Source: Saccharomonospora azurea NA-128
GTDB taxonomy: Bacteria > Actinomycetota > Actinomycetes > Mycobacteriales > Pseudonocardiaceae
Length of the DNA: 52,305 nucleotides
Direction: 5' to 3'
Assembly (NCBI RefSeq): GCF_000231055.2
Contig: NZ_CM001466.1
Coordinates: 3,155,483-3,207,787 of the forward strand
Positions 1 through 52,305 of this stretch are shown one piece after another (position 1 is the first letter of the stretch; each line of letters starts with the position of its first letter). The translations under genes and the position numbers were made by a program. The notes beneath the pieces are model-generated. The model saw only the letters and a list, made by a program, of their open reading frames with translations. It was not told the origin of the DNA and made no database searches.

Positions 1-1348
1 CGGCACCGACGAAAGCGTTTGCGCGCAGCCCAACGCGTCACCGTCCGCGAGCCGGAGGGCCGCCCGCACCACCGGAGCGGCCCTGTTCTCGCTGCCGGCG
101 AGCGGTTCGCAGGCTCGGCGCAGCGGGCCTGCGAACCGCTCGTCGCCCTCGCACAGCAGGCGGCTCACGAGCTGCCCGTCGATCAGCAGCCCCGCCACCT
201 CGTCCCACGCCTCCGCGGCGGCGTACTCCAGCAGAGCCCGTTCGAGGGCGCCGCGTCGGCGCAGCCAGGCGGCGGCGGGCAACCGGACGGCGGCCACCTG
301 CCGGGGCGCCCCGCGCTCCAGTTCGCGGCGCAGCGCGTCCCGGACCACACCGGGGTAGGCGTGGTCCCCTGTCCGCGTGGTCGTGGCGAACGCCGAGCAC
401 TCCGCCAGCCCGCACCAGGCGATCGGCGGCCGGGCCGGCGAGCTCGCGCGCCAGCTCGTCGTCGAACGCGTCCACCACGCACGTGCCGAGCAGGAAGCGG
501 CGTAGCTCGACGGGGAGCGGGTCGAACACCTCGTGTCGGAAGTAGTCGTCGACGTCCGACTCGGCCGTGCCACCGGGCCGACCCACGTGCCACGAGCGGC
601 GGCTCAGGACGAGGCCCGCGACCCAACCCCCGTGGTAGGCGTTCCAGTCGTGCACCCCGGCGGTCGGTTGCGGTGGCTCGCCCGGTGTCGCCAGCAGCGT
701 CGCCGCTTCGCCGTCGTCGAAGGCCAGGTCCCCGGACCCGAGTTCCACCAGCGTGTTCTCCAACCGGTAGCGGTGCAGGGGCAGAGCTGGTGGCCGACGC
801 CCCGCGAATACGAGCCGGAGGCGGCCCCGGGTGAGGCGCAGCAGGAGGTCGACGTCGTCGGCCACGTCCGCCGTGAGGCGGTGATGATCGTCGAGCACGA
901 TCGTCAACCGGCGTCCGGCCGCGACGACCGCCGAGGCCGGCGACGACACCCAGGCCGCGGACGGCCGATCGTCGTGGCCGGGTGCGACATCCACGCCGAG
1001 GTCGGCCAGACACCGCCCGAGGCAGGCCGCGAACACGCCCCGCTGGGCCAGGACGTCCGGCGGGCCGTCGAACGTCACCCACGCCGTGTCACCGGAGCGT
1101 CCCTCCGCCTTCACCCACTCCGCGAGCAGCGTGGTCTTGCCCGTGCCCGGGGGCGCGGTCACCACCACGAGAGGTACGTCGTCGGTCCGGGAGAGCAGTT
1201 CCAGTGCCCGCTGGCGGTGCACATGGTGCCGGGGCAGACCCGGGACGTCGAACCGGCACGCCCACACCGCGTCCGCGGCGCGGGTGGCCGGGCTCGCCGA
1301 CGCTGTCGACTCCGTCGCTGCGATCGGGTGGAGACGGGTGGCCTTCAC
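1..1348 (-). pseudogene. MalT/LuxR-type ATPase regulator, 3' partial, apparently frameshifted
   Basis: The N-terminal part (residues about 40-300 from a GTG at 1348) is a STAND/MalT-type ATPase: Walker A APPGTGKTT near residues 65-73 and Walker B LTIVLDD near 148-154. Near position 409 (about 400-415) the reading frame must shift by one base. Downstream, the MalT-like continuation (GDHAYPGVVRDALRREL, then WLRRRGALERALLEYAAAEA) is open in another frame all the way to base 1, while the original frame turns into low-complexity Arg/Gly/Pro text. The GTG start has GGAAGG 7 bases upstream and overlaps the stop of the upstream small ORF (GTGA). The C-terminal TPR and LuxR-HTH parts would lie left of the window. 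It may be a decayed gene or a one-base sequencing error. Confidence 0.7.
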
Positions 1349-1533
1349 CGTGAGGTGCCTTCCGCTGGGCTGAAGAACTCTCGGACTCTCGCGGACTCTC
1401 GGCCCCGAACGTAGAAGGTGTCCCGGCGGGGCACCACGGACCAAAGACCCGGCTGCCCGAGGGCCTCGGCCCGATACTTCATCCGCTGCAGACGATGTGC
1501 GCGCGCCGCGCCCGCCGCATCGTGGAAGGACAT
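1345..1533 (-). CDS. small hypothetical protein upstream of the MalT-type gene
   Basis: This 62-residue frame ends in TGA overlapping the GTG of the MalT-type gene (GTGA), a typical coupled arrangement, which is the main argument that it is real. The sequence is basic and aromatic (MKYRAEALGQPGLWSVVPRR) without signal peptide or membrane segment, and I do not recognise a family. The start is uncertain: no strong ribosome binding site precedes the ATG at 1533, and the internal ATG before KYRAEAL is an alternative. It is divergent from the DUF7144 gene, with only 24 bases between them. Confidence 0.4.
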   Translation of the reverse strand: MSFHDAAGAARAHRLQRMKYRAEALGQPGLWSVVPRRDTFYVRGRESARVREFFSPAEGTSR

Positions 1534-1557
1534 CCGTGGTCGTAGGCGGGAGGAAGC

Positions 1558-2076
1558 ATGAGCGAGACGTCACAGGCCCGTTCCAGGGCTCAGGAGGCTG
1601 CCGGCACGGAACACGTACCGCCGCAGACACGTGGCCGGATGGACGAGGCGTCCACGACGGGTGAGCGTTCCTACGCGAGGGAGGGCCGGTCGGACATGGG
1701 CGGAATGGGTGGCATCGCGTTCGCCTCCACGCTGCTCTTCCTGGCCGGTGCCTACCAGATCATCGTGGGCCTGACCGCGATCCTCAACAGCGACTTCTAC
1801 GTCGTCACGGCGAGCGGACTCGCCGTCAACGTGAACTACGCGGCGTGGGGATGGGTGCACCTCGCCCTGGGCGTCATCGCGGTCGCCGCGGGCTTCGGCC
1901 TGCTGACCGGGCAGACCTGGGCACGCGTGACCGGTATCGCGATGGCGGCGCTCAGCGCGATCGTGAGCCTCGCGTTCATCCCTGCCTACCCGCTGTGGGC
2001 GCTCGTGGTGATCGCACTCGACATCGTGGTGATCTACGCGATCGCCGTGCACGGCAAGCGAGGCGAGACGGTCTGA
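1558..2076 (+). CDS. DUF7144-family four-helix membrane protein
   Basis: A 172-residue protein with a hydrophilic N-terminus of about 55 residues, then four hydrophobic helices (about 57-75, 92-115, 122-140, 143-163). The helices carry the small-residue-rich pattern GxYQIIVGLTAI, WGWVHLALGVIAVAAG, GLLTGQTWARVTGI, YPLWALVVIALDIVVIYA, typical of the actinobacterial DUF7144 family, whose function is unknown. GGAGGA precedes the ATG by 3 bases. The long charged N-terminus suggests a cytoplasmic tail. It is convergent with the ImmA-like gene, with 30 bases between the stops. Confidence 0.75.
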   Translation: MSETSQARSRAQEAAGTEHVPPQTRGRMDEASTTGERSYAREGRSDMGGMGGIAFASTLLFLAGAYQIIVGLTAILNSDFYVVTASGLAVNVNYAAWGWVHLALGVIAVAAGFGLLTGQTWARVTGIAMAALSAIVSLAFIPAYPLWALVVIALDIVVIYAIAVHGKRGETV

Positions 2077-2106
2077 CCGTCGAGGACACGTCAGGGCCGT
2101 CCGGGC

Positions 2107-2715
2107 TCACGTCTCGGGCGGCCCTGACGCTGTGCCGGGTGCGAGCGCGGCCAGCGATCGTCGGGCGATCCGGCGGGCTCCGGTGACGTTCATCCGCCAG
2201 CGGGCCATCCGTTCGCTGATCCGGAAGTAGCGGGCGACGCTCGCGTCGGTCCAGCCCCGGAACGCTGCCGTCCGCGCGGCGGTGCACGGCAGCAGCAGTT
2301 CACCGGACAGCTCCGCGGCCTCCTGCTCCAGTGCCTCGCGCCCGGACTCCACGCCGGAGCGGCACGATCCGCCGGCGGTGACGAGCACGCCGAAGTCGTG
2401 TTCGAGCAGCACGTGGGCCATCTCGTGCGCCACCGTGGAGCGGCGCCGGTTGCGCTCGTGCGTGTGGTTCTCGACGATCACGCACCCGGTGCCGACCTGC
2501 ACCAGCGCGCCCGAGAACGACTCGACGGCGGGACCGGTGAAGTGCGCGACGGCCGACGCGGGCAACCACGGCTCGTCGAGCGTGAACACCTCGACGCCGT
2601 ACAGCGCGGCGAGGGCGTACGGGTCGAGCGGCGCGAACGTGCGGATGCCGAGTTCCGCTCGTACGTCGGCGGCGAGCCGCCGGGCCGTGGCCTTGAAGCC
2701 GCGCCGCAGCGCCAC
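2107..2715 (-). CDS. ImmA/IrrE-type metallopeptidase
   Basis: A 202-residue protein with the zincin motif HEMAHVLLEH (about residues 95-104), the signature of ImmA/IrrE (COG2856) peptidases, which cleave a partner XRE repressor in known cases. Downstream acidic residues (EQEAAELSGELLLP) provide the usual third zinc ligand and the conserved AexFAaelLmP-like segment. It starts at GTG one base after the stop of the XRE gene, so the two are co-transcribed and probably coupled. In ICEBs1 the ImmR/ImmA pair controls a mobile element. Here no integrase or element is visible, so the pair looks like a resident regulatory module; that role is inferred. Confidence 0.85.
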   Translation of the reverse strand: MALRRGFKATARRLAADVRAELGIRTFAPLDPYALAALYGVEVFTLDEPWLPASAVAHFTGPAVESFSGALVQVGTGCVIVENHTHERNRRRSTVAHEMAHVLLEHDFGVLVTAGGSCRSGVESGREALEQEAAELSGELLLPCTAARTAAFRGWTDASVARYFRISERMARWRMNVTGARRIARRSLAALAPGTASGPPET

Positions 2716-2716
2716 G

Positions 2717-3088
2717 TCAGCTCTCCTGTCTGTCCGCCTTGATGCGCCGCATCGTCGCGCTCACGATGTCGAGCAGGTAGTCCTTGTCGGCGTCGCTCAG
2801 GTCGTTCCTGGCGCGGAGGAGCAGAGAGAGCTGGGTTTCCAGCGCGGGTTGCGGCTCGGTGCGGGCGGTGTCGCCGGGGCGCACCATGAACTCCTCGGCG
2901 GGTGCGCCGAGCCACTGCACCAGCGCGATGAACCCGTCCAGGTCGGGGCGTAGCCCGTTTCCCATCCTGCTGAGCAGCGAGGGACTGACCCCCGCCTGCT
3001 CGGCGAGCTGCCTCCACGAGAGGCCGCGCGCTCGGCGCCCGGCATCGAGCGCCTCGTAGAGACGCCGCGCGTCCATGCGGCCTTCCAT
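2717..3088 (-). CDS. XRE-family HTH regulator paired with ImmA
   Basis: A Cro/CI helix-turn-helix lies at about residues 13-65 (GLSWRQLAEQAGVSPSLLSR), followed by a C-terminal helix region to 123 residues. The start at 3088 (MEGRMDARR) has GGAGG 8 bases upstream. A further in-frame ATG (MDARR, 3076) and an upstream GTG (3103) are alternatives. It is the first gene of the two-gene XRE-ImmA operon and probably the substrate of the peptidase, by analogy with ImmR and DdrO. The region to the divergent gene at 3220 would hold its promoter and operator, but I see no clear palindrome there. Confidence 0.85.
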   Translation of the reverse strand: MEGRMDARRLYEALDAGRRARGLSWRQLAEQAGVSPSLLSRMGNGLRPDLDGFIALVQWLGAPAEEFMVRPGDTARTEPQPALETQLSLLLRARNDLSDADKDYLLDIVSATMRRIKADRQES

Positions 3089-3219
3089 GTCGCCGTCCTC
3101 CACGCCGAAGCCGTTCCCCGTTCCTTTTCACTATCACAGGGGTGTGTCACCCGCGCCACACGCGTTGCTCTTCCAATACAGTGTCCCACTACTGCAACGA
3201 CGCACGAGGGGGTTCGTGG

Positions 3220-3522
3220 ATGCGCACGCCGTATTCCGTTGTCTTCCGGTTCTCTCCCGACTCGCTGACCTGGCTCGTGAGCCGGGAGCGCACCGTGGTG
3301 TCCCGGTACTGCCGCAAGCGGGACGCCGTCCGGGAGGCCACGCGGCTCGCTCGCGCGGCCATCCGCGCGGAACTGACCGTCGAACGCATGGACGGCACGG
3401 TCGAGTGGGTTCGGCACTACGGTCCGTCGACAGGCCCGCGGAAGGCCGGCGGAGCGACCCGCGGACACCCGCCGAAGGGCGATGGGCGAGCGCCCCGCGA
3501 CGGCGATAGCGTGACGGTGTGA
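3220..3522 (+). CDS. DUF2188-like small protein
   Basis: A 100-residue protein whose first 70 residues show the compact pattern of DUF2188-type domains: a strand, then a helix of the type RDAVREATRLARAAIR, then a second strand ending in DGTVEWVRHYG. The C-terminal 30 residues are a basic, disordered tail. The ATG at 3220 has a purine-rich GAGGGGG upstream. Its TGA shares one base with the ATG of the following lipoprotein glycosidase (TGATG), suggesting co-transcription. Function unknown; the domain match is by eye and tentative. Confidence 0.55.
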   Translation: MRTPYSVVFRFSPDSLTWLVSRERTVVSRYCRKRDAVREATRLARAAIRAELTVERMDGTVEWVRHYGPSTGPRKAGGATRGHPPKGDGRAPRDGDSVTV

Positions 3523-4679
3523 TGAAGCGAACGATGCTGGCGGCGGCGTGTGCCGCTGTTCTCGCGACGACGGCGTGCGGTGGCGACGACGGGGCCGGTG
3601 AGGACACCGCCGCGCCGAGTCCCCAACCTTCGGGACCACAGCAGGAATCGCCGCGGCCTTCACCCACGGGCGAGCCGGGCGGCGAGTGCGCGAGTGTCAT
3701 CGACGGGCTCTCGCCCCGGGAACGTGCGGCGCAGCTGCTCGTCGTGGGGGTCGACGAGACCGACCCCGCCTCCGCGGTGGCCCTTGTCCGCGACAACAAG
3801 GTGGGCGGGATCTTCATCGGAGGCAACGCCACGACCCTGTTCACGGGCGACGCTCTGGAACAGGTGCAGCAGGCCGCGGGCGACATCCCGGTCTCGGTCG
3901 CGGTCGACGACGAGGGCGGGCGTGTCCAGCGCATCGACGAGCTCGTCGGACCCATGCCCAGCGCCAGGCAGATGGCCGCGACGATGAGCCCCGACGAGGT
4001 GCGGGAACTCGCGGCCGAGCGGGGCCGGCAGATGCGCGACTACGGGATCACCGTGGACTACGCACCCGTCGTCGACCTCACCGACGGCCCCGCGAACGGC
4101 GTGATCGGGGACCGCTCGTTCAGCGCCGACCCGCAGAAGGCCACGGAGTACGCCGCCGCGTTCGCCCACGGACTGGCCGATTCGGACGTCCGGCCGGTCA
4201 TCAAGCACTTCCCGGGCCACGGCCGGGCGAACGGCGACTCCCACCAGGGCCTGGTGACGACACCGCCGCTCGACGACCTCCGCCAGTCGGACCTCGTGCC
4301 GTACGAGGACCTGGGCGTCTACCCGGACGGCACGGAAGTCATGGTCGGTCACCTGAACGTGCCCGGGCTCACCGACGGCACACCCGCCTCGCTGTCCCCG
4401 GAGGCGTACCGGCTGCTGCGCGAGGACTTCGGCTACGACGGTCCGGTGCTCACCGACGACCTGGGCGCGATGAGGGCCATCTCGGACTCGTACACGCTCG
4501 ACGAGGCCGTGCTGCTCGCGCTGCAGGCGGGCGCCGACCAGCCACTGTGGTCGGCCGGGGGCGACGTCGGCCCGGTGCTCGACCGGCTGGAGTCCGCCAT
4601 GGCGAACGGCGACCTGCCGCAGGATCGCGTCACCGAGTCGCTCACGCGGGTGCTGAACGCCAAGGGCGCGTGCGGCTGA
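3522..4679 (+). CDS. glycoside hydrolase family 3 lipoprotein, beta-N-acetylhexosaminidase (NagZ-like)
   Basis: A 385-residue secreted lipoprotein: a type II signal with lipobox ATTAC (lipidated Cys about residue 19), a Pro/Ser/Glu-rich linker, then a GH3 N-terminal TIM barrel. NagZ signatures are present: VAVDDEGGRVQR, KHFPGHG (about 228-234), the Asp-His dyad loop GDSHQGL, and the nucleophile segment TDDLGAM (about 312-318). Family members remove terminal beta-N-acetylglucosamine, for example in cell-wall turnover. The length is typical for a single-domain bacterial NagZ with an export signal. An alternative GTG start lies one codon upstream (3519). The stop is 10 bases from the convergent ssgA-like stop. 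Confidence 0.9.
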   Translation: MKRTMLAAACAAVLATTACGGDDGAGEDTAAPSPQPSGPQQESPRPSPTGEPGGECASVIDGLSPRERAAQLLVVGVDETDPASAVALVRDNKVGGIFIGGNATTLFTGDALEQVQQAAGDIPVSVAVDDEGGRVQRIDELVGPMPSARQMAATMSPDEVRELAAERGRQMRDYGITVDYAPVVDLTDGPANGVIGDRSFSADPQKATEYAAAFAHGLADSDVRPVIKHFPGHGRANGDSHQGLVTTPPLDDLRQSDLVPYEDLGVYPDGTEVMVGHLNVPGLTDGTPASLSPEAYRLLREDFGYDGPVLTDDLGAMRAISDSYTLDEAVLLALQAGADQPLWSAGGDVGPVLDRLESAMANGDLPQDRVTESLTRVLNAKGACG

Positions 4680-4689
4680 GCCGAGAGGC

Positions 4690-5103
4690 CTACGGCCGGG
4701 CGGTGGTGAGGTTCGCGATCACCGCGTCGAGGTCCAGGCGGTCGGACTCGTACCCCAGGGGCACGCGCGACAGCGTGGCGTCCACGAACGCCTGGATTTC
4801 ACTCCGGTCGGCCTCGACGGCCGCGTAGCCGTCCGGCGACTCCAGCTCGATCACGAGCAGGTCGTCGTCGGACGGCGACAGGTCCGGTCGGATCCGGACG
4901 TCGCCGATGCCCGCGGGGGCGTGGAGGCCGGTGATGAGCAGGTCACGGGCGAACTCCCATTCCACCCACTCGTCCGGCTCCACCTGGAAGGCGAGCCCCA
5001 CCGTGAACGGTGCGGTCGAGGTGTAGGTCAGCCTGGACAACACGGGTGTCTCACATCCGCTGAGGTACACGAACTGGTTCTGGTGTACGGCGTTGTCGTC
5101 CAC
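4690..5103 (-). CDS. SsgA-family sporulation/cell-division regulator
   Basis: The domain matches SsgA-like proteins: the core PVLSRLTYTSTAPFTVGLAF, EWEFARDLLITGL, and the C-terminal helix VDATLSRVPLGYESDRLDLD. Family members position septa and coordinate cell-wall remodelling in sporulating actinomycetes (SsgA/SsgB work with FtsZ). I chose the GTG at 5103 because GGGAG precedes it by 7 bases and it gives 137 residues, the usual family length. The ATG at 5172 would add 23 residues with no good ribosome binding site. The gene stands alone and is convergent with the GH3 gene. Confidence 0.85.
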   Translation of the reverse strand: MDDNAVHQNQFVYLSGCETPVLSRLTYTSTAPFTVGLAFQVEPDEWVEWEFARDLLITGLHAPAGIGDVRIRPDLSPSDDDLLVIELESPDGYAAVEADRSEIQAFVDATLSRVPLGYESDRLDLDAVIANLTTARP

Positions 5104-5439
5104 GGCACGCTCCCGTCCATCCGTGGCGCCGAAGTGGCGCGCGTGCGGCCTTCCCTTGATGAAGACGTCCATCTGCCATCAAAGTGATGCGCCATTCGGG
5201 CGAAAGTTGATGATCGAGACGGACAGTAGAGCAAACCACTGCCGTGCCCGAGGGATCGGGTCCCCTTGTCGGCCGAACGGCTGGCAACGCAGTCCTTGTG
5301 TCACACGATCGAGTCTTCTTGGGTTTAGAACGGTCTCCGACTGGTGACAGGGATAGTTTGGCCGGGTAGACAGCACGTGACGTGATCTTTGCTCTGAGTG
5401 AGGTGGGCGTGAGGGGCGGCTGATGGAGGACCGAGACTG
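5104..5439. other. intergenic region between divergent ssgA-like and hypothetical genes
   Basis: No convincing coding frame is seen. It should hold both promoters. A weak candidate for the rightward gene is GTGACA (5344-5349), 17 bases, TAGACA (5367-5372). Nothing else stands out. Confidence 0.35.
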
Positions 5440-6135
5440 ATGGCCCCCGACGTCCTGCGCCGGACACCGCACGACGCCGGAGTGCTCGATCGCACAGGGA
5501 TCGTCGCGGCGAGCGCACCCTCCGTCGCCGAGGAACAGGAGATCCCGCCCGACGCCTACCGGCCTCGGTCCCGCCGCTTCCAGTTCACCGCGCTCGCCTC
5601 CCTGGGGCTGATGCTCGCCGTGGTGGTCACGGGCGTGCGCGGCCACGGCGGTGAGCCCTCCGACGTCGCGCCCACCACGGCGCGCGGGCGCGGGCTCGGT
5701 GACACCGTGCCGGTGGTGTCGGCCCCGGAGGAGTCCCGCGCGCCTCATGGCGACGAGCGCGAGACCGGTGAGCGGACGCCGTCGGTTCCGGCGAGCCGGA
5801 CGCCCTCCGATCCCGAGCCGGGCCCGACGGTGGAGCCGACGGTGCGACGGGTCCACCCGTCGATCGTGCTCCCGACGCCGGGGCAGCGGCCCGAGCCCGG
5901 CGCGGTCCCGGGTGCCGACGAGGAGATGCCGGTGTCGGTCGAGGTGCCGCACGCCGGAGACGCCGGAGACGACGCGCCGGGGCCGGACAGGCTGCCGTGG
6001 TCGGCCGTGTTGACGCCGCACCGGGACGACGATCGCTTGCGCGCGCGGGACGACGTTCCCACCGCGACCGAGGCCTCGGACGTCGACCGGGAAAGGCGGG
6101 GGAGTGAGCGCATCACGCCGTCGCCTGGCGGGTGA
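5440..6135 (+). CDS. hypothetical single-pass membrane protein with Pro-rich tail
   Basis: A 231-residue protein with about 45 N-terminal hydrophilic residues, one transmembrane segment (about 48-65, ALASLGLMLAVVVTGV), then about 165 residues rich in Pro, Thr, Glu, Arg and Asp with no recognisable fold. The topology suggests a short cytoplasmic head and a disordered extracellular tail, possibly spanning the cell wall. GGAGG lies upstream of the ATG. I do not recognise a family. Codon use looks normal for the window. Confidence 0.65.
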   Translation: MAPDVLRRTPHDAGVLDRTGIVAASAPSVAEEQEIPPDAYRPRSRRFQFTALASLGLMLAVVVTGVRGHGGEPSDVAPTTARGRGLGDTVPVVSAPEESRAPHGDERETGERTPSVPASRTPSDPEPGPTVEPTVRRVHPSIVLPTPGQRPEPGAVPGADEEMPVSVEVPHAGDAGDDAPGPDRLPWSAVLTPHRDDDRLRARDDVPTATEASDVDRERRGSERITPSPGG

Positions 6136-6265
6136 GCACCCACGATCGAGTGCACTTGTCCTGCGGACGGTCATGTTCCGGTAGCCACTAGTAGGTGCGA
6201 CCCTTTTGTTTTGCAATCACCCAGCCGAAGGTGGTTACTGAGACAAGCGTCACATGCCAATCTCT

Positions 6266-6277
6266 TACCAACTGGTA
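6266..6277. promoter_or_regulatory. palindrome TACCA-AC-TGGTA upstream of the fabH-like gene
   Basis: A perfect 12-bp palindrome about 70 bases upstream of the chosen start of the FabH-like gene. The ACCNNNNGGT core is common in TetR-family operators. No TetR gene is adjacent, so any regulator would act in trans. Confidence 0.4.
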
Positions 6278-6346
6278 GGCCATAGAAGTTGGGGCGGGCC
6301 GTTTTCGCCATCGTTGTTCCCGTCGTCGGCCCGTGGAGGAATGCAG

Positions 6347-7369
6347 GTGCCCACGCATCAGCCGCGTGGTGGGGCAGTGTTGGCCGGCCTCGGCGGGTGG
6401 CTGCCGCCCCGCGTGGTCGACAACGACGAGCTCAGCCGACGCATCGACACGTCGGACGAGTGGATTCGCACCAGGACGGGAATCTCTCGGCGCCACGTCG
6501 TCGACAACGGACTGTCCACGGTCGACATGGCGGTGCAGGCGGGTCGCCGCGCTCTGCGGTCGGCCGGGCCGTACGGCGAGGCCGTCGACGCCGTCGTGCT
6601 CGCCACCAGCACCCCCGACCACGTGTGTCCGGCCAGCGCCCCGCAGGTGGCCGCCGAGCTCGGGTTGTCCGGCGCCGCGGCCTTCGACGTCAACGCGGTG
6701 TGCAGCGGGTTCGTCTACGCACTCGCGACGGCGTCCGGTCTCCTGGCCGCCGGGGTCGCGAGGAACGTCCTGCTCATCGGCGCCGACGCGTTCACCACGC
6801 TGCTCGACCCCGACGACCGCACCACCGTTCCGATCTTCGGTGACGGTGCGGGGGCGGTGGTCCTGCGCGAGGGCGCTCCCGACGAGCTGGGCGCCGTGGG
6901 ACCGTTCGACCTGCGCAGTGACGGCGAACTGGCCGACCTGTTGATCGTCCCGGCAGGTGGTTCCCGGCAGAAGCATTCGGACGACCCGAGCGACCACTTC
7001 CTCCGGATGCAGGGGCAGACCGTCTTCCGGCACGCGACCTCGCACATGGCGTCGTCGTCGCGCGCGGTGCTCGACAAGGCCGGGTGGAGCACGTCGGACG
7101 TCGACCGGTTCGTGGGCCACCAGGCCAACATCCGCATCCTCACGGCCACGGCCAAGAACCTCGGACTGCCCGCCGACAGTCTCGTCGTCAACATCGGACA
7201 CACCGGCAACACGAGCGCGGCATCCATCCCGCTCGCGATGCTCGACGCCGTCGTCGACGGCACGCTGCGGGCGGGTGACCGCGTGCTCGTGTCCGCGTTC
7301 GGCGCGGGTCTGACCTGGGGTTCGACGCTCCTGCGGTGGCCCGAGCTGGCGTGCGAGCCGCTGTCCTGA
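6347..7369 (+). CDS. beta-ketoacyl-ACP synthase III-like (FabH family)
   Basis: A 340-residue thiolase-fold enzyme with the complete FabH catalytic triad: Cys about 119 in DVNAVCSGF, His about 258 in VGHQANIRI, and Asn about 288 in NIGHTGNTSAAS. The N-terminal region RTRTGISRRH and the C-terminal SAFGAGLTWG are typical. FabH condenses acyl-CoA with malonyl-ACP to start fatty-acid synthesis; relatives start polyketide or other secondary pathways. The GTG at 6347 has GGAGG 7 bases upstream, whereas the ATG at 6341 abuts the GGAGGA. The gene stands alone with no other fab gene nearby, so a paralogous or starter-unit role is possible. It abuts the convergent cyclase gene (3 bases). Confidence 0.88.
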   Translation: MPTHQPRGGAVLAGLGGWLPPRVVDNDELSRRIDTSDEWIRTRTGISRRHVVDNGLSTVDMAVQAGRRALRSAGPYGEAVDAVVLATSTPDHVCPASAPQVAAELGLSGAAAFDVNAVCSGFVYALATASGLLAAGVARNVLLIGADAFTTLLDPDDRTTVPIFGDGAGAVVLREGAPDELGAVGPFDLRSDGELADLLIVPAGGSRQKHSDDPSDHFLRMQGQTVFRHATSHMASSSRAVLDKAGWSTSDVDRFVGHQANIRILTATAKNLGLPADSLVVNIGHTGNTSAASIPLAMLDAVVDGTLRAGDRVLVSAFGAGLTWGSTLLRWPELACEPLS

Positions 7370-7372
7370 TCC

Positions 7373-8854
7373 TCAGCGCGTCGCGGTGAAGGTCGCCGTG
7401 GGCGTGCGCCTGCCGCGCAGGTGCACGTCGCCGTGCGGGGCCCAGCGTGCGCGTTCGGAGGCGGCCGCCCCCTCCAGGGTCGGCCCGCTGGCGAGAACTC
7501 GGCCGGGCACGTTCTTCGCGTGTTCGGTCAGCCGGGCGGCCTCGTTGACGGCGTCGCCGATCACGGTGTACTCCAACCGGCTCCGGGAGCCGAGCTGACC
7601 GGCGAACACCTGCCCGGTGGCGACACCGATGCCGAGGTCCAGCTCGCCGCGCTCACAGACCGCGTCGCGGATCTGCCGGGCCGTGCGCAGCGCCGACGTC
7701 GCCGGGTCCGCGTGCCGGGTGGGCGCGCCGAACACACACAGCGCGGCGTCGCCCTGGAACTTGTTCACGAGACCGCCGTGGCTGTTGGTGGCCGCGACGA
7801 CGACCTCGAACAGGCGGTTGAGCCGGCGGGCCACCTCGTCGGGGGTGAGCTCGGAGGCGAGCGTGGTGGAGTCGGCGACGTCCACGAACAGCGCGCACAC
7901 CTCGCGCACGTCGCCGGACAGGGAGACACCGTGTTCGAGCGCGTGCCGGACGACGTCGTCGCCGACGTGGCGGCCGAACAGGTCGCGCAACCGTTCCTGC
8001 TCCCGCAGTCCCGTCGCGAGGTCCCGGACGGACGACTGGAGCATGCCGATCTCACCCGCGTCGTCGATGCGCACGGTGACGTCGCGGCGTCCCGCGCGGA
8101 TGTCGTCGAGCACCCCCCGCATGCGCTGCAGGGGTGCGGCGACCGCTCGCGCGAACAGGGCCGTCGCGAGAGCCCCGAAGAGGAGTCCGGCCGTCGACAG
8201 CAGCACCGCGCTCGGTGTCGGATCCTCGTCACCGATGTGCGGTGGCAGGATCAGGAACAGCACGCCGACGAGGGGCACCCCGCTGGACAGTCCCCAGACG
8301 ACGACGAGCCGCGTGAGCACGGACGTCGGTCCACGTGGCCCCGCGACGTCGAGCGACATCGACAGCAGCGGGCGCGCCACCCGCTCGGCGGCGAGGTAGG
8401 TCAGGCCGGCGGTGGACAGGCCGCCCAGCACGATCGTCAACACGACGCCGACCGCGTTGATCCACGTGCCGAACACCGCGGCCAGTACGCCGAACAGCAC
8501 CGCGCCCGCCGCCCACAGGGTGCCGCTGACCAGCGCGAGCTCGACGGGGATGCGCAGTGCTCGGGTCGCCTCCTGAAGCGTGGGCCGGCGACCGGCGAGG
8601 AACCACACCACCGTGCGGCGCTGGAGGTAGCCCGCCCAGACGGTGCCGACGACGAACGCGAAGGACACGTAGGCGAGCGCGCAGAGAAGGATGACCTGGC
8701 GGCCGGGACCGAGATCGTCGGGTAGGCCCTGCAGCGAGAGCAGGAGCAGAACGAGCCCCGCACTGCAGAGACTGGTGCCGAATCCGATCGCGGCGAAACC
8801 CAGGCTGGTGCGGAGGACGGTGCCGATCCGCTGGGAGACGTGCCGTCTGGCCAC
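7373..8854 (-). CDS. membrane-bound class III adenylate cyclase with HAMP domain
   Basis: A 493-residue protein: about six transmembrane helices in the first 235 residues, a HAMP domain (about 240-290, LQRMRGVLDDIRAG to DAGEIGMLQSSVRDL), then a class III cyclase catalytic domain. The catalytic domain has the metal-binding Asp in ALFVDVADST and the second in NKFQGDAALCVFG. The Lys of NKFQGD and the Asp of VIGDAVNEAARL indicate ATP use. The architecture matches the mycobacterial Rv1318c/Rv1319c/Rv1320c/Rv3645 group, which makes cAMP. The GTG at 8854 was chosen because longer readings run into the Ku gene and lose protein-like character. It lies 71 bases downstream of ku on the same strand. Confidence 0.88.
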   Translation of the reverse strand: MARRHVSQRIGTVLRTSLGFAAIGFGTSLCSAGLVLLLLSLQGLPDDLGPGRQVILLCALAYVSFAFVVGTVWAGYLQRRTVVWFLAGRRPTLQEATRALRIPVELALVSGTLWAAGAVLFGVLAAVFGTWINAVGVVLTIVLGGLSTAGLTYLAAERVARPLLSMSLDVAGPRGPTSVLTRLVVVWGLSSGVPLVGVLFLILPPHIGDEDPTPSAVLLSTAGLLFGALATALFARAVAAPLQRMRGVLDDIRAGRRDVTVRIDDAGEIGMLQSSVRDLATGLREQERLRDLFGRHVGDDVVRHALEHGVSLSGDVREVCALFVDVADSTTLASELTPDEVARRLNRLFEVVVAATNSHGGLVNKFQGDAALCVFGAPTRHADPATSALRTARQIRDAVCERGELDLGIGVATGQVFAGQLGSRSRLEYTVIGDAVNEAARLTEHAKNVPGRVLASGPTLEGAAASERARWAPHGDVHLRGRRTPTATFTATR

Positions 8855-8925
8855 CTCAGGATCGTAGGGGGCCCCGTGCGGGGACGGTATGCCCGGACGG
8901 CGTCGCCGCCCCGGCGACGTCGGAG

Positions 8926-9963
8926 TCACGACGCGCGACGCCGCTCCTGTCGCCGGGTCGCGTCCCGGACGGCCTTCTCCAGCTCGGCGCGGTTCATCTT
9001 CGAACGGCCCTTCACCCCGAGCTCGCGGGCCATCCGGTCGAGCTCGCTCTTGGTGAGTTCCGACAGGTCGGGCTGCTTGTCGCGGGACTTGGTCGCCTTG
9101 CCCTTGGACTCCTTGTCCTGTGCTCGGGGCTTCTCGTCGGCCTGCGACTTCTTCGTCCGCTCCTCGGTCTTCTGCCCGCCGCCGCGTTTGCGTCCTTCGA
9201 TGCTGCGCGACAACGCCTCGAACAGGTCGACCACCTTGGTGGCCTCGCGGGGCTCCTCGGCCGGCGTGATGGTGCGACCCGCCCGCTTGTCCTCGATGAG
9301 CTGCATGATCCGCTCGGTGTAGGTGTCGCGGTACTCCTCCGGCTGCCACTCCTCCGCCATCGACTCGATCAGGCTCACGGCCATGTCGACTTCCTTCTCG
9401 CGGGCCTGGCCGACCTCGGGCAGCTTGCTGATCTCCTTCCGGGGTTCCCGGATGTCCTCGGGGAAGAGCAGCGTGTTGAGCACGAGGACACCGTCACCCG
9501 CGCGTACGGCGGCGATGTACTCCTTGCCGCGCATCACGAACCGCGCGAGCCCGGCCCGGTTCGTCTTGGCCATGGCCTCGATCAGCAGGGAGTAGGCGCG
9601 GCCGAACTCCTCCTTGGCCGGGGCCAGCCAGTAGGTCTTCTGGAAGTAGATCGGGTCGATCTCGTCCAGATCCACGAAGGCGTCGATGTCGATGGTGCGC
9701 GACCGGCCCGGGGCGATCTCGTCGAGCTCGTGCGGCTCGATGAGCACGTACTCGTCGCCGCCGAGGTCGTAGCCCTTGACGATCTCGTCGTACGGCACTT
9801 CCTCGCCCGTGCGCTCGTTCACGCGGCGGTAGCGGATACGGTCGGACGTGCCGCGCTGGAACTGCCGGAAGTGGACGGTGTGGTCCTGGGTGGCGCTGTA
9901 GAGCTCGACGGGCACCGTCACCAGACCGAAGTTGAGCGCTCCGTTCCAGATAGCTCGTGCCAC
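8926..9963 (-). CDS. ku: non-homologous end-joining protein Ku
   Basis: A 345-residue protein with the bacterial Ku core (about 1-255): MARAIWNGALNFGLVTVPVE, EIVKGYDLGG, DPIYFQKTYWLAP, and the SLIESMAEEWQPEEYRDTY bridge segment. It is followed by a Lys/Arg/Glu-rich tail (about 255-345) containing a SAP-like stretch (LSELTKSELDRMARELGVKG) that probably binds DNA. Ku homodimers hold double-strand ends and recruit LigD. No full LigD lies in the window, but a phosphoesterase-like protein is encoded 108 bases upstream on the same strand, a likely shared operon. Confidence 0.95.
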   Translation of the reverse strand: MARAIWNGALNFGLVTVPVELYSATQDHTVHFRQFQRGTSDRIRYRRVNERTGEEVPYDEIVKGYDLGGDEYVLIEPHELDEIAPGRSRTIDIDAFVDLDEIDPIYFQKTYWLAPAKEEFGRAYSLLIEAMAKTNRAGLARFVMRGKEYIAAVRAGDGVLVLNTLLFPEDIREPRKEISKLPEVGQAREKEVDMAVSLIESMAEEWQPEEYRDTYTERIMQLIEDKRAGRTITPAEEPREATKVVDLFEALSRSIEGRKRGGGQKTEERTKKSQADEKPRAQDKESKGKATKSRDKQPDLSELTKSELDRMARELGVKGRSKMNRAELEKAVRDATRRQERRRAS

Positions 9964-10071
9964 GGCTCCTCCTGGACTGACGTCCGTCGTGTCATCCGAG
10001 CATGCCGCAGGCCGACGGCACCGGCCACTCGGACGGGTTACACCGTTGCCGCGGTGTTCGCGGTCGGAAGG

Positions 10072-10575
10072 TCACCACGACTCCTCGCTCGGTGCGGCCA
10101 GCGCGCCGAGGTGGTCGGGGATGCCGGGTGCACCGGCTTCCTTCGTGATGAGCAGCCACTGCTCCTGGTCCGCGCTGCGGTAGGCGCGCACCATGACGAA
10201 CGCGCCGTGGAGCCGGTCGCCGACGAGACGGAACGTCAGCCGTCCCTCGTCGAGGGCGTGGCTGGGGCTGAGGGAGCCGAGACCCTCCACCGTTCCGGTG
10301 TCCCACACGGCGCCGAGGCCGGACTCCGCGGTGCGGATCGCGAGTCGCTTGTCGCCCGGCGTGTGCGAAGGGTGCTCGGGGATGGCCCAGCACACCGACA
10401 TCTCCCCGAACTGGAGGCGCAGATCGTAGTGGAGGCCGTGCTCCGGGCGCGTTATCACGTAGAGTGACCGATTTCGGCCCGCGGCGCCACGCCCGCCGTT
10501 CTCGCCCGGCCGGCGTGGGTGTGGAGTCGGCGGCGTGGTGCCACGCGTGTCCCGGTCCGCCATGACAGCGAACAT
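10072..10575 (-). CDS. LigD 3'-phosphoesterase (PE)-like protein, degenerate active site
   Basis: A 167-residue stand-alone version of the N-terminal phosphoesterase domain of DNA ligase D. Recognisable blocks are LHYDLRLQF, CWAIPEHPSHTPGDKRLAI, GRLTFRLVGDRLHGAFVMVR and QWLLITKEAG. By eye, against my memory of Pseudomonas LigD PE, His48, Asp50 and Arg52 are kept (H49, D51, R53 here). The positions of His42, His84 and Tyr88 appear to be Arg/Pro, Ser (AESGLG) and a small residue. It may therefore be non-catalytic or use a changed mechanism. The ATG has AGGAG 5 bases upstream. It is upstream of ku on the same strand, consistent with an end-joining role. Confidence 0.8.
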   Translation of the reverse strand: MFAVMADRDTRGTTPPTPHPRRPGENGGRGAAGRNRSLYVITRPEHGLHYDLRLQFGEMSVCWAIPEHPSHTPGDKRLAIRTAESGLGAVWDTGTVEGLGSLSPSHALDEGRLTFRLVGDRLHGAFVMVRAYRSADQEQWLLITKEAGAPGIPDHLGALAAPSEESW

Positions 10576-10638
10576 ACCCGCTCCTGAACTGGGAAAACAG
10601 TCCGGCTCGCCGAGGCGACGCGATCCGGGGGCAGGTAC

Positions 10639-10674
10639 CCCTCGACGGGGGTACGGGGTACCGCCCGTCGAGGG
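10639..10674. terminator. stem-loop between sigma-factor gene and PE-like gene
   Basis: Perfect 11-bp arms CCCTCGACGGG and CCCGTCGAGGG around a 14-base loop that itself contains GGTAC repeats. It lies downstream of the leftward sigma-factor gene (stop 10784) and upstream of the PE-like gene. There is no T-tract, so it may be an unusual GC-rich terminator or a regulatory palindrome. Confidence 0.45.
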
Positions 10675-10783
10675 ACGTCAGCCGGTCACGGACATGCGCC
10701 GTTCAGTGCATCAAGGCGTGTCGATGATGACCAAGAGTGACAAGATCGCCCTGGCTCGCGCGTGCGGTCGAGGCGCCGCGCGG

Positions 10784-11587
10784 TCACCCGAGGTTGTCTT
10801 CCTCCACGAGGCCGTCGCGAAGCTTCTTCAGCGTCCGCGCGAGCAACCGCGACACGTGCATCTGGGAGATGCCGACCCGCTCGGCGATCTGCGTCTGCGT
10901 CATGTTGTGCACGAACCGCAGCGCGAGGATCGTGCGCTCGCGTTCGGGGAGCTGCCGCACCAGCGGCTGGAGCGTCTCGTGGTTCTCCACGCCCGCCAGC
11001 GCCGCGTCCTCCTCGCCGAGGGTGTCGCCGAGCGCCAGGTTCTCGGTGTCCGCCGACAGCACCTCGTCCAGCGACATGGAGTGGTAGGCGTTGCCGGCTT
11101 CCAGGCCCTCGTAGACCTCCTCGGGAGTGAGCCCGAGGTGTTCGGCGATCTCACTGGGAGTCGGGGCCCGGCCGAGTCGCTGCGACAGCTGCGTGCTGGC
11201 GTTGTTGATCGAGAGGTGCAGTTCCTTCAGCCGCCGGGGCACGCGGATGACCCAGCCGGTGTCCCGGAAGTGCCTGCGCACCTCGCCCATCACCGTGGGC
11301 ACGGCGAACGAGAGGAAGTCGGAGCCGCGTGCGGGGTCGAACCGGTCCACCGCGTTGATCAGACCCACGCGCGCGACCTGCACCAGGTCTTCCTTGGCGA
11401 CGCCCCGGCCCGAGAAGCGCTGTGCGATGTGCTCCGCCAGCGGGAGGTGGCCCGTGACGAGCCTGTCCCGCAGTTCGGCACGACGGGGGGCGTCCTCGCC
11501 GAGCGAGGCGAACTCGTGGAAGAGCGGCGTCAGGTGCTGGTAGTCGTCCGACGCCGTGCGCGTTCCCTGTGTGGTCGATTCGGTCAC
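10784..11587 (-). CDS. SigB/SigF-family RNA polymerase sigma factor
   Basis: A 267-residue group 3 sigma factor: region 2 (LPLAEHIAQRFSGRG, DLVQVARVGLINAVDRFDP), region 3 (VIRVPRRLKELHLSINNA, LGLTPEEVYEGLEAG), and region 4 with the HTH (QLPERERTILALRFVHNMTQTQIAERVGIS, split here by description). This is the stress/sporulation class controlled by partner-switching anti-sigma factors. The GTG start overlaps the stop of the RsbW-like gene by 4 bases (GTGA), so translation is coupled with its inhibitor. In many actinobacteria this pair is linked to general stress or sporulation. Confidence 0.92.
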   Translation of the reverse strand: MTESTTQGTRTASDDYQHLTPLFHEFASLGEDAPRRAELRDRLVTGHLPLAEHIAQRFSGRGVAKEDLVQVARVGLINAVDRFDPARGSDFLSFAVPTVMGEVRRHFRDTGWVIRVPRRLKELHLSINNASTQLSQRLGRAPTPSEIAEHLGLTPEEVYEGLEAGNAYHSMSLDEVLSADTENLALGDTLGEEDAALAGVENHETLQPLVRQLPERERTILALRFVHNMTQTQIAERVGISQMHVSRLLARTLKKLRDGLVEEDNLG

Positions 11588-12015
11588 GAAAAAGCCGGCT
11601 TCCGTTTCGCGAGCTCGATCTGGACCCAGCTGCCCTGGCCGTTCTCCGTGTTCGGCTCGGCCCAGGCCCTCGCCGAGTCCGCGAGCGTGGTGAGCACCTT
11701 CCACCCGAACGACGTCGTGCTCGGGGCCTCCGCGTCGTCCGAGGCGACAGCGCCGCGGAACAGCAGCTGGTCCTCGTCGAGCGTGAACCGGCAGACCATC
11801 GTGCTGCCGGGAACGGCCCGCGTGATGAGCGTCGAACACGCCTCGTCCACCGCGAGCCGGAGGTCGGCGATGGAGTCGAGGTCGAAGTCCACTCGCATCG
11901 CGATGCTCGCCGCGACCGACCGGATGATGGGTAGGTGCACCAGACTCGCCCCGAGCCGGAGTTCGATGTCGTCCTGCGCGCCGATGCTGCTCGTCGGCGG
12001 CTTGGTCTCGGTCAC
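11584..12015 (-). CDS. anti-sigma factor, RsbW-type serine kinase domain
   Basis: A 143-residue GHKL (HATPase) protein: N box DLRLAVDEACSTLI (about residues 60-73), followed by FGWKVLTTLADSARAW and the C-terminal strand GSWVQIELAKR. Proteins of this type bind and hold a SigB/SigF sigma factor and phosphorylate an anti-anti-sigma factor. The GTG at 12015 has GAGG 5 bases upstream, and an in-frame GTG at 12021 is an alternative. The gene precedes and overlaps the sigma factor gene. No anti-anti-sigma (STAS) gene is adjacent. Confidence 0.9.
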   Translation of the reverse strand: MTETKPPTSSIGAQDDIELRLGASLVHLPIIRSVAASIAMRVDFDLDSIADLRLAVDEACSTLITRAVPGSTMVCRFTLDEDQLLFRGAVASDDAEAPSTTSFGWKVLTTLADSARAWAEPNTENGQGSWVQIELAKRKPAFS

Positions 12016-12094
12016 TGTCACCTCGGTGTTCTGCCGACCGTTCAAAGTTCCCCGCTCACAGTAGCGATCGTTCTGGCCAACCTTCTCCTCTTTC

Positions 12095-13192
12095 TCAGTC
12101 GTGGCGCAACAGGGCGCCGAAGCCCTCGGTGAGCTGCAGCCGGTCGCCCACGCTGACCACGTCGGCGTCGACGGCCGCCGCGGCCATCGGCAGCGCCTCG
12201 TCGGCGCGGGCGCGGGTGGCGGCGTCGTCACCGGAGGCCGTGATGAGCTCCTCCTGCGTGGCGACGAGTGCGGGTGCCGACCCGGTGAGGACCTCGGTGT
12301 CGCCGGGATCGCCGGCGAGCAGTGTCTCGACGTTGCCCTCCCGCAGCGCCGCCGTCACGGCCTCCAGACCCTGCACCGCGAGCCCGGTCGGCTGGGCCAG
12401 GGCGGCTGAGAAGCGTTGTGCCACCTCGTCCTTGCGCCTGGCCGTGGCCTCGGCGAGCAACTCGTCGATGAGCAGGTCGAGCTCCTCGTTGCCCGACCCC
12501 TGCTTGCGCCCGCCGGGTTCGACTTCCTCGGTGCTCTCACGGACGCCCTGCGGCAGCGCGTCGATCAGCGCCTTGCGTGCCTGCGACTCGCCCGCGACGA
12601 CGACCAGCGTGGCGCCCACGCTGCGAGTGATCGACGCGACGTGCTCGGCGGCCTTCTCGATGTTCTGCTTGACCAGCTCCTCGGCGTGCGCCTGGATGTT
12701 GCGGTGCGCCCAGGCTCCGCCGCGCACCTTGCTGATGTGGGTGTCCGTGCCCTCGACGGTACGTGAGTCGACCACGTTCCCGCGCTCGTCGACGGCTGTG
12801 ACGTCCGCCCCCACGCGGTCGACCACGGCGACGACGTGGGCCGGCGGGAGTTCGCCGAGTTCGGCGAGCGGAAGGACGTAGGGCATCCGCGACACGCGGG
12901 CCACCGGTCGGGGCGGGGGTTCGGCGAGCCACTGGTCCAGCAGGACCCGCTCGGCGGCGGCGACGACGGCGCGCCCGGCGCGGCCCACGGGAGGTTCGCT
13001 GTCGAGGACCGCGTCGTCGAGCGCGGCGAGAGTCCGCTCGTCGGCGCCCTGCTCGGCCAGTTCACCCCGCAGCTCGCGCCACAGGAGTTCCCGTTGCTTG
13101 GCGGCGTCCTCGGTGTTGTGGGTGTCGTCGAAGTACACGGAGGCGAACGGGCCGTCGGTCTCCACCAGGTCACGCAACCTCGTCGTGTCCAC
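12095..13192 (-). CDS. Rv2629-like protein (baeRF/Vms1-type release-factor-fold family)
   Basis: A 365-residue protein whose start (RLRDLVETDGPFASVYFDDTHNTEDA) closely resembles mycobacterial Rv2629 as I remember it. Other shared blocks are MPYVLPLAELG, VVAVVDRVGADV, EEVAQR-type and GLAVQGLEAVTAALREG, and a C-terminus with ARADEALPMAAAAV and GFGALLRHD. The family belongs to bacterial eRF1-like (baeRF2/Vms1) proteins, suggesting ribosome- or peptidyl-tRNA-related work; in Mycobacterium tuberculosis Rv2629 belongs to the hypoxia (DosR) response. The GTG at 13192 has AAGGAGG 5 bases upstream. It lies 79 bases upstream of the anti-sigma gene on the same strand. Confidence 0.85.
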   Translation of the reverse strand: MDTTRLRDLVETDGPFASVYFDDTHNTEDAAKQRELLWRELRGELAEQGADERTLAALDDAVLDSEPPVGRAGRAVVAAAERVLLDQWLAEPPPRPVARVSRMPYVLPLAELGELPPAHVVAVVDRVGADVTAVDERGNVVDSRTVEGTDTHISKVRGGAWAHRNIQAHAEELVKQNIEKAAEHVASITRSVGATLVVVAGESQARKALIDALPQGVRESTEEVEPGGRKQGSGNEELDLLIDELLAEATARRKDEVAQRFSAALAQPTGLAVQGLEAVTAALREGNVETLLAGDPGDTEVLTGSAPALVATQEELITASGDDAATRARADEALPMAAAAVDADVVSVGDRLQLTEGFGALLRHD

Positions 13193-13409
13193 TCCACCCT
13201 CCTTGTCGTGCGCACGGTTCGGGCGCGATCCCGCGCCGCCGCTGGATCGGTACCGGTCCTCTCGGAGGGGCGGATACCCGATCGGGGTGGACGGAAACGC
13301 GGTCGAAGATCGAAAAGTGTGGCCGAGGTGGTGACTCCGCCCACCCTTTCCGGGTCTGACGGCGTCACAGCGCCGTTGTGTGCCTAAGGTCAGCGCGCGT
13401 GAGTGCAGC

Positions 13410-14195
13410 ATGATCTGGTGGCATGCGGTCCTGATCGCCGTGGCGGGCGTCTGGGCGGGAATGATCAACACGGTCGTCGGGTCGGGGACGCTCGTGACGT
13501 TTCCCGTGCTCGTGGCGCTCGGCTATCCACCGGTGACGGCGACGACGTCCAACGCGATCGGACTCGCCCCGGGCAGTATCAGCGGCGCGATCGGCTACCG
13601 GCACGAGCTGGAGGGTCAGCGCAGCCGGTTGCTGCGGTTCACCCCGGCGTCGCTGCTCGGCGCCATCGGCGGGGCGGGGTTGCTGCTGTCGTTGCCGCCC
13701 GACGCCTTCGAGACGGTGGTGCCCGCGCTCGTCGGTCTCGCCGTCGTGCTGGTCATCGTGCAGCCGAGGGTGTCGAGCTGGGTGCTGCGCCGCCGGGAGG
13801 AGCGCGGGGAGGCGGGAGCCGAGAGCTCCGGTCCCGGCGGGGCGTTGCTGCTGATCGGGCTGGTGTTCCTGATCGGTGTCTACGGCGGGTACTTCACGGC
13901 CGCGCAGGGCGTCATGTTGATGGCCGTCATGGGCATGCTGATCAACGAGAGCCTGCAACGCCTCAACGCGGTGAAGAACGTGCTCTCGGCCGTGGTCAAC
14001 GTCGTGGCCGGGACGGTCTATGCGTTCGTCGCGCCCGTCGACTGGTTCGTCGTCGCGCTGCTGGCGGTGGGCTCCGTGGTGGGCGGTCAGCTCGGCGCCA
14101 AGGTCGGCCGCAAGCTCTCACCCACCGCGTTGCGCGCGACGATCGTGGTCGTCGGTGTGGCCGCGATGGTGCAGCTCATCCTGCGGCAGGTCTGA
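13410..14195 (+). CDS. TauE/SafE-family membrane transporter
   Basis: A protein of about 261 residues with eight predicted helices in two repeats: GVWAGMINTVVGSGTLVTFP near the start, and GVYGGYFTAAQGVMLMA about 130 residues later. The paired GxxxGxxxxxxGxGG-like motifs are typical of TauE/SafE sulfite or organosulfur exporters; the substrate cannot be told from sequence. The ATG at 13410 begins the first hydrophobic helix, while an upstream in-frame ATG at 13380 would add ten residues. It is divergent from the Rv2629-like gene. Confidence 0.85.
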   Translation: MIWWHAVLIAVAGVWAGMINTVVGSGTLVTFPVLVALGYPPVTATTSNAIGLAPGSISGAIGYRHELEGQRSRLLRFTPASLLGAIGGAGLLLSLPPDAFETVVPALVGLAVVLVIVQPRVSSWVLRRREERGEAGAESSGPGGALLLIGLVFLIGVYGGYFTAAQGVMLMAVMGMLINESLQRLNAVKNVLSAVVNVVAGTVYAFVAPVDWFVVALLAVGSVVGGQLGAKVGRKLSPTALRATIVVVGVAAMVQLILRQV

Positions 14196-14273
14196 CGGCA
14201 GCTCTGACGGCGTTCGGTCCGGGGACCGGCCGGGGCGGCTGACGTCGTCGGGCCACCACCCCGGCCGGACGCG

Positions 14274-15329
14274 TCACGCGCTGAAGGTCTTCGCCGCCTC
14301 CAGGAACGTGTCGTTCTCCTCCGGCGTGCCGATGGTCACGCGCACGCCCTCACCTGCGAACGGACGCACCACGACCTTGTGCTCCAGCGCGTGCTCGGCG
14401 AAGGCGCCGGTGCGCTCGCCGAGGGGGAGCCACACGAAGTTGGCCAGCGTCTCGGGCACCTCGTAACCCGCCTCGCGCAGCGCGTCCCGCACGCGGGTGC
14501 GTTCCCGCACGATGTCGTCGCAGCGCGCCAGCAGCTCGTCCTTCGCGTCGAGCGACGCGAGCGCCGCCGTCTGCGCGAGCGCGTTCACGCTGAACGCCAC
14601 GTACACCTTGCGCAGCGCCTCGACGACCTCCTCGGCCGCGATCGCGTACCCGACCCGCAGACCCGCGAGCCCGTACGCCTTGGAGAAGGTGCGCAGCACG
14701 GCCACGTTGGGCCGGGTGCGCGCGAACTCCAGGCCGTCGGGCACGTCGGGATCGGTGACGAACTCGCGGTACGCCTCGTCGAGCACCACCACGACGTCGG
14801 ACGGCACGCGGTCGAGGAACCGCGTGAGCTCGTCCCTGCGCACGGCCGTTCCCGTCGGGTTGTTCGGGTTGCACACGAACACCAGCCGTGTCCTCGGCGT
14901 GATGGCCGCCAGCATGGCGTCCAGGTCGTGGGTGTGCGAGGGCGTCAGCGGCACGCGCACCGGGGTGGCGTTGCCGACCTGCGTGACGATCGGATACGCC
15001 TCGAACGAGCGCCAGGCGAACAGGACCTCCTCGCCCGGAGCGCACAGCGCCTGGACGAACTGCTGGCACAGCGAGACCGAGCCGCACCCCACGGCCACCT
15101 GGGCCGTCGGCACGTCGTACTCCCGCGCCAGGCGGTCGACGAGCGCCCAGGCGCCCAGGTCGGGATAGCGGTTGATCTCGTGGCTGGCTCGGGCGATGGC
15201 GTCGGCGACACTCGGCAGCGGTCCGCCCGGGACCTCGTTGCTGGCGAGCTTGACGGCCCCCGGGACGGTCCGTCCCGGTACGTAGGCGGGCAGTGCGGCG
15301 AGGTCGGCGCGTGTCGGGATCGCGGACAT
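14274..15329 (-). CDS. histidinol-phosphate / aromatic amino-acid aminotransferase (HisC/Pat type)
   Basis: A 351-residue fold-type I PLP aminotransferase: NPNNPTGT (about residues 156-163), [10 protein letters not shown], the PLP lysine in [15 protein letters not shown], and a C-terminal Arg in [12 protein letters not shown]. The starting block [10 protein letters not shown] resembles the actinobacterial Pat/HisC2 group (Rv3772 in M. tuberculosis), often an aromatic aminotransferase. It is not in a histidine operon, which favours the Pat role; specificity is inferred. The ATG is at 15329. Confidence 0.88.
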
Positions 15330-15407
15330 GACGGCTCCTCGGCGTCGAGAACGGGTCGCGATCCAACCTATCCTGCTCCTCGGGCGCTCAGAAGTGATGT
15401 TCGCCGG

Positions 15408-16154
15408 TCACGCGGGTTCGTGCGAGACCCACACGTTCGGCTCCACGTACACCGCCATGTCGTGGGCCGTCGAGGTGAGCGCGGGTGCGAGTCCACCGTC
15501 GACGACGACGGGACCGTCGGAGTCGAACGGCAGCCCTGTCCACCGGCGCCACTTCTCGAGCGGAGCTTGGACGGTCATCGAGCACTCGGCGATGCCCTCC
15601 ACCCGTCCGCCCGCGCGGACGTGGGTGCGCAGCCACCGGTCCTCGGGCAGGCCGTCCGGACGCCGCCGACCGACGTACTCGCGCATCGGCATCATCGGCA
15701 GGGCCGCCTTGTCGGGCGGCCGTACCGGGATCACGAGCGTGCCCAACCCCGCCGCTCCCACCGCTTCGCGCATCGCCTGCAGCACCGTGGCGGAGTCGCC
15801 GCGGCCGTGGCGTTCGGGATGGACCGCGATCTCCAGGGCGCACGCGGTGTCCGGGGTGAGTCCGTCCAGCGCGTCCTCGGCCGCCCACGTGGCCACCTGG
15901 TCCCAGCCGAGGTCGGGGAACGCGGCACGGTCGGGCCGGTCGGCGTTGTAGGCGACCATGATCCCGCGCGCCACGGGGCGACCCTCGTCGAGCAGCACGA
16001 CGACGAGGTGGGGCCAGAGCCGGAACACGCGCCGGCACCGCACCAGCAGGCCGGCCAGGTTGCCCGCCATGAAGCGGGGCGCGTCCGCGGGGTAGGGAAT
16101 CGCGAAGGTGGCCTCCGCGAGGTCGGGTCGTTTCGCCAGCGTCACGATCTCCAC
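15408..16154 (-). CDS. GNAT-like N-acetyltransferase
   Basis: A 248-residue protein. The central block ALEIAVHPERHGRGDSATVL followed by the helix QAMREAVGAAGLG fits GNAT motif A (acetyl-CoA pyrophosphate loop R/Q-x-x-G-x-G/A). The N-terminal segment has VVVLLDEGRPVARGIMVAY, and the C-terminal 90 residues are an extra domain (MMPMREYVGRRRPDGLPEDRWLR) seen in large stand-alone acetyltransferases of actinobacteria. The substrate is unknown. It is downstream of nothing obvious and divergent from the hydrolase gene at 16235. Confidence 0.65.
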   Translation of the reverse strand: MEIVTLAKRPDLAEATFAIPYPADAPRFMAGNLAGLLVRCRRVFRLWPHLVVVLLDEGRPVARGIMVAYNADRPDRAAFPDLGWDQVATWAAEDALDGLTPDTACALEIAVHPERHGRGDSATVLQAMREAVGAAGLGTLVIPVRPPDKAALPMMPMREYVGRRRPDGLPEDRWLRTHVRAGGRVEGIAECSMTVQAPLEKWRRWTGLPFDSDGPVVVDGGLAPALTSTAHDMAVYVEPNVWVSHEPA

Positions 16155-16234
16155 CGGCAGAGTCCATCACAGTGGCGCCCGTATCTGCGATCTCACGTTG
16201 ACCCGGGGTACACCGGCGGTGGTTGAGTAGATAC

Positions 16235-16900
16235 ATGACGCAGACGCACACGCAGGACTACGAGCGAGCAGACGGCCGCCGACTGAGGCTGACCTACGCC
16301 GAACCGGACGGTGCCGTGCGTGGCGGTCTCGTGGTCCTTCACGAGGTGGGCGCCGTGACCGACGCCGCTCGGCTGCTGGTCGCCTCGCTGGCCGTCGAGG
16401 GCTGGCTCGCGGTCGCGCCGGACATCGGCAGTGCCACCGGTGGCGCCGACCAGGGAGAAGGCGCGGGCGCGGCTCTGCTCGCCGCCACCGACACGACGCT
16501 CGCGTGGCTCGTCGACCGGGGCGTACGCGGCGACCAGATGGGAGTGGTCGGGTTCGATCTGGGCGGCACGGCGGCGCTGGTCGTGGCCGCGAACCGCGAG
16601 CTCGGCGCGGCCGTGAGTGTCGGCGGCCGGGGCATCGAGGTGCCCGCCGCTCCCGGGTTGCCCCCGTTGATCGACATCGTCGGCGGCCTCGCGAGCCCGT
16701 GGCTGGGCCTCTACGGCGACAACGGGGACGAGGCGGGTCAGGCCGAGATCGACAAGCTGAAGGAGCTGGCGGGCAGGTCGAAGATCGCCACCAACGTGGT
16801 GCGCTACGCCGGGGCGAGTCACCGTTTCGACGCCGACCCCGACGCCGCGGCGGAGGCCTGGCAGCGCACGCTGTCGTGGTTCGACGCCCACCTCCGCTGA
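16235..16900 (+). CDS. dienelactone-hydrolase-like alpha/beta hydrolase, nucleophile Cys replaced by Asp
   Basis: A 221-residue alpha/beta hydrolase of the dienelactone hydrolase family: LVVLHEVGAVTDAARLL (catalytic Glu region, E37), the nucleophile elbow GVVGFDLGGTAAL, LGLYGDNGDEA (Asp162) and YAGASHRF (His196). In classical enzymes the elbow is GFCxGG with Cys123; here residue 108 is Asp. The activity is therefore uncertain. A TTG 12 bases upstream is an alternative start. Isolated gene. Confidence 0.8.
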   Translation: MTQTHTQDYERADGRRLRLTYAEPDGAVRGGLVVLHEVGAVTDAARLLVASLAVEGWLAVAPDIGSATGGADQGEGAGAALLAATDTTLAWLVDRGVRGDQMGVVGFDLGGTAALVVAANRELGAAVSVGGRGIEVPAAPGLPPLIDIVGGLASPWLGLYGDNGDEAGQAEIDKLKELAGRSKIATNVVRYAGASHRFDADPDAAAEAWQRTLSWFDAHLR

Positions 16901-17040
16901 GGAGGGGAAACAGCGGGCGACCGGCTGCGTGACGAGCGTGTCCGGCGGCTCGACACGCTGTGCCGGGCACACATCCGGCCTGCGGATTGTGTGTCGTCGC
17001 ACCGACGCGATCACCGCGTTTCCTGCCTTACGCTCGCGCC

Positions 17041-19050
17041 ATGAGTACTGACGGTGCTGACAGTGCTGACGACGCCCGCCCCGCCGACCACGCCGCTCCC
17101 GAGGTCCTGTGGCAGCCCGACGCGGATCGAGTCGAAGCCAGCCGCATCGCCGACTTCCGCCGGTGGCTGCGCGATGACCGCGGGGTGAGCGTGGCCGACT
17201 ACGACCAGCTGTGGTCGTACTCGGTGGAGAAGCTGCCGGAGTTCTGGTCGGCGGTGGCCGACTACTTCGGCGTGCGGTGGCACGACGCGCCCGGCGAGGT
17301 GTTGTCGGACGCCCGGATGCCGGGCGCACGCTGGTTCACCGGTGGGACGCTCAACTACGCCGAGCACGCCCTGCTGCCGGTCGCGGGTGCGGAGAAGGGC
17401 GACGACGAGCTCGCGGTCGTCTTCCACCGGGAGGACGGCGTCGAGCGACGCCTCACCTACGGCACCCTCCGCGCCGAGGTCGCGTCGGCGAGGGCGGCTC
17501 TGCGTGCCCTCGGCGTGGGCAAGGGCGACCGCGTCGTCGCGCTCGCGCCGAACTGCCCGCAGACGCTCGTGGCCTTCCTCGCGGCGGCGTCCCTCGGTGC
17601 GATCTGGTCGTCGTGCTCACCCGACTTCGGTGTGCGCGCCGTGGCCGACCGCTTCGCCCAGATCGAGCCCACGGTGCTGATCGCCGTCAACGGCTACGTC
17701 TACAACGGGCGGTCGTTCGACGTGCGGCCGACGATCGAGCGGTTGCGCGCGCAGCTGCCCGGACTCGAGAACACCGTCGTGGTCGACTACGAAGGCGGCC
17801 GGGTACCCGGTGCGCTCGACTGGGACACCCTGCTGGCCGAGCACGCGGGAGCGGAGCTGGAATTCGAGCCGGTGCCCTTCGACCACCCGCTGTGGGTGCT
17901 GTACTCGTCGGGCACCACGGGCCTGCCGAAGGGCATCGTGCAGGGGCACGGCGGGATCACCGTCGAACATCTCAAGGCACTCGCGCTGCACAGCGACCTC
18001 GGCCCGGGGGAGCGGTTCTTCTGGTTCACCACCACGGGCTGGATGATGTGGAACTTCCTCGTCTCCGGCCTGCTCGTGGGCACCACGATCGTGCTCTACG
18101 ACGGCAGCCCGGGCTACCCGGACCTGCGGACTCTGTGGCGGCTGGCCGAGGAACACCGCGTGACGTACTTCGGCACCTCAGCGCCGTTCGTGCAGAGCTG
18201 CCTCAAGGAGCATCTGCGCCCGGCCGCGGAGTTCGACCTGTCGTCGCTGCGCGCGCTCGGCTCGACCGGGGCCCCGCTCACGGTCGAGGGTTTTCGCTGG
18301 ATCGCCGACGAGGTGGGCCACGACGTGCAGATCTGCTCGGTGTCGGGCGGCACCGACCTGTGCACGGCGATCGTGGGCGCCGCGCCCGACGTTCCGGTGT
18401 GGTTGGGGGAGCTGTCGTGCCGCGTTCTCGGCGCGGCCGTCGCGGCGTACGACGACGCGGGACATGCGGTGACCGACGAGGTGGGCGAGCTCGTGCTCAC
18501 CAAGCCCATGCCGTCGATGCCCGTGTCCTTCTGGAACGACCCCGACGGCAGCAGGCTGCGCGAGGCGTACTTCGAGGACTTCCCCGGCCGGTGGCGGCAC
18601 GGCGACTGGGTCAAGATCACCGACCGGGGTTCGGCGGTGATCTACGGGCGCAGCGACTCGACGCTGAACCGTGGTGGCGTGCGCATGGGCACGTCCGAGT
18701 TCTACCGCGTCGTCGAGGGCTTCGACGAGGTGCGCGACTCGCTCGTCATCGACACGTCGGCGGGCGAGGAGGGCGAGCTGCTGTGCTTCCTGGTGTTGGC
18801 CGACGGCACTGCCCTCGACGATCTGGAGCCACGCCTGCGCACCGAGCTGCGCAAAGCCCTGTCGCCGCGACACGTGCCCGACCGGTTCATCCCCGTGGAC
18901 GCGGTGCCGAGGACGTTGAACGGCAAGAAGTGCGAGGTGCCGGTGAAGAAGATCCTCAAGGGCGTCGACCCGGACCGTGCGGTGAGCCGCGACGCGCTCG
19001 CCAACCCGGAGGCGTTGGAACCCTTCGTCGCGTACGCGGGCCGGGAATGA
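17041..19050 (+). CDS. aacS: acetoacetyl-CoA synthetase
   Basis: A 669-residue ANL-superfamily acyl-CoA ligase. AacS landmarks: the N-terminal region LWQPDADRVEASRIADFRRW, the GGTLNYAEHAL segment, P-loop YSSGTTGLPKGIVQGHGGI (about 290-308), TGWMMWNFLVSGL, SVSGGTDLC, GRSDSTLNRGGVRMGTSE, and the catalytic Lys in LNGKKCEVPVKKIL. It activates acetoacetate to acetoacetyl-CoA using ATP, linking ketone-body or PHB breakdown to central metabolism. The length is as expected. The chosen ATG begins a short repetitive DGADSADDA stretch. The two tRNA genes follow. Confidence 0.93.
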   Translation: MSTDGADSADDARPADHAAPEVLWQPDADRVEASRIADFRRWLRDDRGVSVADYDQLWSYSVEKLPEFWSAVADYFGVRWHDAPGEVLSDARMPGARWFTGGTLNYAEHALLPVAGAEKGDDELAVVFHREDGVERRLTYGTLRAEVASARAALRALGVGKGDRVVALAPNCPQTLVAFLAAASLGAIWSSCSPDFGVRAVADRFAQIEPTVLIAVNGYVYNGRSFDVRPTIERLRAQLPGLENTVVVDYEGGRVPGALDWDTLLAEHAGAELEFEPVPFDHPLWVLYSSGTTGLPKGIVQGHGGITVEHLKALALHSDLGPGERFFWFTTTGWMMWNFLVSGLLVGTTIVLYDGSPGYPDLRTLWRLAEEHRVTYFGTSAPFVQSCLKEHLRPAAEFDLSSLRALGSTGAPLTVEGFRWIADEVGHDVQICSVSGGTDLCTAIVGAAPDVPVWLGELSCRVLGAAVAAYDDAGHAVTDEVGELVLTKPMPSMPVSFWNDPDGSRLREAYFEDFPGRWRHGDWVKITDRGSAVIYGRSDSTLNRGGVRMGTSEFYRVVEGFDEVRDSLVIDTSAGEEGELLCFLVLADGTALDDLEPRLRTELRKALSPRHVPDRFIPVDAVPRTLNGKKCEVPVKKILKGVDPDRAVSRDALANPEALEPFVAYAGRE

Positions 19051-19131
19051 CCTGGTCATTCCCGTAAAGGGGGGTCGGTGAAACGGTCGCGGCGGGCGTG
19101 TGTAACCTATGTACGCAGTGGTCGCGACCTG

Positions 19132-19221
19132 GGAGGCTTCGCCTAGTCTGGTCTATGGCGCCGCACTGCTAATGCGGTTGGGGGTAACCCCCCCTCCCGG
19201 GTTCAAATCCCGGAGCCTCCG
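19132..19221 (+). tRNA. tRNA-Ser(GCT)
   Basis: Acceptor arms GGAGGCT and AGCCTCC pair, the anticodon GCT lies at 19168-19170 in the loop CTGCTAA flanked by CCGCA/TGCGG, there is a long class II variable arm, and the T-loop is GGTTCAAATCC. CCA is not encoded. It is 90 nt including discriminator G. A TAACCT-like -10 lies about 30 bases upstream. Confidence 0.95.
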
Positions 19222-19281
19222 CGGGGCTCGGTACCCACCGAGCACCAGCCCGATCTCGATCGGGTACAATTGAACAACGTT

Positions 19282-19354
19282 GCGCCCGTAGCTCAACGGA
19301 TAGAGCATCTGACTACGGATCAGAAGGTTTGGGGTTCGAATCCCTACGGGCGCG
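19282..19354 (+). tRNA. tRNA-Arg(ACG)
   Basis: Acceptor arms GCGCCCG and CGGGCGC pair, D-arm AGCTCAACGGATAGAGC, anticodon ACG at 19315-19317 between TCTGA and TCAGA, T-loop GGTTCGAATCC. CCA is not encoded. It is 60 bases after tRNA-Ser. The gene-poor, remnant-bearing DNA that follows makes its 3' end a candidate integration site. Confidence 0.95.
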
Positions 19355-19360
19355 CAAGGG

Positions 19361-19413
19361 AAAGCAGTCAAGGCCTTGTTCTCAGTCATGAGACGAGGCC
19401 TTGACTGCTTTTT
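19361..19413 (+). terminator. Rho-independent terminator of the tRNA pair
   Basis: Perfect inverted repeat of about 16 bp (AAGCAGTCAAGGCCTT and its complement AAGGCCTTGACTGCTT) around a loop of about 17 bases, followed by TTTTT. This is one of the few classical terminators in the window. Confidence 0.85.
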
Positions 19414-19489
19414 GGCGGCCGATCGTCTCACAGCTTCTCACGGACGTTCGTACTGCTTGTTCAGGTGCTCTTGTAGATCCTGCACCTGA

Positions 19490-19675
19490 ACGACCGACTC
19501 CTCCGCTATTGGGACGGGCGCAGGTGGACCCTCCACACTGCTCTTCCTCTTCGCCGGCATTATCAGGCGGCAACACGTCGAGGTGGACTGGAACAATGCC
19601 AAGGAGCTCTACTACGAGCGAAGCACGGGCAACTTTTCGGTCTACAACTTCTCCGTGCGGCGCATGGCTCAGTAG
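19490..19675 (+). pseudogene. possible 3' remnant of a membrane-protein gene
   Basis: An open frame with no usable start (preceded by TGA) encodes a hydrophobic stretch PSTLLFLFAGII followed by a protein-like end, VDWNNAKELYYERST then NFSVYNFSVRRMAQ and a stop. Lower GC and natural-looking residue use suggest the end of a decayed gene. The rest of 19414-19823 shows no gene. Low confidence. Confidence 0.3.
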
Positions 19676-19823
19676 CGCTCAGTCCTGTGACTGAACCATC
19701 ATCCGACACCCTTCTTGGCCAGCGCGACTTTGCGTTCGTCGTAGTCCGGCATGACGCGCGCCCGGAGCTACCAGAAGCTCGGGCCGTGGTCGACCAATCC
19801 CGGCCCGCTCAGCGGTATCGCGC

Positions 19824-20549
19824 TCAGGCGTTGCTCTGTTGGCGCAGGCGTGCCGCGAGTGCGGGAATCGCGGCGATCTTCTCCGCCGGGAGGTCGTCCC
19901 AGAGCAGGCCGCTCGGTCGTCGCGGTTCGTCGCACCTGATCACGGTGGTGGGGGTCACGATGATGTCCACGCTGAAGTCGTGCCTGGTTTCGGGTAGGTC
20001 GTCGTCGATGACCTGCAGGTCGTGCACGGTGGTCACGATCGTCGTCTCGGGTCCGATCAGCCCGGCTTCCTGGAGGAGTGCAACCTCAATGTCGGAGTAT
20101 CCGGCTCCCTTGCCGAGGCGCACGCCGCGGCGGTTCACGGCGACGCTTCCGCACACGATGAGGTCAGGCGGCCGCATGCTGTCCACGTCGACGGCCTGAC
20201 CAACCTTGGCCGCGGCTCCCTTGTCGGCGGCCTCGGCGGGCGAGACGGGCAAGGTGTCCGGATCGAGCAGGTAGAAGGGTTTCGGCTCGGCGAGCTTCGG
20301 CACCGCCATGTAGACCAGCTTGCCTTCGCCGAGAGCGCGGGCGCGCACCGGCTGTTGAGCTGTGTCAGGCACCGCTTTGACGATCTTGGCGGACTGCCAT
20401 TCCGGCAGCTCCGCGAGCCTGTCGGCGGCTTCGTCCGCGCCGAAGAAGGCGGGAATCCGGCCGTGCACACCAGCCGGTGCGGCGCGGTGCTCTTCCAGCC
20501 GTGCCCACACGTGCTCGCGGACAGCTCGCTTCTTCTCATCCACGGTCAT
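19824..20549 (-). CDS. 5-formyltetrahydrofolate cyclo-ligase family protein
   Basis: A 241-residue protein of the 5-FTHF cyclo-ligase/MTHFSD family: DLIVCGSVAVNRRGVRLGKGAGYSDIE (split by description) carries the GxRLGKGxGYxD substrate and ATP loop, followed by TTVHDLQVIDDDLPETRHDFSVD and IVTPTTVIRCDEP near the end. Members close 5-formyl-THF to methenyl-THF; longer variants like this one are found as accessory genes and their activity is unclear. The ATG at 20549 starts MTVDEKKRAVREHVW. It lies between gene remnants downstream of tRNA-Arg, so it may have arrived by transfer. Confidence 0.82.
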   Translation of the reverse strand: MTVDEKKRAVREHVWARLEEHRAAPAGVHGRIPAFFGADEAADRLAELPEWQSAKIVKAVPDTAQQPVRARALGEGKLVYMAVPKLAEPKPFYLLDPDTLPVSPAEAADKGAAAKVGQAVDVDSMRPPDLIVCGSVAVNRRGVRLGKGAGYSDIEVALLQEAGLIGPETTIVTTVHDLQVIDDDLPETRHDFSVDIIVTPTTVIRCDEPRRPSGLLWDDLPAEKIAAIPALAARLRQQSNA

Positions 20550-20639
20550 CGCCGCTGCTCCTCACGCCGTCATCAGGGTCATCACCCGGTCGTACACGTT
20601 CTGGACCAGGTCCACGTTCCGCCATGGTCGGAGTCAACG

Positions 20640-20960
20640 ACCTCTCACCATCTCCGCGGCCGCTCGAAGTCCCAGGCCATCGTCCTCGGCAACCTTGCTC
20701 TCGCGTACCTCCGGCAACGCAGACTCGATGAGGCGGTGGGTGTGTTGCAGCGGGCCGTGGATGTCGTCGAGGCAACGCGGGGCGGCGGTGGGCTGAACAT
20801 CTTTTTCGCTGCTTGCCAGGTCAGTGTGGAGAAAACCGAGCGGGTCCGCCTGACCGAGAACGACTCGCACCTGTGGGCCTCGCTCGATGAACAGCCCCCG
20901 GTGACGGATGCGGTCAAAGAGATCGTCCAGGCCTACCGCGGGCTGCGGATGGGCTTGGTC
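20640..20960 (+). pseudogene. remnant of an XRE/TPR regulator C-terminus
   Basis: One frame reads SQAIVLGNLALAYLRQRRLD, then EAVGVLQRAVDVVEATRGGGG, LNIFF. This is the typical C-terminal tetratricopeptide tail of actinomycete XRE-TPR regulators, but there is no HTH or start codon upstream. After about 20820 the same frame continues with unrelated text (ERVRLTENDSHLWASLDEQP). It is a truncated fragment, possibly fused to another fragment. No intact gene lies between 20550 and 21133. Confidence 0.5.
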
Positions 20961-21133
20961 ATCGGCGTCTCCGTTCGGCGTCCCGTCTCACACCTGTCTC
21001 ACGGACTGGCGGGACGGGGCTGGATGGGAGAACCCGAGCCGGGGGTGTCGGCAGCAGCGGTTGCAGGTGGGCGAGCGTATGGGGCACGGCAACGGCGCTT
21101 GGATCCATCGGGCGATCCTGGAGCGCGCCGTCT

Positions 21134-21559
21134 TCAGCGACTGTCACCCGACAGCAGTCGCTCGACGATGTCGTTGAGCGCTGTCGCGTCGCCGGGGGCG
21201 AGCCGGTCCAGCAGGTGACGACGGGTCGAGGCTTCCAAGGCCGGCACCGACGCGTCGATCGTGCGTCGGCCCTCGGGTCGCAGGGTGACCTCGACACCGT
21301 TCGCGACCTTGCCGCGCGCGACGTAGTCGCGTTTCTCCATCCTGGTCAGGAGGTGCGAGAGTCTCGTCCGGTCCCAGCCCAGGGTTGCGGCGATGGCGTT
21401 CTGACGCAGAACACCGCCGGATTCGTGCAGGCACACCAGGACACTCAGCTCTGACTCGGAGAGGCCGGATGCCGCGGTCATGTCGGCGATGACCGCGGCG
21501 CGAGTCGTCTCGTACGCGCGTTTCCACAGCAGCCACAATTCAGTCGCCCGTGTTGACAT
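21134..21559 (-). CDS. MarR-family transcriptional regulator
   Basis: A 141-residue MarR winged-helix protein: LSESELSVLVCLHES, the recognition part RQNAIAATLGWDRTRLSHLL, and the wing RMEKRDYVARGKVANGVEVTL, ending with a C-terminal dimer helix. The annotated ATG lies at the centre of a perfect 18-bp palindrome (21550-21567), implying autoregulation. It is divergent from the membrane-protein gene at 21621, the likely target. Confidence 0.9.
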   Translation of the reverse strand: MSTRATELWLLWKRAYETTRAAVIADMTAASGLSESELSVLVCLHESGGVLRQNAIAATLGWDRTRLSHLLTRMEKRDYVARGKVANGVEVTLRPEGRRTIDASVPALEASTRRHLLDRLAPGDATALNDIVERLLSGDSR

Positions 21560-21567
21560 GTCAACAC
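21550..21567. promoter_or_regulatory. perfect 18-bp palindrome, probable MarR operator
   Basis: GTGTTGACATGTCAACAC is a perfect dyad centred on the marR start codon. It contains TTGACA in both directions, so binding would cover the -35 of the rightward promoter and the start of marR. Confidence 0.7.
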
Positions 21568-21581
21568 CGCCCTTCTAGTGT
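21553..21581 (+). promoter_or_regulatory. promoter of the membrane-protein gene
   Basis: TTGACA (21553-21558), a 17-base spacer, then TAGTGT (21576-21581). The predicted start point is near 21588, about 33 bases before the ATG. The -35 lies inside the MarR palindrome. Confidence 0.6.
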
Positions 21582-21620
21582 TCGACCATACAAGGCCGTC
21601 CACACGTAAGGACTCTGACG

Positions 21621-22151
21621 ATGCTCGACGCCCGACGACGCTATGTCAGCCTGCGCTTGCTGGCGCTTCTTCCTCTCGTGCTGTTCTTTCCGGCCGTGAT
21701 CGCCTTCTTCGTTGACCCGGACGTGGCGTGGGGGGAGTACCTGGGAGTCTTCTTCCACCTGTCCATCCTCTTCCTCGTCTCACGCCTGGAAGCGGCACCG
21801 TGGGCCAAGGCAGCCGGCTACGGATGGGTGGCACTGGACGTGCTCGCCGGCATCCTGATGATCAACGAGGTCGCGTACGACACCGCCTGGGCGGTTCGGC
21901 TCGGCGGGCACGTCCTCGCGGGTGTCTGGATCGTGTCGAGTTCCCTGGTCAGCCGGGCCTGGCCGGTCACCGTGGTCGGTGTGATCACGGGTCTCTGGCT
22001 TGCCGGGTACTCCTTCGTGGGGAACGTGCTCCCGGAATCGTTCCTGCGTCCGGCCGGGATCCTGATTCTGGTCTGGTTCGCACTCCTGGCGATCTTCCCC
22101 CGACCAGCGGAGGGCCGAGCGGCGACGCCGATCAGTCCAGCAACGGCGTGA
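21621..22151 (+). CDS. hypothetical integral membrane protein under MarR control
   Basis: A 176-residue protein with six hydrophobic helices (about 9-28, 39-55, 66-84, 93-110, 116-132, 141-158) and short loops. I do not recognise the family. AAGGA precedes the ATG by 9 bases. The divergent MarR and the shared operator suggest induction by a small ligand, perhaps as a protective or efflux-like membrane protein; that role is inference only. Confidence 0.75.
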   Translation: MLDARRRYVSLRLLALLPLVLFFPAVIAFFVDPDVAWGEYLGVFFHLSILFLVSRLEAAPWAKAAGYGWVALDVLAGILMINEVAYDTAWAVRLGGHVLAGVWIVSSSLVSRAWPVTVVGVITGLWLAGYSFVGNVLPESFLRPAGILILVWFALLAIFPRPAEGRAATPISPATA

Positions 22152-22244
22152 CGCGGTGGTCGGCGAGCTGAGGTGTCCGGTGGTCGGTGGGAGACGCTCG
22201 CGGAGCCCGGGGAAAATGTCGTACTCCTGCCGCACACTCCCGAC

Positions 22245-22631
22245 ATGGTTACAGCGAACTCGCACCGACACCACGCCCTCGACTACGTGGAGCTGACGGT
22301 CACCGACCTCGACGCCGCCAAGCGCTTCTACGGCGAGGCGTTCGGCTGGCGGTTCAACGACTACGGATCGGACTACGTCGGCATTCAGAGCCCGGACGGT
22401 GAATCCGCGCCCGAGGTGGGTGGTTTTCGCCCCGCTCCGGACGTGCGCCCTGGTGGGCCGTTCGTGCAGCTGTATTCCACCGACCTCGAGCAGTCAGTAG
22501 AGGCCGTGAAGAGGGCGGGCGGCACGGTGGTGGACGGGCCTTACGACTTCCCCGGTGGACGCCGTTTCCACTTCACCGACCCCAGCGGCAACGAACTGGG
22601 GGTCTGGACCGCAGCGCCGCCGGCCCCATGA
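22245..22631 (+). CDS. VOC-family (glyoxalase/bleomycin-resistance fold) protein
   Basis: A 128-residue single-domain VOC protein: DYVELTVTDLDAAKRFYGEAFGW (split by description) opens the first beta-alpha-beta-beta-beta module, and GPFVQLYSTDLEQSVEAVKR opens the second. The C-terminal metal-ligand-like FTDPSGNELGVW completes it. Metal ligands are partly kept (His near the start, Glu at the end). Substrate unknown. The ATG at 22245 was chosen because upstream in-frame text is not protein-like. It is convergent with the next gene (4 bases). Confidence 0.82.
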   Translation: MVTANSHRHHALDYVELTVTDLDAAKRFYGEAFGWRFNDYGSDYVGIQSPDGESAPEVGGFRPAPDVRPGGPFVQLYSTDLEQSVEAVKRAGGTVVDGPYDFPGGRRFHFTDPSGNELGVWTAAPPAP

Positions 22632-22635
22632 CGGT

Positions 22636-23061
22636 TCACGACATCAACAGCAGGACACCGGTCGTGACGAGGCCGACCGTCTTGACGGCCTCCAGTCCGA
22701 TGTAGACGTAATGACTGCGCGATCGCGGCACGTCCTCGCCCGCCAGGACCCGGTCCGAACGGCGGGTCAGGCGAGGCCGAACCAGCACGAGCTGGACGGC
22801 CAGGGTCGCCAGCACGACGGCGCCCGACACCAGTGCGGCGCTGCCGGGCGGCTCGACGGCCACGGCGATCACGGCCGTGAGTGCCAGGACCGTCTCTGCG
22901 AGGTTGAGGGCGCGGAAGACCAGCCGGCCGATGCCCAGGCCGATCGGGAGCGTCACCGACGGCGCTCGGAACTTGAGCGGTGCCTCCAGGAACGAGATGG
23001 CCAGCACCATGCCCAGCCACACGAACACCGCCGCTGTCGCCACTGCGAGTCCCGGTGTCAT
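22636..23061 (-). CDS. hypothetical four-helix membrane protein
   Basis: A 141-residue protein with four hydrophobic segments (about 3-22, 45-68, 75-92, 118-138). The N-terminal FVWLGMVLAISFLEAPLKF resembles small DUF4149-like or DoxX-like membrane proteins, but I cannot assign it. The chosen ATG has GGGAGA just upstream, and upstream in-frame sequence is not protein-like. Confidence 0.7.
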   Translation of the reverse strand: MTPGLAVATAAVFVWLGMVLAISFLEAPLKFRAPSVTLPIGLGIGRLVFRALNLAETVLALTAVIAVAVEPPGSAALVSGAVVLATLAVQLVLVRPRLTRRSDRVLAGEDVPRSRSHYVYIGLEAVKTVGLVTTGVLLLMS

Positions 23062-23445
23062 CGGTCTCCCCTTCGCTCGTGGTCCGACTCGGGTGAATCC
23101 TACCGAGATGTCGTGAAATGGCCTCGCGTCGCAGGTCAGAGCGCCGAGGTCCGCGACAGCGGAATCGTTGAGGACATCCCGTGTCCGCGTGCCCGACGCT
23201 GGGTCGGGGTGGCCCACACGGGCGGTGTCGGGTAACGCCGTCCCGCCCGGCCGGTGTGCCGCTCGATTCCGGCGTGGGGCAGCGGTTCGTGCCTGGATGC
23301 CGCTGCGGGTCTTCGGTGCGGCCGATGTGGACGACTCCCGCGGGGTGACGCTTGATTCGGTATCCGCCCGGTGTTCGACAGCGGTCCTCACTAGCTTCCG
23401 GAATCGCAGGTCAACACTGCGAAATCTTGATCACTAGGAGGAATC
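23062..23445. other. intergenic region without visible gene
   Basis: 384 bases between divergent genes. I see no coding frame, strong hairpin or repeat. It should contain the promoters of both flanking genes. Confidence 0.4.
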
Positions 23446-23790
23446 ATGATTCGTACTCGGCGTGTGCTGGCGAGCGCGGTTCTCACCGCGGCGGCGCTGT
23501 CGATGGGAGCGGGTGCGGCGCTGGCGGCGCCGCCGGAGACCACGGCGACCCCGACCGACACGGCGCAGACCGAGCAGGTCCCGCAGCACTCCGAGGCCGC
23601 GAAGCCCGCCGAGGAGGGAGCCGAGGACGCCGCGAGCGAGGAGAAGCCGGCCGAGGAGAAGCCCACCAACGGGACCGCGGAGTTCACTTTCTCGTCCGAT
23701 ATGACGCCGATGGACTTCGTCGGCATGCTGCTCGGGTCGGGCCTGGAGGGCACCGTGAACTTCGAGGGCGACACGGACACCGAGGCCTGA
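23446..23790 (+). CDS. small secreted acidic protein
   Basis: A 114-residue protein with a Sec signal peptide (RTRR, a hydrophobic core, and cleavage after ALA at about residue 27). The mature part is very acidic and Thr/Glu/Pro-rich (EEGAEDAASEEKPAEEKP), ending in a more hydrophobic segment (PMDFVGMLLGSGLEGTVNF). AGGAGG precedes the ATG by 5 bases. Function unknown. It is convergent with the asparagine-synthetase-like gene, with stops 3 bases apart. Confidence 0.75.
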   Translation: MIRTRRVLASAVLTAAALSMGAGAALAAPPETTATPTDTAQTEQVPQHSEAAKPAEEGAEDAASEEKPAEEKPTNGTAEFTFSSDMTPMDFVGMLLGSGLEGTVNFEGDTDTEA

Positions 23791-23793
23791 CGT

Positions 23794-25335
23794 TCACCAC
23801 CCGGCGAAGCGTCCGATGAGGTGTTCGGGGTCGACTCCGGTGAGTTCGCGCTGGAAGAGGCGGTAGTAGGCGAGTTCCTCGCGCGTGCGCAGCGGCGGAT
23901 CCAACGCCCGGCGTTCGGCCTCGAACTCCTCGTCGGACACCGTGGACGCGTAGTAGTCGCCGAGGACGTCACCGGCACCCGTTCCCTGGCCGAACTGCTC
24001 CTTCGGACGCCAGAGCAGCTGCTCCGGCAACCAGCCCTCGAACGCCTTGCGCAGCAACCACTTCTCGGGGCGCTCGCCGCTGCTGAGTTTCCAGCGGGCG
24101 GGCAGGCTCAGGCCGAGTTCCACGACGTCGAGGTCGAGGAACGGAGTGCGGGGCTCCAGGCCGGTGGCGCCCGCGACGCGGTCGACGCGCTGCAGGCCGC
24201 CGATGTGCAGGCCCTGGATGGTGGACAGCAGCTCCTCGTGCAGGTCGGCGCCGCTGACGATCTCGCCGTAGTAGCCGTATCCGGCGAACAGCTCGTCGGC
24301 GCCCTCGCCGATGAGCACGACTTTCACCGTGCGTGCCGCGAGTTTGGAGACCAGCAGGTTGGGCACCGAACTGTGCACCAACGACGGGTCGAACGACTCG
24401 ATCACCCGGATCACCTCGGGCACCCAGTCGATGAGCTCGTCGTCGGTGTAGACGCGTTCGTGGTGGTCGGTGCCCAGGGCGTCGGCGACCTGGCGGGCGG
24501 CCACGAGGTCGGCACTGTCCTGCTTGCCGACGGCGAACGTCGGGAAGCGGCGCCCCGCGCGCCCCGCGTGTCGGGCCGCGATGGCGGTGACGAGGCTGGA
24601 GTCGAGTCCGCCGGAGAGCAGGGCGCCGACCGGCACGTCGGCGACCAGGAGCCGCTCGACCGCACCGATCAGGGTGTCGCGGATGGCGGCGAGGACCTCC
24701 TCCGGCGGCTCCGACGGTTCATGGTCGGTGTCGGCCCGCATACCGGTCGCGGTGGTGTCGGCGAGGACGCGGAAGGGCGTCAGGCCCTCCCGGGGAGTCC
24801 ACACGTGCCCGGGCGGGAACGGCTCGACGTCGGGGCGGCGCTGCGGGTCGAAGGCCTTCAACTCGCTCGCGAACACGGTGGTGCCGCCGTGGTGGGCCCA
24901 GTAGAGCGGGGCGATGCCCATCGTGTCGCGGGCGGCGAAGAAGTGGCCTTCGGTGTCGGCGCCCGCCAACGCGAACATGCCCCACAGCCGTGACAGCGCC
25001 GCGGTGCCGTCGGCCTCCACGAGGTGCAGGGCACTTTCCTGGTCGGCGCGCGAGCGGAAGACGTGGCCGCGAGCTTCGAGTTCGCCGCGCAGCCGCTCGT
25101 GGTTGTAGATCTCGCCGTCACCGACCAGCCAGTAGTCGCCCGCCGAGTCGCGCAACGGTTGAGTGCCGCTGTCGAGGTCGACGACGGCGAGCCTGCGATG
25201 GCCGAGCCAGGCGTGGTCGAGTGCGTGGCTGCCCCACCCATCGGGGCCCCGATGGGCGAGCCGGTCGAGCATGCGCACGCCCTCGCGTGGGTCGAAGGGG
25301 CCGTGCGCGGCGACGATGCCGGAGATGGCTCTCAC
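23794..25335 (-). CDS. asparagine-synthetase-like (AsnB family) enzyme lacking the Cys2 nucleophile
   Basis: A 513-residue protein with an N-terminal class II glutamine amidotransferase domain (to about 190) and a C-terminal ATP-pyrophosphatase synthetase domain with SGGLDSSLV, LGTDHHERVYT and LIGEGADELFAGYGYY. It starts MRAISGIVA, so the invariant catalytic Cys2 of glutaminase domains is Arg. An in-frame stop lies upstream, so no alternative start restores it. Other pocket residues (HRRLAVVDL, DGEIYNH) are kept. It may use ammonia directly, or make another amide or beta-lactam-like product. The start codon is GTG. Ammonia use is inferred. Confidence 0.88.
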   Translation of the reverse strand: MRAISGIVAAHGPFDPREGVRMLDRLAHRGPDGWGSHALDHAWLGHRRLAVVDLDSGTQPLRDSAGDYWLVGDGEIYNHERLRGELEARGHVFRSRADQESALHLVEADGTAALSRLWGMFALAGADTEGHFFAARDTMGIAPLYWAHHGGTTVFASELKAFDPQRRPDVEPFPPGHVWTPREGLTPFRVLADTTATGMRADTDHEPSEPPEEVLAAIRDTLIGAVERLLVADVPVGALLSGGLDSSLVTAIAARHAGRAGRRFPTFAVGKQDSADLVAARQVADALGTDHHERVYTDDELIDWVPEVIRVIESFDPSLVHSSVPNLLVSKLAARTVKVVLIGEGADELFAGYGYYGEIVSGADLHEELLSTIQGLHIGGLQRVDRVAGATGLEPRTPFLDLDVVELGLSLPARWKLSSGERPEKWLLRKAFEGWLPEQLLWRPKEQFGQGTGAGDVLGDYYASTVSDEEFEAERRALDPPLRTREELAYYRLFQRELTGVDPEHLIGRFAGW

Positions 25336-25400
25336 CTGCCCTCGCTGCCGGTGCTGCTGTCGAGTCTAGGAGCAGCGGCGGCACCGGGCACGACGGCGAA

Positions 25401-25994
25401 TCAGGTGTCCAGTGCCGGGCCGTGGCGCAACCCGGTGAGGGTGATGTCGAGGCACCGCGACACCGTGTCGGCGGGCAGGTCGAGTTCCACCAGCTTGCCG
25501 AGCGCGGCGAGCAACCCGAGCACGTCCTCGTCGGTGACCCCGGAGCGCAACGTTCCCTCGGCGTGCGCGGCGGCGACGAGCTCCTCGACGAGCGGGCCCA
25601 GCGAGCGGCGGCACACCGACAACCCGCGTGGATCGGTGGCGGCGGCGGCGAGGTTCTCCAGCAGCGCGCGGTCACGCCGCTGGTAGGTGAGGGCGTCGGA
25701 GATGAACGTGGCCAGCGCGTCCCACGCCGTGGGGCGCGAGCGCGCCGACCGCCGTGCCGAGGCGACCCACTGCGCGTAACTCTCGATCAGCAGCGTCTCG
25801 ACGAGGGCGTCCTTCGACGGGAAGTGGCGGTACAGGGTGCCCATGCCGACCCCGGCGCAGCGGGCGATCTCGCGGACGTCGACGGCTCGGCCGCGCTCGG
25901 AGAACGCCGTGGCGGCGGCTCGGAGGATCGCCGCGCGGTTGTCCCGTGCGTCGCGGCGCCGAGGCACGCCGAGCTGCTGAGTCATGGCTCTCAT
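25401..25994 (-). CDS. TetR-family transcriptional regulator
   Basis: A protein of about 197 residues: an N-terminal HTH (DNRAAILRAAATAFSERG, VREIARCAGVGMGTLYRHFPSK) and an all-helical ligand domain with a SBP-like C-terminus seen in many actinobacterial TetRs. Two in-frame ATGs (25994, 25985) are possible starts. It is divergent from an LLM-type flavin oxidoreductase, and two matching 14-bp palindromes lie in the gap, so it probably represses both genes. Confidence 0.9.
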   Translation of the reverse strand: MRAMTQQLGVPRRRDARDNRAAILRAAATAFSERGRAVDVREIARCAGVGMGTLYRHFPSKDALVETLLIESYAQWVASARRSARSRPTAWDALATFISDALTYQRRDRALLENLAAAATDPRGLSVCRRSLGPLVEELVAAAHAEGTLRSGVTDEDVLGLLAALGKLVELDLPADTVSRCLDITLTGLRHGPALDT

Positions 25995-26009
25995 CGTAGG
26001 TCGGGAAGA

Positions 26010-26055
26010 GGAGCGGGTGCTCCGGCGTCGTAGAGTGGAGCGGAGCAAGTGCTCC
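26010..26055. promoter_or_regulatory. two tandem TetR operators GGAGC-N4-GCTCC
   Basis: GGAGCGGGTGCTCC (26010-26023) and GGAGCAAGTGCTCC (26042-26055) are identical except for two bases of the 4-base centre. They are 32 bp apart centre to centre, about three helical turns, between the divergent TetR and oxidoreductase genes. Confidence 0.8.
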
Positions 26056-26080
26056 GCCTCGTTGTGTCGAAGGGATGCTC

Positions 26081-27067
26081 GTGACCGTCAACTACTCGAT
26101 CCTCGACCTCGCCACGTTCGGCAAGGACGAGACCCCGAGGCAGGCACTGGAGGCGAGCGTGGCGCTCGCGCGGCGCGCCGAGGAGACCGGATACCGCAGG
26201 GTCTGGTACGCCGAACATCACAACTTCCCCTCGATCGCCTCGTCGGCGACGAGCGTGGTGATCGCCCACGTGGCCAACCACACCGAGAGCATCCGCCTCG
26301 GCGCCGGCGGCATCATGCTGCCCAACCACTCGCCGCTCACGATCGCCGAGCAGTTCGGAACGCTGGAGACGTTGCACCCGGGCCGCATCGACCTCGGTCT
26401 CGGCCGGGCGCCGGGCACCGACCAGAAGACGCTGCGGGCGCTGCGCCGCGACCCCACGTCGGCCGACACGTTCCCGCAGGACGTGCAGGAACTCGCCGGT
26501 TACCTGCGCGGCGAGTCGCGCATCCCCGGTGTCGACGCCATCCCCGGCAAGGGCACGAACGTGCCGCTCTACATCCTCGGCTCCTCCCTGTTCGGCGCCC
26601 AGCTCGCCGCCGCCCTCGGGCTGCCGTACTCGTTCGCGTCGCACTTCGCGCCCGACGCGTTGCAGCAGGCCGTCGCCGTCTACCGCGAGCAGTTCCAGCC
26701 GTCGGAGCAGCTCGCCGAGCCGTACGTCATCGCGGGCGTCAACGTGATCGCCGCCGACGACGAGGAGTCGGCGCAGGAGCAGTTCCTCACCATGAAGCGG
26801 CAGCGCGTGAGCATGCTGCTCGGTCGGGGGCGCACGTTCACCGACGAGGAAGCGGACATGGTGCTCGCCTCGCCGCACGGCGCCCACCTGCTCAACATGG
26901 TCAAGTACACCGCCGTGGGCACACCCGAGCAGGTCAGGAAGTTCCTCGAGGACTTCGCCGTCCACGCCGACGCCGACGAGCTCATCACCGCCCACCAGTC
27001 GCCGACCGTCACCCAGCGGATCCGGTCCGTGGAACTTCTGGCCGAAGCCGTGGGTCTGAAGTCGTGA
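26081..27067 (+). CDS. LLM-class flavin-dependent oxidoreductase
   Basis: A protein of about 328 residues of the luciferase-like monooxygenase superfamily, group close to YhbW/MsnO8. Landmarks are [70 protein letters not shown] and [15 protein letters not shown]. It likely uses reduced FMN or F420 to oxidise an unknown substrate. GTG at 26081 has AAGGG six bases upstream, while ATG at 26075 abuts that motif and is the alternative. Expression is probably controlled by the divergent TetR through the two operators. Confidence 0.9.
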
Positions 27068-27165
27068 TCCGATAACGGTGCGCGCTCATCCCGCCGCCCG
27101 GCCCGTGCTTGTGTGTTGGGGTGCTGGGTGGGATGAGCGGACAACGTGACGAACAGGATGACGAC

Positions 27166-27432
27166 ATGACGACGCACGAGGAGACGTTGGCGCAGCTCTA
27201 CCTGGGGGTGGAGAACTGCACGAACATCCACAACGCCATCCAGCACGCGATGTCGATGGCGTCGGGTCTGACGGAGCTGTTGCGAAACAGCCTCGGTGGC
27301 ACGGGTGCGTACGACGAGGTGGGCGGCTACAGCGAGAGCGTGCAGGCCCAGTTGGAGATGTCGGCGCAGACGGTGGAGCAGACGAGGCACGCGATCGAGA
27401 ACCTGATGGTGCGCTTCGACATCGTGTACTGA
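27166..27432 (+). CDS. small hypothetical helical protein
   Basis: An 88-residue protein, largely alpha-helical by residue pattern (LAQLYLGVENCTNIHNAIQH, then VQAQLEMSAQTVEQTRHAIE), with a Gly-rich turn in between. No signal peptide. The helical hairpin with a central Gly stretch recalls small WXG100-like proteins, but no WXG is present, so no family is assigned. AGGA lies 7 bases before the ATG at 27166, and an upstream ATG (27133) is possible. Its TGA directly abuts the stop of the convergent YdcF-like gene. Confidence 0.6.
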   Translation: MTTHEETLAQLYLGVENCTNIHNAIQHAMSMASGLTELLRNSLGGTGAYDEVGGYSESVQAQLEMSAQTVEQTRHAIENLMVRFDIVY

Positions 27433-28107
27433 TCAGGACGCTCCGAGGAGGCGGGCGGTGTACCCCGCGTCGACCAGCCGGCGGTAGGCGGCGTCCACGT
27501 CGCTCGGCATCTCCTGGGGCACGATGAACCCACGGTCGGCGTAGGCGGTCATGCGCTGGGTCTCGCCGACGAGCATGTGCACCACGCGCTCGGGGTCGCC
27601 GATCGCGAGCAGGTAGTCGTCGAGCGAGGTGTGCGACGCCGAGCAGTGCACGTCCAACTCCGGCCAGAGTTGGCGGCAGGTGGCGTAGGCCCGCCGCTGC
27701 TGGTACGGCTTGCACACCAACGTCGCCGTGTGCACGGCGATCCGCCGTTCGGCGAGCAGTTCACGGGTCAGACAGATGTTCTCGCCGGTGTTGCGAGCGC
27801 GTGGCTCCACCAGCACCGCGTCGTCGGGCACGCCCAGTTCCACCGCCCGTTCCCGGTAGTGCACGGCCTCCCCGCGAGGGAAGTGGTCCACCGTCGTGGG
27901 CGCGGTCGCCCCGGTGAACACCACCAGCGGGAACCGGCCCGCCGTGTAGAGCGCCGCGGTGTGGTCGGCCACCGCCAGGTCGTGGCTGCCCAGCCCCACC
28001 CCGACGTCGCTGCGACGCGGCGGATGGTTCAGGACGTGGTAGCGCCACAGGACGTCGGCGTCCGTGCGAACGGCGTCGGGGAGCGCGGCCGGGTGTCGTC
28101 GTGCCAT
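27433..28107 (-). CDS. YdcF/DUF218-family protein
   Basis: A 224-residue protein of the DUF218 (YdcF/SanA-like) family: VGLGSHDLAVADHTAALY, LVVFTGATAPTT, RGEAVHYRERAVELGVPDDAVLVEP (described in parts), and RNTGENICLTRELLAER with the conserved TxEN-like TGEN motif. The fold is Rossmann-like and may bind nucleotide; YdcF binds S-adenosylmethionine in vitro. It has no signal peptide, so it is probably cytoplasmic. The next leftward gene (28139..28531) lies 31 bases upstream and is probably co-transcribed. Confidence 0.85.
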   Translation of the reverse strand: MARRHPAALPDAVRTDADVLWRYHVLNHPPRRSDVGVGLGSHDLAVADHTAALYTAGRFPLVVFTGATAPTTVDHFPRGEAVHYRERAVELGVPDDAVLVEPRARNTGENICLTRELLAERRIAVHTATLVCKPYQQRRAYATCRQLWPELDVHCSASHTSLDDYLLAIGDPERVVHMLVGETQRMTAYADRGFIVPQEMPSDVDAAYRRLVDAGYTARLLGAS

Positions 28108-28138
28108 GTCCCAGAGGTACCGCGCGCAAGCGTTTGCG

Positions 28139-28531
28139 TCACGCCTTCCCGGCGTCGATCCGGTCGACGGTCTCCAGCGCCGAGCGCACGGCGGAGAGGT
28201 GGGTCGGCCAGGCCTCCCGCACGGCCTCCCACGCCGCGCGCAACGACACGCCCTCGGCGAGCACGAACACCGGGCCCTCGCCCCAGCGGCTCGCGACCAC
28301 GGTGCCCACACGGTCGGCCTCGTCGGGCCACGGCGCGCCACCGGGGAGGAAGTCCACGGTGAGGGAGGCGCCCGAGCCTGTGCCGGTCACGTCGTCGGTG
28401 ACACCCTGCATGGCGGCGCGGTAGCCGCGCAACACGTTCCGTGCCCGGGGCTCGGCAGGGAACGGGCTGGTGGGGTGGGTCGCGTTGTAGGCCTCCACGG
28501 AGTCGAACATCTCTGGTGTCACAGAAGCCAA
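28139..28531 (-). CDS. conserved-looking hypothetical protein
   Basis: A protein of up to 130 residues (start near 28531, or the GTG giving VTPEMFDSVEAYN a few codons in). It contains EAYNATHPTSPFPAEPRARN and RWGEGPVFVLAEGVSLRAAW, mixed alpha/beta without membrane segments. Not recognised. It lies immediately upstream of the YdcF-like gene on the same strand, and a 22-bp palindrome follows just upstream of its start. Confidence 0.6.
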   Translation of the reverse strand: MASVTPEMFDSVEAYNATHPTSPFPAEPRARNVLRGYRAAMQGVTDDVTGTGSGASLTVDFLPGGAPWPDEADRVGTVVASRWGEGPVFVLAEGVSLRAAWEAVREAWPTHLSAVRSALETVDRIDAGKA

Positions 28532-28532
28532 T

Positions 28533-28554
28533 CCTACCCTGACGTTAGGGCAGG
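28533..28554. promoter_or_regulatory. imperfect 22-bp palindrome, candidate MerR operator
   Basis: Arms CCTACCCT and AGGGCAGG around GACGTT, with one mismatch in the 8-bp arms. It lies between the divergent hypothetical gene and the MerR gene. On the minus strand TAGGAT follows directly and could be a -10 with a long spacer, as in MerR-activated promoters. Confidence 0.5.
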
Positions 28555-28629
28555 TTTACGTGCACTCCTCGGCTTTTGGAGTCCTTTGTGGACGATCTGC
28601 GTTCAAGATCGAAAAGGAGTACGGTGATC

Positions 28630-29076
28630 ATGTCGGTCGCCGAGGAAGTGAGGGTTCACCACGTGGATGAGCACATGCGCATCGGTGAAGTGTCCGCCCG
28701 GACGGGCCTTTCCCTGCGCACCATCCGCTACTACGAGGAAGTGGGACTGGTGACCCCCAGTGCGCGCAGTCAGGGCGGTTTCCGCCTCTACACCGAACCG
28801 GACGTCACGCGCCTGCGCCTCGTGCGCCGGATGAAGCCCCTCGGGTTCCAGCTCGACGAGATGAGGGAGCTGCTCGGCCTGCTGTATCCGGGTCACGGCG
28901 TGGACGACGGCGTTCCGACGCTCGACGAGCGTGAGTTGTCGAGGCTGCGCGAGTTCACCGAGCGCGCGGAACGCCGGTGCGCCGAGCTGCGCGCCACACT
29001 CGACGTCGCCGAGGACTTCGCCGCCATGCTCCGCGCCAGCCTGGCGCGGCACACGGAGCGAGCCCGCCGAACCTGA
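28630..29076 (+). CDS. MerR-family transcriptional regulator
   Basis: A 148-residue protein: an N-terminal extension of about 15 residues, then the MerR winged helix MRIGEVSARTGLSLRTIRYY and EEVGLVTPSARSQGGFRLYT, followed by a coiled-coil dimer helix (to about 140). No cysteines suggest a metal site. An AAGGAG lies about 10 bases before the ATG at 28630. The protein is short, without a large ligand domain. Repeat cluster (a) begins 15 bases after the stop. Confidence 0.88.
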   Translation: MSVAEEVRVHHVDEHMRIGEVSARTGLSLRTIRYYEEVGLVTPSARSQGGFRLYTEPDVTRLRLVRRMKPLGFQLDEMRELLGLLYPGHGVDDGVPTLDERELSRLREFTERAERRCAELRATLDVAEDFAAMLRASLARHTERARRT

Positions 29077-29090
29077 CCGTCACCCCGAAC

Positions 29091-29247
29091 ATCGTGTCCG
29101 CGCCCCAGGGACGCGTGTCCGCGCTTCAGGGACGCGTGTCCGCAGTTCCCGGACGTCCCCGGGGAGTGGTCGGGCGCCTCGGCGTACCGGAAGTGCGAAC
29201 ACGCGTGCGCAGAGTGCGGACACACGTGCGCAGGGCGCGGACACGAT
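29091..29247. repeat. cluster (a) of 21-bp GTGTCCGC repeats, inverted arrangement
   Basis: The left arm has three tandem units GTGTCCGC-N5-AGGGAC-GC (29094-29114, 29115-29135, 29136 onward). The right arm has three units of the opposite strand in which AGGGAC is replaced by GCGCAC. The outer 15 bases (ATCGTGTCCGCGCCC at 29091-29105) are repeated inverted and perfect at 29233-29247. The cluster fills the gap between the convergent MerR and ADP-ribosylglycohydrolase genes. Confidence 0.85.
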
Positions 29248-29254
29248 GTCGGGG

Positions 29255-30193
29255 TCAGGCGAGGTGCTCGGCGTAGAGGTGGAGTTGGGCGGCGGCCTCC
29301 AGGCGGGACACCGCCTGGCGCGGCAACGTCGCGTACCCGCTGTGCGCACCCGCCAGCGCCCCGGCCATCGAGGCGACCGTGTCGGTGTCTCCACCCGCGC
29401 GGATCGCGAACCTCATCGCCGCGCTCGGATCACCCGCGTTGCGCAGGAACGACAGGAGAGCCAGCGGTACCGACCCGGGCGCCGACACGTCGTTGCCCAG
29501 CGCCGCGGCGGCCTGTGCCGGGTCGGCACGCTGCTCGACGAGCTCCACCACGCGGTCGAACTTGTCCTGCCACAACGGCGACGGCACGGCGGGCCGGACC
29601 GAGTCGACGAAGTCGCCCGCCCGCACCGGCTCGTCGGGCGCGAGTGACAGCGCGACATGCGTGGCCACGGCCTGGCACACCGCACCGTGCAGCGCGTCGT
29701 CGTGGGCGTGGGTGACCTCGGTGCTGCGTCGGGCGAGTGCCGCGACCTGCCCGGAGTCGGTGCCGACGAGCGCGACCGGCGCGACGCGCATCGCGCCGCC
29801 GTTGCCGAACGACCCCTCGGGGTAGACGGCGCGGATCGCCTCCCGCCACGGCGTGCCTTCCACGATCAGCCGGAACGACGTGGTCACGCCGCCGCCGTAG
29901 CCGCGCCACGGTTCGGCGTGCCAGGTGTCGGCGAACTCGCGGGCGAGCAGGTCGAGGTCAACGAACTTCTCCGGCTCGCGCGCGTCGCCCCGCCGCTGGG
30001 CCAGGTGCCGGGCGAGCACGAGTGCCAGCGCGGTGTCGTCGGTGTGGGGCAGCGTGTCGGTGGCATTCTCCTTGGCGACGATGTCGGCGTCGGTGACCCC
30101 GACCTTGCCTTCGAAGGGAGCGCCGAGGCAGTCGCCGAGTGCGAGTCCGAACAGCAGACCGCGCGCCTTCTCGATGCGGGACGTGTCATCCAT
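29255..30193 (-). CDS. ADP-ribosylglycohydrolase family protein
   Basis: A 312-residue DraG/ARH-fold protein: the start KARGLLFGLALGDCLGAPFE, the metal loop TDDTALALVLARHL (TDDT), GNGGAMRVAPVALVG, and the second metal cluster FAIRAGGDTDTVASMAGALAGA (described in two parts). It likely removes ADP-ribose from proteins or hydrolyses related N-glycosidic bonds with two Mg ions. The start ATG at 30193 is MDDTSRIEKARG. Repeat cluster (a) lies at its 3' end. Confidence 0.92.
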   Translation of the reverse strand: MDDTSRIEKARGLLFGLALGDCLGAPFEGKVGVTDADIVAKENATDTLPHTDDTALALVLARHLAQRRGDAREPEKFVDLDLLAREFADTWHAEPWRGYGGGVTTSFRLIVEGTPWREAIRAVYPEGSFGNGGAMRVAPVALVGTDSGQVAALARRSTEVTHAHDDALHGAVCQAVATHVALSLAPDEPVRAGDFVDSVRPAVPSPLWQDKFDRVVELVEQRADPAQAAAALGNDVSAPGSVPLALLSFLRNAGDPSAAMRFAIRAGGDTDTVASMAGALAGAHSGYATLPRQAVSRLEAAAQLHLYAEHLA

Positions 30194-30284
30194 CGCCGGT
30201 TCCTCTCGCCGTCTCGCGACACGGTCGGACACCTCGCCGGTACCCTGGACCGGATATGTGCACTTCAGACCTAAACAGCTTCGC

Positions 30285-31901
30285 ATGACCACTCGTGTGA
30301 GCGCAGCCACTTCTTCGGACGGTGACGTCGCAGCGCAGGCGCGCCGACGACGCTCCTTCGCCGTCATCAGCCACCCCGACGCGGGCAAGTCGACGTTGAC
30401 GGAGGCGTTGGCGCTGCACGCGCGCGTCATCTCCGAGGCGGGGGCCGTGCACGGCAAGGCGGGCCGGCAGGGCGTGGTGTCCGACTGGATGGAGATGGAG
30501 CGTGCCCGTGGCATCTCCATCACGTCGGCGGCGTTGCAGTTCGCCTACGGCGACGCCGTGGTGAACCTGCTCGACACGCCCGGTCACGCGGACTTCTCCG
30601 AGGACACCTACCGCGTGTTGTCGGCGGTCGACTCGGCGGTGATGCTTCTGGACGCCGCGAAGGGCCTGGAGCCGCAGACGTTGAAGCTGTTCGACGTGTG
30701 CCGCCACCGGGGCATTCCGGTGATCACGTTCATCAACAAGTGGGACCGGCCCGGTCGGGAGGCGTTGGAGCTCTGCGACGAGCTCACGGAACGGATCGGG
30801 CTGACTCCCATGCCGCTGACGTGGCCGGTCGGGGAGGCCGGTCGATTCCGCGGTGTCGTGGACGTCACCGACGGCGCGTTCGTGGCCTTCGAGCGCACCG
30901 CGGGCGGCGCGACGGTGGCTGGGGAGAACCGGTTGCCCGCCGACCGCGCCGAGGCGGAGCTGGGTGAGGACTTCACGCGCGCCACCGAGGAACTCGAACT
31001 CGTGGCCGCGTCGGGCGGCGAGTTCGACATCGAGCGGTACCTGCAGGGCAGCGCGACGCCCGTGCTGTTCGGGGCGGCCGTGCTGAACTTCGGGGTGCGC
31101 CACCTGCTGGACCTGCTGGTGCAGCTCGCGCCGCGGCCCGAGCCCCGGGTGGACGTCGACGGCAGACCCCGTCCGCTGGACGACGAGTTCTCGGCGTTCG
31201 TGTTCAAGGTGCAGACCGGCATGGATCCGGCCCACCGCGACCAGGTGGCGTTCGCGCGCGTGTGCTCGGGCGTGTTCGAGCGGGGCATGGTGGTCACGAA
31301 CGCCACCACGAAGCGGCCGTTCGCCACGAAGTACGCCCACCAGGTCTTCGGCCAGCAGCGTTCCACAGTGGACACCGCGTATCCCGGTGACGTGATCGGC
31401 CTGGTGAACGCCTCGGCGTTGCGGGTCGGCGACACCTTGTACGCCGGAAAGCCCGCGGTGCGCTACCCGGGCCTGCCGAGCTTCGCGCCGGCCTACTTCG
31501 CCGTCGCGCGGCCCGCCGACCTCAGCAAGGCCAAGCAGTTCCGCAAGGGCGTCGAGCAGTTGTCGTCGGAGGGCGTGGTGCAGCTCCTGACCTCCGACCT
31601 GCGAGGTGATGCCGCGCCCGTGTTCGCCGCGGTCGGGCCGATGCAGTTCGAGGTCGCCGCCCACCGGATGGAGCACGAGTTCAACTCGCCCGTCAAGCTC
31701 GACCGGCTGCCGTACTCGACGGTGCGCAGGCTGGTCGATCCGGCGCAGCGCGGGATCGTGGACGCGGGCCGCAACAGCGAGGTGCTGACCCGCACCGACG
31801 GCACCGACCTCGCCCTGTTCGCCGACGACATGAGCATGCGCCTGCTGGTTCGCCGCTATCCGGAGCTGAAGCTGGAGGCGCTGGTCGCGACGGGCGACTG
31901 A
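30285..31901 (+). CDS. prfC: peptide chain release factor 3 (RF3)
   Basis: A 538-residue translational GTPase: G1 SHPDAGKST, G2 region with RGISITSAALQF, G3 DTPGHADFSEDTYR, G4 NKWDRPGR, followed by domain II (EFSAFVFKVQTGMDPAHRDQ) and domain III (VGPMQFEVAAHRMEHEFN). RF3 recycles RF1/RF2 after termination. The length is typical (about 530). The ATG at 30285 starts MTTRVSAATSSDG; longer readings run into the divergent gene and are not coding. Confidence 0.95.
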   Translation: MTTRVSAATSSDGDVAAQARRRRSFAVISHPDAGKSTLTEALALHARVISEAGAVHGKAGRQGVVSDWMEMERARGISITSAALQFAYGDAVVNLLDTPGHADFSEDTYRVLSAVDSAVMLLDAAKGLEPQTLKLFDVCRHRGIPVITFINKWDRPGREALELCDELTERIGLTPMPLTWPVGEAGRFRGVVDVTDGAFVAFERTAGGATVAGENRLPADRAEAELGEDFTRATEELELVAASGGEFDIERYLQGSATPVLFGAAVLNFGVRHLLDLLVQLAPRPEPRVDVDGRPRPLDDEFSAFVFKVQTGMDPAHRDQVAFARVCSGVFERGMVVTNATTKRPFATKYAHQVFGQQRSTVDTAYPGDVIGLVNASALRVGDTLYAGKPAVRYPGLPSFAPAYFAVARPADLSKAKQFRKGVEQLSSEGVVQLLTSDLRGDAAPVFAAVGPMQFEVAAHRMEHEFNSPVKLDRLPYSTVRRLVDPAQRGIVDAGRNSEVLTRTDGTDLALFADDMSMRLLVRRYPELKLEALVATGD

Positions 31902-31916
31902 CGTCGCGTCCCGGGC

Positions 31917-32381
31917 TCAGGCGGAAACCGCCGTGCAGAGGTAGCAGCCCGCAGTCGCGCTGCGAACGTGCACGTAGTCCACGTCGGGGCGGGCGAGCAG
32001 CTCGCCGAGTGTGGTGCCGGCGTCGGCGTGGGCGATCCGCTCGGCGTGGACGAGTCGCCTGCCCCGCCCGTAGCAGTTGAGTAGCAGTCCGCTCCGGCCG
32101 AGGCGGGCGGGATAGGTCGCCGTGTCGGTGTACGGCGCGCAGGAGCGCGCGTGGACGAAGACGGGCCCGGGCAGCGGGAGGTCCTCGGTGTCCCGGAACG
32201 GGTCGTAGGTGAACGCGACGAGCCGCTCCACGCCCGGCTCGATCACGTCGAGGCACACCCGGCACGGTGCCGGTTCGACGGGCACCTCGCTCCATGCCGG
32301 GTGGTCGTAGTCGGGAGCCCGCATCGTGCTGCGGACCTGGTCGGCGACGGCGGTGTCCATGGGGACGATGCGGAAGGCCAT
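31917..32381 (-). CDS. DUF1203 family protein
   Basis: A 154-residue protein matching DUF1203: PCRVCLDVIEPGVERLVAFT with a CxxC, YDPFRDTEDLPLPGPVFVHA, YARS-type ACAPY segment, and the C-terminus DYVHVRSATAGCYLCTA. Function unknown. Two Cys pairs and a conserved GPVFVHA stretch suggest metal or redox chemistry, but no experimental role is known to me. Convergent with prfC. Confidence 0.85.
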   Translation of the reverse strand: MAFRIVPMDTAVADQVRSTMRAPDYDHPAWSEVPVEPAPCRVCLDVIEPGVERLVAFTYDPFRDTEDLPLPGPVFVHARSCAPYTDTATYPARLGRSGLLLNCYGRGRRLVHAERIAHADAGTTLGELLARPDVDYVHVRSATAGCYLCTAVSA

Positions 32382-32451
32382 GCGGGCAGCCTGCCGCCGG
32401 CCGACGTCCGGTACCGGCGGTTTTCGGACGTGAACCCGCGACGTGTCGCTG

Positions 32452-33084
32452 TCAGATCCACCCGCGTTCGCGCGCGATCCTCGCCGCGTCGGTCCGGTTC
32501 CGGGCGTCGAGCTTCGTCATGGCGGTGGACAGGTAGTTGCGGACGGTGCCTTCGGCCAGGTGCAGCTGTTGCGCGATGGTGCGGTTGGTCGCCCCCTCGC
32601 CGACCAACCGCACCAGCTCCCGTTCCCGGTCCGTCAGCTGGTCGGCCTGGTCCCAGGCGGCCAGCGCCAGTTCGGGTGCGATCACCGTTCCCCCGGCGTG
32701 CACCGTGCGCAGCGCGTCGGCCAGTTCGGTGATCGGTGAGTCCTTCAGGACGTAGCCGGTCACACCGGCGTTGAGCGCCCGGCGGAGGTAGCCGCTACGG
32801 GCGAACGTCGTGACGATGAGCACCCGGGTGCGGCTGCCGCGTCGCCGCAGTTCGGCGGCGACGTCCAGGCCGGTTCCCCTCGGCATCTCGATGTCGGCGA
32901 CGAGCACGTCCGGGTCGTGTTCGGCCACCGCGTCCAGTGCCTCCGCGCCGTTGGTCGCGATGGCCTGCACCGTGATGTCGGGCTGCAGGCCGAGCAGTTC
33001 GGCGAACGCCTCGACCACCATGGTCTGGTCCTCGGCCAGCACCACGGAGATGCCGTCGGTGTGCTCGCCGTCGTGGCCCGTCAT
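32452..33084 (-). CDS. NarL/LuxR-type response regulator (DesR-like)
   Basis: A 210-residue protein: receiver domain with phospho-acceptor Asp in VLVADIEMPRGTGLDV and switch residues in VTTFARSGYLRRALNAGV and YVLKDSP, then the LuxR HTH LTDRERELVRLVGEGATNRT and IAQQLHLAEGTVRNYLSTAM. It is the last gene of the operon; its ATG shares one base with the stop of the histidine kinase (TGATG). It probably activates the upstream ABC genes. Confidence 0.93.
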   Translation of the reverse strand: MTGHDGEHTDGISVVLAEDQTMVVEAFAELLGLQPDITVQAIATNGAEALDAVAEHDPDVLVADIEMPRGTGLDVAAELRRRGSRTRVLIVTTFARSGYLRRALNAGVTGYVLKDSPITELADALRTVHAGGTVIAPELALAAWDQADQLTDRERELVRLVGEGATNRTIAQQLHLAEGTVRNYLSTAMTKLDARNRTDAARIARERGWI

Positions 33085-34211
33085 CAGGTCGCCACCTCCA
33101 GTGGTACCGCGATCGTGACCGTCGTCCCCGCCGTGCCCGAGTGCTCCACTCGACCACCGAGCACACTGATCCGTTCCCGCAACCCGCTCAGGCCGTTGCC
33201 GGGGCGGTGGTGTCCTCCGACGCCGTCGTCGGCGATCACGAGCCGGAGCTCCCCGTCCGCGGCCGACAGTCCGACGCAGCAGGTGCGCGCGTGTGCGTGG
33301 CGGGCGACGTTGGTGATCGCCTCGCGCAACGCCAGTGCCAGTTCGTGCTCGGTGGACCCGACCAGTTTCACCGCCGGGTCGCGTCGCGTCGACAGCTCCA
33401 CGCCCGCGCTCGCCAGCGTGGTCCGTGCCGACTCCAGCTCGGCGTCGAGTGTCGTGTGCCGGAGCCCGCTCACCGCGGCCCGCACCTCGGCCAGCGCGGC
33501 GCGAGCCGTCTCCTCCGCCTGTGCCGCTGCGGCGCGGGCGCGTTCGGGGTCGCTGTCGACGAGGTGGCGGGACAGCTGCGCGTGCATGACGACCGACGTG
33601 AGCGAGTGACCGAGCAGGTCGTGCAGATCCCTGGCGATCCGCTCGCGTTCGGAGAGGGTGGCGAGGTATTCCACCCGGGCGTTGCGCAACCGCAGGTCGG
33701 TGGCCTCCCGGGCCTGGTCGGCCTGTTCGATCTGGGTGAGGCCGATGATCCAGGTGAACAGCAGCGACGGCCCCAGTCCCCAGAGCCGCCACGGCAGCGG
33801 GATCGGCGAGAGCCACAGGAGCAGCAGCATCACGACCGTCAACCCGACGAACCAGCGCAGTGCCACCCGCCGGGATTCGTGGATGCCGGCTGTGGCCGCG
33901 GCGTAGACGAACAGCACCGCGGCGCCCGAGTTCAGGGGAGTCGTGAGCACGCCGAGCACGGTCGTGGGAACGGCCGACCCCCAGCGCGCCAGGTCGGGTC
34001 GCCGCCAGGCGAGGACGTAGAGGGGCAGGAAGACCACGATGATCCCCGCCACCAGCAACCAGTCCCACACACCCGCGTCCGGAGCGTTGATCGGGTGGAA
34101 GAACGGAATGGCCAGGTAGACCAGGTGGAACCACCCGATCTCGCGCCAGGCCGCAGGCTCGGACGGGGGCCCCGTCCGAGCGGCGGATTGGACGTTCGCG
34201 GTGGCGGTCAT
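33084..34211 (-). CDS. DesK-like sensor histidine kinase
   Basis: A 375-residue HisKA_3-type kinase: five or six transmembrane helices to about residue 160, the phospho-accepting His in ERIARDLHDLLGHSLTSVV, and a HATPase_c with EAITNVARHAHA (N box) and VIADDGVGGHHRPGNGLSGL (G boxes). DesK-type kinases sense membrane state or lipophilic compounds. The ATG overlaps the stop of the permease (ATGA). Paired with the downstream DesR-like regulator. Confidence 0.93.
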   Translation of the reverse strand: MTATANVQSAARTGPPSEPAAWREIGWFHLVYLAIPFFHPINAPDAGVWDWLLVAGIIVVFLPLYVLAWRRPDLARWGSAVPTTVLGVLTTPLNSGAAVLFVYAAATAGIHESRRVALRWFVGLTVVMLLLLWLSPIPLPWRLWGLGPSLLFTWIIGLTQIEQADQAREATDLRLRNARVEYLATLSERERIARDLHDLLGHSLTSVVMHAQLSRHLVDSDPERARAAAAQAEETARAALAEVRAAVSGLRHTTLDAELESARTTLASAGVELSTRRDPAVKLVGSTEHELALALREAITNVARHAHARTCCVGLSAADGELRLVIADDGVGGHHRPGNGLSGLRERISVLGGRVEHSGTAGTTVTIAVPLEVAT

Positions 34212-34948
34212 GGTCGCGCACGACGATAGGACAGGGCGGCGACACCGGTCAGGATCACGGTCCAGACACCCAACACCGCGAGGTGTCCCGCCGTCGCCGC
34301 GCCGTCGAGCTGGGCCACGGCCAGCTCCGAGAGGTGGTACGTCGGCAGGAATCCCGCGACGGTGCCGAAGAAGTCGGGCAGCATCTCCAGCGGCATCCAC
34401 AGCCCGGACACGACGGCGCTCGGCATGAGGATCGCGTTGAGGATCGCCGTGGTGGCGTTCGGCCTGGCCTGGAACCCGACCGCGAGGCTGAGCAGGGCGA
34501 ACGGCACGGCTCCGAGCAGCAGCACGACGTACAGGCGGAGCAGTTCGAGGGCCGAGGCCTGCAGCACCCCGGTCGCGGCGGCCGCGGTGGCGGTCATCGT
34601 CAGCAGCACACCGATCGCGTACGGCAACGCGGCGAGCACCTTGGCCGCGAGCGTCACCGGCAACGGCACCGCCTGCACTCGCTTCGCCTTCAGCCAGCCG
34701 ATCTCCCGGTCGTGTGCGACGCCGATGCCCGGGCTCAGCAGCGTCACGGCCAACACGCCGAAGGTGCCGAACGTGCCGAGCATCCGCGTACCCGTGGACA
34801 TCTCGCCTGTCGTCTGGTCGCCGAACATCGACACGAACAGCGCGAAGAAGCCGACCGGCATCAGAACCGAGAAGAACAGCGCGACGGGCTCCCGCACGAT
34901 CGCGCGCAATTCGTCCAGGAGCTCCACACCGAGCAGACGCCGGGTCAC
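34208..34948 (-). CDS. ABC-2 type transporter permease
   Basis: A 246-residue permease with six helices and the ABC-2 pattern (ELLDELRAIVREPVALFFSV at the start, LMPSAVVSGLWMPLEMLPDF near helix 5, a periplasmic loop, and TYHLSELAVAQLDG). It is GTG-initiated and overlaps the ATPase stop by 4 bases (GTGA). It forms an exporter with the adjacent ATPase. The substrate is unknown; similar DesKR-linked exporters handle lipophilic drugs or antibiotics in other actinobacteria. Confidence 0.9.
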   Translation of the reverse strand: MTRRLLGVELLDELRAIVREPVALFFSVLMPVGFFALFVSMFGDQTTGEMSTGTRMLGTFGTFGVLAVTLLSPGIGVAHDREIGWLKAKRVQAVPLPVTLAAKVLAALPYAIGVLLTMTATAAAATGVLQASALELLRLYVVLLLGAVPFALLSLAVGFQARPNATTAILNAILMPSAVVSGLWMPLEMLPDFFGTVAGFLPTYHLSELAVAQLDGAATAGHLAVLGVWTVILTGVAALSYRRARP

Positions 34949-35844
34949 CGGAGCACCTCCCGGGCCTGCGAGGTCAGCGCCACGACGGCTTCCTCCAGAC
35001 CGACCCCCTCGACCCGGAGATCACTCAGGTCGGGGTCCTCGGCGAGCAGAACGCGCAGCAGTGCTTCGGGTGTGCGCGTGCCGAGGCGGACCAGCTCGCC
35101 GTCGCGGTCGAACGACGCCACTCCCGGGAGGTTCGCGACGACGTCGTCGTCCAGCCGGGTGCGTGCGACGACCGTCCGGTCGGGCAGCCGCGACACCAGT
35201 TCGTCCGGTGTGCCGGAGGTCAGGACCCGGCCCCGGTCGAGTACCACGACCCGGTCGGACACCGCGGCCGCCTCGTCGATCAGGTGGGTGGTCAGCAGGA
35301 TGGCGGTGCCCTTCTCGCGGCGCCTCGCGAGGATCCGCCAGAACCGCCTGCGGGTGGGGACGTCCAGACCGACCGTCGGTTCGTCGAGCACGAGCAGCGC
35401 AGGGTCGTTCACGAGCGCCATGGCCAGTTGCAGGCGCTGCTTCTGGCCTCCGGAGAGCTTCGCCGCCCGACGGTGCGACAGCTCGGTGAGCTCCAGTTCC
35501 GCCATGATCGGTGCGGCGCTGGAGCGCGGTCGGCCGCCGCGCACGGCCGCACCCGACACCAGCTCGCTCACCGTCAGGGTGCTCGGCTGGCCCAGAGACT
35601 GCTGTACGACGCCGACCTTCCGCCGCGTCACGGCGTGCTTCGGGTCTCCACCGGCCAGGACGATCTCGCCGTGGCCACGGGGCAGCAGCCCCACCACCAG
35701 GTTCACCAACGTCGTCTTGCCCGCGCCGTTCGGGCCGAGCAGGGCGACGCACTCACCCGCCTCGACGGTGAGGTCGACTCCGTCGAGGGCGCTCGTCCCT
35801 CCGTAGCGGTGTCGCAGACCCCGCGCCGTCAACACTGTTCGCAC
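34945..35844 (-). CDS. ABC transporter ATP-binding protein
   Basis: A 299-residue ATPase with Walker A LLGPNGAGKTTLV, Q-loop VGVVQQSLG, signature LSGGQKQRLQLAMAL, Walker B LLVLDEPTVGLD and switch His in LLTTHLIDEA. The C-terminal 80 residues are an extra regulatory domain found in DrrA/NatA-type exporter ATPases. It is GTG-initiated with GGAGG 4 bases upstream. The first gene of the overlapping four-gene operon ATPase-permease-kinase-regulator. The start region contains direct repeats of ACTGTTC, which could be part of an operator. Confidence 0.92.
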   Translation of the reverse strand: MRTVLTARGLRHRYGGTSALDGVDLTVEAGECVALLGPNGAGKTTLVNLVVGLLPRGHGEIVLAGGDPKHAVTRRKVGVVQQSLGQPSTLTVSELVSGAAVRGGRPRSSAAPIMAELELTELSHRRAAKLSGGQKQRLQLAMALVNDPALLVLDEPTVGLDVPTRRRFWRILARRREKGTAILLTTHLIDEAAAVSDRVVVLDRGRVLTSGTPDELVSRLPDRTVVARTRLDDDVVANLPGVASFDRDGELVRLGTRTPEALLRVLLAEDPDLSDLRVEGVGLEEAVVALTSQAREVLR

Positions 35845-35968
35845 TGTTCCTCCATCGGCTTCCGATGTGGAACAGTGCCCGCCCGACGACGTCGACCGGT
35901 AGTGACGGCGTGGCAGGTGCTGCGACTGACGAATGTCACCTCACCCGGCGGCGCCGCGCGGGGCGAGC

Positions 35969-36166
35969 TCAGCCGGTCAGGGCTGCGGCCACGCACCACA
36001 CGGCGGCTGCCGTCAGAGCCGCGGCCACCACGCCCGGCCACCATTCCGTGGTGGTCGCGGCGAGGAACGCCTGCGCTGCCGCCGTCGCTGCGAACGCGAC
36101 TGCGAGGACGAACAGCGCGAAACGCGTGGTGGGCCACGGTTTCGGGACACGTCGCGGCATCGACAC
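35969..36166 (-). CDS. small two-helix membrane protein
   Basis: A 65-residue protein with a basic start (MPRRVPKPWPTTRF) and two hydrophobic helices (about 17-35 and 44-63) rich in Ala and Val. No family is recognised. It sits alone upstream of the ABC operon, about 125 bases from its start. The frame has normal codon bias, but no strong ribosome binding site is seen. Confidence 0.5.
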   Translation of the reverse strand: MSMPRRVPKPWPTTRFALFVLAVAFAATAAAQAFLAATTTEWWPGVVAAALTAAAVWCVAAALTG

Positions 36167-36682
36167 CGGCCTCCTCGGTGCTTGACAAGGGTGATATCGC
36201 TCGTTATGCGCCGCAAGTTACGTGCGGGCGTTTCACGTCACATGTCGGACGATGGGCCGGACCTTCCTCGGTCGGCGCCGGAGTGAGGTGAGGTCAGTGG
36301 TTTGGGCCACCATTGCGCTCGGCGGGGAAAAGGCTCGCCGCTCGCCTCTCGCGGGAAGTTTCCGGCGGCGGAGCCGTCGGCTATTGGTCGATTACGCCGC
36401 GTTGTCGGCAGTGGTTTCGACCACGGGATGGGGCAAAGCGGTGAAGCTTGCCACAGTTATTGTGTGGATCAAGGGGCCGCTAGCCGGCCTGCACAGGAAA
36501 AACCAGCCGACGACGTGGTCAGGCACGTGACTGAGGTCCAGCCCACGTGAGGATGCACATCACACAGGTCTTTGCCGATTTCGTCGTCGCAAATAGAGTT
36601 CGGTTGACAATTTTCGCCTACGGGTCGGGTCTCGTGACTCCGTGATCGTCGCTTCTGTCGCGACGGGCGGGCACATGTCATA
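36167..36682. other. long intergenic region upstream of the conservon
   Basis: About 515 bases with comparatively AT-rich stretches (near 36420-36480 and 36580-36620). Open frames here do not look like proteins. I see no strong repeat. It may hold upstream regulatory sites for the conservon promoter. Confidence 0.4.
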
Positions 36683-36712
36683 TTGACTCGCGTGAAGCAC
36701 TCTGCTTAATCT
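36683..36712 (+). promoter_or_regulatory. promoter of the conservon operon
   Basis: TTGACT (36683-36688), an 18-base spacer, and TAATCT (36707-36712). The predicted start point is near 36719, inside the adjacent palindrome. Confidence 0.6.
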
Positions 36713-36737
36713 CGCGCTAAGCGATGGCTTAGCGCGA
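36712..36737. promoter_or_regulatory. perfect 26-bp palindrome at the conservon transcription start
   Basis: Arms TCGCGCTAAGC and GCTTAGCGCGA separated by GATG. It begins at the last base of the -10 and covers the predicted start point, so it could be an operator or the first stem of the mRNA leader. Confidence 0.65.
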
Positions 36738-36803
36738 CTGGAGGCTGCGTGAAGTCCGTTGCACGGGTTGGGGGCCCATGAACTACCTGTCGCTGGAAGG
36801 GCC

Positions 36804-39560
36804 TTGAGCGCGTTGTTGAACAAGAGTGCCGCCGCACGCCGTGGGCGTTCGACCATCCGCACCCGAGTGCTCGCCATCGCCTTCATCCCGAGTCTGGTCT
36901 TCCTCCTGACCGGTGTCACGGTGGCCACGCTGCTCGTCGTCGACGCCGTCCAGACCAGGTCGTTCAGCACCAAGGTCCACGAAGCCGCGAGACCCGCCGG
37001 TGTGCTGTTCGCCAACGTGCGTGAGGAGCGCAGGCTCACGCTGCAGGAACTCGCCATGACCCGGTCGCTGCGGGCGGAGCTGTCGGAGCAACGCAAGCGC
37101 ACCGACGCCGCGGCCAAGGAGATGGCGGACGACCTGGAGAGCATCGCCGAGGACGCCCCGGACAACGTGCTGGCCAGCACGAAGGTCGCCGCGGAACGGA
37201 CCGCGCAGCTCACCGAGTTCCGGCAGCGCGTCGACGCCGACGACGTGTCGCTGCAGGAGGCCTACGACTTCTACAACGCGATCATCGACGCCTACGTGGT
37301 CGGCCTCAACGGCGTCGCGCAGGAGACCCCGAGCGCCGAGAGCGCGTACAAGCGCATGGTCGCGATGCCGCTGTTCGTGGCGGCCGACGGCATGTCCCGC
37401 GGTGACGCGCTCGCCGCCGCGGGCATCGCGAGCGGGGGACTGACCGAGCAGGAGTTCCGCACCTACATCGGCCAGGTCGGTGCCTACCACGCGACGTTGC
37501 AGCAGGCCGTGCCCGACATGATCCCGTCGGTCCGGGAGAAGTACGAAGCGCTGGTCTCCGGCGACGCGTGGAGCACGTTGACCAGCGTGGAGAACGCGTT
37601 CCTGCGCGGCAACACCACCGACCTCCCCGTGGCCGAGCCGGCCTGGCGTGCCGCGGCCGTCGAGGTCGGTGGCACGCTGTGGGACCTCTACGTCGAGCAG
37701 AGCACGGTGGCCACCGAGCTGGCGCTCGACGAGGCGGACTCGACGCTGTACACGATGATCACAGTTGGTGCCGCCGTCATCGCGGCCGCGCTGGGCGTGT
37801 TCCTGCTGGCGTGGCGGCTGTCCGACCGGCTGGTCAAGCGGCTCGTCGCACTGCGCGAGGCCACCTTGGAGGTCGCGCAGGAACGGATGCCGAGCATCGT
37901 CGAGCGGCTGCGCACCGGCGAACAGGTGGACCTGTCCACCGAGGTCTCCTACCTCGACCACGGTGACGACGAGATCGGCCAGGTCGCGGAGGCGTTCAAC
38001 GAGGCACAGCGCACCGCCATCGCCGCGGCGGTGGACGAGGCCAAGACCCGCGAAGGTACCCAGAAGGTCTTCCTCAACATCGCGCACCGGAGCCAGGTGA
38101 TCGTGCACCGGCAGCTGTCGGCACTCGACGCCGCCGAGCGCAAGCAGGAGGACCCCGACCAGCTGGACCTGCTCTTCCAGCTCGACCACCTGTCGACCCG
38201 GGCGCGCCGCAACGCCGAGAACCTGATCATCCTCGGTGGAGAGCAGCCCGGACGCCAGTTCCGCAACCCCGTGCCGGTGGGCGACATCGTGCGGGGCGCC
38301 ATCGCCGAGACCGAGGACTACAAGCGCGTCACCATGGGCAAGCTGCCCGCCACGGCCGTCGCGGGTCCCGTCGTCAGCGACCTGGTGCACCTGCTCGCCG
38401 AGCTGATCGACAACGCGACGTCGTTCTCGCCACCGCAGTCGCGGGTCGAGGTCCGCGGCGAACTCGTGGGCCGAGGCGTGGTCATCGAGATCGAGGACCA
38501 GGGCATCGGCATGGAGGACGACGACCTCAGCCGCTTCAACGAGATGATGAAGAACCCGCCGGACTTCAGCTTCATGGCGCTGTCCGAGGAACCGCGGCTG
38601 GGTCTCTTCGTGGTCGCCAGGCTCGCGGCGAAGCACGGATTCACCGTGACCCTGCGCGACTCCGCCTACGGCGGCACGCGGGCGATCGTGCTCGTGCGCA
38701 CCGAGCTGCTGAGCGACCTCCCCGAGGGTGAGTCGGTGTCGAAGCCGGCCGAGGCCGGAGCCGCGGCGGAGTCGGAGACGGCCGAGAGCTCCGCGGCGCC
38801 CATCAGCCGCAGGCCGAGGGCACTGCCCGCGCGGGGTGGTGGCGAGAAGGTCAACGGATCGCACGCCGTCGGCGTCAACGGCCCCGCACCCGCGGAGCCC
38901 GACAGCTCCGCGACCACCACGGTGCGGCGCGCCGCCGTCTCGCCCCCGCAGCTGCCCGCGGGCGAGGGTGATCGTCCCGAACTGCCTCGGCGCGGGCGCC
39001 GCGACAGCGACGCCCCGCCACCGGAACCGCAGGAACAATCCCCGAGCACGGTCGAGGGCGTGCACGGAGAACTCCCGGGAGATGCCGTGCTGGAGTGGTC
39101 GCCCGACCCGACACCGAGTGAACCGGGCAGGCACGCCCAGATCGAGGACGACGAGCAGGCCGCACCGACCCGGTACGTGCCCAAGCTGCAGCGGGAGGCG
39201 CCCAAGGCCGCTCGGCCCGCCGGCGAATCCCGCCCTCGGCACCAGGCCCGACCGGCGCCCGAACGCCCGGCTCAGCCCGGCGGTGCGGACACCCGCCCGC
39301 CCGCCGCGCCGTCGGCCCCGCCACCCCTCGACGGCGAAGGCAGGCCACCCCTGCCCCGGCGTCGCCGCCAGCAGAACCTGGCGCCCCAGCTCCGCGACGA
39401 CACGACCACGCTCGGCGCTGTGGGCGGTGACGAGGCCGCGGGCGGTGGAGACGACTACGACCCCGCGCCCGAGCAGGCCCGCAGCAGGCTCTCGGCGTTC
39501 CAGCAGGGAACCCGCCGAGCTCGACAGCACCAACCCGGCCCCGACGAGTCTGGAGACTGA
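36804..39560 (+). CDS. conservon sensor-like histidine kinase (CvnA type) with NIT domain
   Basis: A protein of about 918 residues: an N-terminal transmembrane helix (about 25-45), a large extracytoplasmic NIT-like helical domain (about 50-310), a second helix (about 315-335), a HAMP segment, then a long coiled helix with REGTQKVFLNIAHRSQVIV. A GHKL ATPase domain follows (ELIDNATSFSPP, IEDQGIGM, LGLFVVARLAAKHGFTVTL). The last 260 residues are Pro/Arg/Glu-rich and disordered. It is the membrane sensor of the four-gene Cvn system. The likely start is TTG at 36804 with GGAAGG upstream. It is 5 bases from the roadblock gene. Confidence 0.88.
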   Translation: MSALLNKSAAARRGRSTIRTRVLAIAFIPSLVFLLTGVTVATLLVVDAVQTRSFSTKVHEAARPAGVLFANVREERRLTLQELAMTRSLRAELSEQRKRTDAAAKEMADDLESIAEDAPDNVLASTKVAAERTAQLTEFRQRVDADDVSLQEAYDFYNAIIDAYVVGLNGVAQETPSAESAYKRMVAMPLFVAADGMSRGDALAAAGIASGGLTEQEFRTYIGQVGAYHATLQQAVPDMIPSVREKYEALVSGDAWSTLTSVENAFLRGNTTDLPVAEPAWRAAAVEVGGTLWDLYVEQSTVATELALDEADSTLYTMITVGAAVIAAALGVFLLAWRLSDRLVKRLVALREATLEVAQERMPSIVERLRTGEQVDLSTEVSYLDHGDDEIGQVAEAFNEAQRTAIAAAVDEAKTREGTQKVFLNIAHRSQVIVHRQLSALDAAERKQEDPDQLDLLFQLDHLSTRARRNAENLIILGGEQPGRQFRNPVPVGDIVRGAIAETEDYKRVTMGKLPATAVAGPVVSDLVHLLAELIDNATSFSPPQSRVEVRGELVGRGVVIEIEDQGIGMEDDDLSRFNEMMKNPPDFSFMALSEEPRLGLFVVARLAAKHGFTVTLRDSAYGGTRAIVLVRTELLSDLPEGESVSKPAEAGAAAESETAESSAAPISRRPRALPARGGGEKVNGSHAVGVNGPAPAEPDSSATTTVRRAAVSPPQLPAGEGDRPELPRRGRRDSDAPPPEPQEQSPSTVEGVHGELPGDAVLEWSPDPTPSEPGRHAQIEDDEQAAPTRYVPKLQREAPKAARPAGESRPRHQARPAPERPAQPGGADTRPPAAPSAPPPLDGEGRPPLPRRRRQQNLAPQLRDDTTTLGAVGGDEAAGGGDDYDPAPEQARSRLSAFQQGTRRARQHQPGPDESGD

Positions 39561-39565
39561 GGAAC

Positions 39566-39976
39566 ATGGCCAACTCGGTAGTCAACGAACTCGACTGGCT
39601 GCTCGACGACCTGTTGCGCCAGGTCGCGGGAGCCGACCGGGCCGTCGTCCTGTCGTCGGACGGCCTGCTCATCGGCCGGTCGAGCAACCTGTCCGAAGAG
39701 GACGGTGAGCACCTCTCGGCTGTCGCCTCGGCCTTCCAGAGCCTCGCGAGGGGAACGGGACGGCACTTCGGCGGAGGGCAGGTGAGGCAGACGGTGGTCG
39801 AGATGGACCACGCGTTCCTGTTCGTCACCGCGGCGGGCCGAGGCGCGTGCCTCGCCCTGCTGACGACCGAGGACGCCGACATGGGCATGGTCGCGTACTC
39901 GATGAACATGCTGGTGAAGCGCGTCGGTGCTCTGTTGAGTGCCGCGCCCCGGGTGGAGCCCCACACCACGCCATGA
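39566..39976 (+). CDS. roadblock/LC7 domain protein (CvnB type)
   Basis: A 136-residue roadblock/LC7 fold: LDWLLDDLLRQVAGADRAVV, LSSDGLLIGRSSNLSEEDGE, and FLFVTAAGRGACLALLTTED. In conservons this small protein regulates the GTPase (CvnD) as a GAP-like or scaffold partner. It overlaps the next gene by 4 bases (ATGA). Confidence 0.92.
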   Translation: MANSVVNELDWLLDDLLRQVAGADRAVVLSSDGLLIGRSSNLSEEDGEHLSAVASAFQSLARGTGRHFGGGQVRQTVVEMDHAFLFVTAAGRGACLALLTTEDADMGMVAYSMNMLVKRVGALLSAAPRVEPHTTP

Positions 39977-40344
39977 GTGACCAGGACGAGGAGATGTGGG
40001 ACGACGGGGGTGCGGGGCTCGTACGCTCGTACGTCGTGACCGGAGGCCGGACCCGCTCCGACAACTACGGCCTCGACATGATGACGCTGGTGGTGGCGCT
40101 GTGCACTCCAGCCGAGGCCACGCATCTCCCCGAGGAGTACGAGAGGATCGTACGGCTGTGCCAGCAACCGATGTCCGTGGCGGAGGTCGGAGGTCACATC
40201 GACCTCCCCCTGCCCGTGGTGAAGGTTCTCCTCAGTGATTTGATCGAGCAGAACTATGTGATCTTCCGTAAGGCCGCGCCTCCGAGCGAAGCACCCAACA
40301 AGCACGTACTGCAGGCGGTTCTCGATGGCATCCGCAAACTCTGA
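39973..40344 (+). CDS. DUF742 protein (CvnC type)
   Basis: A 123-residue DUF742 protein: GLVRSYVVTGGRTRSDNYGL, then a winged-helix-like half with EYERIVRLCQQPMSVAEVGG and LPLPVVKVLLSDLIEQNYVI. Probably a nucleic-acid-binding or adaptor component of the conservon. It overlaps the GTPase gene by 20 bases. Confidence 0.92.
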   Translation: MSDQDEEMWDDGGAGLVRSYVVTGGRTRSDNYGLDMMTLVVALCTPAEATHLPEEYERIVRLCQQPMSVAEVGGHIDLPLPVVKVLLSDLIEQNYVIFRKAAPPSEAPNKHVLQAVLDGIRKL

Positions 40345-40918
40345 CGACCGACGCCTCCGTGCAACGGCGGTGAAACTGCTGATCGCCGGTGGGTTCGGCG
40401 TCGGCAAGACGACCATGGTGGGCTCGGTGAGCGAGGTGCCGCCGCTGCGTACCGAGGAGATGCTGACCTCGGCGTCCGAAGGCGTCGACGACCTCTCCGG
40501 AGTGGAGCAGAAGAGCACCACCACGGTGGCGCTCGACTTCGGCCGGATCACGATCAGCCCCGACCTCATCCTGTACCTGTTCGGCACGCCCGGGCAGGAC
40601 CGGTTCTGGTTCATGTGGGACGAGCTGGCCCAGGGCGCGCTCGGCGCCGTGGTCCTCGCCGACACCCGCAGGCTGGAGACGTGCTTTCCCGCCGTGGACT
40701 TCTTCGAGCGGCGGGGACTGCCGTTCGTCGTCGGCGTGAACTGCTTCGACAGCGCCTACCGGTACGGCACCGAGGAGGTGCGGGCGGCGCTCGACGTCGG
40801 ACCGCACGTGCCGGTGCTGCTCTGCGACGCCCGCGACCGAGAGTCCACCAAGCAGGTCCTGGTGACGCTGATCCAGCACGTCATGGCCTCGGCGAACATG
40901 GTCCCGGCCCCGTACTGA
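40325..40918 (+). CDS. conservon small GTPase (CvnD type)
   Basis: A 197-residue MglA-like GTPase: P-loop GGFGVGKTTMVGSVSE, switch regions with TTTVALDFGR, G3 LFGTPGQDRFWFMWDE, and NCFD in place of NKxD, which is usual for this subfamily. In Streptomyces, Cvn GTPases switch developmental or antibiotic output. It is the last gene of the operon; repeat cluster (b) starts ten bases after its stop. Confidence 0.92.
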   Translation: MASANSDDRRLRATAVKLLIAGGFGVGKTTMVGSVSEVPPLRTEEMLTSASEGVDDLSGVEQKSTTTVALDFGRITISPDLILYLFGTPGQDRFWFMWDELAQGALGAVVLADTRRLETCFPAVDFFERRGLPFVVGVNCFDSAYRYGTEEVRAALDVGPHVPVLLCDARDRESTKQVLVTLIQHVMASANMVPAPY

Positions 40919-40927
40919 CCCCTGGCC

Positions 40928-40993
40928 ATCGTGTCCGCGAGTTGTGCACGCGTGTCCGCGTTGCAGGGACACGTGTTCGCGCTTCCGGGACGC
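40928..40993. repeat. cluster (b) of 21-bp GTGTCCGC repeats, direct
   Basis: Three adjacent 21-bp units (40931-40951, 40952-40972, 40973-40993), all in the form GTGTYCGC-N5-6mer-RC, preceded by ATC. The cluster fills the gap between the convergent conservon GTPase and methyltransferase genes. Confidence 0.85.
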
Positions 40994-40998
40994 GAAGC

Positions 40999-41619
40999 TC
41001 AGCCGGCGGGGCGTGCTGTCACCTGGATCATGGGACTCGCGGGCACCCAACGGGGGATCTCCGAGAACTCCTCCACCGCGTCGAGGTGGAAGTCGCCCCG
41101 GCGGCGCACGGTGCCCAGCGTGTCCCGGTTGGGATGACAACCCGCGCCGACGACCTTCCACACGGGCGTGACGAGGTCCTGCACGCGTGCGAGTCGGCCG
41201 TCGCCGCGAACGTGTTCGAGCAGCGCCAGCGTCCCGTCGTCCTTCAGCACCCGCCGGGCTTCCCCCAACGCCGCCTCCGGGTCGGCGACGGTACAGAGCA
41301 CCAAGGTGAACACGACGGCGTCGACGCTGTCGTCGGGCCAGGGCAGCGCCTCGGCCGACGCGTCGGTGACCTCGACCGGAACGTCGGTCTCCGCGGCACG
41401 ACGAGCCAGCCGGGCACGCATCGCCGCGTCCGGCTCGGCAGCGATGATGCGTTCGGCGGAACGCAGGTGGGGGAGGTTCGCACCTGTGCCTGCGCCGACG
41501 TCGAGGACGGTGCCGGTCAGGCCGTGCAACAGCTGCTCACGTCGTCGGCCGAGGAACAGCCGCTCGGCGTGCGCGTTCATCCGGTCGTAGTAGGCGGCGA
41601 AGAGCCGGTGTGCTCGCAC
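40999..41619 (-). CDS. class I SAM-dependent methyltransferase
   Basis: A protein of about 206 residues: VRAHRLFAAYYDRMNAHAER at the start, SAM motif I VLDVGAGTGANLPHL, acidic motif II IIAAEPDAAM, and the VFTLVLCTVADPEAALGEAR and RRVLKDDGTLALLEHVR motifs of the Methyltransf_11 fold. Substrate unknown; the pattern fits small-molecule O- or N-methyltransferases of the UbiE/YcgJ kind. The start is uncertain: GTG at 41619 or 41628, because the GGGAGGA lies between them. Confidence 0.88.
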   Translation of the reverse strand: MRAHRLFAAYYDRMNAHAERLFLGRRREQLLHGLTGTVLDVGAGTGANLPHLRSAERIIAAEPDAAMRARLARRAAETDVPVEVTDASAEALPWPDDSVDAVVFTLVLCTVADPEAALGEARRVLKDDGTLALLEHVRGDGRLARVQDLVTPVWKVVGAGCHPNRDTLGTVRRRGDFHLDAVEEFSEIPRWVPASPMIQVTARPAG

Positions 41620-41657
41620 TCCTCCCACGCTAGTGGCGAACGTGGCGCTGCGCTTGG

Positions 41658-41800
41658 GACGCCGTGTCCGCGCGCTGCGCACGCGTGTTCGCGTCGCACG
41701 TCGCGGACACGGGTCCCTGAAGCGCGGACACGGGTCCCTGAAGCGCGGACACGGGTCCCTGAAGTGCGGACACGCGTGCGCAGACTGCGGACACGGCGTC
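41658..41800. repeat. cluster (c) of 21-bp GTGTCCGC repeats, inverted arrangement
   Basis: A left arm of two units (41658 onward) and a right arm of five units in the opposite orientation, three of which are near-identical copies (GCGGACACGGGTCCCT-GAAGC, 21 bp). The outer 14 bases GACGCCGTGTCCGC (41658-41671) are repeated inverted and perfect at 41787-41800. The right end overlaps the TGA of glcF. It lies between glcF and the methyltransferase gene. Confidence 0.85.
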
Positions 41801-43085
41801 AGGTCGGCTTGCCGTTCAGGGATTGGTCGAGCAGTTGCACCGGGTGCAGCATCGGGATGTCGTCGTCCAGGTAGCGGCGGATCTGCAGGAGGCACCCCGG
41901 ATTGGCCGTCACCAGCAGGTCGGGCGCCACGGTGCGCACGTTGTCCGCCTTGCGCTGCCCGAGTTCGGCGGCGGGCTCCGGTTGCACGAGGTTGTAGATG
42001 CCCGCCGACCCGCAACACAGCTCCGCCTCGGGGAGGTCGACCACGTCGAGCCCGGGGATCGTGCGCAGCACTGCCCTCGGCTGGTCGCGCACCCCTTGGG
42101 CGTGGCCGAGGTGGCAGGCGTCGTGGTAGGCGACCTTCGCCTCGATCCGCCGCCTCGGGGCCTGGGGTTCCAGCTCGGCCAGCAGCTCGGTCACGTCGCG
42201 CACCTTGGCGCTGAAGTCGCGCGCGCGGTCGGCCCAGTCGGGGTCGTCGGCGAGCAGGTGGACGTACTCCTTCATCGAGGATCCGCACCCGGCGACGTTG
42301 ACGACGATGGTGTCGACCGGCAGTTTCTCGAAGGTGGCGATGGTGCGCTTGGCACGGTCGGCGGCGCTGCCGGACCGGCCCGCGTGCAGTTCCAGCGCCC
42401 CGCAGCAGCCTTGTTGCCTCGGTGTCAACACCTCGCAGCCCTCCGCGGCGAGCACGCGCTGGGTGGCGGCGTTGACCTCGTGGAAGAACACGTCCTGCAC
42501 GCAGCCGGAGAGGAGGGCGACACGTCGCCGCACCGAACCCTTCGGCCGCACGCGCCGAGGCAGGGACGCGAACGCCTCCCGCAGGCGCACGGGCGGGAGC
42601 AACGCCTGCGTGGCCCGCAGCCGTGGTGGGAGGACGCGTTCCATCAGCTTCGGCAGCCCCGACTTCTGGTAGGCCTGGCCGAACACCGCCGCGACGCGGA
42701 GCCTGCGGCGGTACGGGAACAACGCGAAGATCGCGTTGCGGAACAGCCGGTCGGACGGACGCCGCTCGACGTTCCGCTCGATCTGCGGCCGGGTGGCCTC
42801 CAGCAGCCGGTCGTACTGCACGCCCGACGGGCAGGCGGTCACGCAGGCCATGCAGCCCAGGCACGCGTCGATGTGCTGGGTGAACGCGCCTTCCAGCCCG
42901 ATCTCGCCGCGTTCGGCGAGGTCCATGAGGTAGATGCGGCCGCGCGGCGAGTCCATCTCCTCGCCCCAGAGCTGGTAGGTGGGGCACGTCGGCAGGCAGA
43001 ACCCGCAGTGCACGCAGTCGTCGAGCAGCTCGCGCTCGGGCGGGTGCTGGGAGTCGAAACTCGACTGTCCGAAGAGCTCGGTCAC
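41799..43085 (-). CDS. glcF: glycolate oxidase iron-sulfur subunit
   Basis: A 428-residue protein: two 4Fe-4S ferredoxin motifs CVHCGFCLPTCP and CLGCMACVTACP in the first 120 residues, then two CCG domains with QGCCGALELHAGR and LCCGSAGIYNL. It carries electrons from the FAD subunits to the quinone pool during glycolate oxidation. It is GTG-initiated and overlaps the glcE stop (GTGA). The 3' end is embedded in repeat cluster (c). Confidence 0.92.
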   Translation of the reverse strand: MTELFGQSSFDSQHPPERELLDDCVHCGFCLPTCPTYQLWGEEMDSPRGRIYLMDLAERGEIGLEGAFTQHIDACLGCMACVTACPSGVQYDRLLEATRPQIERNVERRPSDRLFRNAIFALFPYRRRLRVAAVFGQAYQKSGLPKLMERVLPPRLRATQALLPPVRLREAFASLPRRVRPKGSVRRRVALLSGCVQDVFFHEVNAATQRVLAAEGCEVLTPRQQGCCGALELHAGRSGSAADRAKRTIATFEKLPVDTIVVNVAGCGSSMKEYVHLLADDPDWADRARDFSAKVRDVTELLAELEPQAPRRRIEAKVAYHDACHLGHAQGVRDQPRAVLRTIPGLDVVDLPEAELCCGSAGIYNLVQPEPAAELGQRKADNVRTVAPDLLVTANPGCLLQIRRYLDDDIPMLHPVQLLDQSLNGKPT

Positions 43086-44233
43086 GGTGTGGCCTCCCGT
43101 CCGTCCAACCACGACCCGAGACGGCCGGGGCACAGCCGTCCTTCCGGGTCGAGTTCGTTCTTCAACGCCCGGAGCACCCGCACCGCCGAGGGCACCTGAC
43201 CCCACGGGCGGACGCCGGAGGGCACGGCGCGGCGGACCACCGACGTCCCGTTCACGGCGGTCACGGCGTCGTGCGCTGCCTCGATGTCGGTGTCGGGCAC
43301 GGACAGCGTCGCGACACCGGTGCCGAGTCCGACGGTGGCCGTGGCGGTGTCGCCACCGATGGCGGCGAGCACCGCGGGCAGCCTGCTGGGCCGGACCCCG
43401 ATCCGGAGGTTCGCCGCGTCGACGAGGTCGGCGTGCCGGGCCCATGCGGCGTCGGCCGCGTCGTCGTCGAGCACGGTGCCACCGAGGTCGTCCGCGAGGC
43501 GGCGGGCGCGCGCGTCGGTGCCCTCGGGCGTGCCTTCGAGCCGCACCAGGAGCAGGTCGTCGAGCCATTCGAAGGCTACGGGTTCGCTCTGCCCGGACAG
43601 CACCGCCGCGGCGTGTTCGGCCGCAGCGGGCAGCGGTGCTTCGACGCACACCGTGCGGCTGGCGGAGGGCAGGGGGTGCAGCCGCAGCACGACCTCGGCG
43701 AGCAGCCCGAAGACCCCGTAGGAGCCGTGGAGCAGTTTCGCGAGGTCGTAGCCCGCGACGTTCTTGATGACGTGGCCTCCCGTGCGGGCGACCGTGCCGT
43801 CGGCCAGCACGACCGTCGCTCCGATGACGAGGTCGCGCAGGGAGCCGTAGGTCAGCGACAGCGGCCCGGAGTCGGCGGTCGCGACGAGGCCGCCCACGGT
43901 GGCGCCGCGCTGCACCCTCGCCGCGTCGAACGCCACCCGTTGGCCGTGCTCGCCGAGCTCGGCCGCGAGGGCGCGCAGCGGTGTGCCCGCCCGCACCGAC
44001 ACGGTCATGTCCGCGGGGTTGTAGGCCAGCACCCCGGTCATCCGGGTCGTGTCGAGCACCGCCGGAGTCGGGAGCGCGGGGTCGCCCCAGTCCGCGGCGG
44101 TCCCGGCGCCGCGGAGGGTGACGGGCTCGCGTGTGTCGGCGAGCGCCTCGTGTGCCTCGCGGAGGTCGGTGGGCGCGAGCACGGTCGGTGTCGTCGGCCG
44201 AGCCGGCGAGGTCTGCGACGTTTTCGGAGTCAT
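43082..44233 (-). CDS. glcE: glycolate oxidase FAD-binding subunit
   Basis: A 383-residue FAD_binding_4 protein: PVTLRGAGTAADWG, RAGTPLRALAAELGEHGQRV, RGATVGGLVATADSGPLSL, VIKNVAGYDLAKLLHGSYG, and a C-terminal ELDPEGRLCPGRL. Second FAD-type subunit of the GlcDEF complex. The ATG overlaps the glcD stop (ATGA). Confidence 0.92.
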   Translation of the reverse strand: MTPKTSQTSPARPTTPTVLAPTDLREAHEALADTREPVTLRGAGTAADWGDPALPTPAVLDTTRMTGVLAYNPADMTVSVRAGTPLRALAAELGEHGQRVAFDAARVQRGATVGGLVATADSGPLSLTYGSLRDLVIGATVVLADGTVARTGGHVIKNVAGYDLAKLLHGSYGVFGLLAEVVLRLHPLPSASRTVCVEAPLPAAAEHAAAVLSGQSEPVAFEWLDDLLLVRLEGTPEGTDARARRLADDLGGTVLDDDAADAAWARHADLVDAANLRIGVRPSRLPAVLAAIGGDTATATVGLGTGVATLSVPDTDIEAAHDAVTAVNGTSVVRRAVPSGVRPWGQVPSAVRVLRALKNELDPEGRLCPGRLGSWLDGREATP

Positions 44234-45681
44234 AGCCGTTCGATCACTCCAGCCTCCTCCAGCGGGTGCGGGCGGTACGGCCCCGGCGCCTCGCCGCACA
44301 ACCTCGGGGTGGGCAGCAGTTTGCCCGGGTTGCACAGCCGGTCCGGGTCGAACGCGCCGCGCACGCGGTCCATCGTGGCGAGGTCGTCGGCGCTGAACAT
44401 GCGGGGCATCGAGCACGCCTTGTCGGTGCCGATGCCGTGTTCGCCGGACAGCGAGCCGCCGAGCTCGACACAGAGCTCCGCGATCCGGCCCGACAGCTTC
44501 TCGGCGCGGTCCTGCTCGCCCGCCGCGGCGTTGTAGAGCACGAGCGGGTGCAGGTTGCCGTCGCCCGCGTGGAAGACGTTGGCCACGCGCAGGCCTTCGG
44601 CGCGGCCCATCTCCTCGATGCGGCCGAGCACCTCGGCGAGGCGGGTGCGGGGTACGACGCCGTCCTGCACGAAGTAGTCGGGGCTGATGCGGCCCACCGC
44701 GGCGAAGGCGGCCTTGCGGCCCTTCCAGATCTTCGCGCGTTCGGCGGCGTTGCCCGCGATGTGCAGCCGGGTGCAGTGATGGCGCTCGCAGATCTCCCGG
44801 ACCTGCTCGAACTGCGCGGAGCACTCGGTGGCCGGTCCGTCGAGCTCCACGACGAGCGCGGCGGCCGTGCTCAGCGTGTAGCCGGCGTGCACGGCCTGTT
44901 CGGCGGCCTGGATGGCGAGATTGTCCATCATCTCCACGGCGGCGGGCACGATGCCGGCGGCCACGATGTCGCTGACGACCTCGCCTGCCTGCCGCACGGA
45001 GTCGAAGTCGGCGAGCAGGGTGCGGACGGTTTCGGGCACGGGCAGCAGGCGCACCGTGATCTCGCAGGCGATCCCGATGGTGCCTTCGGAGCCGATGAAC
45101 ACGCCGCGCAGGTCGGGGCCGAGTTGCTCGCCGGTCTCGCCGCCGAGCGTGACCACCTCGCCGTCGGGCAGGACGACGGTCATCGACAGCACGTGGTTGG
45201 TGGTGAAGCCGTACTTGAGGCAGTGCGCGCCGCCGGAGTTCTCGGCCACGTTGCCGCCGATCGTGCAGACCTGCTGGCTGGACGGGTCGGGTGCGTAGTA
45301 GAGCCCGTACGGCGCGGCGGCGCGGGTGATGTCGAGGTTGGTGACGCCGGGTTGCAGTGTGGCGCGCCGGTCGACGGGATCGACGTCGAGCACCGCGCGC
45401 AACCGTTGCAGCGCGATCACGACGCCGTCGGCGACGGGCAGCGCGCCGCCGGAGAGCCCGGTTCCCGCGCCTCTCGCCACGTACGGGACGCCGTGTTCGT
45501 GGCAGGCGCGCACCGCGGCGGCGACGCTTGCGGTGTCGGTGGGCAGGACCACCAGGTCGGGGACCACGCGGAATCCGGTCAGCCCGTCGCACTCGTAACT
45601 GCGCAGGGCCACCGGGTCGGAGATGACGTTGTCCTCGCCGACCGCCGCGGCCAGGGCCGATCGCACCGTCGCGTCGAGCAT
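44230..45681 (-). CDS. glcD: glycolate oxidase catalytic subunit
   Basis: A protein of about 483 residues: FAD_binding_4 (VPYVARGAGTGLSGGALPVA, CTIGGNVAENSGGAHCLKYG, GVFIGSEGTIGIACEITVRL) and the FAD-oxidase C-terminal domain (NVFHAGDGNLHPLVLYN, SLSGEHGIGTDKACSM). It oxidises glycolate (or D-lactate-type 2-hydroxy acids) to glyoxylate. The first gene of glcDEF. ATG at 45681 or GTG at 45687. A palindromic operator lies 16-30 bases upstream. Confidence 0.92.
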   Translation of the reverse strand: MLDATVRSALAAAVGEDNVISDPVALRSYECDGLTGFRVVPDLVVLPTDTASVAAAVRACHEHGVPYVARGAGTGLSGGALPVADGVVIALQRLRAVLDVDPVDRRATLQPGVTNLDITRAAAPYGLYYAPDPSSQQVCTIGGNVAENSGGAHCLKYGFTTNHVLSMTVVLPDGEVVTLGGETGEQLGPDLRGVFIGSEGTIGIACEITVRLLPVPETVRTLLADFDSVRQAGEVVSDIVAAGIVPAAVEMMDNLAIQAAEQAVHAGYTLSTAAALVVELDGPATECSAQFEQVREICERHHCTRLHIAGNAAERAKIWKGRKAAFAAVGRISPDYFVQDGVVPRTRLAEVLGRIEEMGRAEGLRVANVFHAGDGNLHPLVLYNAAAGEQDRAEKLSGRIAELCVELGGSLSGEHGIGTDKACSMPRMFSADDLATMDRVRGAFDPDRLCNPGKLLPTPRLCGEAPGPYRPHPLEEAGVIERL

Positions 45682-45696
45682 CAGCACCCACCTGCT

Positions 45697-45711
45697 TTCC
45701 GCTTTGCGGAA
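45697..45711. promoter_or_regulatory. palindrome TTCCGC-TTT-GCGGAA upstream of glcD
   Basis: A perfect 15-bp palindrome just upstream of the glcD start. The TTCCGC-N3-GCGGAA pattern resembles sites of IclR-family regulators such as AllR, as far as I remember, which would fit glyoxylate metabolism. No regulator gene is adjacent. Confidence 0.6.
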
Positions 45712-45875
45712 CGTCGTTGTCGCTCTAAGGAAACGTTACCGCTGAAGTGGGCGTGGTCAAGATGGCAGCGCGCTCTCGTGTCGTCGCGAGCGGAGCCGCG
45801 CCAGGCCGTGTCGAGCGCCTCGTTGCGGGCGTGTCGGACACGAGCGTGTCGGGGCCGGGTGGTACCAAGACGGGC

Positions 45876-46073
45876 ATGACGTGTGTGAGCTGCCGGACCG
45901 GTCTCGACCACTGCCACGGCACCGTGCTGGTGCACGTCGACGGCGGCGTGGAGTGCACCGAACCCGACTGCGTCGACGCGGTGCTCCTGCGGCACACCCT
46001 CGTGATCCGGTGCGACGAGGTCGAGGGCGGCTGCGACTGCGTGATCTACGGCGAGCTCGGGCTCGCTTCCTGA
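45876..46073 (+). CDS. small Cys-rich protein, putative zinc binder
   Basis: A 65-residue protein with eight cysteines: MTCVSCRTGLDHCHG at the start (CxxC, then C and H), ECTEPDC in the middle and GGCDC near the end, a pattern of paired ligands that suggests one or two zinc sites. Function unknown. The P450 gene on the opposite strand overlaps its last 28 bases. A 13-bp palindrome CGTGTCGGACACG (45830-45842) lies upstream. Confidence 0.6.
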   Translation: MTCVSCRTGLDHCHGTVLVHVDGGVECTEPDCVDAVLLRHTLVIRCDEVEGGCDCVIYGELGLAS

Positions 46074-47377
46074 GCCGTGCGGGCGAAGCGCAGCCCGAAG
46101 TTGTCCAGCGTCGCGGGCAGCCGGTCGTGTGCGTGGGTGCGTGACCGCAACGTCGTCGGCGCCAGCAGCCGGTAGTCGCCCGCGCGCAGCAGTTCGGCCA
46201 GCAGCGTGCTGGTCACCAGCAGCACGAGGTTCTCCCCGGGGCAGCGGCCCGGCCCGTCGCTGAACGGCACGAGCGCGGGCAGTGCGCCGGCCCGGCCGTC
46301 GAGCCACGCGTCCGGGGCGAACCGGTCGGCGAACGGCACCAGCGCGCGATCGCGGTGGAAGAACGGCGTGAACGTGAAGAACAGCGTGTTCGACGGCAAG
46401 GTCGTGCCGCGCCAGGAGGTCACCGTGGTGCTCTCGCGCAGCAGCACCGGTGTCGTCGGCCAGAGGCGAACGGCGTCCAGCACGCACGCGCGCAGGAACG
46501 GCAGGCCGGCCTCGCCGTCCGCGATCTCCTTCCTCGCTGTCGCGGCGTGCTCGGGATGCACGCTGAGCAGCGCCAACGTGCGCAGGGAGACCATTCCCGC
46601 CGCGTCGAAGGCGAACAACCAGTGCGGCACCTGCCCGTACGGGTCGACGCCGTCGTCCGCGGGAGTACGCGCGATCACGGCGGCGAGGCTGCCCGGCTCG
46701 GCTCGTTCCAGGTGCTCGTCCAGGCGCTGCTGGAATCGGCGTCGGCGTTCGTGGGCTTGCGGCAGCAGGAACGCCCAGTTGCCGCGTGAGCGCAGGGCCG
46801 CCAACGCGTCGGTGACCTCGGTGTCGTCGCGGGCCTGGTCGCCGAGCACGAGCCGCCGCACGATCCGCCACCACGCGCGCTCGAAGCGCGGCCAGTCGAG
46901 CCTGTCGCTCTCGCCGAGCAGCTGCCCCACCTCGTGTGCGACGACGTCGCGGAGGCGTTCGGCCAGCGAGTGCTCGGCGTGCCCGGCCTCCAGCACGACC
47001 TCGTTGTAGTGGCGGCGGGGCTCCCGCTGCGGCATCGGTGTCGTGAGGACGGCGTGGGGCTGGAAGTGTTCGAGTGCCCGGCGCTTCTCCCAGGCGGCGG
47101 GGCTGAACGGCGACGGCGTGGCGTCGAGCACCCGCGCGACGTCGTCGGGCTCCAGTAGCACCGCGATGCGGCGACCGGGCACAGGCAGCAGAACGGGCCC
47201 GGCGCCATGCCGGGCCCGTAGTCGCTGCAGCACACGCAGTGCCATCCGGTCGAGGTGCAGTCGGTCGGCCAGCGCCATCACCCGGGGCCGGCGGTTGAGC
47301 ACGCCGACCGCGAGTGTCGGAGCCACCACCCCGCCGACCACTCCGGCTGTGTCGAGCAGGCCGGCGCGACTCGTCAT
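46046..47377 (-). CDS. atypical cytochrome P450
   Basis: A 443-residue P450: heme-binding motif FSDGPGRCPGENL (Cys about 379) and the downstream L-helix are normal. The K-helix ExxR reads DAVR (about 301-304), so the Glu is Asp. The I-helix AGxxT region reads AAGMVSLRT, without the usual acidic residue before Thr. The enzyme therefore departs from the standard oxygen-activation set. The ATG overlaps the stop of the small upstream gene (ATGA). Confidence 0.88.
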   Translation of the reverse strand: MTSRAGLLDTAGVVGGVVAPTLAVGVLNRRPRVMALADRLHLDRMALRVLQRLRARHGAGPVLLPVPGRRIAVLLEPDDVARVLDATPSPFSPAAWEKRRALEHFQPHAVLTTPMPQREPRRHYNEVVLEAGHAEHSLAERLRDVVAHEVGQLLGESDRLDWPRFERAWWRIVRRLVLGDQARDDTEVTDALAALRSRGNWAFLLPQAHERRRRFQQRLDEHLERAEPGSLAAVIARTPADDGVDPYGQVPHWLFAFDAAGMVSLRTLALLSVHPEHAATARKEIADGEAGLPFLRACVLDAVRLWPTTPVLLRESTTVTSWRGTTLPSNTLFFTFTPFFHRDRALVPFADRFAPDAWLDGRAGALPALVPFSDGPGRCPGENLVLLVTSTLLAELLRAGDYRLLAPTTLRSRTHAHDRLPATLDNFGLRFARTAQEASPSSP

Positions 47378-47583
47378 CGAGTGCGCTGGCTGGGCACTGG
47401 CCGGCCCTCTTCGGGGTGCAGTCCCAGCGCGTCGAGCAGCTCGGCGCAGTCCTCGGCGTCGACGGCGGCCGACGCGACGGCGCGCACCGCCCTGCGGCGC
47501 TGCTCAGGGTCCGGCTCCTCCGTGTACGGCAGCACCGGGCGGGGGTTCTGGCTCGGGGCCGTCGAGGTGTGTGTCGTGTTCAC
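47374..47583 (-). CDS. small hypothetical partner of the P450
   Basis: A 69-residue protein with a disordered N-terminus and a helical end (RRRAVRAVASAAVDAEDCAE, LLDALGLHPEEGRP). It is GTG-initiated with GGGAG 5 bases upstream and overlaps the P450 start (ATGA), so the two are translationally coupled. Not recognised. Confidence 0.6.
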   Translation of the reverse strand: MNTTHTSTAPSQNPRPVLPYTEEPDPEQRRRAVRAVASAAVDAEDCAELLDALGLHPEEGRPVPSQRTR

Positions 47584-47635
47584 GAGTGCTCCCGTTTCGT
47601 TGTCGTCCGGCGGGCGCGAGGTCGGTTCTGTCGGG

Positions 47636-47657
47636 TGTCGATTGGGTGTCGATTGGG
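47636..47657. repeat. tandem direct repeat TGTCGATTGGG
   Basis: Two perfect adjacent copies of an 11-bp unit (47636-47646, 47647-47657) followed by GTCGAC, in the gap between the divergent P450 operon and the membrane-protein gene. Eleven bp is one helical turn, so both copies face the same side. Confidence 0.5.
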
Positions 47658-47792
47658 GTCGACGACAGCGGTTTCTCCCGCCGCGACCGACACGTACCCG
47701 CTGGGTGGCGGCGTTACACGTCTGGTTTCCCGGAGCAGGCGACTGGGTACGAGCCGTGAGGTGGCTCGCTGGTCGGGAGAAAGGAGGCTGAC

Positions 47793-48272
47793 GTGGGTAC
47801 CGACGCTTACCTCGCGTTCATCGCCCTGGGTTTGATCATGATCGTTGCCGACGGTCAGATGCTCTACCGCAGTGGAAAGCGTTACCTGTCCGATGTGGAC
47901 TCAAACGGTGACTCCGTCAACTCGATGGCCAAACTCGTCACGGTTCTGTTCCACCTCGTCATGTTCGGCTTCCTGGCACTGCTGTCGGTGCTGGACTTCA
48001 GCTTCGGCGGGCACACCGTCCGCGCGGTCATCGGCAACCTCGGTGTCCTGCTGCTGCTCCTCGCCCTCGTGCACGCGGTGACGATGGCCGTCATGTCGCA
48101 GATGCACGACGCCCGGGCCACCGACGAGCTGTACTCGCGGCCGCGGCAGAGCCCCGACCCGGCGAGCGGTACCAACATCCAGCTGCAACGGGGTCCCGTC
48201 GTGACCCCCGTCCCGGGACAACAGGGGCGGGACCCACGGCTGAGCCCCACCATCGAGGACCAGCTCAACTGA
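47793..48272 (+). CDS. hypothetical membrane protein
   Basis: A 159-residue protein with three hydrophobic helices (about 5-22, 46-67, 76-98) and a C-terminal hydrophilic tail of about 50 residues rich in Gln, Pro and Arg. GTG-initiated, with AAAGGAGG about 6 bases upstream. Not recognised. Confidence 0.75.
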   Translation: MGTDAYLAFIALGLIMIVADGQMLYRSGKRYLSDVDSNGDSVNSMAKLVTVLFHLVMFGFLALLSVLDFSFGGHTVRAVIGNLGVLLLLLALVHAVTMAVMSQMHDARATDELYSRPRQSPDPASGTNIQLQRGPVVTPVPGQQGRDPRLSPTIEDQLN

Positions 48273-48446
48273 CCGCGCCGCGTGCGCTCGGCTGTCGGCC
48301 CGTTGCCGGACGGATCCGGGAACGGGCGACTCCGAGCGCGCTCCGGGCGCGGTGACGGTGAGACCCACGCGACAATGCTGCACTGCGTGACCGGAGCGTC
48401 GCGAATCGGAGACGAGCGGATGGGCGACACAGGTCCGCCGATCGGG

Positions 48447-49163
48447 TTACCGGGACACCCGCGCCCGCACGACCCGGTTCGCGAGCGTCAGCAGCGCGGC
48501 GAGCAGGACGAAGTCCGCGAGGAACACTCCGCGTTGGATCAGCGCCTCCGGCAACAGGTCGAGCAGGGTCAGCAAGGTCGACAGCGGTGGAGGGCCGCCC
48601 GAGAGCTTGTCGGCGACGTAACTCGCGCCGAACAGGACGAGCAGGCCGATCGACGGCCACACCACCCGCTGCAGTCCACGCCGCGCGGCCTGGTGGGCGG
48701 CGTCGGGCGAGTCACGCAACTGGTCCAGCAGTGACAGCGCGATGCCGGGCACGCAGAGGAACGCGAGCAGGCTGCCGTACTGGTGGATCAGGCCGCTCAC
48801 CGGGTCGACGTCCGACTCGAACGCCGCCGGGAACAGCGCGGCGGCGACCAGGCCCCCGGCCGCGGCGACGACGAGGACCGTGGTGGTCCGGCTGATGCGG
48901 AGGCCCGCCGCGGCCAGTGTGCCGCGGACCGCGAGGACGCCGACGGCGAAGGACAGGAGGCTGGCTTCCAGCATTCCCTGCCCCTCGTCGGTGAAGGCGT
49001 AGCGGCTCACCGGGTCGGTGAGGGGGTCGAACGAGCTCACGAGATGCAGGATCGTCAGCGTGAAGAGTGCCCACCCCAGTGCGGCGGTGGCGGCGAACGT
49101 CCAGGCGCGCACCCGAGCAGGGGCGCTCTCTACTGTTGTCGCATTCGTCCCCAGTTGCCCCAT
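48447..49163 (-). CDS. DUF998-like membrane protein
   Basis: A 238-residue protein with six to seven hydrophobic helices. ATAALGWALFTLTILHLVSS, DPLTDPVSRYAFTDEG and GLIHQYGSLLAFLCVPGIAL fit the DUF998 (frataxin-like-named, membrane) family pattern with the DP(V/L)S motif. Function unknown. A GTG 18 bases upstream (49181) is an alternative start. Confidence 0.78.
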   Translation of the reverse strand: MGQLGTNATTVESAPARVRAWTFAATAALGWALFTLTILHLVSSFDPLTDPVSRYAFTDEGQGMLEASLLSFAVGVLAVRGTLAAAGLRISRTTTVLVVAAAGGLVAAALFPAAFESDVDPVSGLIHQYGSLLAFLCVPGIALSLLDQLRDSPDAAHQAARRGLQRVVWPSIGLLVLFGASYVADKLSGGPPPLSTLLTLLDLLPEALIQRGVFLADFVLLAALLTLANRVVRARVSR

Positions 49164-49198
49164 AACACCGATCTTGCCCACGGTGCGGAGGGCTGTCC

Positions 49199-50011
49199 TC
49201 AGGGATCACCCCTGAAATCTCCCTGGCCGCGCTGGAAATCGATCACCACGAGGGCCTGGTCGTCGTGCTGTTTCGAGCGAGGCCACCGCACTCGGTCGCT
49301 GTCGTCGATCTCCGCCTGTCGCACCGTGTCCAGGACGGCCTCGGCTCCATGAGCGCGTGCCCGTCGCAGCAGTCCGGGCCAGTCCAGGACGCCGTAGGTG
49401 TCGACCCCTGCCGACACGCCGTCGGTGGCCAGCACCGCCGCGTCCACCGCCGTTCGGGGCCAGCGGCGCCGCAGCGCGTGGGAAGCCGCCTCCGGCACGG
49501 CTTCGGCGACCCAGAAGCCGTGCTCGCTGTTGCGGAGCCGGTCGACCGCCTCCCGCGTGCGCAGCGCCCCCGCCGCCCTCAGCCGGTCCAACCGGTCGTC
49601 GTGCACCACGTCGGCGCCGGCCTCGGTGAACACGACCACGGGGCTGTCGGCGAGGACCAGCGCCTCGACGTGCTCATTGGTCCAGCGCACCATCGCGACC
49701 GTGCTCGACGGAGCGCGTCGCGGAGTCAGGTCGTGTTCCCGCGCCAGCGCCGAGATCGCTTCCGAGAGAAGGGTGTCGAGGTCCTCGCCCGCGTCCGTCC
49801 GCAGGCGTCGCTCGATCGCCTCCGCGAGCAGGCGGGAGTACCAGCCTCCGCTCGGAACGCCGCGCCGTGTCTCGGTGGCGCCGTCCAATACCACCGCGGT
49901 GCCGGCGGAAGCGTCGGGGCCGTCGGTGTGGACCACGACGCGGTCCTCGGTGGGGCGGGGGGTGCCGTCGAGTCCCACCCCGGGGCGTTCGGCGATGTCG
50001 ATGCGAGGCAC
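49199..50011 (-). CDS. PP2C-family protein phosphatase
   Basis: A protein of about 270 residues with the PP2C fold: an N-terminal metal-binding Asp region (GTAVVLDGATETRRGVPSGG), RAPSSTVAMVRW, AAVLATDGVSAGVDTYG and C-terminal HDDQALVVIDF with the last metal Asp pair. It likely dephosphorylates Ser/Thr proteins. The GTG at 50011 lies just below a predicted leftward start point near 50026. The ATG at 50047 lies inside an operator and is less likely. Divergent from the HTH/Clp-N pair. Confidence 0.82.
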   Translation of the reverse strand: MPRIDIAERPGVGLDGTPRPTEDRVVVHTDGPDASAGTAVVLDGATETRRGVPSGGWYSRLLAEAIERRLRTDAGEDLDTLLSEAISALAREHDLTPRRAPSSTVAMVRWTNEHVEALVLADSPVVVFTEAGADVVHDDRLDRLRAAGALRTREAVDRLRNSEHGFWVAEAVPEAASHALRRRWPRTAVDAAVLATDGVSAGVDTYGVLDWPGLLRRARAHGAEAVLDTVRQAEIDDSDRVRWPRSKQHDDQALVVIDFQRGQGDFRGDP

Positions 50012-50028
50012 GAACCGACCGTAGCGAC

Positions 50029-50046
50029 TGTCAACCTGAGTTGACA
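50029..50046. promoter_or_regulatory. operator 1 of the PP2C / HTH-ClpN divergon
   Basis: TGTCAAC-CTGA-GTTGACA, a perfect 7-bp-arm palindrome. Its TTGACA (50041-50046) doubles as the -35 of the rightward gene. Confidence 0.8.
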
Positions 50047-50070
50047 TGACCGGAGGTGTCAACGTAGGTT
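50041..50070 (+). promoter_or_regulatory. promoter of the HTH-ClpN genes, apparently leaderless
   Basis: TTGACA (50041-50046), an 18-base spacer, TAGGTT (50065-50070), then the ATG A at 50077, seven bases after the -10. No ribosome binding site precedes the ATG, so the mRNA probably starts at the start codon. Confidence 0.65.
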
Positions 50071-50074
50071 GACA
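50057..50074. promoter_or_regulatory. operator 2 of the PP2C / HTH-ClpN divergon
   Basis: TGTCAAC-GTAG-GTTGACA, same arms as operator 1, centres 28 bp apart. It overlaps the rightward -10 (TAGGTT, 50065-50070), and its complement supplies TTGACA for the leftward gene. Confidence 0.8.
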
Positions 50075-50076
50075 CC

Positions 50077-50286
50077 ATGGGTGAAGCAACCGAACTCGCG
50101 GCCAGGGCCGGCGACCGCGACCCGAAGATCGGGTTGCGTGCGGTGGCGGCGCTGCGTCGGCTCCTGGAACAACTCGAAGCGGTCCAGGTGCGCAGCGCGC
50201 GGACGCAGGGCTGGTCCTGGCAGGAGATCGCGGACGCGTTGGGCGTCACGCGGCAGGCCGTCCACAAAAAGCACGGGAGGCGTTGA
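50077..50286 (+). CDS. small HTH protein
   Basis: A 69-residue protein with a C-terminal helix-turn-helix (QGWSWQEIADALGVTRQAVH) preceded by a helical region (LRAVAALRRLLEQLEAVQ). It probably binds TGTCAAC-N4-GTTGACA and represses its own divergon; that is inference from position. Its TGA shares one base with the ATG of the Clp-N gene (TGATG). Confidence 0.85.
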   Translation: MGEATELAARAGDRDPKIGLRAVAALRRLLEQLEAVQVRSARTQGWSWQEIADALGVTRQAVHKKHGRR

Positions 50287-50810
50287 TGTTCGAGAGGTTC
50301 GATCGAGTCGTCAAGGATGTGGTCGTCGGTTCCCAGGCCATCGCCGTGGAGCAAGGAAGCGAGCACGTCGACGCGGTCCACCTGGCGTGTGCACTCCTTC
50401 GCCGGCCCGTCGGGGTGGTGCACCGGGTGCTCGAGGAGAACGGTGTGGCGGCGGACGCGGTCGAGGCGGAGTTCGACAAGGTGCGTCGACGTGGAGGGCT
50501 CAGTGACACCGAGGTCGACGCTCTGGCCGCCGTCGGAATCGACGTGGATCACGTGCTCGCGCAGTTGGGCGGCCAGGACGACGTCACCGGCAGGCGGCGC
50601 CGGAAGTTCTTCCACCACATGCCCTTCAGCGATGCGGCGAGGCGCGTGTTGCTGCGGTCGCTGGAGGAGGCGAGGAACCTCGGCGAGAAGCGGATCACTG
50701 TGGACCACGTCCTCCTGGGTGCCCTCGGCGTTCAGGGTCCGGTCGCCGACGTGCTGGCGGATGCCGGGGTCACCACGACCGCGGTGCACAGGCACCTGCA
50801 GCGGCGGTGA
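50286..50810 (+). CDS. stand-alone Clp N-terminal domain protein
   Basis: A 174-residue protein with two Clp_N repeats (about 1-65 and 105-170): RVVKDVVVGSQAIAVEQGSE, HLACALLRRPVGVVHRVLEE and the second with DAARRVLLRSLEEARNLGEK and HVLLGALGVQGPVADVLADA. It has no AAA+ domain. It may act as an adaptor or sensor that engages ClpC/ClpA-type partners or their substrates. Translationally coupled to the HTH gene. Confidence 0.88.
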   Translation: MFERFDRVVKDVVVGSQAIAVEQGSEHVDAVHLACALLRRPVGVVHRVLEENGVAADAVEAEFDKVRRRGGLSDTEVDALAAVGIDVDHVLAQLGGQDDVTGRRRRKFFHHMPFSDAARRVLLRSLEEARNLGEKRITVDHVLLGALGVQGPVADVLADAGVTTTAVHRHLQRR

Positions 50811-50820
50811 CTGGCACCCC

Positions 50821-51468
50821 TCACCTGCGCTTCGGCGACCACGTGACGTGCGGCAGGAAGAACTGCGTCAGCGGACCGATGGCCAGCGCGTACAGCACGG
50901 TGCCGAGACCGACCGTGCCGCCGAGCAGCCACCCGGTCGCCAGGACGACGACCTCGATCGCGGTGCGGACCGCACGAACCGACCAGTTCGTGCGCGCCGA
51001 CAGGCCCGTCATGAGGCCGTCGCGGGGGCCGGGACCGAGACGCGCTCCGACGTAGACGGCCGTCGCGAGCCCGTTCAGGACGATGCCGCCGAGTAGCAGG
51101 GCCCCCTGCCACACCAGGTGCTGCGGTTGCGGCAGCACCGCTCGCACCAGGTCGACGACCACGGCGATGACGAGGACGTTCGCCACCGTGCCGATGCCGG
51201 GGCGTTGCCGTAGCGGGATCCACGCCGCGAGCACCACGACGCCGGTCAACGCGGTGACCGTGCCGAACGTGAGCCCGGTGCGGTCGGCGACGCCTTCGTG
51301 CAGGACGTCCCAGGGATTCAGCCCGAGTCCCGAGCGGGTCATCATCGCCATGCTCGTGCCGTAACAGGCCAGACCCAGCAGGAGCTGGGTCAACCGGACG
51401 GCCGGAGCCGTGGTGACGGGAACGGGACTGAGTTCGACGGGGGATTTCACCGAGGCCACGTCGCCCAC
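50821..51468 (-). CDS. YczE/YitT-like membrane protein
   Basis: A protein of about 215 residues with five or six helices and the family pattern LTQLLLGLACYGTSMAMMTR, SGLGLNPWDVLHEGVADRTG, and YVGARLGPGPRDGLMTGLS. Function unknown. Several GTG/ATG starts are possible (51468, 51459, 51450). The gene is convergent with the Clp-N gene (10 bases). Confidence 0.8.
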   Translation of the reverse strand: MGDVASVKSPVELSPVPVTTAPAVRLTQLLLGLACYGTSMAMMTRSGLGLNPWDVLHEGVADRTGLTFGTVTALTGVVVLAAWIPLRQRPGIGTVANVLVIAVVVDLVRAVLPQPQHLVWQGALLLGGIVLNGLATAVYVGARLGPGPRDGLMTGLSARTNWSVRAVRTAIEVVVLATGWLLGGTVGLGTVLYALAIGPLTQFFLPHVTWSPKRR

Positions 51469-51565
51469 TATGACCAGCGAGCGGGACGGCCGGAAGAGCC
51501 AATCAACCGGTCCTTTGCCCGACACGGCGTGGGCTGCGACACGTGAGGTGTGAACCGGGGGACCG

Positions 51566-51634
51566 CCGGTGCGCCGGATGCGAGATCAGGCCGTCACTCC
51601 AGGGAAAAGGACGGTGTGGCATCCGGCGCACCGG
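51566..51634. repeat. 16-bp inverted repeat, stem-loop 1
   Basis: CCGGTGCGCCGGATGC (51566-51581) and its perfect complement at 51619-51634, with an inner CCGTC/GACGG pair. Confidence 0.7.
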
Positions 51635-51677
51635 CTCGTCACCGTGCCCGGGGAAGGGCACGGGTGCCGCGGGCCGC

Positions 51678-51706
51678 TTCCGGCATCGCCCCTCGCAATG
51701 CCGGAA
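51678..51706. repeat. inverted repeat, stem-loop 2
   Basis: TTCCGGCAT and ATGCCGGAA (9 bp, perfect) around an 11-base loop. Confidence 0.65.
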
Positions 51707-51721
51707 ACCCCCTTCGGCTCA

Positions 51722-51781
51722 GGTGCACGTCGGTGCGGGGTTTCCGCCCGGCGCGGTGGGCGGAAACCGCCGACGTGCACC
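51722..51781. repeat. double inverted repeat, stem-loop 3
   Basis: Outer arms GGTGCACGTCGG / CCGACGTGCACC (12 bp, perfect) enclose inner arms GGTTTCCGCCC / GGGCGGAAACC (11 bp, perfect), forming one long stem with a small bulge. Confidence 0.75.
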
Positions 51782-51918
51782 CGCGGGGCCTCGAAGCCAC
51801 GGGGGCATCGTGGAGTCGAGACCATGACCCGTCACGGCCGGGCGCGTTCGGCCGGGCGGGAAGTGTGGAATACACGGGACGACCTCTCGGTAAACGACAG
51901 TCCAGGGATGTGACCGTC

Positions 51919-51954
51919 GCCGGTGAGCCTCGCGAGACGTCGCGCGGCACCGGC
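51919..51954. repeat. inverted repeat, stem-loop 4
   Basis: GCCGGTG / CACCGGC (7 bp) with inner CGCGAG/TCGCG-like pairing, 13 bases beyond the stop of the partial gene; may end its transcript. Confidence 0.5.
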
Positions 51955-51966
51955 TACCGAGCAGGC

Positions 51967-52305
51967 TCAGTCAGGGGAGGTCGTGGGTAGCGCGGCTTCT
52001 CGCCCGAGACCGACGATGTCGTGATCGCGGCTGACACCGAGGAGACGCAGCTGGGTCACCGTGGGAACGTCGCCGAGGACGCCGTGTTCGCCGCGGTGCG
52101 CGTGGGGATTGTTGTCGTGGGGCGACGCCGTGGGGTGCGACGGCGCCGCGACGGACGCCGGCGCGGCGGGCGACGGCGCGGCGGGCCCGGAGGGACGCGA
52201 CGAGTCGCCTCCGCGCGCTTCCGAGCTGTCGGAGCCCGGGTCGGCGTGGTGGGCCGACCCGGTGGGCGCGGACTGCGTGCGGGACGACTGCCGCGAGACA
52301 GGACC
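51967..52305 (-). CDS. C-terminal part of a gene running off the window, hypothetical
   Basis: An open frame from the right edge to TGA at 51967-51969 encodes 112 residues: a Ser/Ala/Pro/Gly-rich linker (PAAPSPAAPASVAAPSHPTA) followed by an ordered-looking end, VPTVTQLRLLGVSRDHDIVG and LGREAALPTTSPD. The frame keeps a normal GC-codon pattern. The 5' part is outside the window, so the family is unknown. Confidence 0.6.
   Translation of the reverse strand, partial: GPVSRQSSRTQSAPTGSAHHADPGSDSSEARGGDSSRPSGPAAPSPAAPASVAAPSHPTASPHDNNPHAHRGEHGVLGDVPTVTQLRLLGVSRDHDIVGLGREAALPTTSPD

Follow-up and report, generated by a model that had tools for sequence, protein, structure and literature searches.

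Three repeat clusters and their neighbouring genes

The window, i.e. the whole 52,305-nt stretch of the Saccharomonospora azurea NA-128 chromosome analysed here, contains three clusters of a 21-bp repeat built on the octamer GTGTYCGC (Table 1). Gene ends were obtained with a simple gene caller of our own instead of the annotation, and domains were assigned using Pfam. The left arm of cluster 1 begins 17 nt past the stop codon of the MerR-family regulator gene, and its right arm lies 10 nt from the stop codon of the ADP-ribosylglycohydrolase gene. Cluster 2 starts 12 nt after the stop codon of the GTPase-like gene, while the long arm of cluster 3 lies 4 nt from the stop codon of the glcF-like gene, for which it is in the sense orientation. 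The called gene ends therefore agree with the gene context proposed in the original prediction, with clusters 1 and 2 located between convergent genes and cluster 3 following glcF.

Table 1. Repeat clusters of the window and the genes that flank them.
Feature	Position	Strand	Details
MerR-family regulator gene (PF13411)	28624..29076	+	ends at cluster 1
Cluster 1, outer cap CCCCGAACATC	29083..29093	+	precedes first unit
Cluster 1, left arm	29094..29156	+	three 21-bp units; octamers at 29094, 29115, 29136
Cluster 1, right arm	29182..29244	-	three units; octamers at 29195, 29216, 29237
Cluster 1, second cap CCCCGACATC	29245..29254	-	partly complementary to first cap
ADP-ribosylglycohydrolase gene (PF03747)	29255..30193	-	ends at cluster 1
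Small GTPase-like protein gene, ATP_bind_1 (PF03029)	40370..40918	+	ends at cluster 2
Cluster 2, one-armed	40931..40993	+	three sense units; octamers at 40931, 40952, 40973
Methyltransferase gene (PF08241)	40999..41619	-	3' end faces cluster 2, 5' end cluster 3
Cluster 3, short arm	41664..41692	+	octamers at 41664, 41685
Cluster 3, apex GTCGCACGTC	41693..41702	.	10 nt; separates facing octamers
Cluster 3, long arm	41703..41794	-	five octamers at 41703, 41724, 41745, 41766, 41787
glcF-like Fe-S protein gene (PF02754, Fer4)	41799..43085	-	ends at cluster 3

Altogether 29 octamers were found in the window compared to 12.6 expected (sd 3.3), a number reached by none of 100 shuffles. Sixteen of the 29 are located inside the clusters, all where the original prediction had placed them, and the 21-bp spacing that it described holds throughout the arms of all three clusters. 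The 13 octamers that lie elsewhere are about as many as chance alone would give across the whole window. A simple terminator scan of positions 28800-42000 returned three sites, all away from the clusters, compared to 3.5 expected, which bears out the claim that the clusters lack a classical terminator: no U-tract intrinsic terminator, i.e. a GC-rich hairpin followed by a T-tract, occurs at any of the three. Rfam models applied to the window at gathering threshold recovered two tRNAs only, and the clusters match no RNA family.

A polar, phased family anchored at gene 3' ends

A search of the genome for the repeat, recommended with the original prediction, revealed that the family extends well beyond the window, as 278 GTGTYCGC-N13-GTGTYCGC pairs were found compared to none for the reversed-pattern control. 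A contiguous stretch of 1.24 Mb (2.76-4.00 Mb, with 3,100 N) contains 41 arrays; the first-half sample comprises 26 arrays chosen by pattern among the matches listed. Within the 1.24 Mb, same-strand octamers are spaced by 21 bp 94 times, by 42 bp 39 times and by 63 bp 15 times, and never by 20 or 22 bp. The main letters of 94 units are GTGTYCGC-RNBYYNSGYACGC. The octamer and fixed spacing of the predicted unit thus stand, whereas its second half, given as AGGGAC or GCGCAC, is broader. Sense units consist of 38.8% C, 33.4% G, 19.5% T and 8.3% A. The cap is loose, about CCYRMCRYC in a profile of 135 arms. Two-armed arrays most often have a centre of 10 nt, and the apex is conserved in many of them.

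Arrays lie outside called genes in 40 of 41 cases, and 34 of 41 are sense-oriented and within 40 bp of a stop codon (73 of 90 in all stretches read). Therefore, the assertion that the repeats are always at gene 3' ends, which is correct in the window, is too strong beyond it: seven of the 41 arrays are not anchored to a stop codon in sense orientation, and a few sit between divergent genes. Counted by arm, 44 of 63 are sense-anchored with a stop codon within 40 nt, compared to 7% of octamer positions drawn at random from gaps, and this anchoring holds even where gaps span hundreds of nucleotides. Of the gaps that measure at least 60 nt, 81 are convergent, 354 tandem and 182 divergent, and arrays were found in 17, 20 and 1 of these, respectively. 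Thirty-five arrays of the stretches read are one-armed. When the 60 nt to either side are considered, sixteen of them have a stop codon only on the sense side and four only on the antisense side (binomial p = 0.012), with the remainder having one on both sides (9) or on neither (6). Copies are neither confined to the window nor scattered inside genes or at promoters, the outcomes that had been set against the family in advance. Two candidate accounts of the positions were rejected. There is no sign that the edge of the array supplies the stop codon, TGA being used by 34 of 44 array genes and 936 of 1144 genes overall. As for RNA genes as hidden neighbours of unanchored arrays, an ARAGORN scan of 16 loci found a single tRNA-Gly, located some 1.1 kb away from the array of locus L035.

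Orthologous gaps were compared between the stretch of genome G000 and G002, two species whose proteins are 84.5% identical; this was the sole usable comparison because the stretch of G006 is not syntenic with G000 (59 reciprocal hits, 2 shared gaps). Arrays were present in both species at 7 gaps, in one species only at 5 and 2, and in neither at 234 (Fisher's exact test, p = 2.6e-9). Three one-armed arrays, at 3566139, 3852702 and 3878412, have one-armed counterparts at the corresponding gap of the second species. Unit number and spacers change rapidly between species, and some arrays are large and uniform, e.g. in G002 at 697544. A three-unit pattern search yielded matches in four organisms only, all of which are Pseudonocardiaceae. 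By genome, arrays are missing from G003-G005, almost missing from G007 and present in eight g1 genomes. A search with the locus matched 144 plasmid records, and in the five of these that were listed the matches overlie genes wherever one is annotated.

A REP-like mobile repeat had also been proposed. A search of the genome for a RAYT-like transposase returned one PF01797 match, which belongs to an IS605-type pair of Y1_Tnp and OrfB_IS605 genes; no octamer was found in its 3,354-bp locus. Because this locus is devoid of octamers and arrays are conserved at orthologous gaps, the REP/RAYT reading is unsupported and was rejected.

RNA folding and exchange with hairpins

When 40 intergenic arrays were folded as RNA, the 21 two-armed arrays gave strong folds (mean z of -6.6 and -5.7 on the two strands), whereas folding of the 18 one-armed arrays was, on average, no stronger than that of shuffles (mean z of -0.7 and -0.3). 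Array-free 3' regions fold at a mean z of -1.2. In the window, the segments 29080-29229 (cluster 1) and 41658-41798 on the minus strand (cluster 3) fold at -85.2 kcal/mol (z = -4.4) and -89.3 kcal/mol (z = -5.3), and the one-armed cluster 2 nonetheless reaches z = -2.6. These folds favour an explanation in which the arrays terminate transcription through RNA hairpins that lack a U-tract, the arms pairing in the transcript of either strand to release the polymerase, and one-armed arrays being decayed or having hidden partners. Such a partner exists at 3566139, where an upstream inverted unit, though degenerate, pairs with the array and has changed correspondingly in the other species, and 12 of the 35 one-armed arrays lie no more than 130 bp from a one-mismatch octamer on the opposite strand. 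Furthermore, ordinary hairpins replace arrays at some orthologous gaps. Perfect stems of at least 13 bp are found in a fraction of 0.40 of 42 array-free convergent gaps of 60-200 nt, compared to 0.00 of 98 divergent ones and to 2 of 15 convergent gaps with arrays (p = 0.065 vs array-free).

Pairing between the arms is less consistent with this explanation. On the sense strand of 41 unidirectional two-armed arrays, octamer mismatches comprise 20 G.U and 20 A.C, compared to 22 and 5 in imperfect hairpins of array-free unidirectional 3' regions (Fisher's one-sided p = 0.008), in a count that pools several related genomes and is not made of independent events because related species share arrays. 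Spacer positions 16-21 give 15 G.U and 7 A.C (p = 0.13); octamer and tail together (35:27) are therefore just moderately unlike the control (Fisher p = 0.019). Covariation was assessed on 112 strings of 68 nt among the matches listed, to the exclusion of other lengths. Because the search pattern itself dictates most columns of the octamer, only position 5 is informative, and no covariation across arms was detected there (75 pairs vs 75.7 expected). Facing spacers are alike below chance at positions 10-15, and Watson-Crick pairs are avoided in the middle of the spacers and at apex positions 1, 2 and 5. Conversely, outer caps agree across arms and so do spacer positions 17-21 (398 vs 367.8), in keeping with a hairpin, but same-arm neighbours also agree at 17-21 (562 vs 547.9), so that this agreement may be array-wide likeness. 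Cross-arm covariation was thus rejected as proof of RNA structure. Some arrays are one-armed in two species, and the exact 21-bp phase within one arm requires no hairpin. We consider the hairpin explanation less probable than a site acting at the DNA level.

Candidate modes of action and known systems

The other alternatives appear less probable still. If the repeat were a satellite, selfish or inert, that persists only in harmless places just past stop codons, it would be expected to vary in unit number and spacers and to include large, uniform arrays, both of which we observed, and same-arm neighbours are alike at positions 10-15 (492 vs 404.2) as if produced by tandem duplication. However, a plain satellite or VNTR follows no rule of position or orientation, and the 40-nt anchoring in long gaps, the sense polarity, the recurring cap and apex, the conservation at orthologous gaps and the single Y1 transposase without units nearby render this origin improbable. 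Equally hard to favour are sites for a nucleoid protein or topoisomerase that would anchor or relax positive supercoils at transcription ends, as gyrase does at BIME. The DNA-level signature, the two-turn phasing, the convergent preference and the binding of gyrase, IHF and Pol I by enterobacterial REP/BIME, as described in the accessible part of PMC2817692, are consistent with such a role; the polarity of one-armed arrays is superfluous for it, and arrays seem to stand in for hairpins instead of adding to them. Finally, the C-rich sense units and the mostly sense-oriented, on average unstructured one-armed arrays could provide Rho with weakly folded RNA directly after the stop codon. Two-armed arrays would bury that sequence inside a hairpin, and Rho is not known to depend on a set octamer or on a period of 21 nt. 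Rho loading appears very unlikely.

Many high-GC actinomycete genes end transcription without a recognisable U-tract terminator, by a mechanism that is debated. The arrays look like an unnamed stop or boundary signal for transcription, found where other genes have a hairpin terminator. Between the bidirectional terminator and the factor-binding site put forward in the original prediction, our results lean toward a site acting at the DNA level. Judging from the sequence, the arrays are most likely polar, DNA-level 3'-end elements and candidate protein roadblock terminators, with which their polarity and phasing fit. We tentatively propose, as a plausible though far from assured reading, that the three clusters belong to a modular family of 3'-end elements of Pseudonocardiaceae that acts in this way. 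Typically, an arm starts a few bases past the stop codon with the loose cap and continues with an octamer every 21 bp, or two turns of B-DNA, oriented along the direction of transcription of the gene. The octamers would be exposed on one face of the helix as putative sites for a sequence-specific DNA-binding protein, which may stall RNA polymerase coming from the sense side and thereby end transcription. The second, inverted arm of many arrays would give convergent genes one stop each, and the strong RNA hairpin of two-armed arrays may help.

A polar, phased family that occupies the terminator niche and seems in part to do without an RNA hairpin would open another mode of transcription termination to direct tests, with the array as a ready bait for its putative binding protein. 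If only the hairpin matters, the arrays would still represent a large terminator family of Pseudonocardiaceae, unnamed and modular, that could serve as a source of insulator parts.

No named family was found for the repeat, and titles and abstract openings in the literature, with preprints and most subscription papers outside the search, reveal no paper on it. In the accessible parts of the S. cyanea and S. viridis genome papers, repeats are mentioned solely as CRISPR counts or in a reference, and a satellite survey that includes Amycolatopsis mediterranei (PMC6749651) mentions neither "21 bp" nor Saccharomonospora in its main text. REP/BIME elements are placed at gene 3' ends, as the arrays are, and also share with them many intergenic copies, inverted arrangements and ties to termination and DNA-binding proteins; according to the part of PMC2817692 available, enterobacterial units help Rho-dependent termination. 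However, REP/BIME are short palindromes with a GTAG-type foot, whereas the unit described here is no palindrome but a one-directional repeat in fixed phase, the inversion lying between arms, and arrays are kept at orthologous sites with no RAYT found in the genome. DNA uptake sequences of Neisseria and Pasteurellaceae, which serve as terminators when they form inverted pairs at gene ends (PMC1852404, in part), likewise consist of a short conserved word in the place of a terminator. We rejected this identity, as lone octamers are not in excess in the window and show no preference for gaps (30 of the 261 octamers outside arrays in the 1.24 Mb are intergenic, where 13% of the bases lie), and the arrays are tandem, phased and devoid of a T-tail. 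Intrinsic terminators occupy the same place and are exchanged with arrays at some orthologous gaps, but the window clusters have no T-tract site and one-armed arrays on average have no hairpin. A further analogy is with protein roadblock terminators such as yeast Reb1, with the orientation dependence reported for Rap1 (PMC10310618, in part), and with Pol I terminator proteins, whose sites lie after genes and are able to act in one orientation. It is an analogy only, between these systems and arrays known from sequence that would face a bacterial polymerase. It is possible, though rather doubtful, that polar, phased arrays of a DNA-bound protein constitute a bacterial mode of termination, the predicted counterpart of eukaryotic Reb1/TTF-I roadblocks, in which the recognition word changes fast between genera (GTGTCCGC, GTGTTCGCC, GTGTCCCA, GTGTCCTG) and the 21-bp phase remains constant.

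The repeat family and its position among genes

Re-reading of the sequence bore out the original prediction's description of three window clusters (see table) built of 21-bp units, each an octamer GTGTYCGC with a 13-nt spacer. A genome-wide search revealed that the family extends beyond the window, as the 4.76-Mb single contig of S. azurea NA-128 (G000) contains 278 exact GTGTYCGC-N13-GTGTYCGC pairs versus none for a control pattern with its letters reversed. The window clusters are three members of this wider family. Across 1.24 contiguous Mb of G000, where a simple codon-model caller returned 1144 genes, 190 of 427 octamers were intergenic and 166 belonged to 41 arrays. Same-strand octamers lay 21 bp (94 cases), 42 bp (39) or 63 bp (15) apart in this sample, and never 20 or 22 bp; its 261 non-array octamers showed no preference for gaps (30 intergenic, gaps being 13% of bases).

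A stop codon of a gene transcribed in the direction of the octamer lay within 40 bp of 34 of these 41 arrays, of 20 of 26 arrays picked by hits in the genome's first half, and of 8/10 and 11/13 in 400 kb of the relatives G006 and G002, respectively (73/90 pooled). Furthermore, 44 of 63 arms were anchored in this way, versus 7% of octamers placed at random in gaps, and arrays occupied 17/81 convergent, 20/354 tandem and 1/182 divergent gaps of at least 60 nt. The claim that the repeats are always at gene 3' ends thus stands as a strong bias and fails as a rule: some arrays are located 5' of a gene or in a divergent gap, and a single two-octamer match sits within a gene. TAA stops seemed commoner in array-bearing genes, on small numbers (6/44 vs 50/1144 in G000 2.76-4.00 Mb, Fisher p 0.01).

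Coordinates of the window clusters and of individual loci in G000 and the relative G002
Feature	Sequence	Position	Region folded	Fold z
Cluster 1	window	29091-29247	29080-29229	-4.4
Cluster 2, one-armed	window	40928-40993	40919-40998	-2.6
Cluster 3	window	41658-41800	41658-41798 (minus)	-5.3
Reversed '<>' arrangement	G000	3691208
Reversed '<>' arrangement	G002	719148
Words taken to be DnaA-box-like (locus L070)	G000	~3588298-3588345
Very long array	G002	697544-698010
Gap counted as G002-only		3696843

Anatomy, conservation and taxonomic spread

The first element of an arm is a loose cap, CCYRMCRYC (135 arms, final C in 98%), and units follow whose spacers have the main letters RNBYYNSGYACGC (94 units). 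In two-armed arrays, the starts of facing octamers are most commonly 18 bp apart (47 cases), then 39 bp (18 cases), and the 10-nt apex between the arms is nearly palindromic, most often resembling GYCGYRCGRC. Spacers within one arm are alike at positions 10-15. Among the matches listed, spacers that face each other show less likeness than chance would give at these positions (309 vs 333.4 expected, p 0.02) and more of it at positions 17-21 (398 vs 367.8), and perfect symmetry is avoided at apex positions 1, 2 and 5. Bacteria do not stably maintain long perfect palindromes, which would explain this avoidance at the DNA level. A reversed '<>' arrangement flanks a strong hairpin in both G000 and G002, with stem changes matched between the two species.

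The gap of cluster 1 also holds arrays in G001, G002, G006, G008 and G011, with differing unit numbers and spacers, and none in G009 or G010; G003, G004, G005, G007 and G020 were masked or not comparable there. Among 248 gaps syntenic between G000 and G002, whose proteins are 84.5% identical, arrays were found in both for 7, in G000 alone for 5, in G002 alone for 2 and in neither for 234 (Fisher 2.6e-9). One G002-only gap (3696843) has a G000 array too, overlapping a gene call. When the array-free partners of the other six unshared gaps were folded, three contained ordinary hairpins, with 13-, 15- and 8-bp perfect stems, and three nothing clear. In the very long G002 array, one arm has about 12 identical units and is faced by six mixed octamers; this array corresponds to a 15-bp perfect hairpin in G000.

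Within the genus, 8 of 12 genomes carry 137-359 pairs, one carries 3 and three carry none. The absence or near-absence of pairs in G003, G004, G005 and G007 may reflect loss, a different unit or misplacement, and these genomes could help in tracing a partner protein. Of 297 genomes sampled from the family, 126 had at least one match, mostly one to three, with G020, G031, G068, G038 and G189 as strong holders beyond the genus; two-armed arrays examined there had a sense stop within 60 bp in 25/27 (G020) and 13/16 cases (G031). The reversed control matched seven genomes, once each save for 29 matches in G248, which are due to a variant unit, GTGTCCCA..., present there. Other variants keeping the 21-bp period, likewise from other genera, are GTGTTCGCC... 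(G189, G090) and GTGTCCTG... (G139). At several gene ends, G248 (L230-L241) carries a further 21-bp repeat, CGCTTGTGTCCCACCTTCCGG, which reads as a member of this family with GTGTCC as its core, and in G162 (L218, L222) 21-bp units GTGATCGC...GATCACGC, palindromic inside the unit, fill a convergent gap.

A three-unit pattern scan of a collection described as 84,980 species, which may pass over the window's genome and those close to it, returned 33 stretches in four named organisms: Prauserella shujinwangii, Amycolatopsis arida, Saccharomonospora sp. NB11 and Qaidamihabitans albus. Amycolatopsis belongs to the Pseudonocardiaceae, as do Prauserella and Qaidamihabitans by taxonomy look-up. Saccharomonospora is placed there in an excerpt of PMC3035233. 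A looser four-unit pattern matched 16 of 397 genomes of the order, 12 of them from the family; each of the four others had two or three matches, all at a single place. Its reversed control matched once, in G006.

Possible mechanisms: DNA-bound roadblock or RNA hairpin

We tentatively favor, at somewhat below an even chance, arrays acting as sites for a putative DNA-bound protein that would form a polar roadblock to RNA polymerase. According to an excerpt of PMC10310618, bound proteins can stop RNA polymerase, which Mfd can then release, and their orientation can matter. Perfect stems of at least 13 bp occurred in array-free gaps of 60-200 nt at frequencies of 0.40 (convergent, n=42), 0.08 (tandem, n=212) and 0.00 (divergent, n=98), and in 2/15 array-bearing convergent gaps (80-246 nt; p 0.065). 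Such a deficit is expected if arrays substitute for hairpins, though alone it is a weak indication and no proof of termination.

An RNA hairpin without a U-tract is a less likely alternative. Two-armed arrays (n=21) fold strongly on the two strands (mean z -6.6 and -5.7), versus -0.7 and -0.3 for one-armed arrays (n=18) and -1.2 for array-free 3' regions (n=160). The z of cluster 2 indicates some fold of its own, and 12 of 35 one-armed arrays have an opposite-strand octamer (one mismatch) within 130 bp. A transcript hairpin under selection should show more G.U wobbles than A.C mismatches on the sense strand, as did 48 imperfect hairpins from array-free unidirectional 3' regions (22:5); convergent array-free hairpins, where both strands count, gave 10:7. 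In 41 unidirectional two-armed arrays, the ratios were 20:20 for octamers, 15:7 for tails, 52:51 for middles and 34:33 for the apex (octamer plus tail 35:27, Fisher vs control p 0.019; octamers alone p 0.008); an earlier, smaller set gave 12:10 for the octamer and 9:9 for the tail. Therefore, unlike the control hairpins, the octamer does not seem to be maintained for pairing in RNA, a reading that does not cover the tail. The remaining probability is divided among roles as supercoiling sites, as a tolerated satellite or in Rho loading.

We note in passing that GTGTYCGC is similar to a portion of the DnaA box, TTGTCCACA. At L070, three words that we take to be DnaA-box-like (TTGTCCACA type) directly follow an array 3' of an M20 peptidase gene, before a DUF559 gene; they are also present in the G002 ortholog.

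An Rfam scan of the window matched two tRNAs and nothing else, and no description of the 21-bp repeat was recognised among the papers listed by our literature searches. By kind, the 21-bp arrays go with 3'-end repeats, as REP/BIME and uptake-sequence terminators do, but they fail tests that serve to define those two groups.
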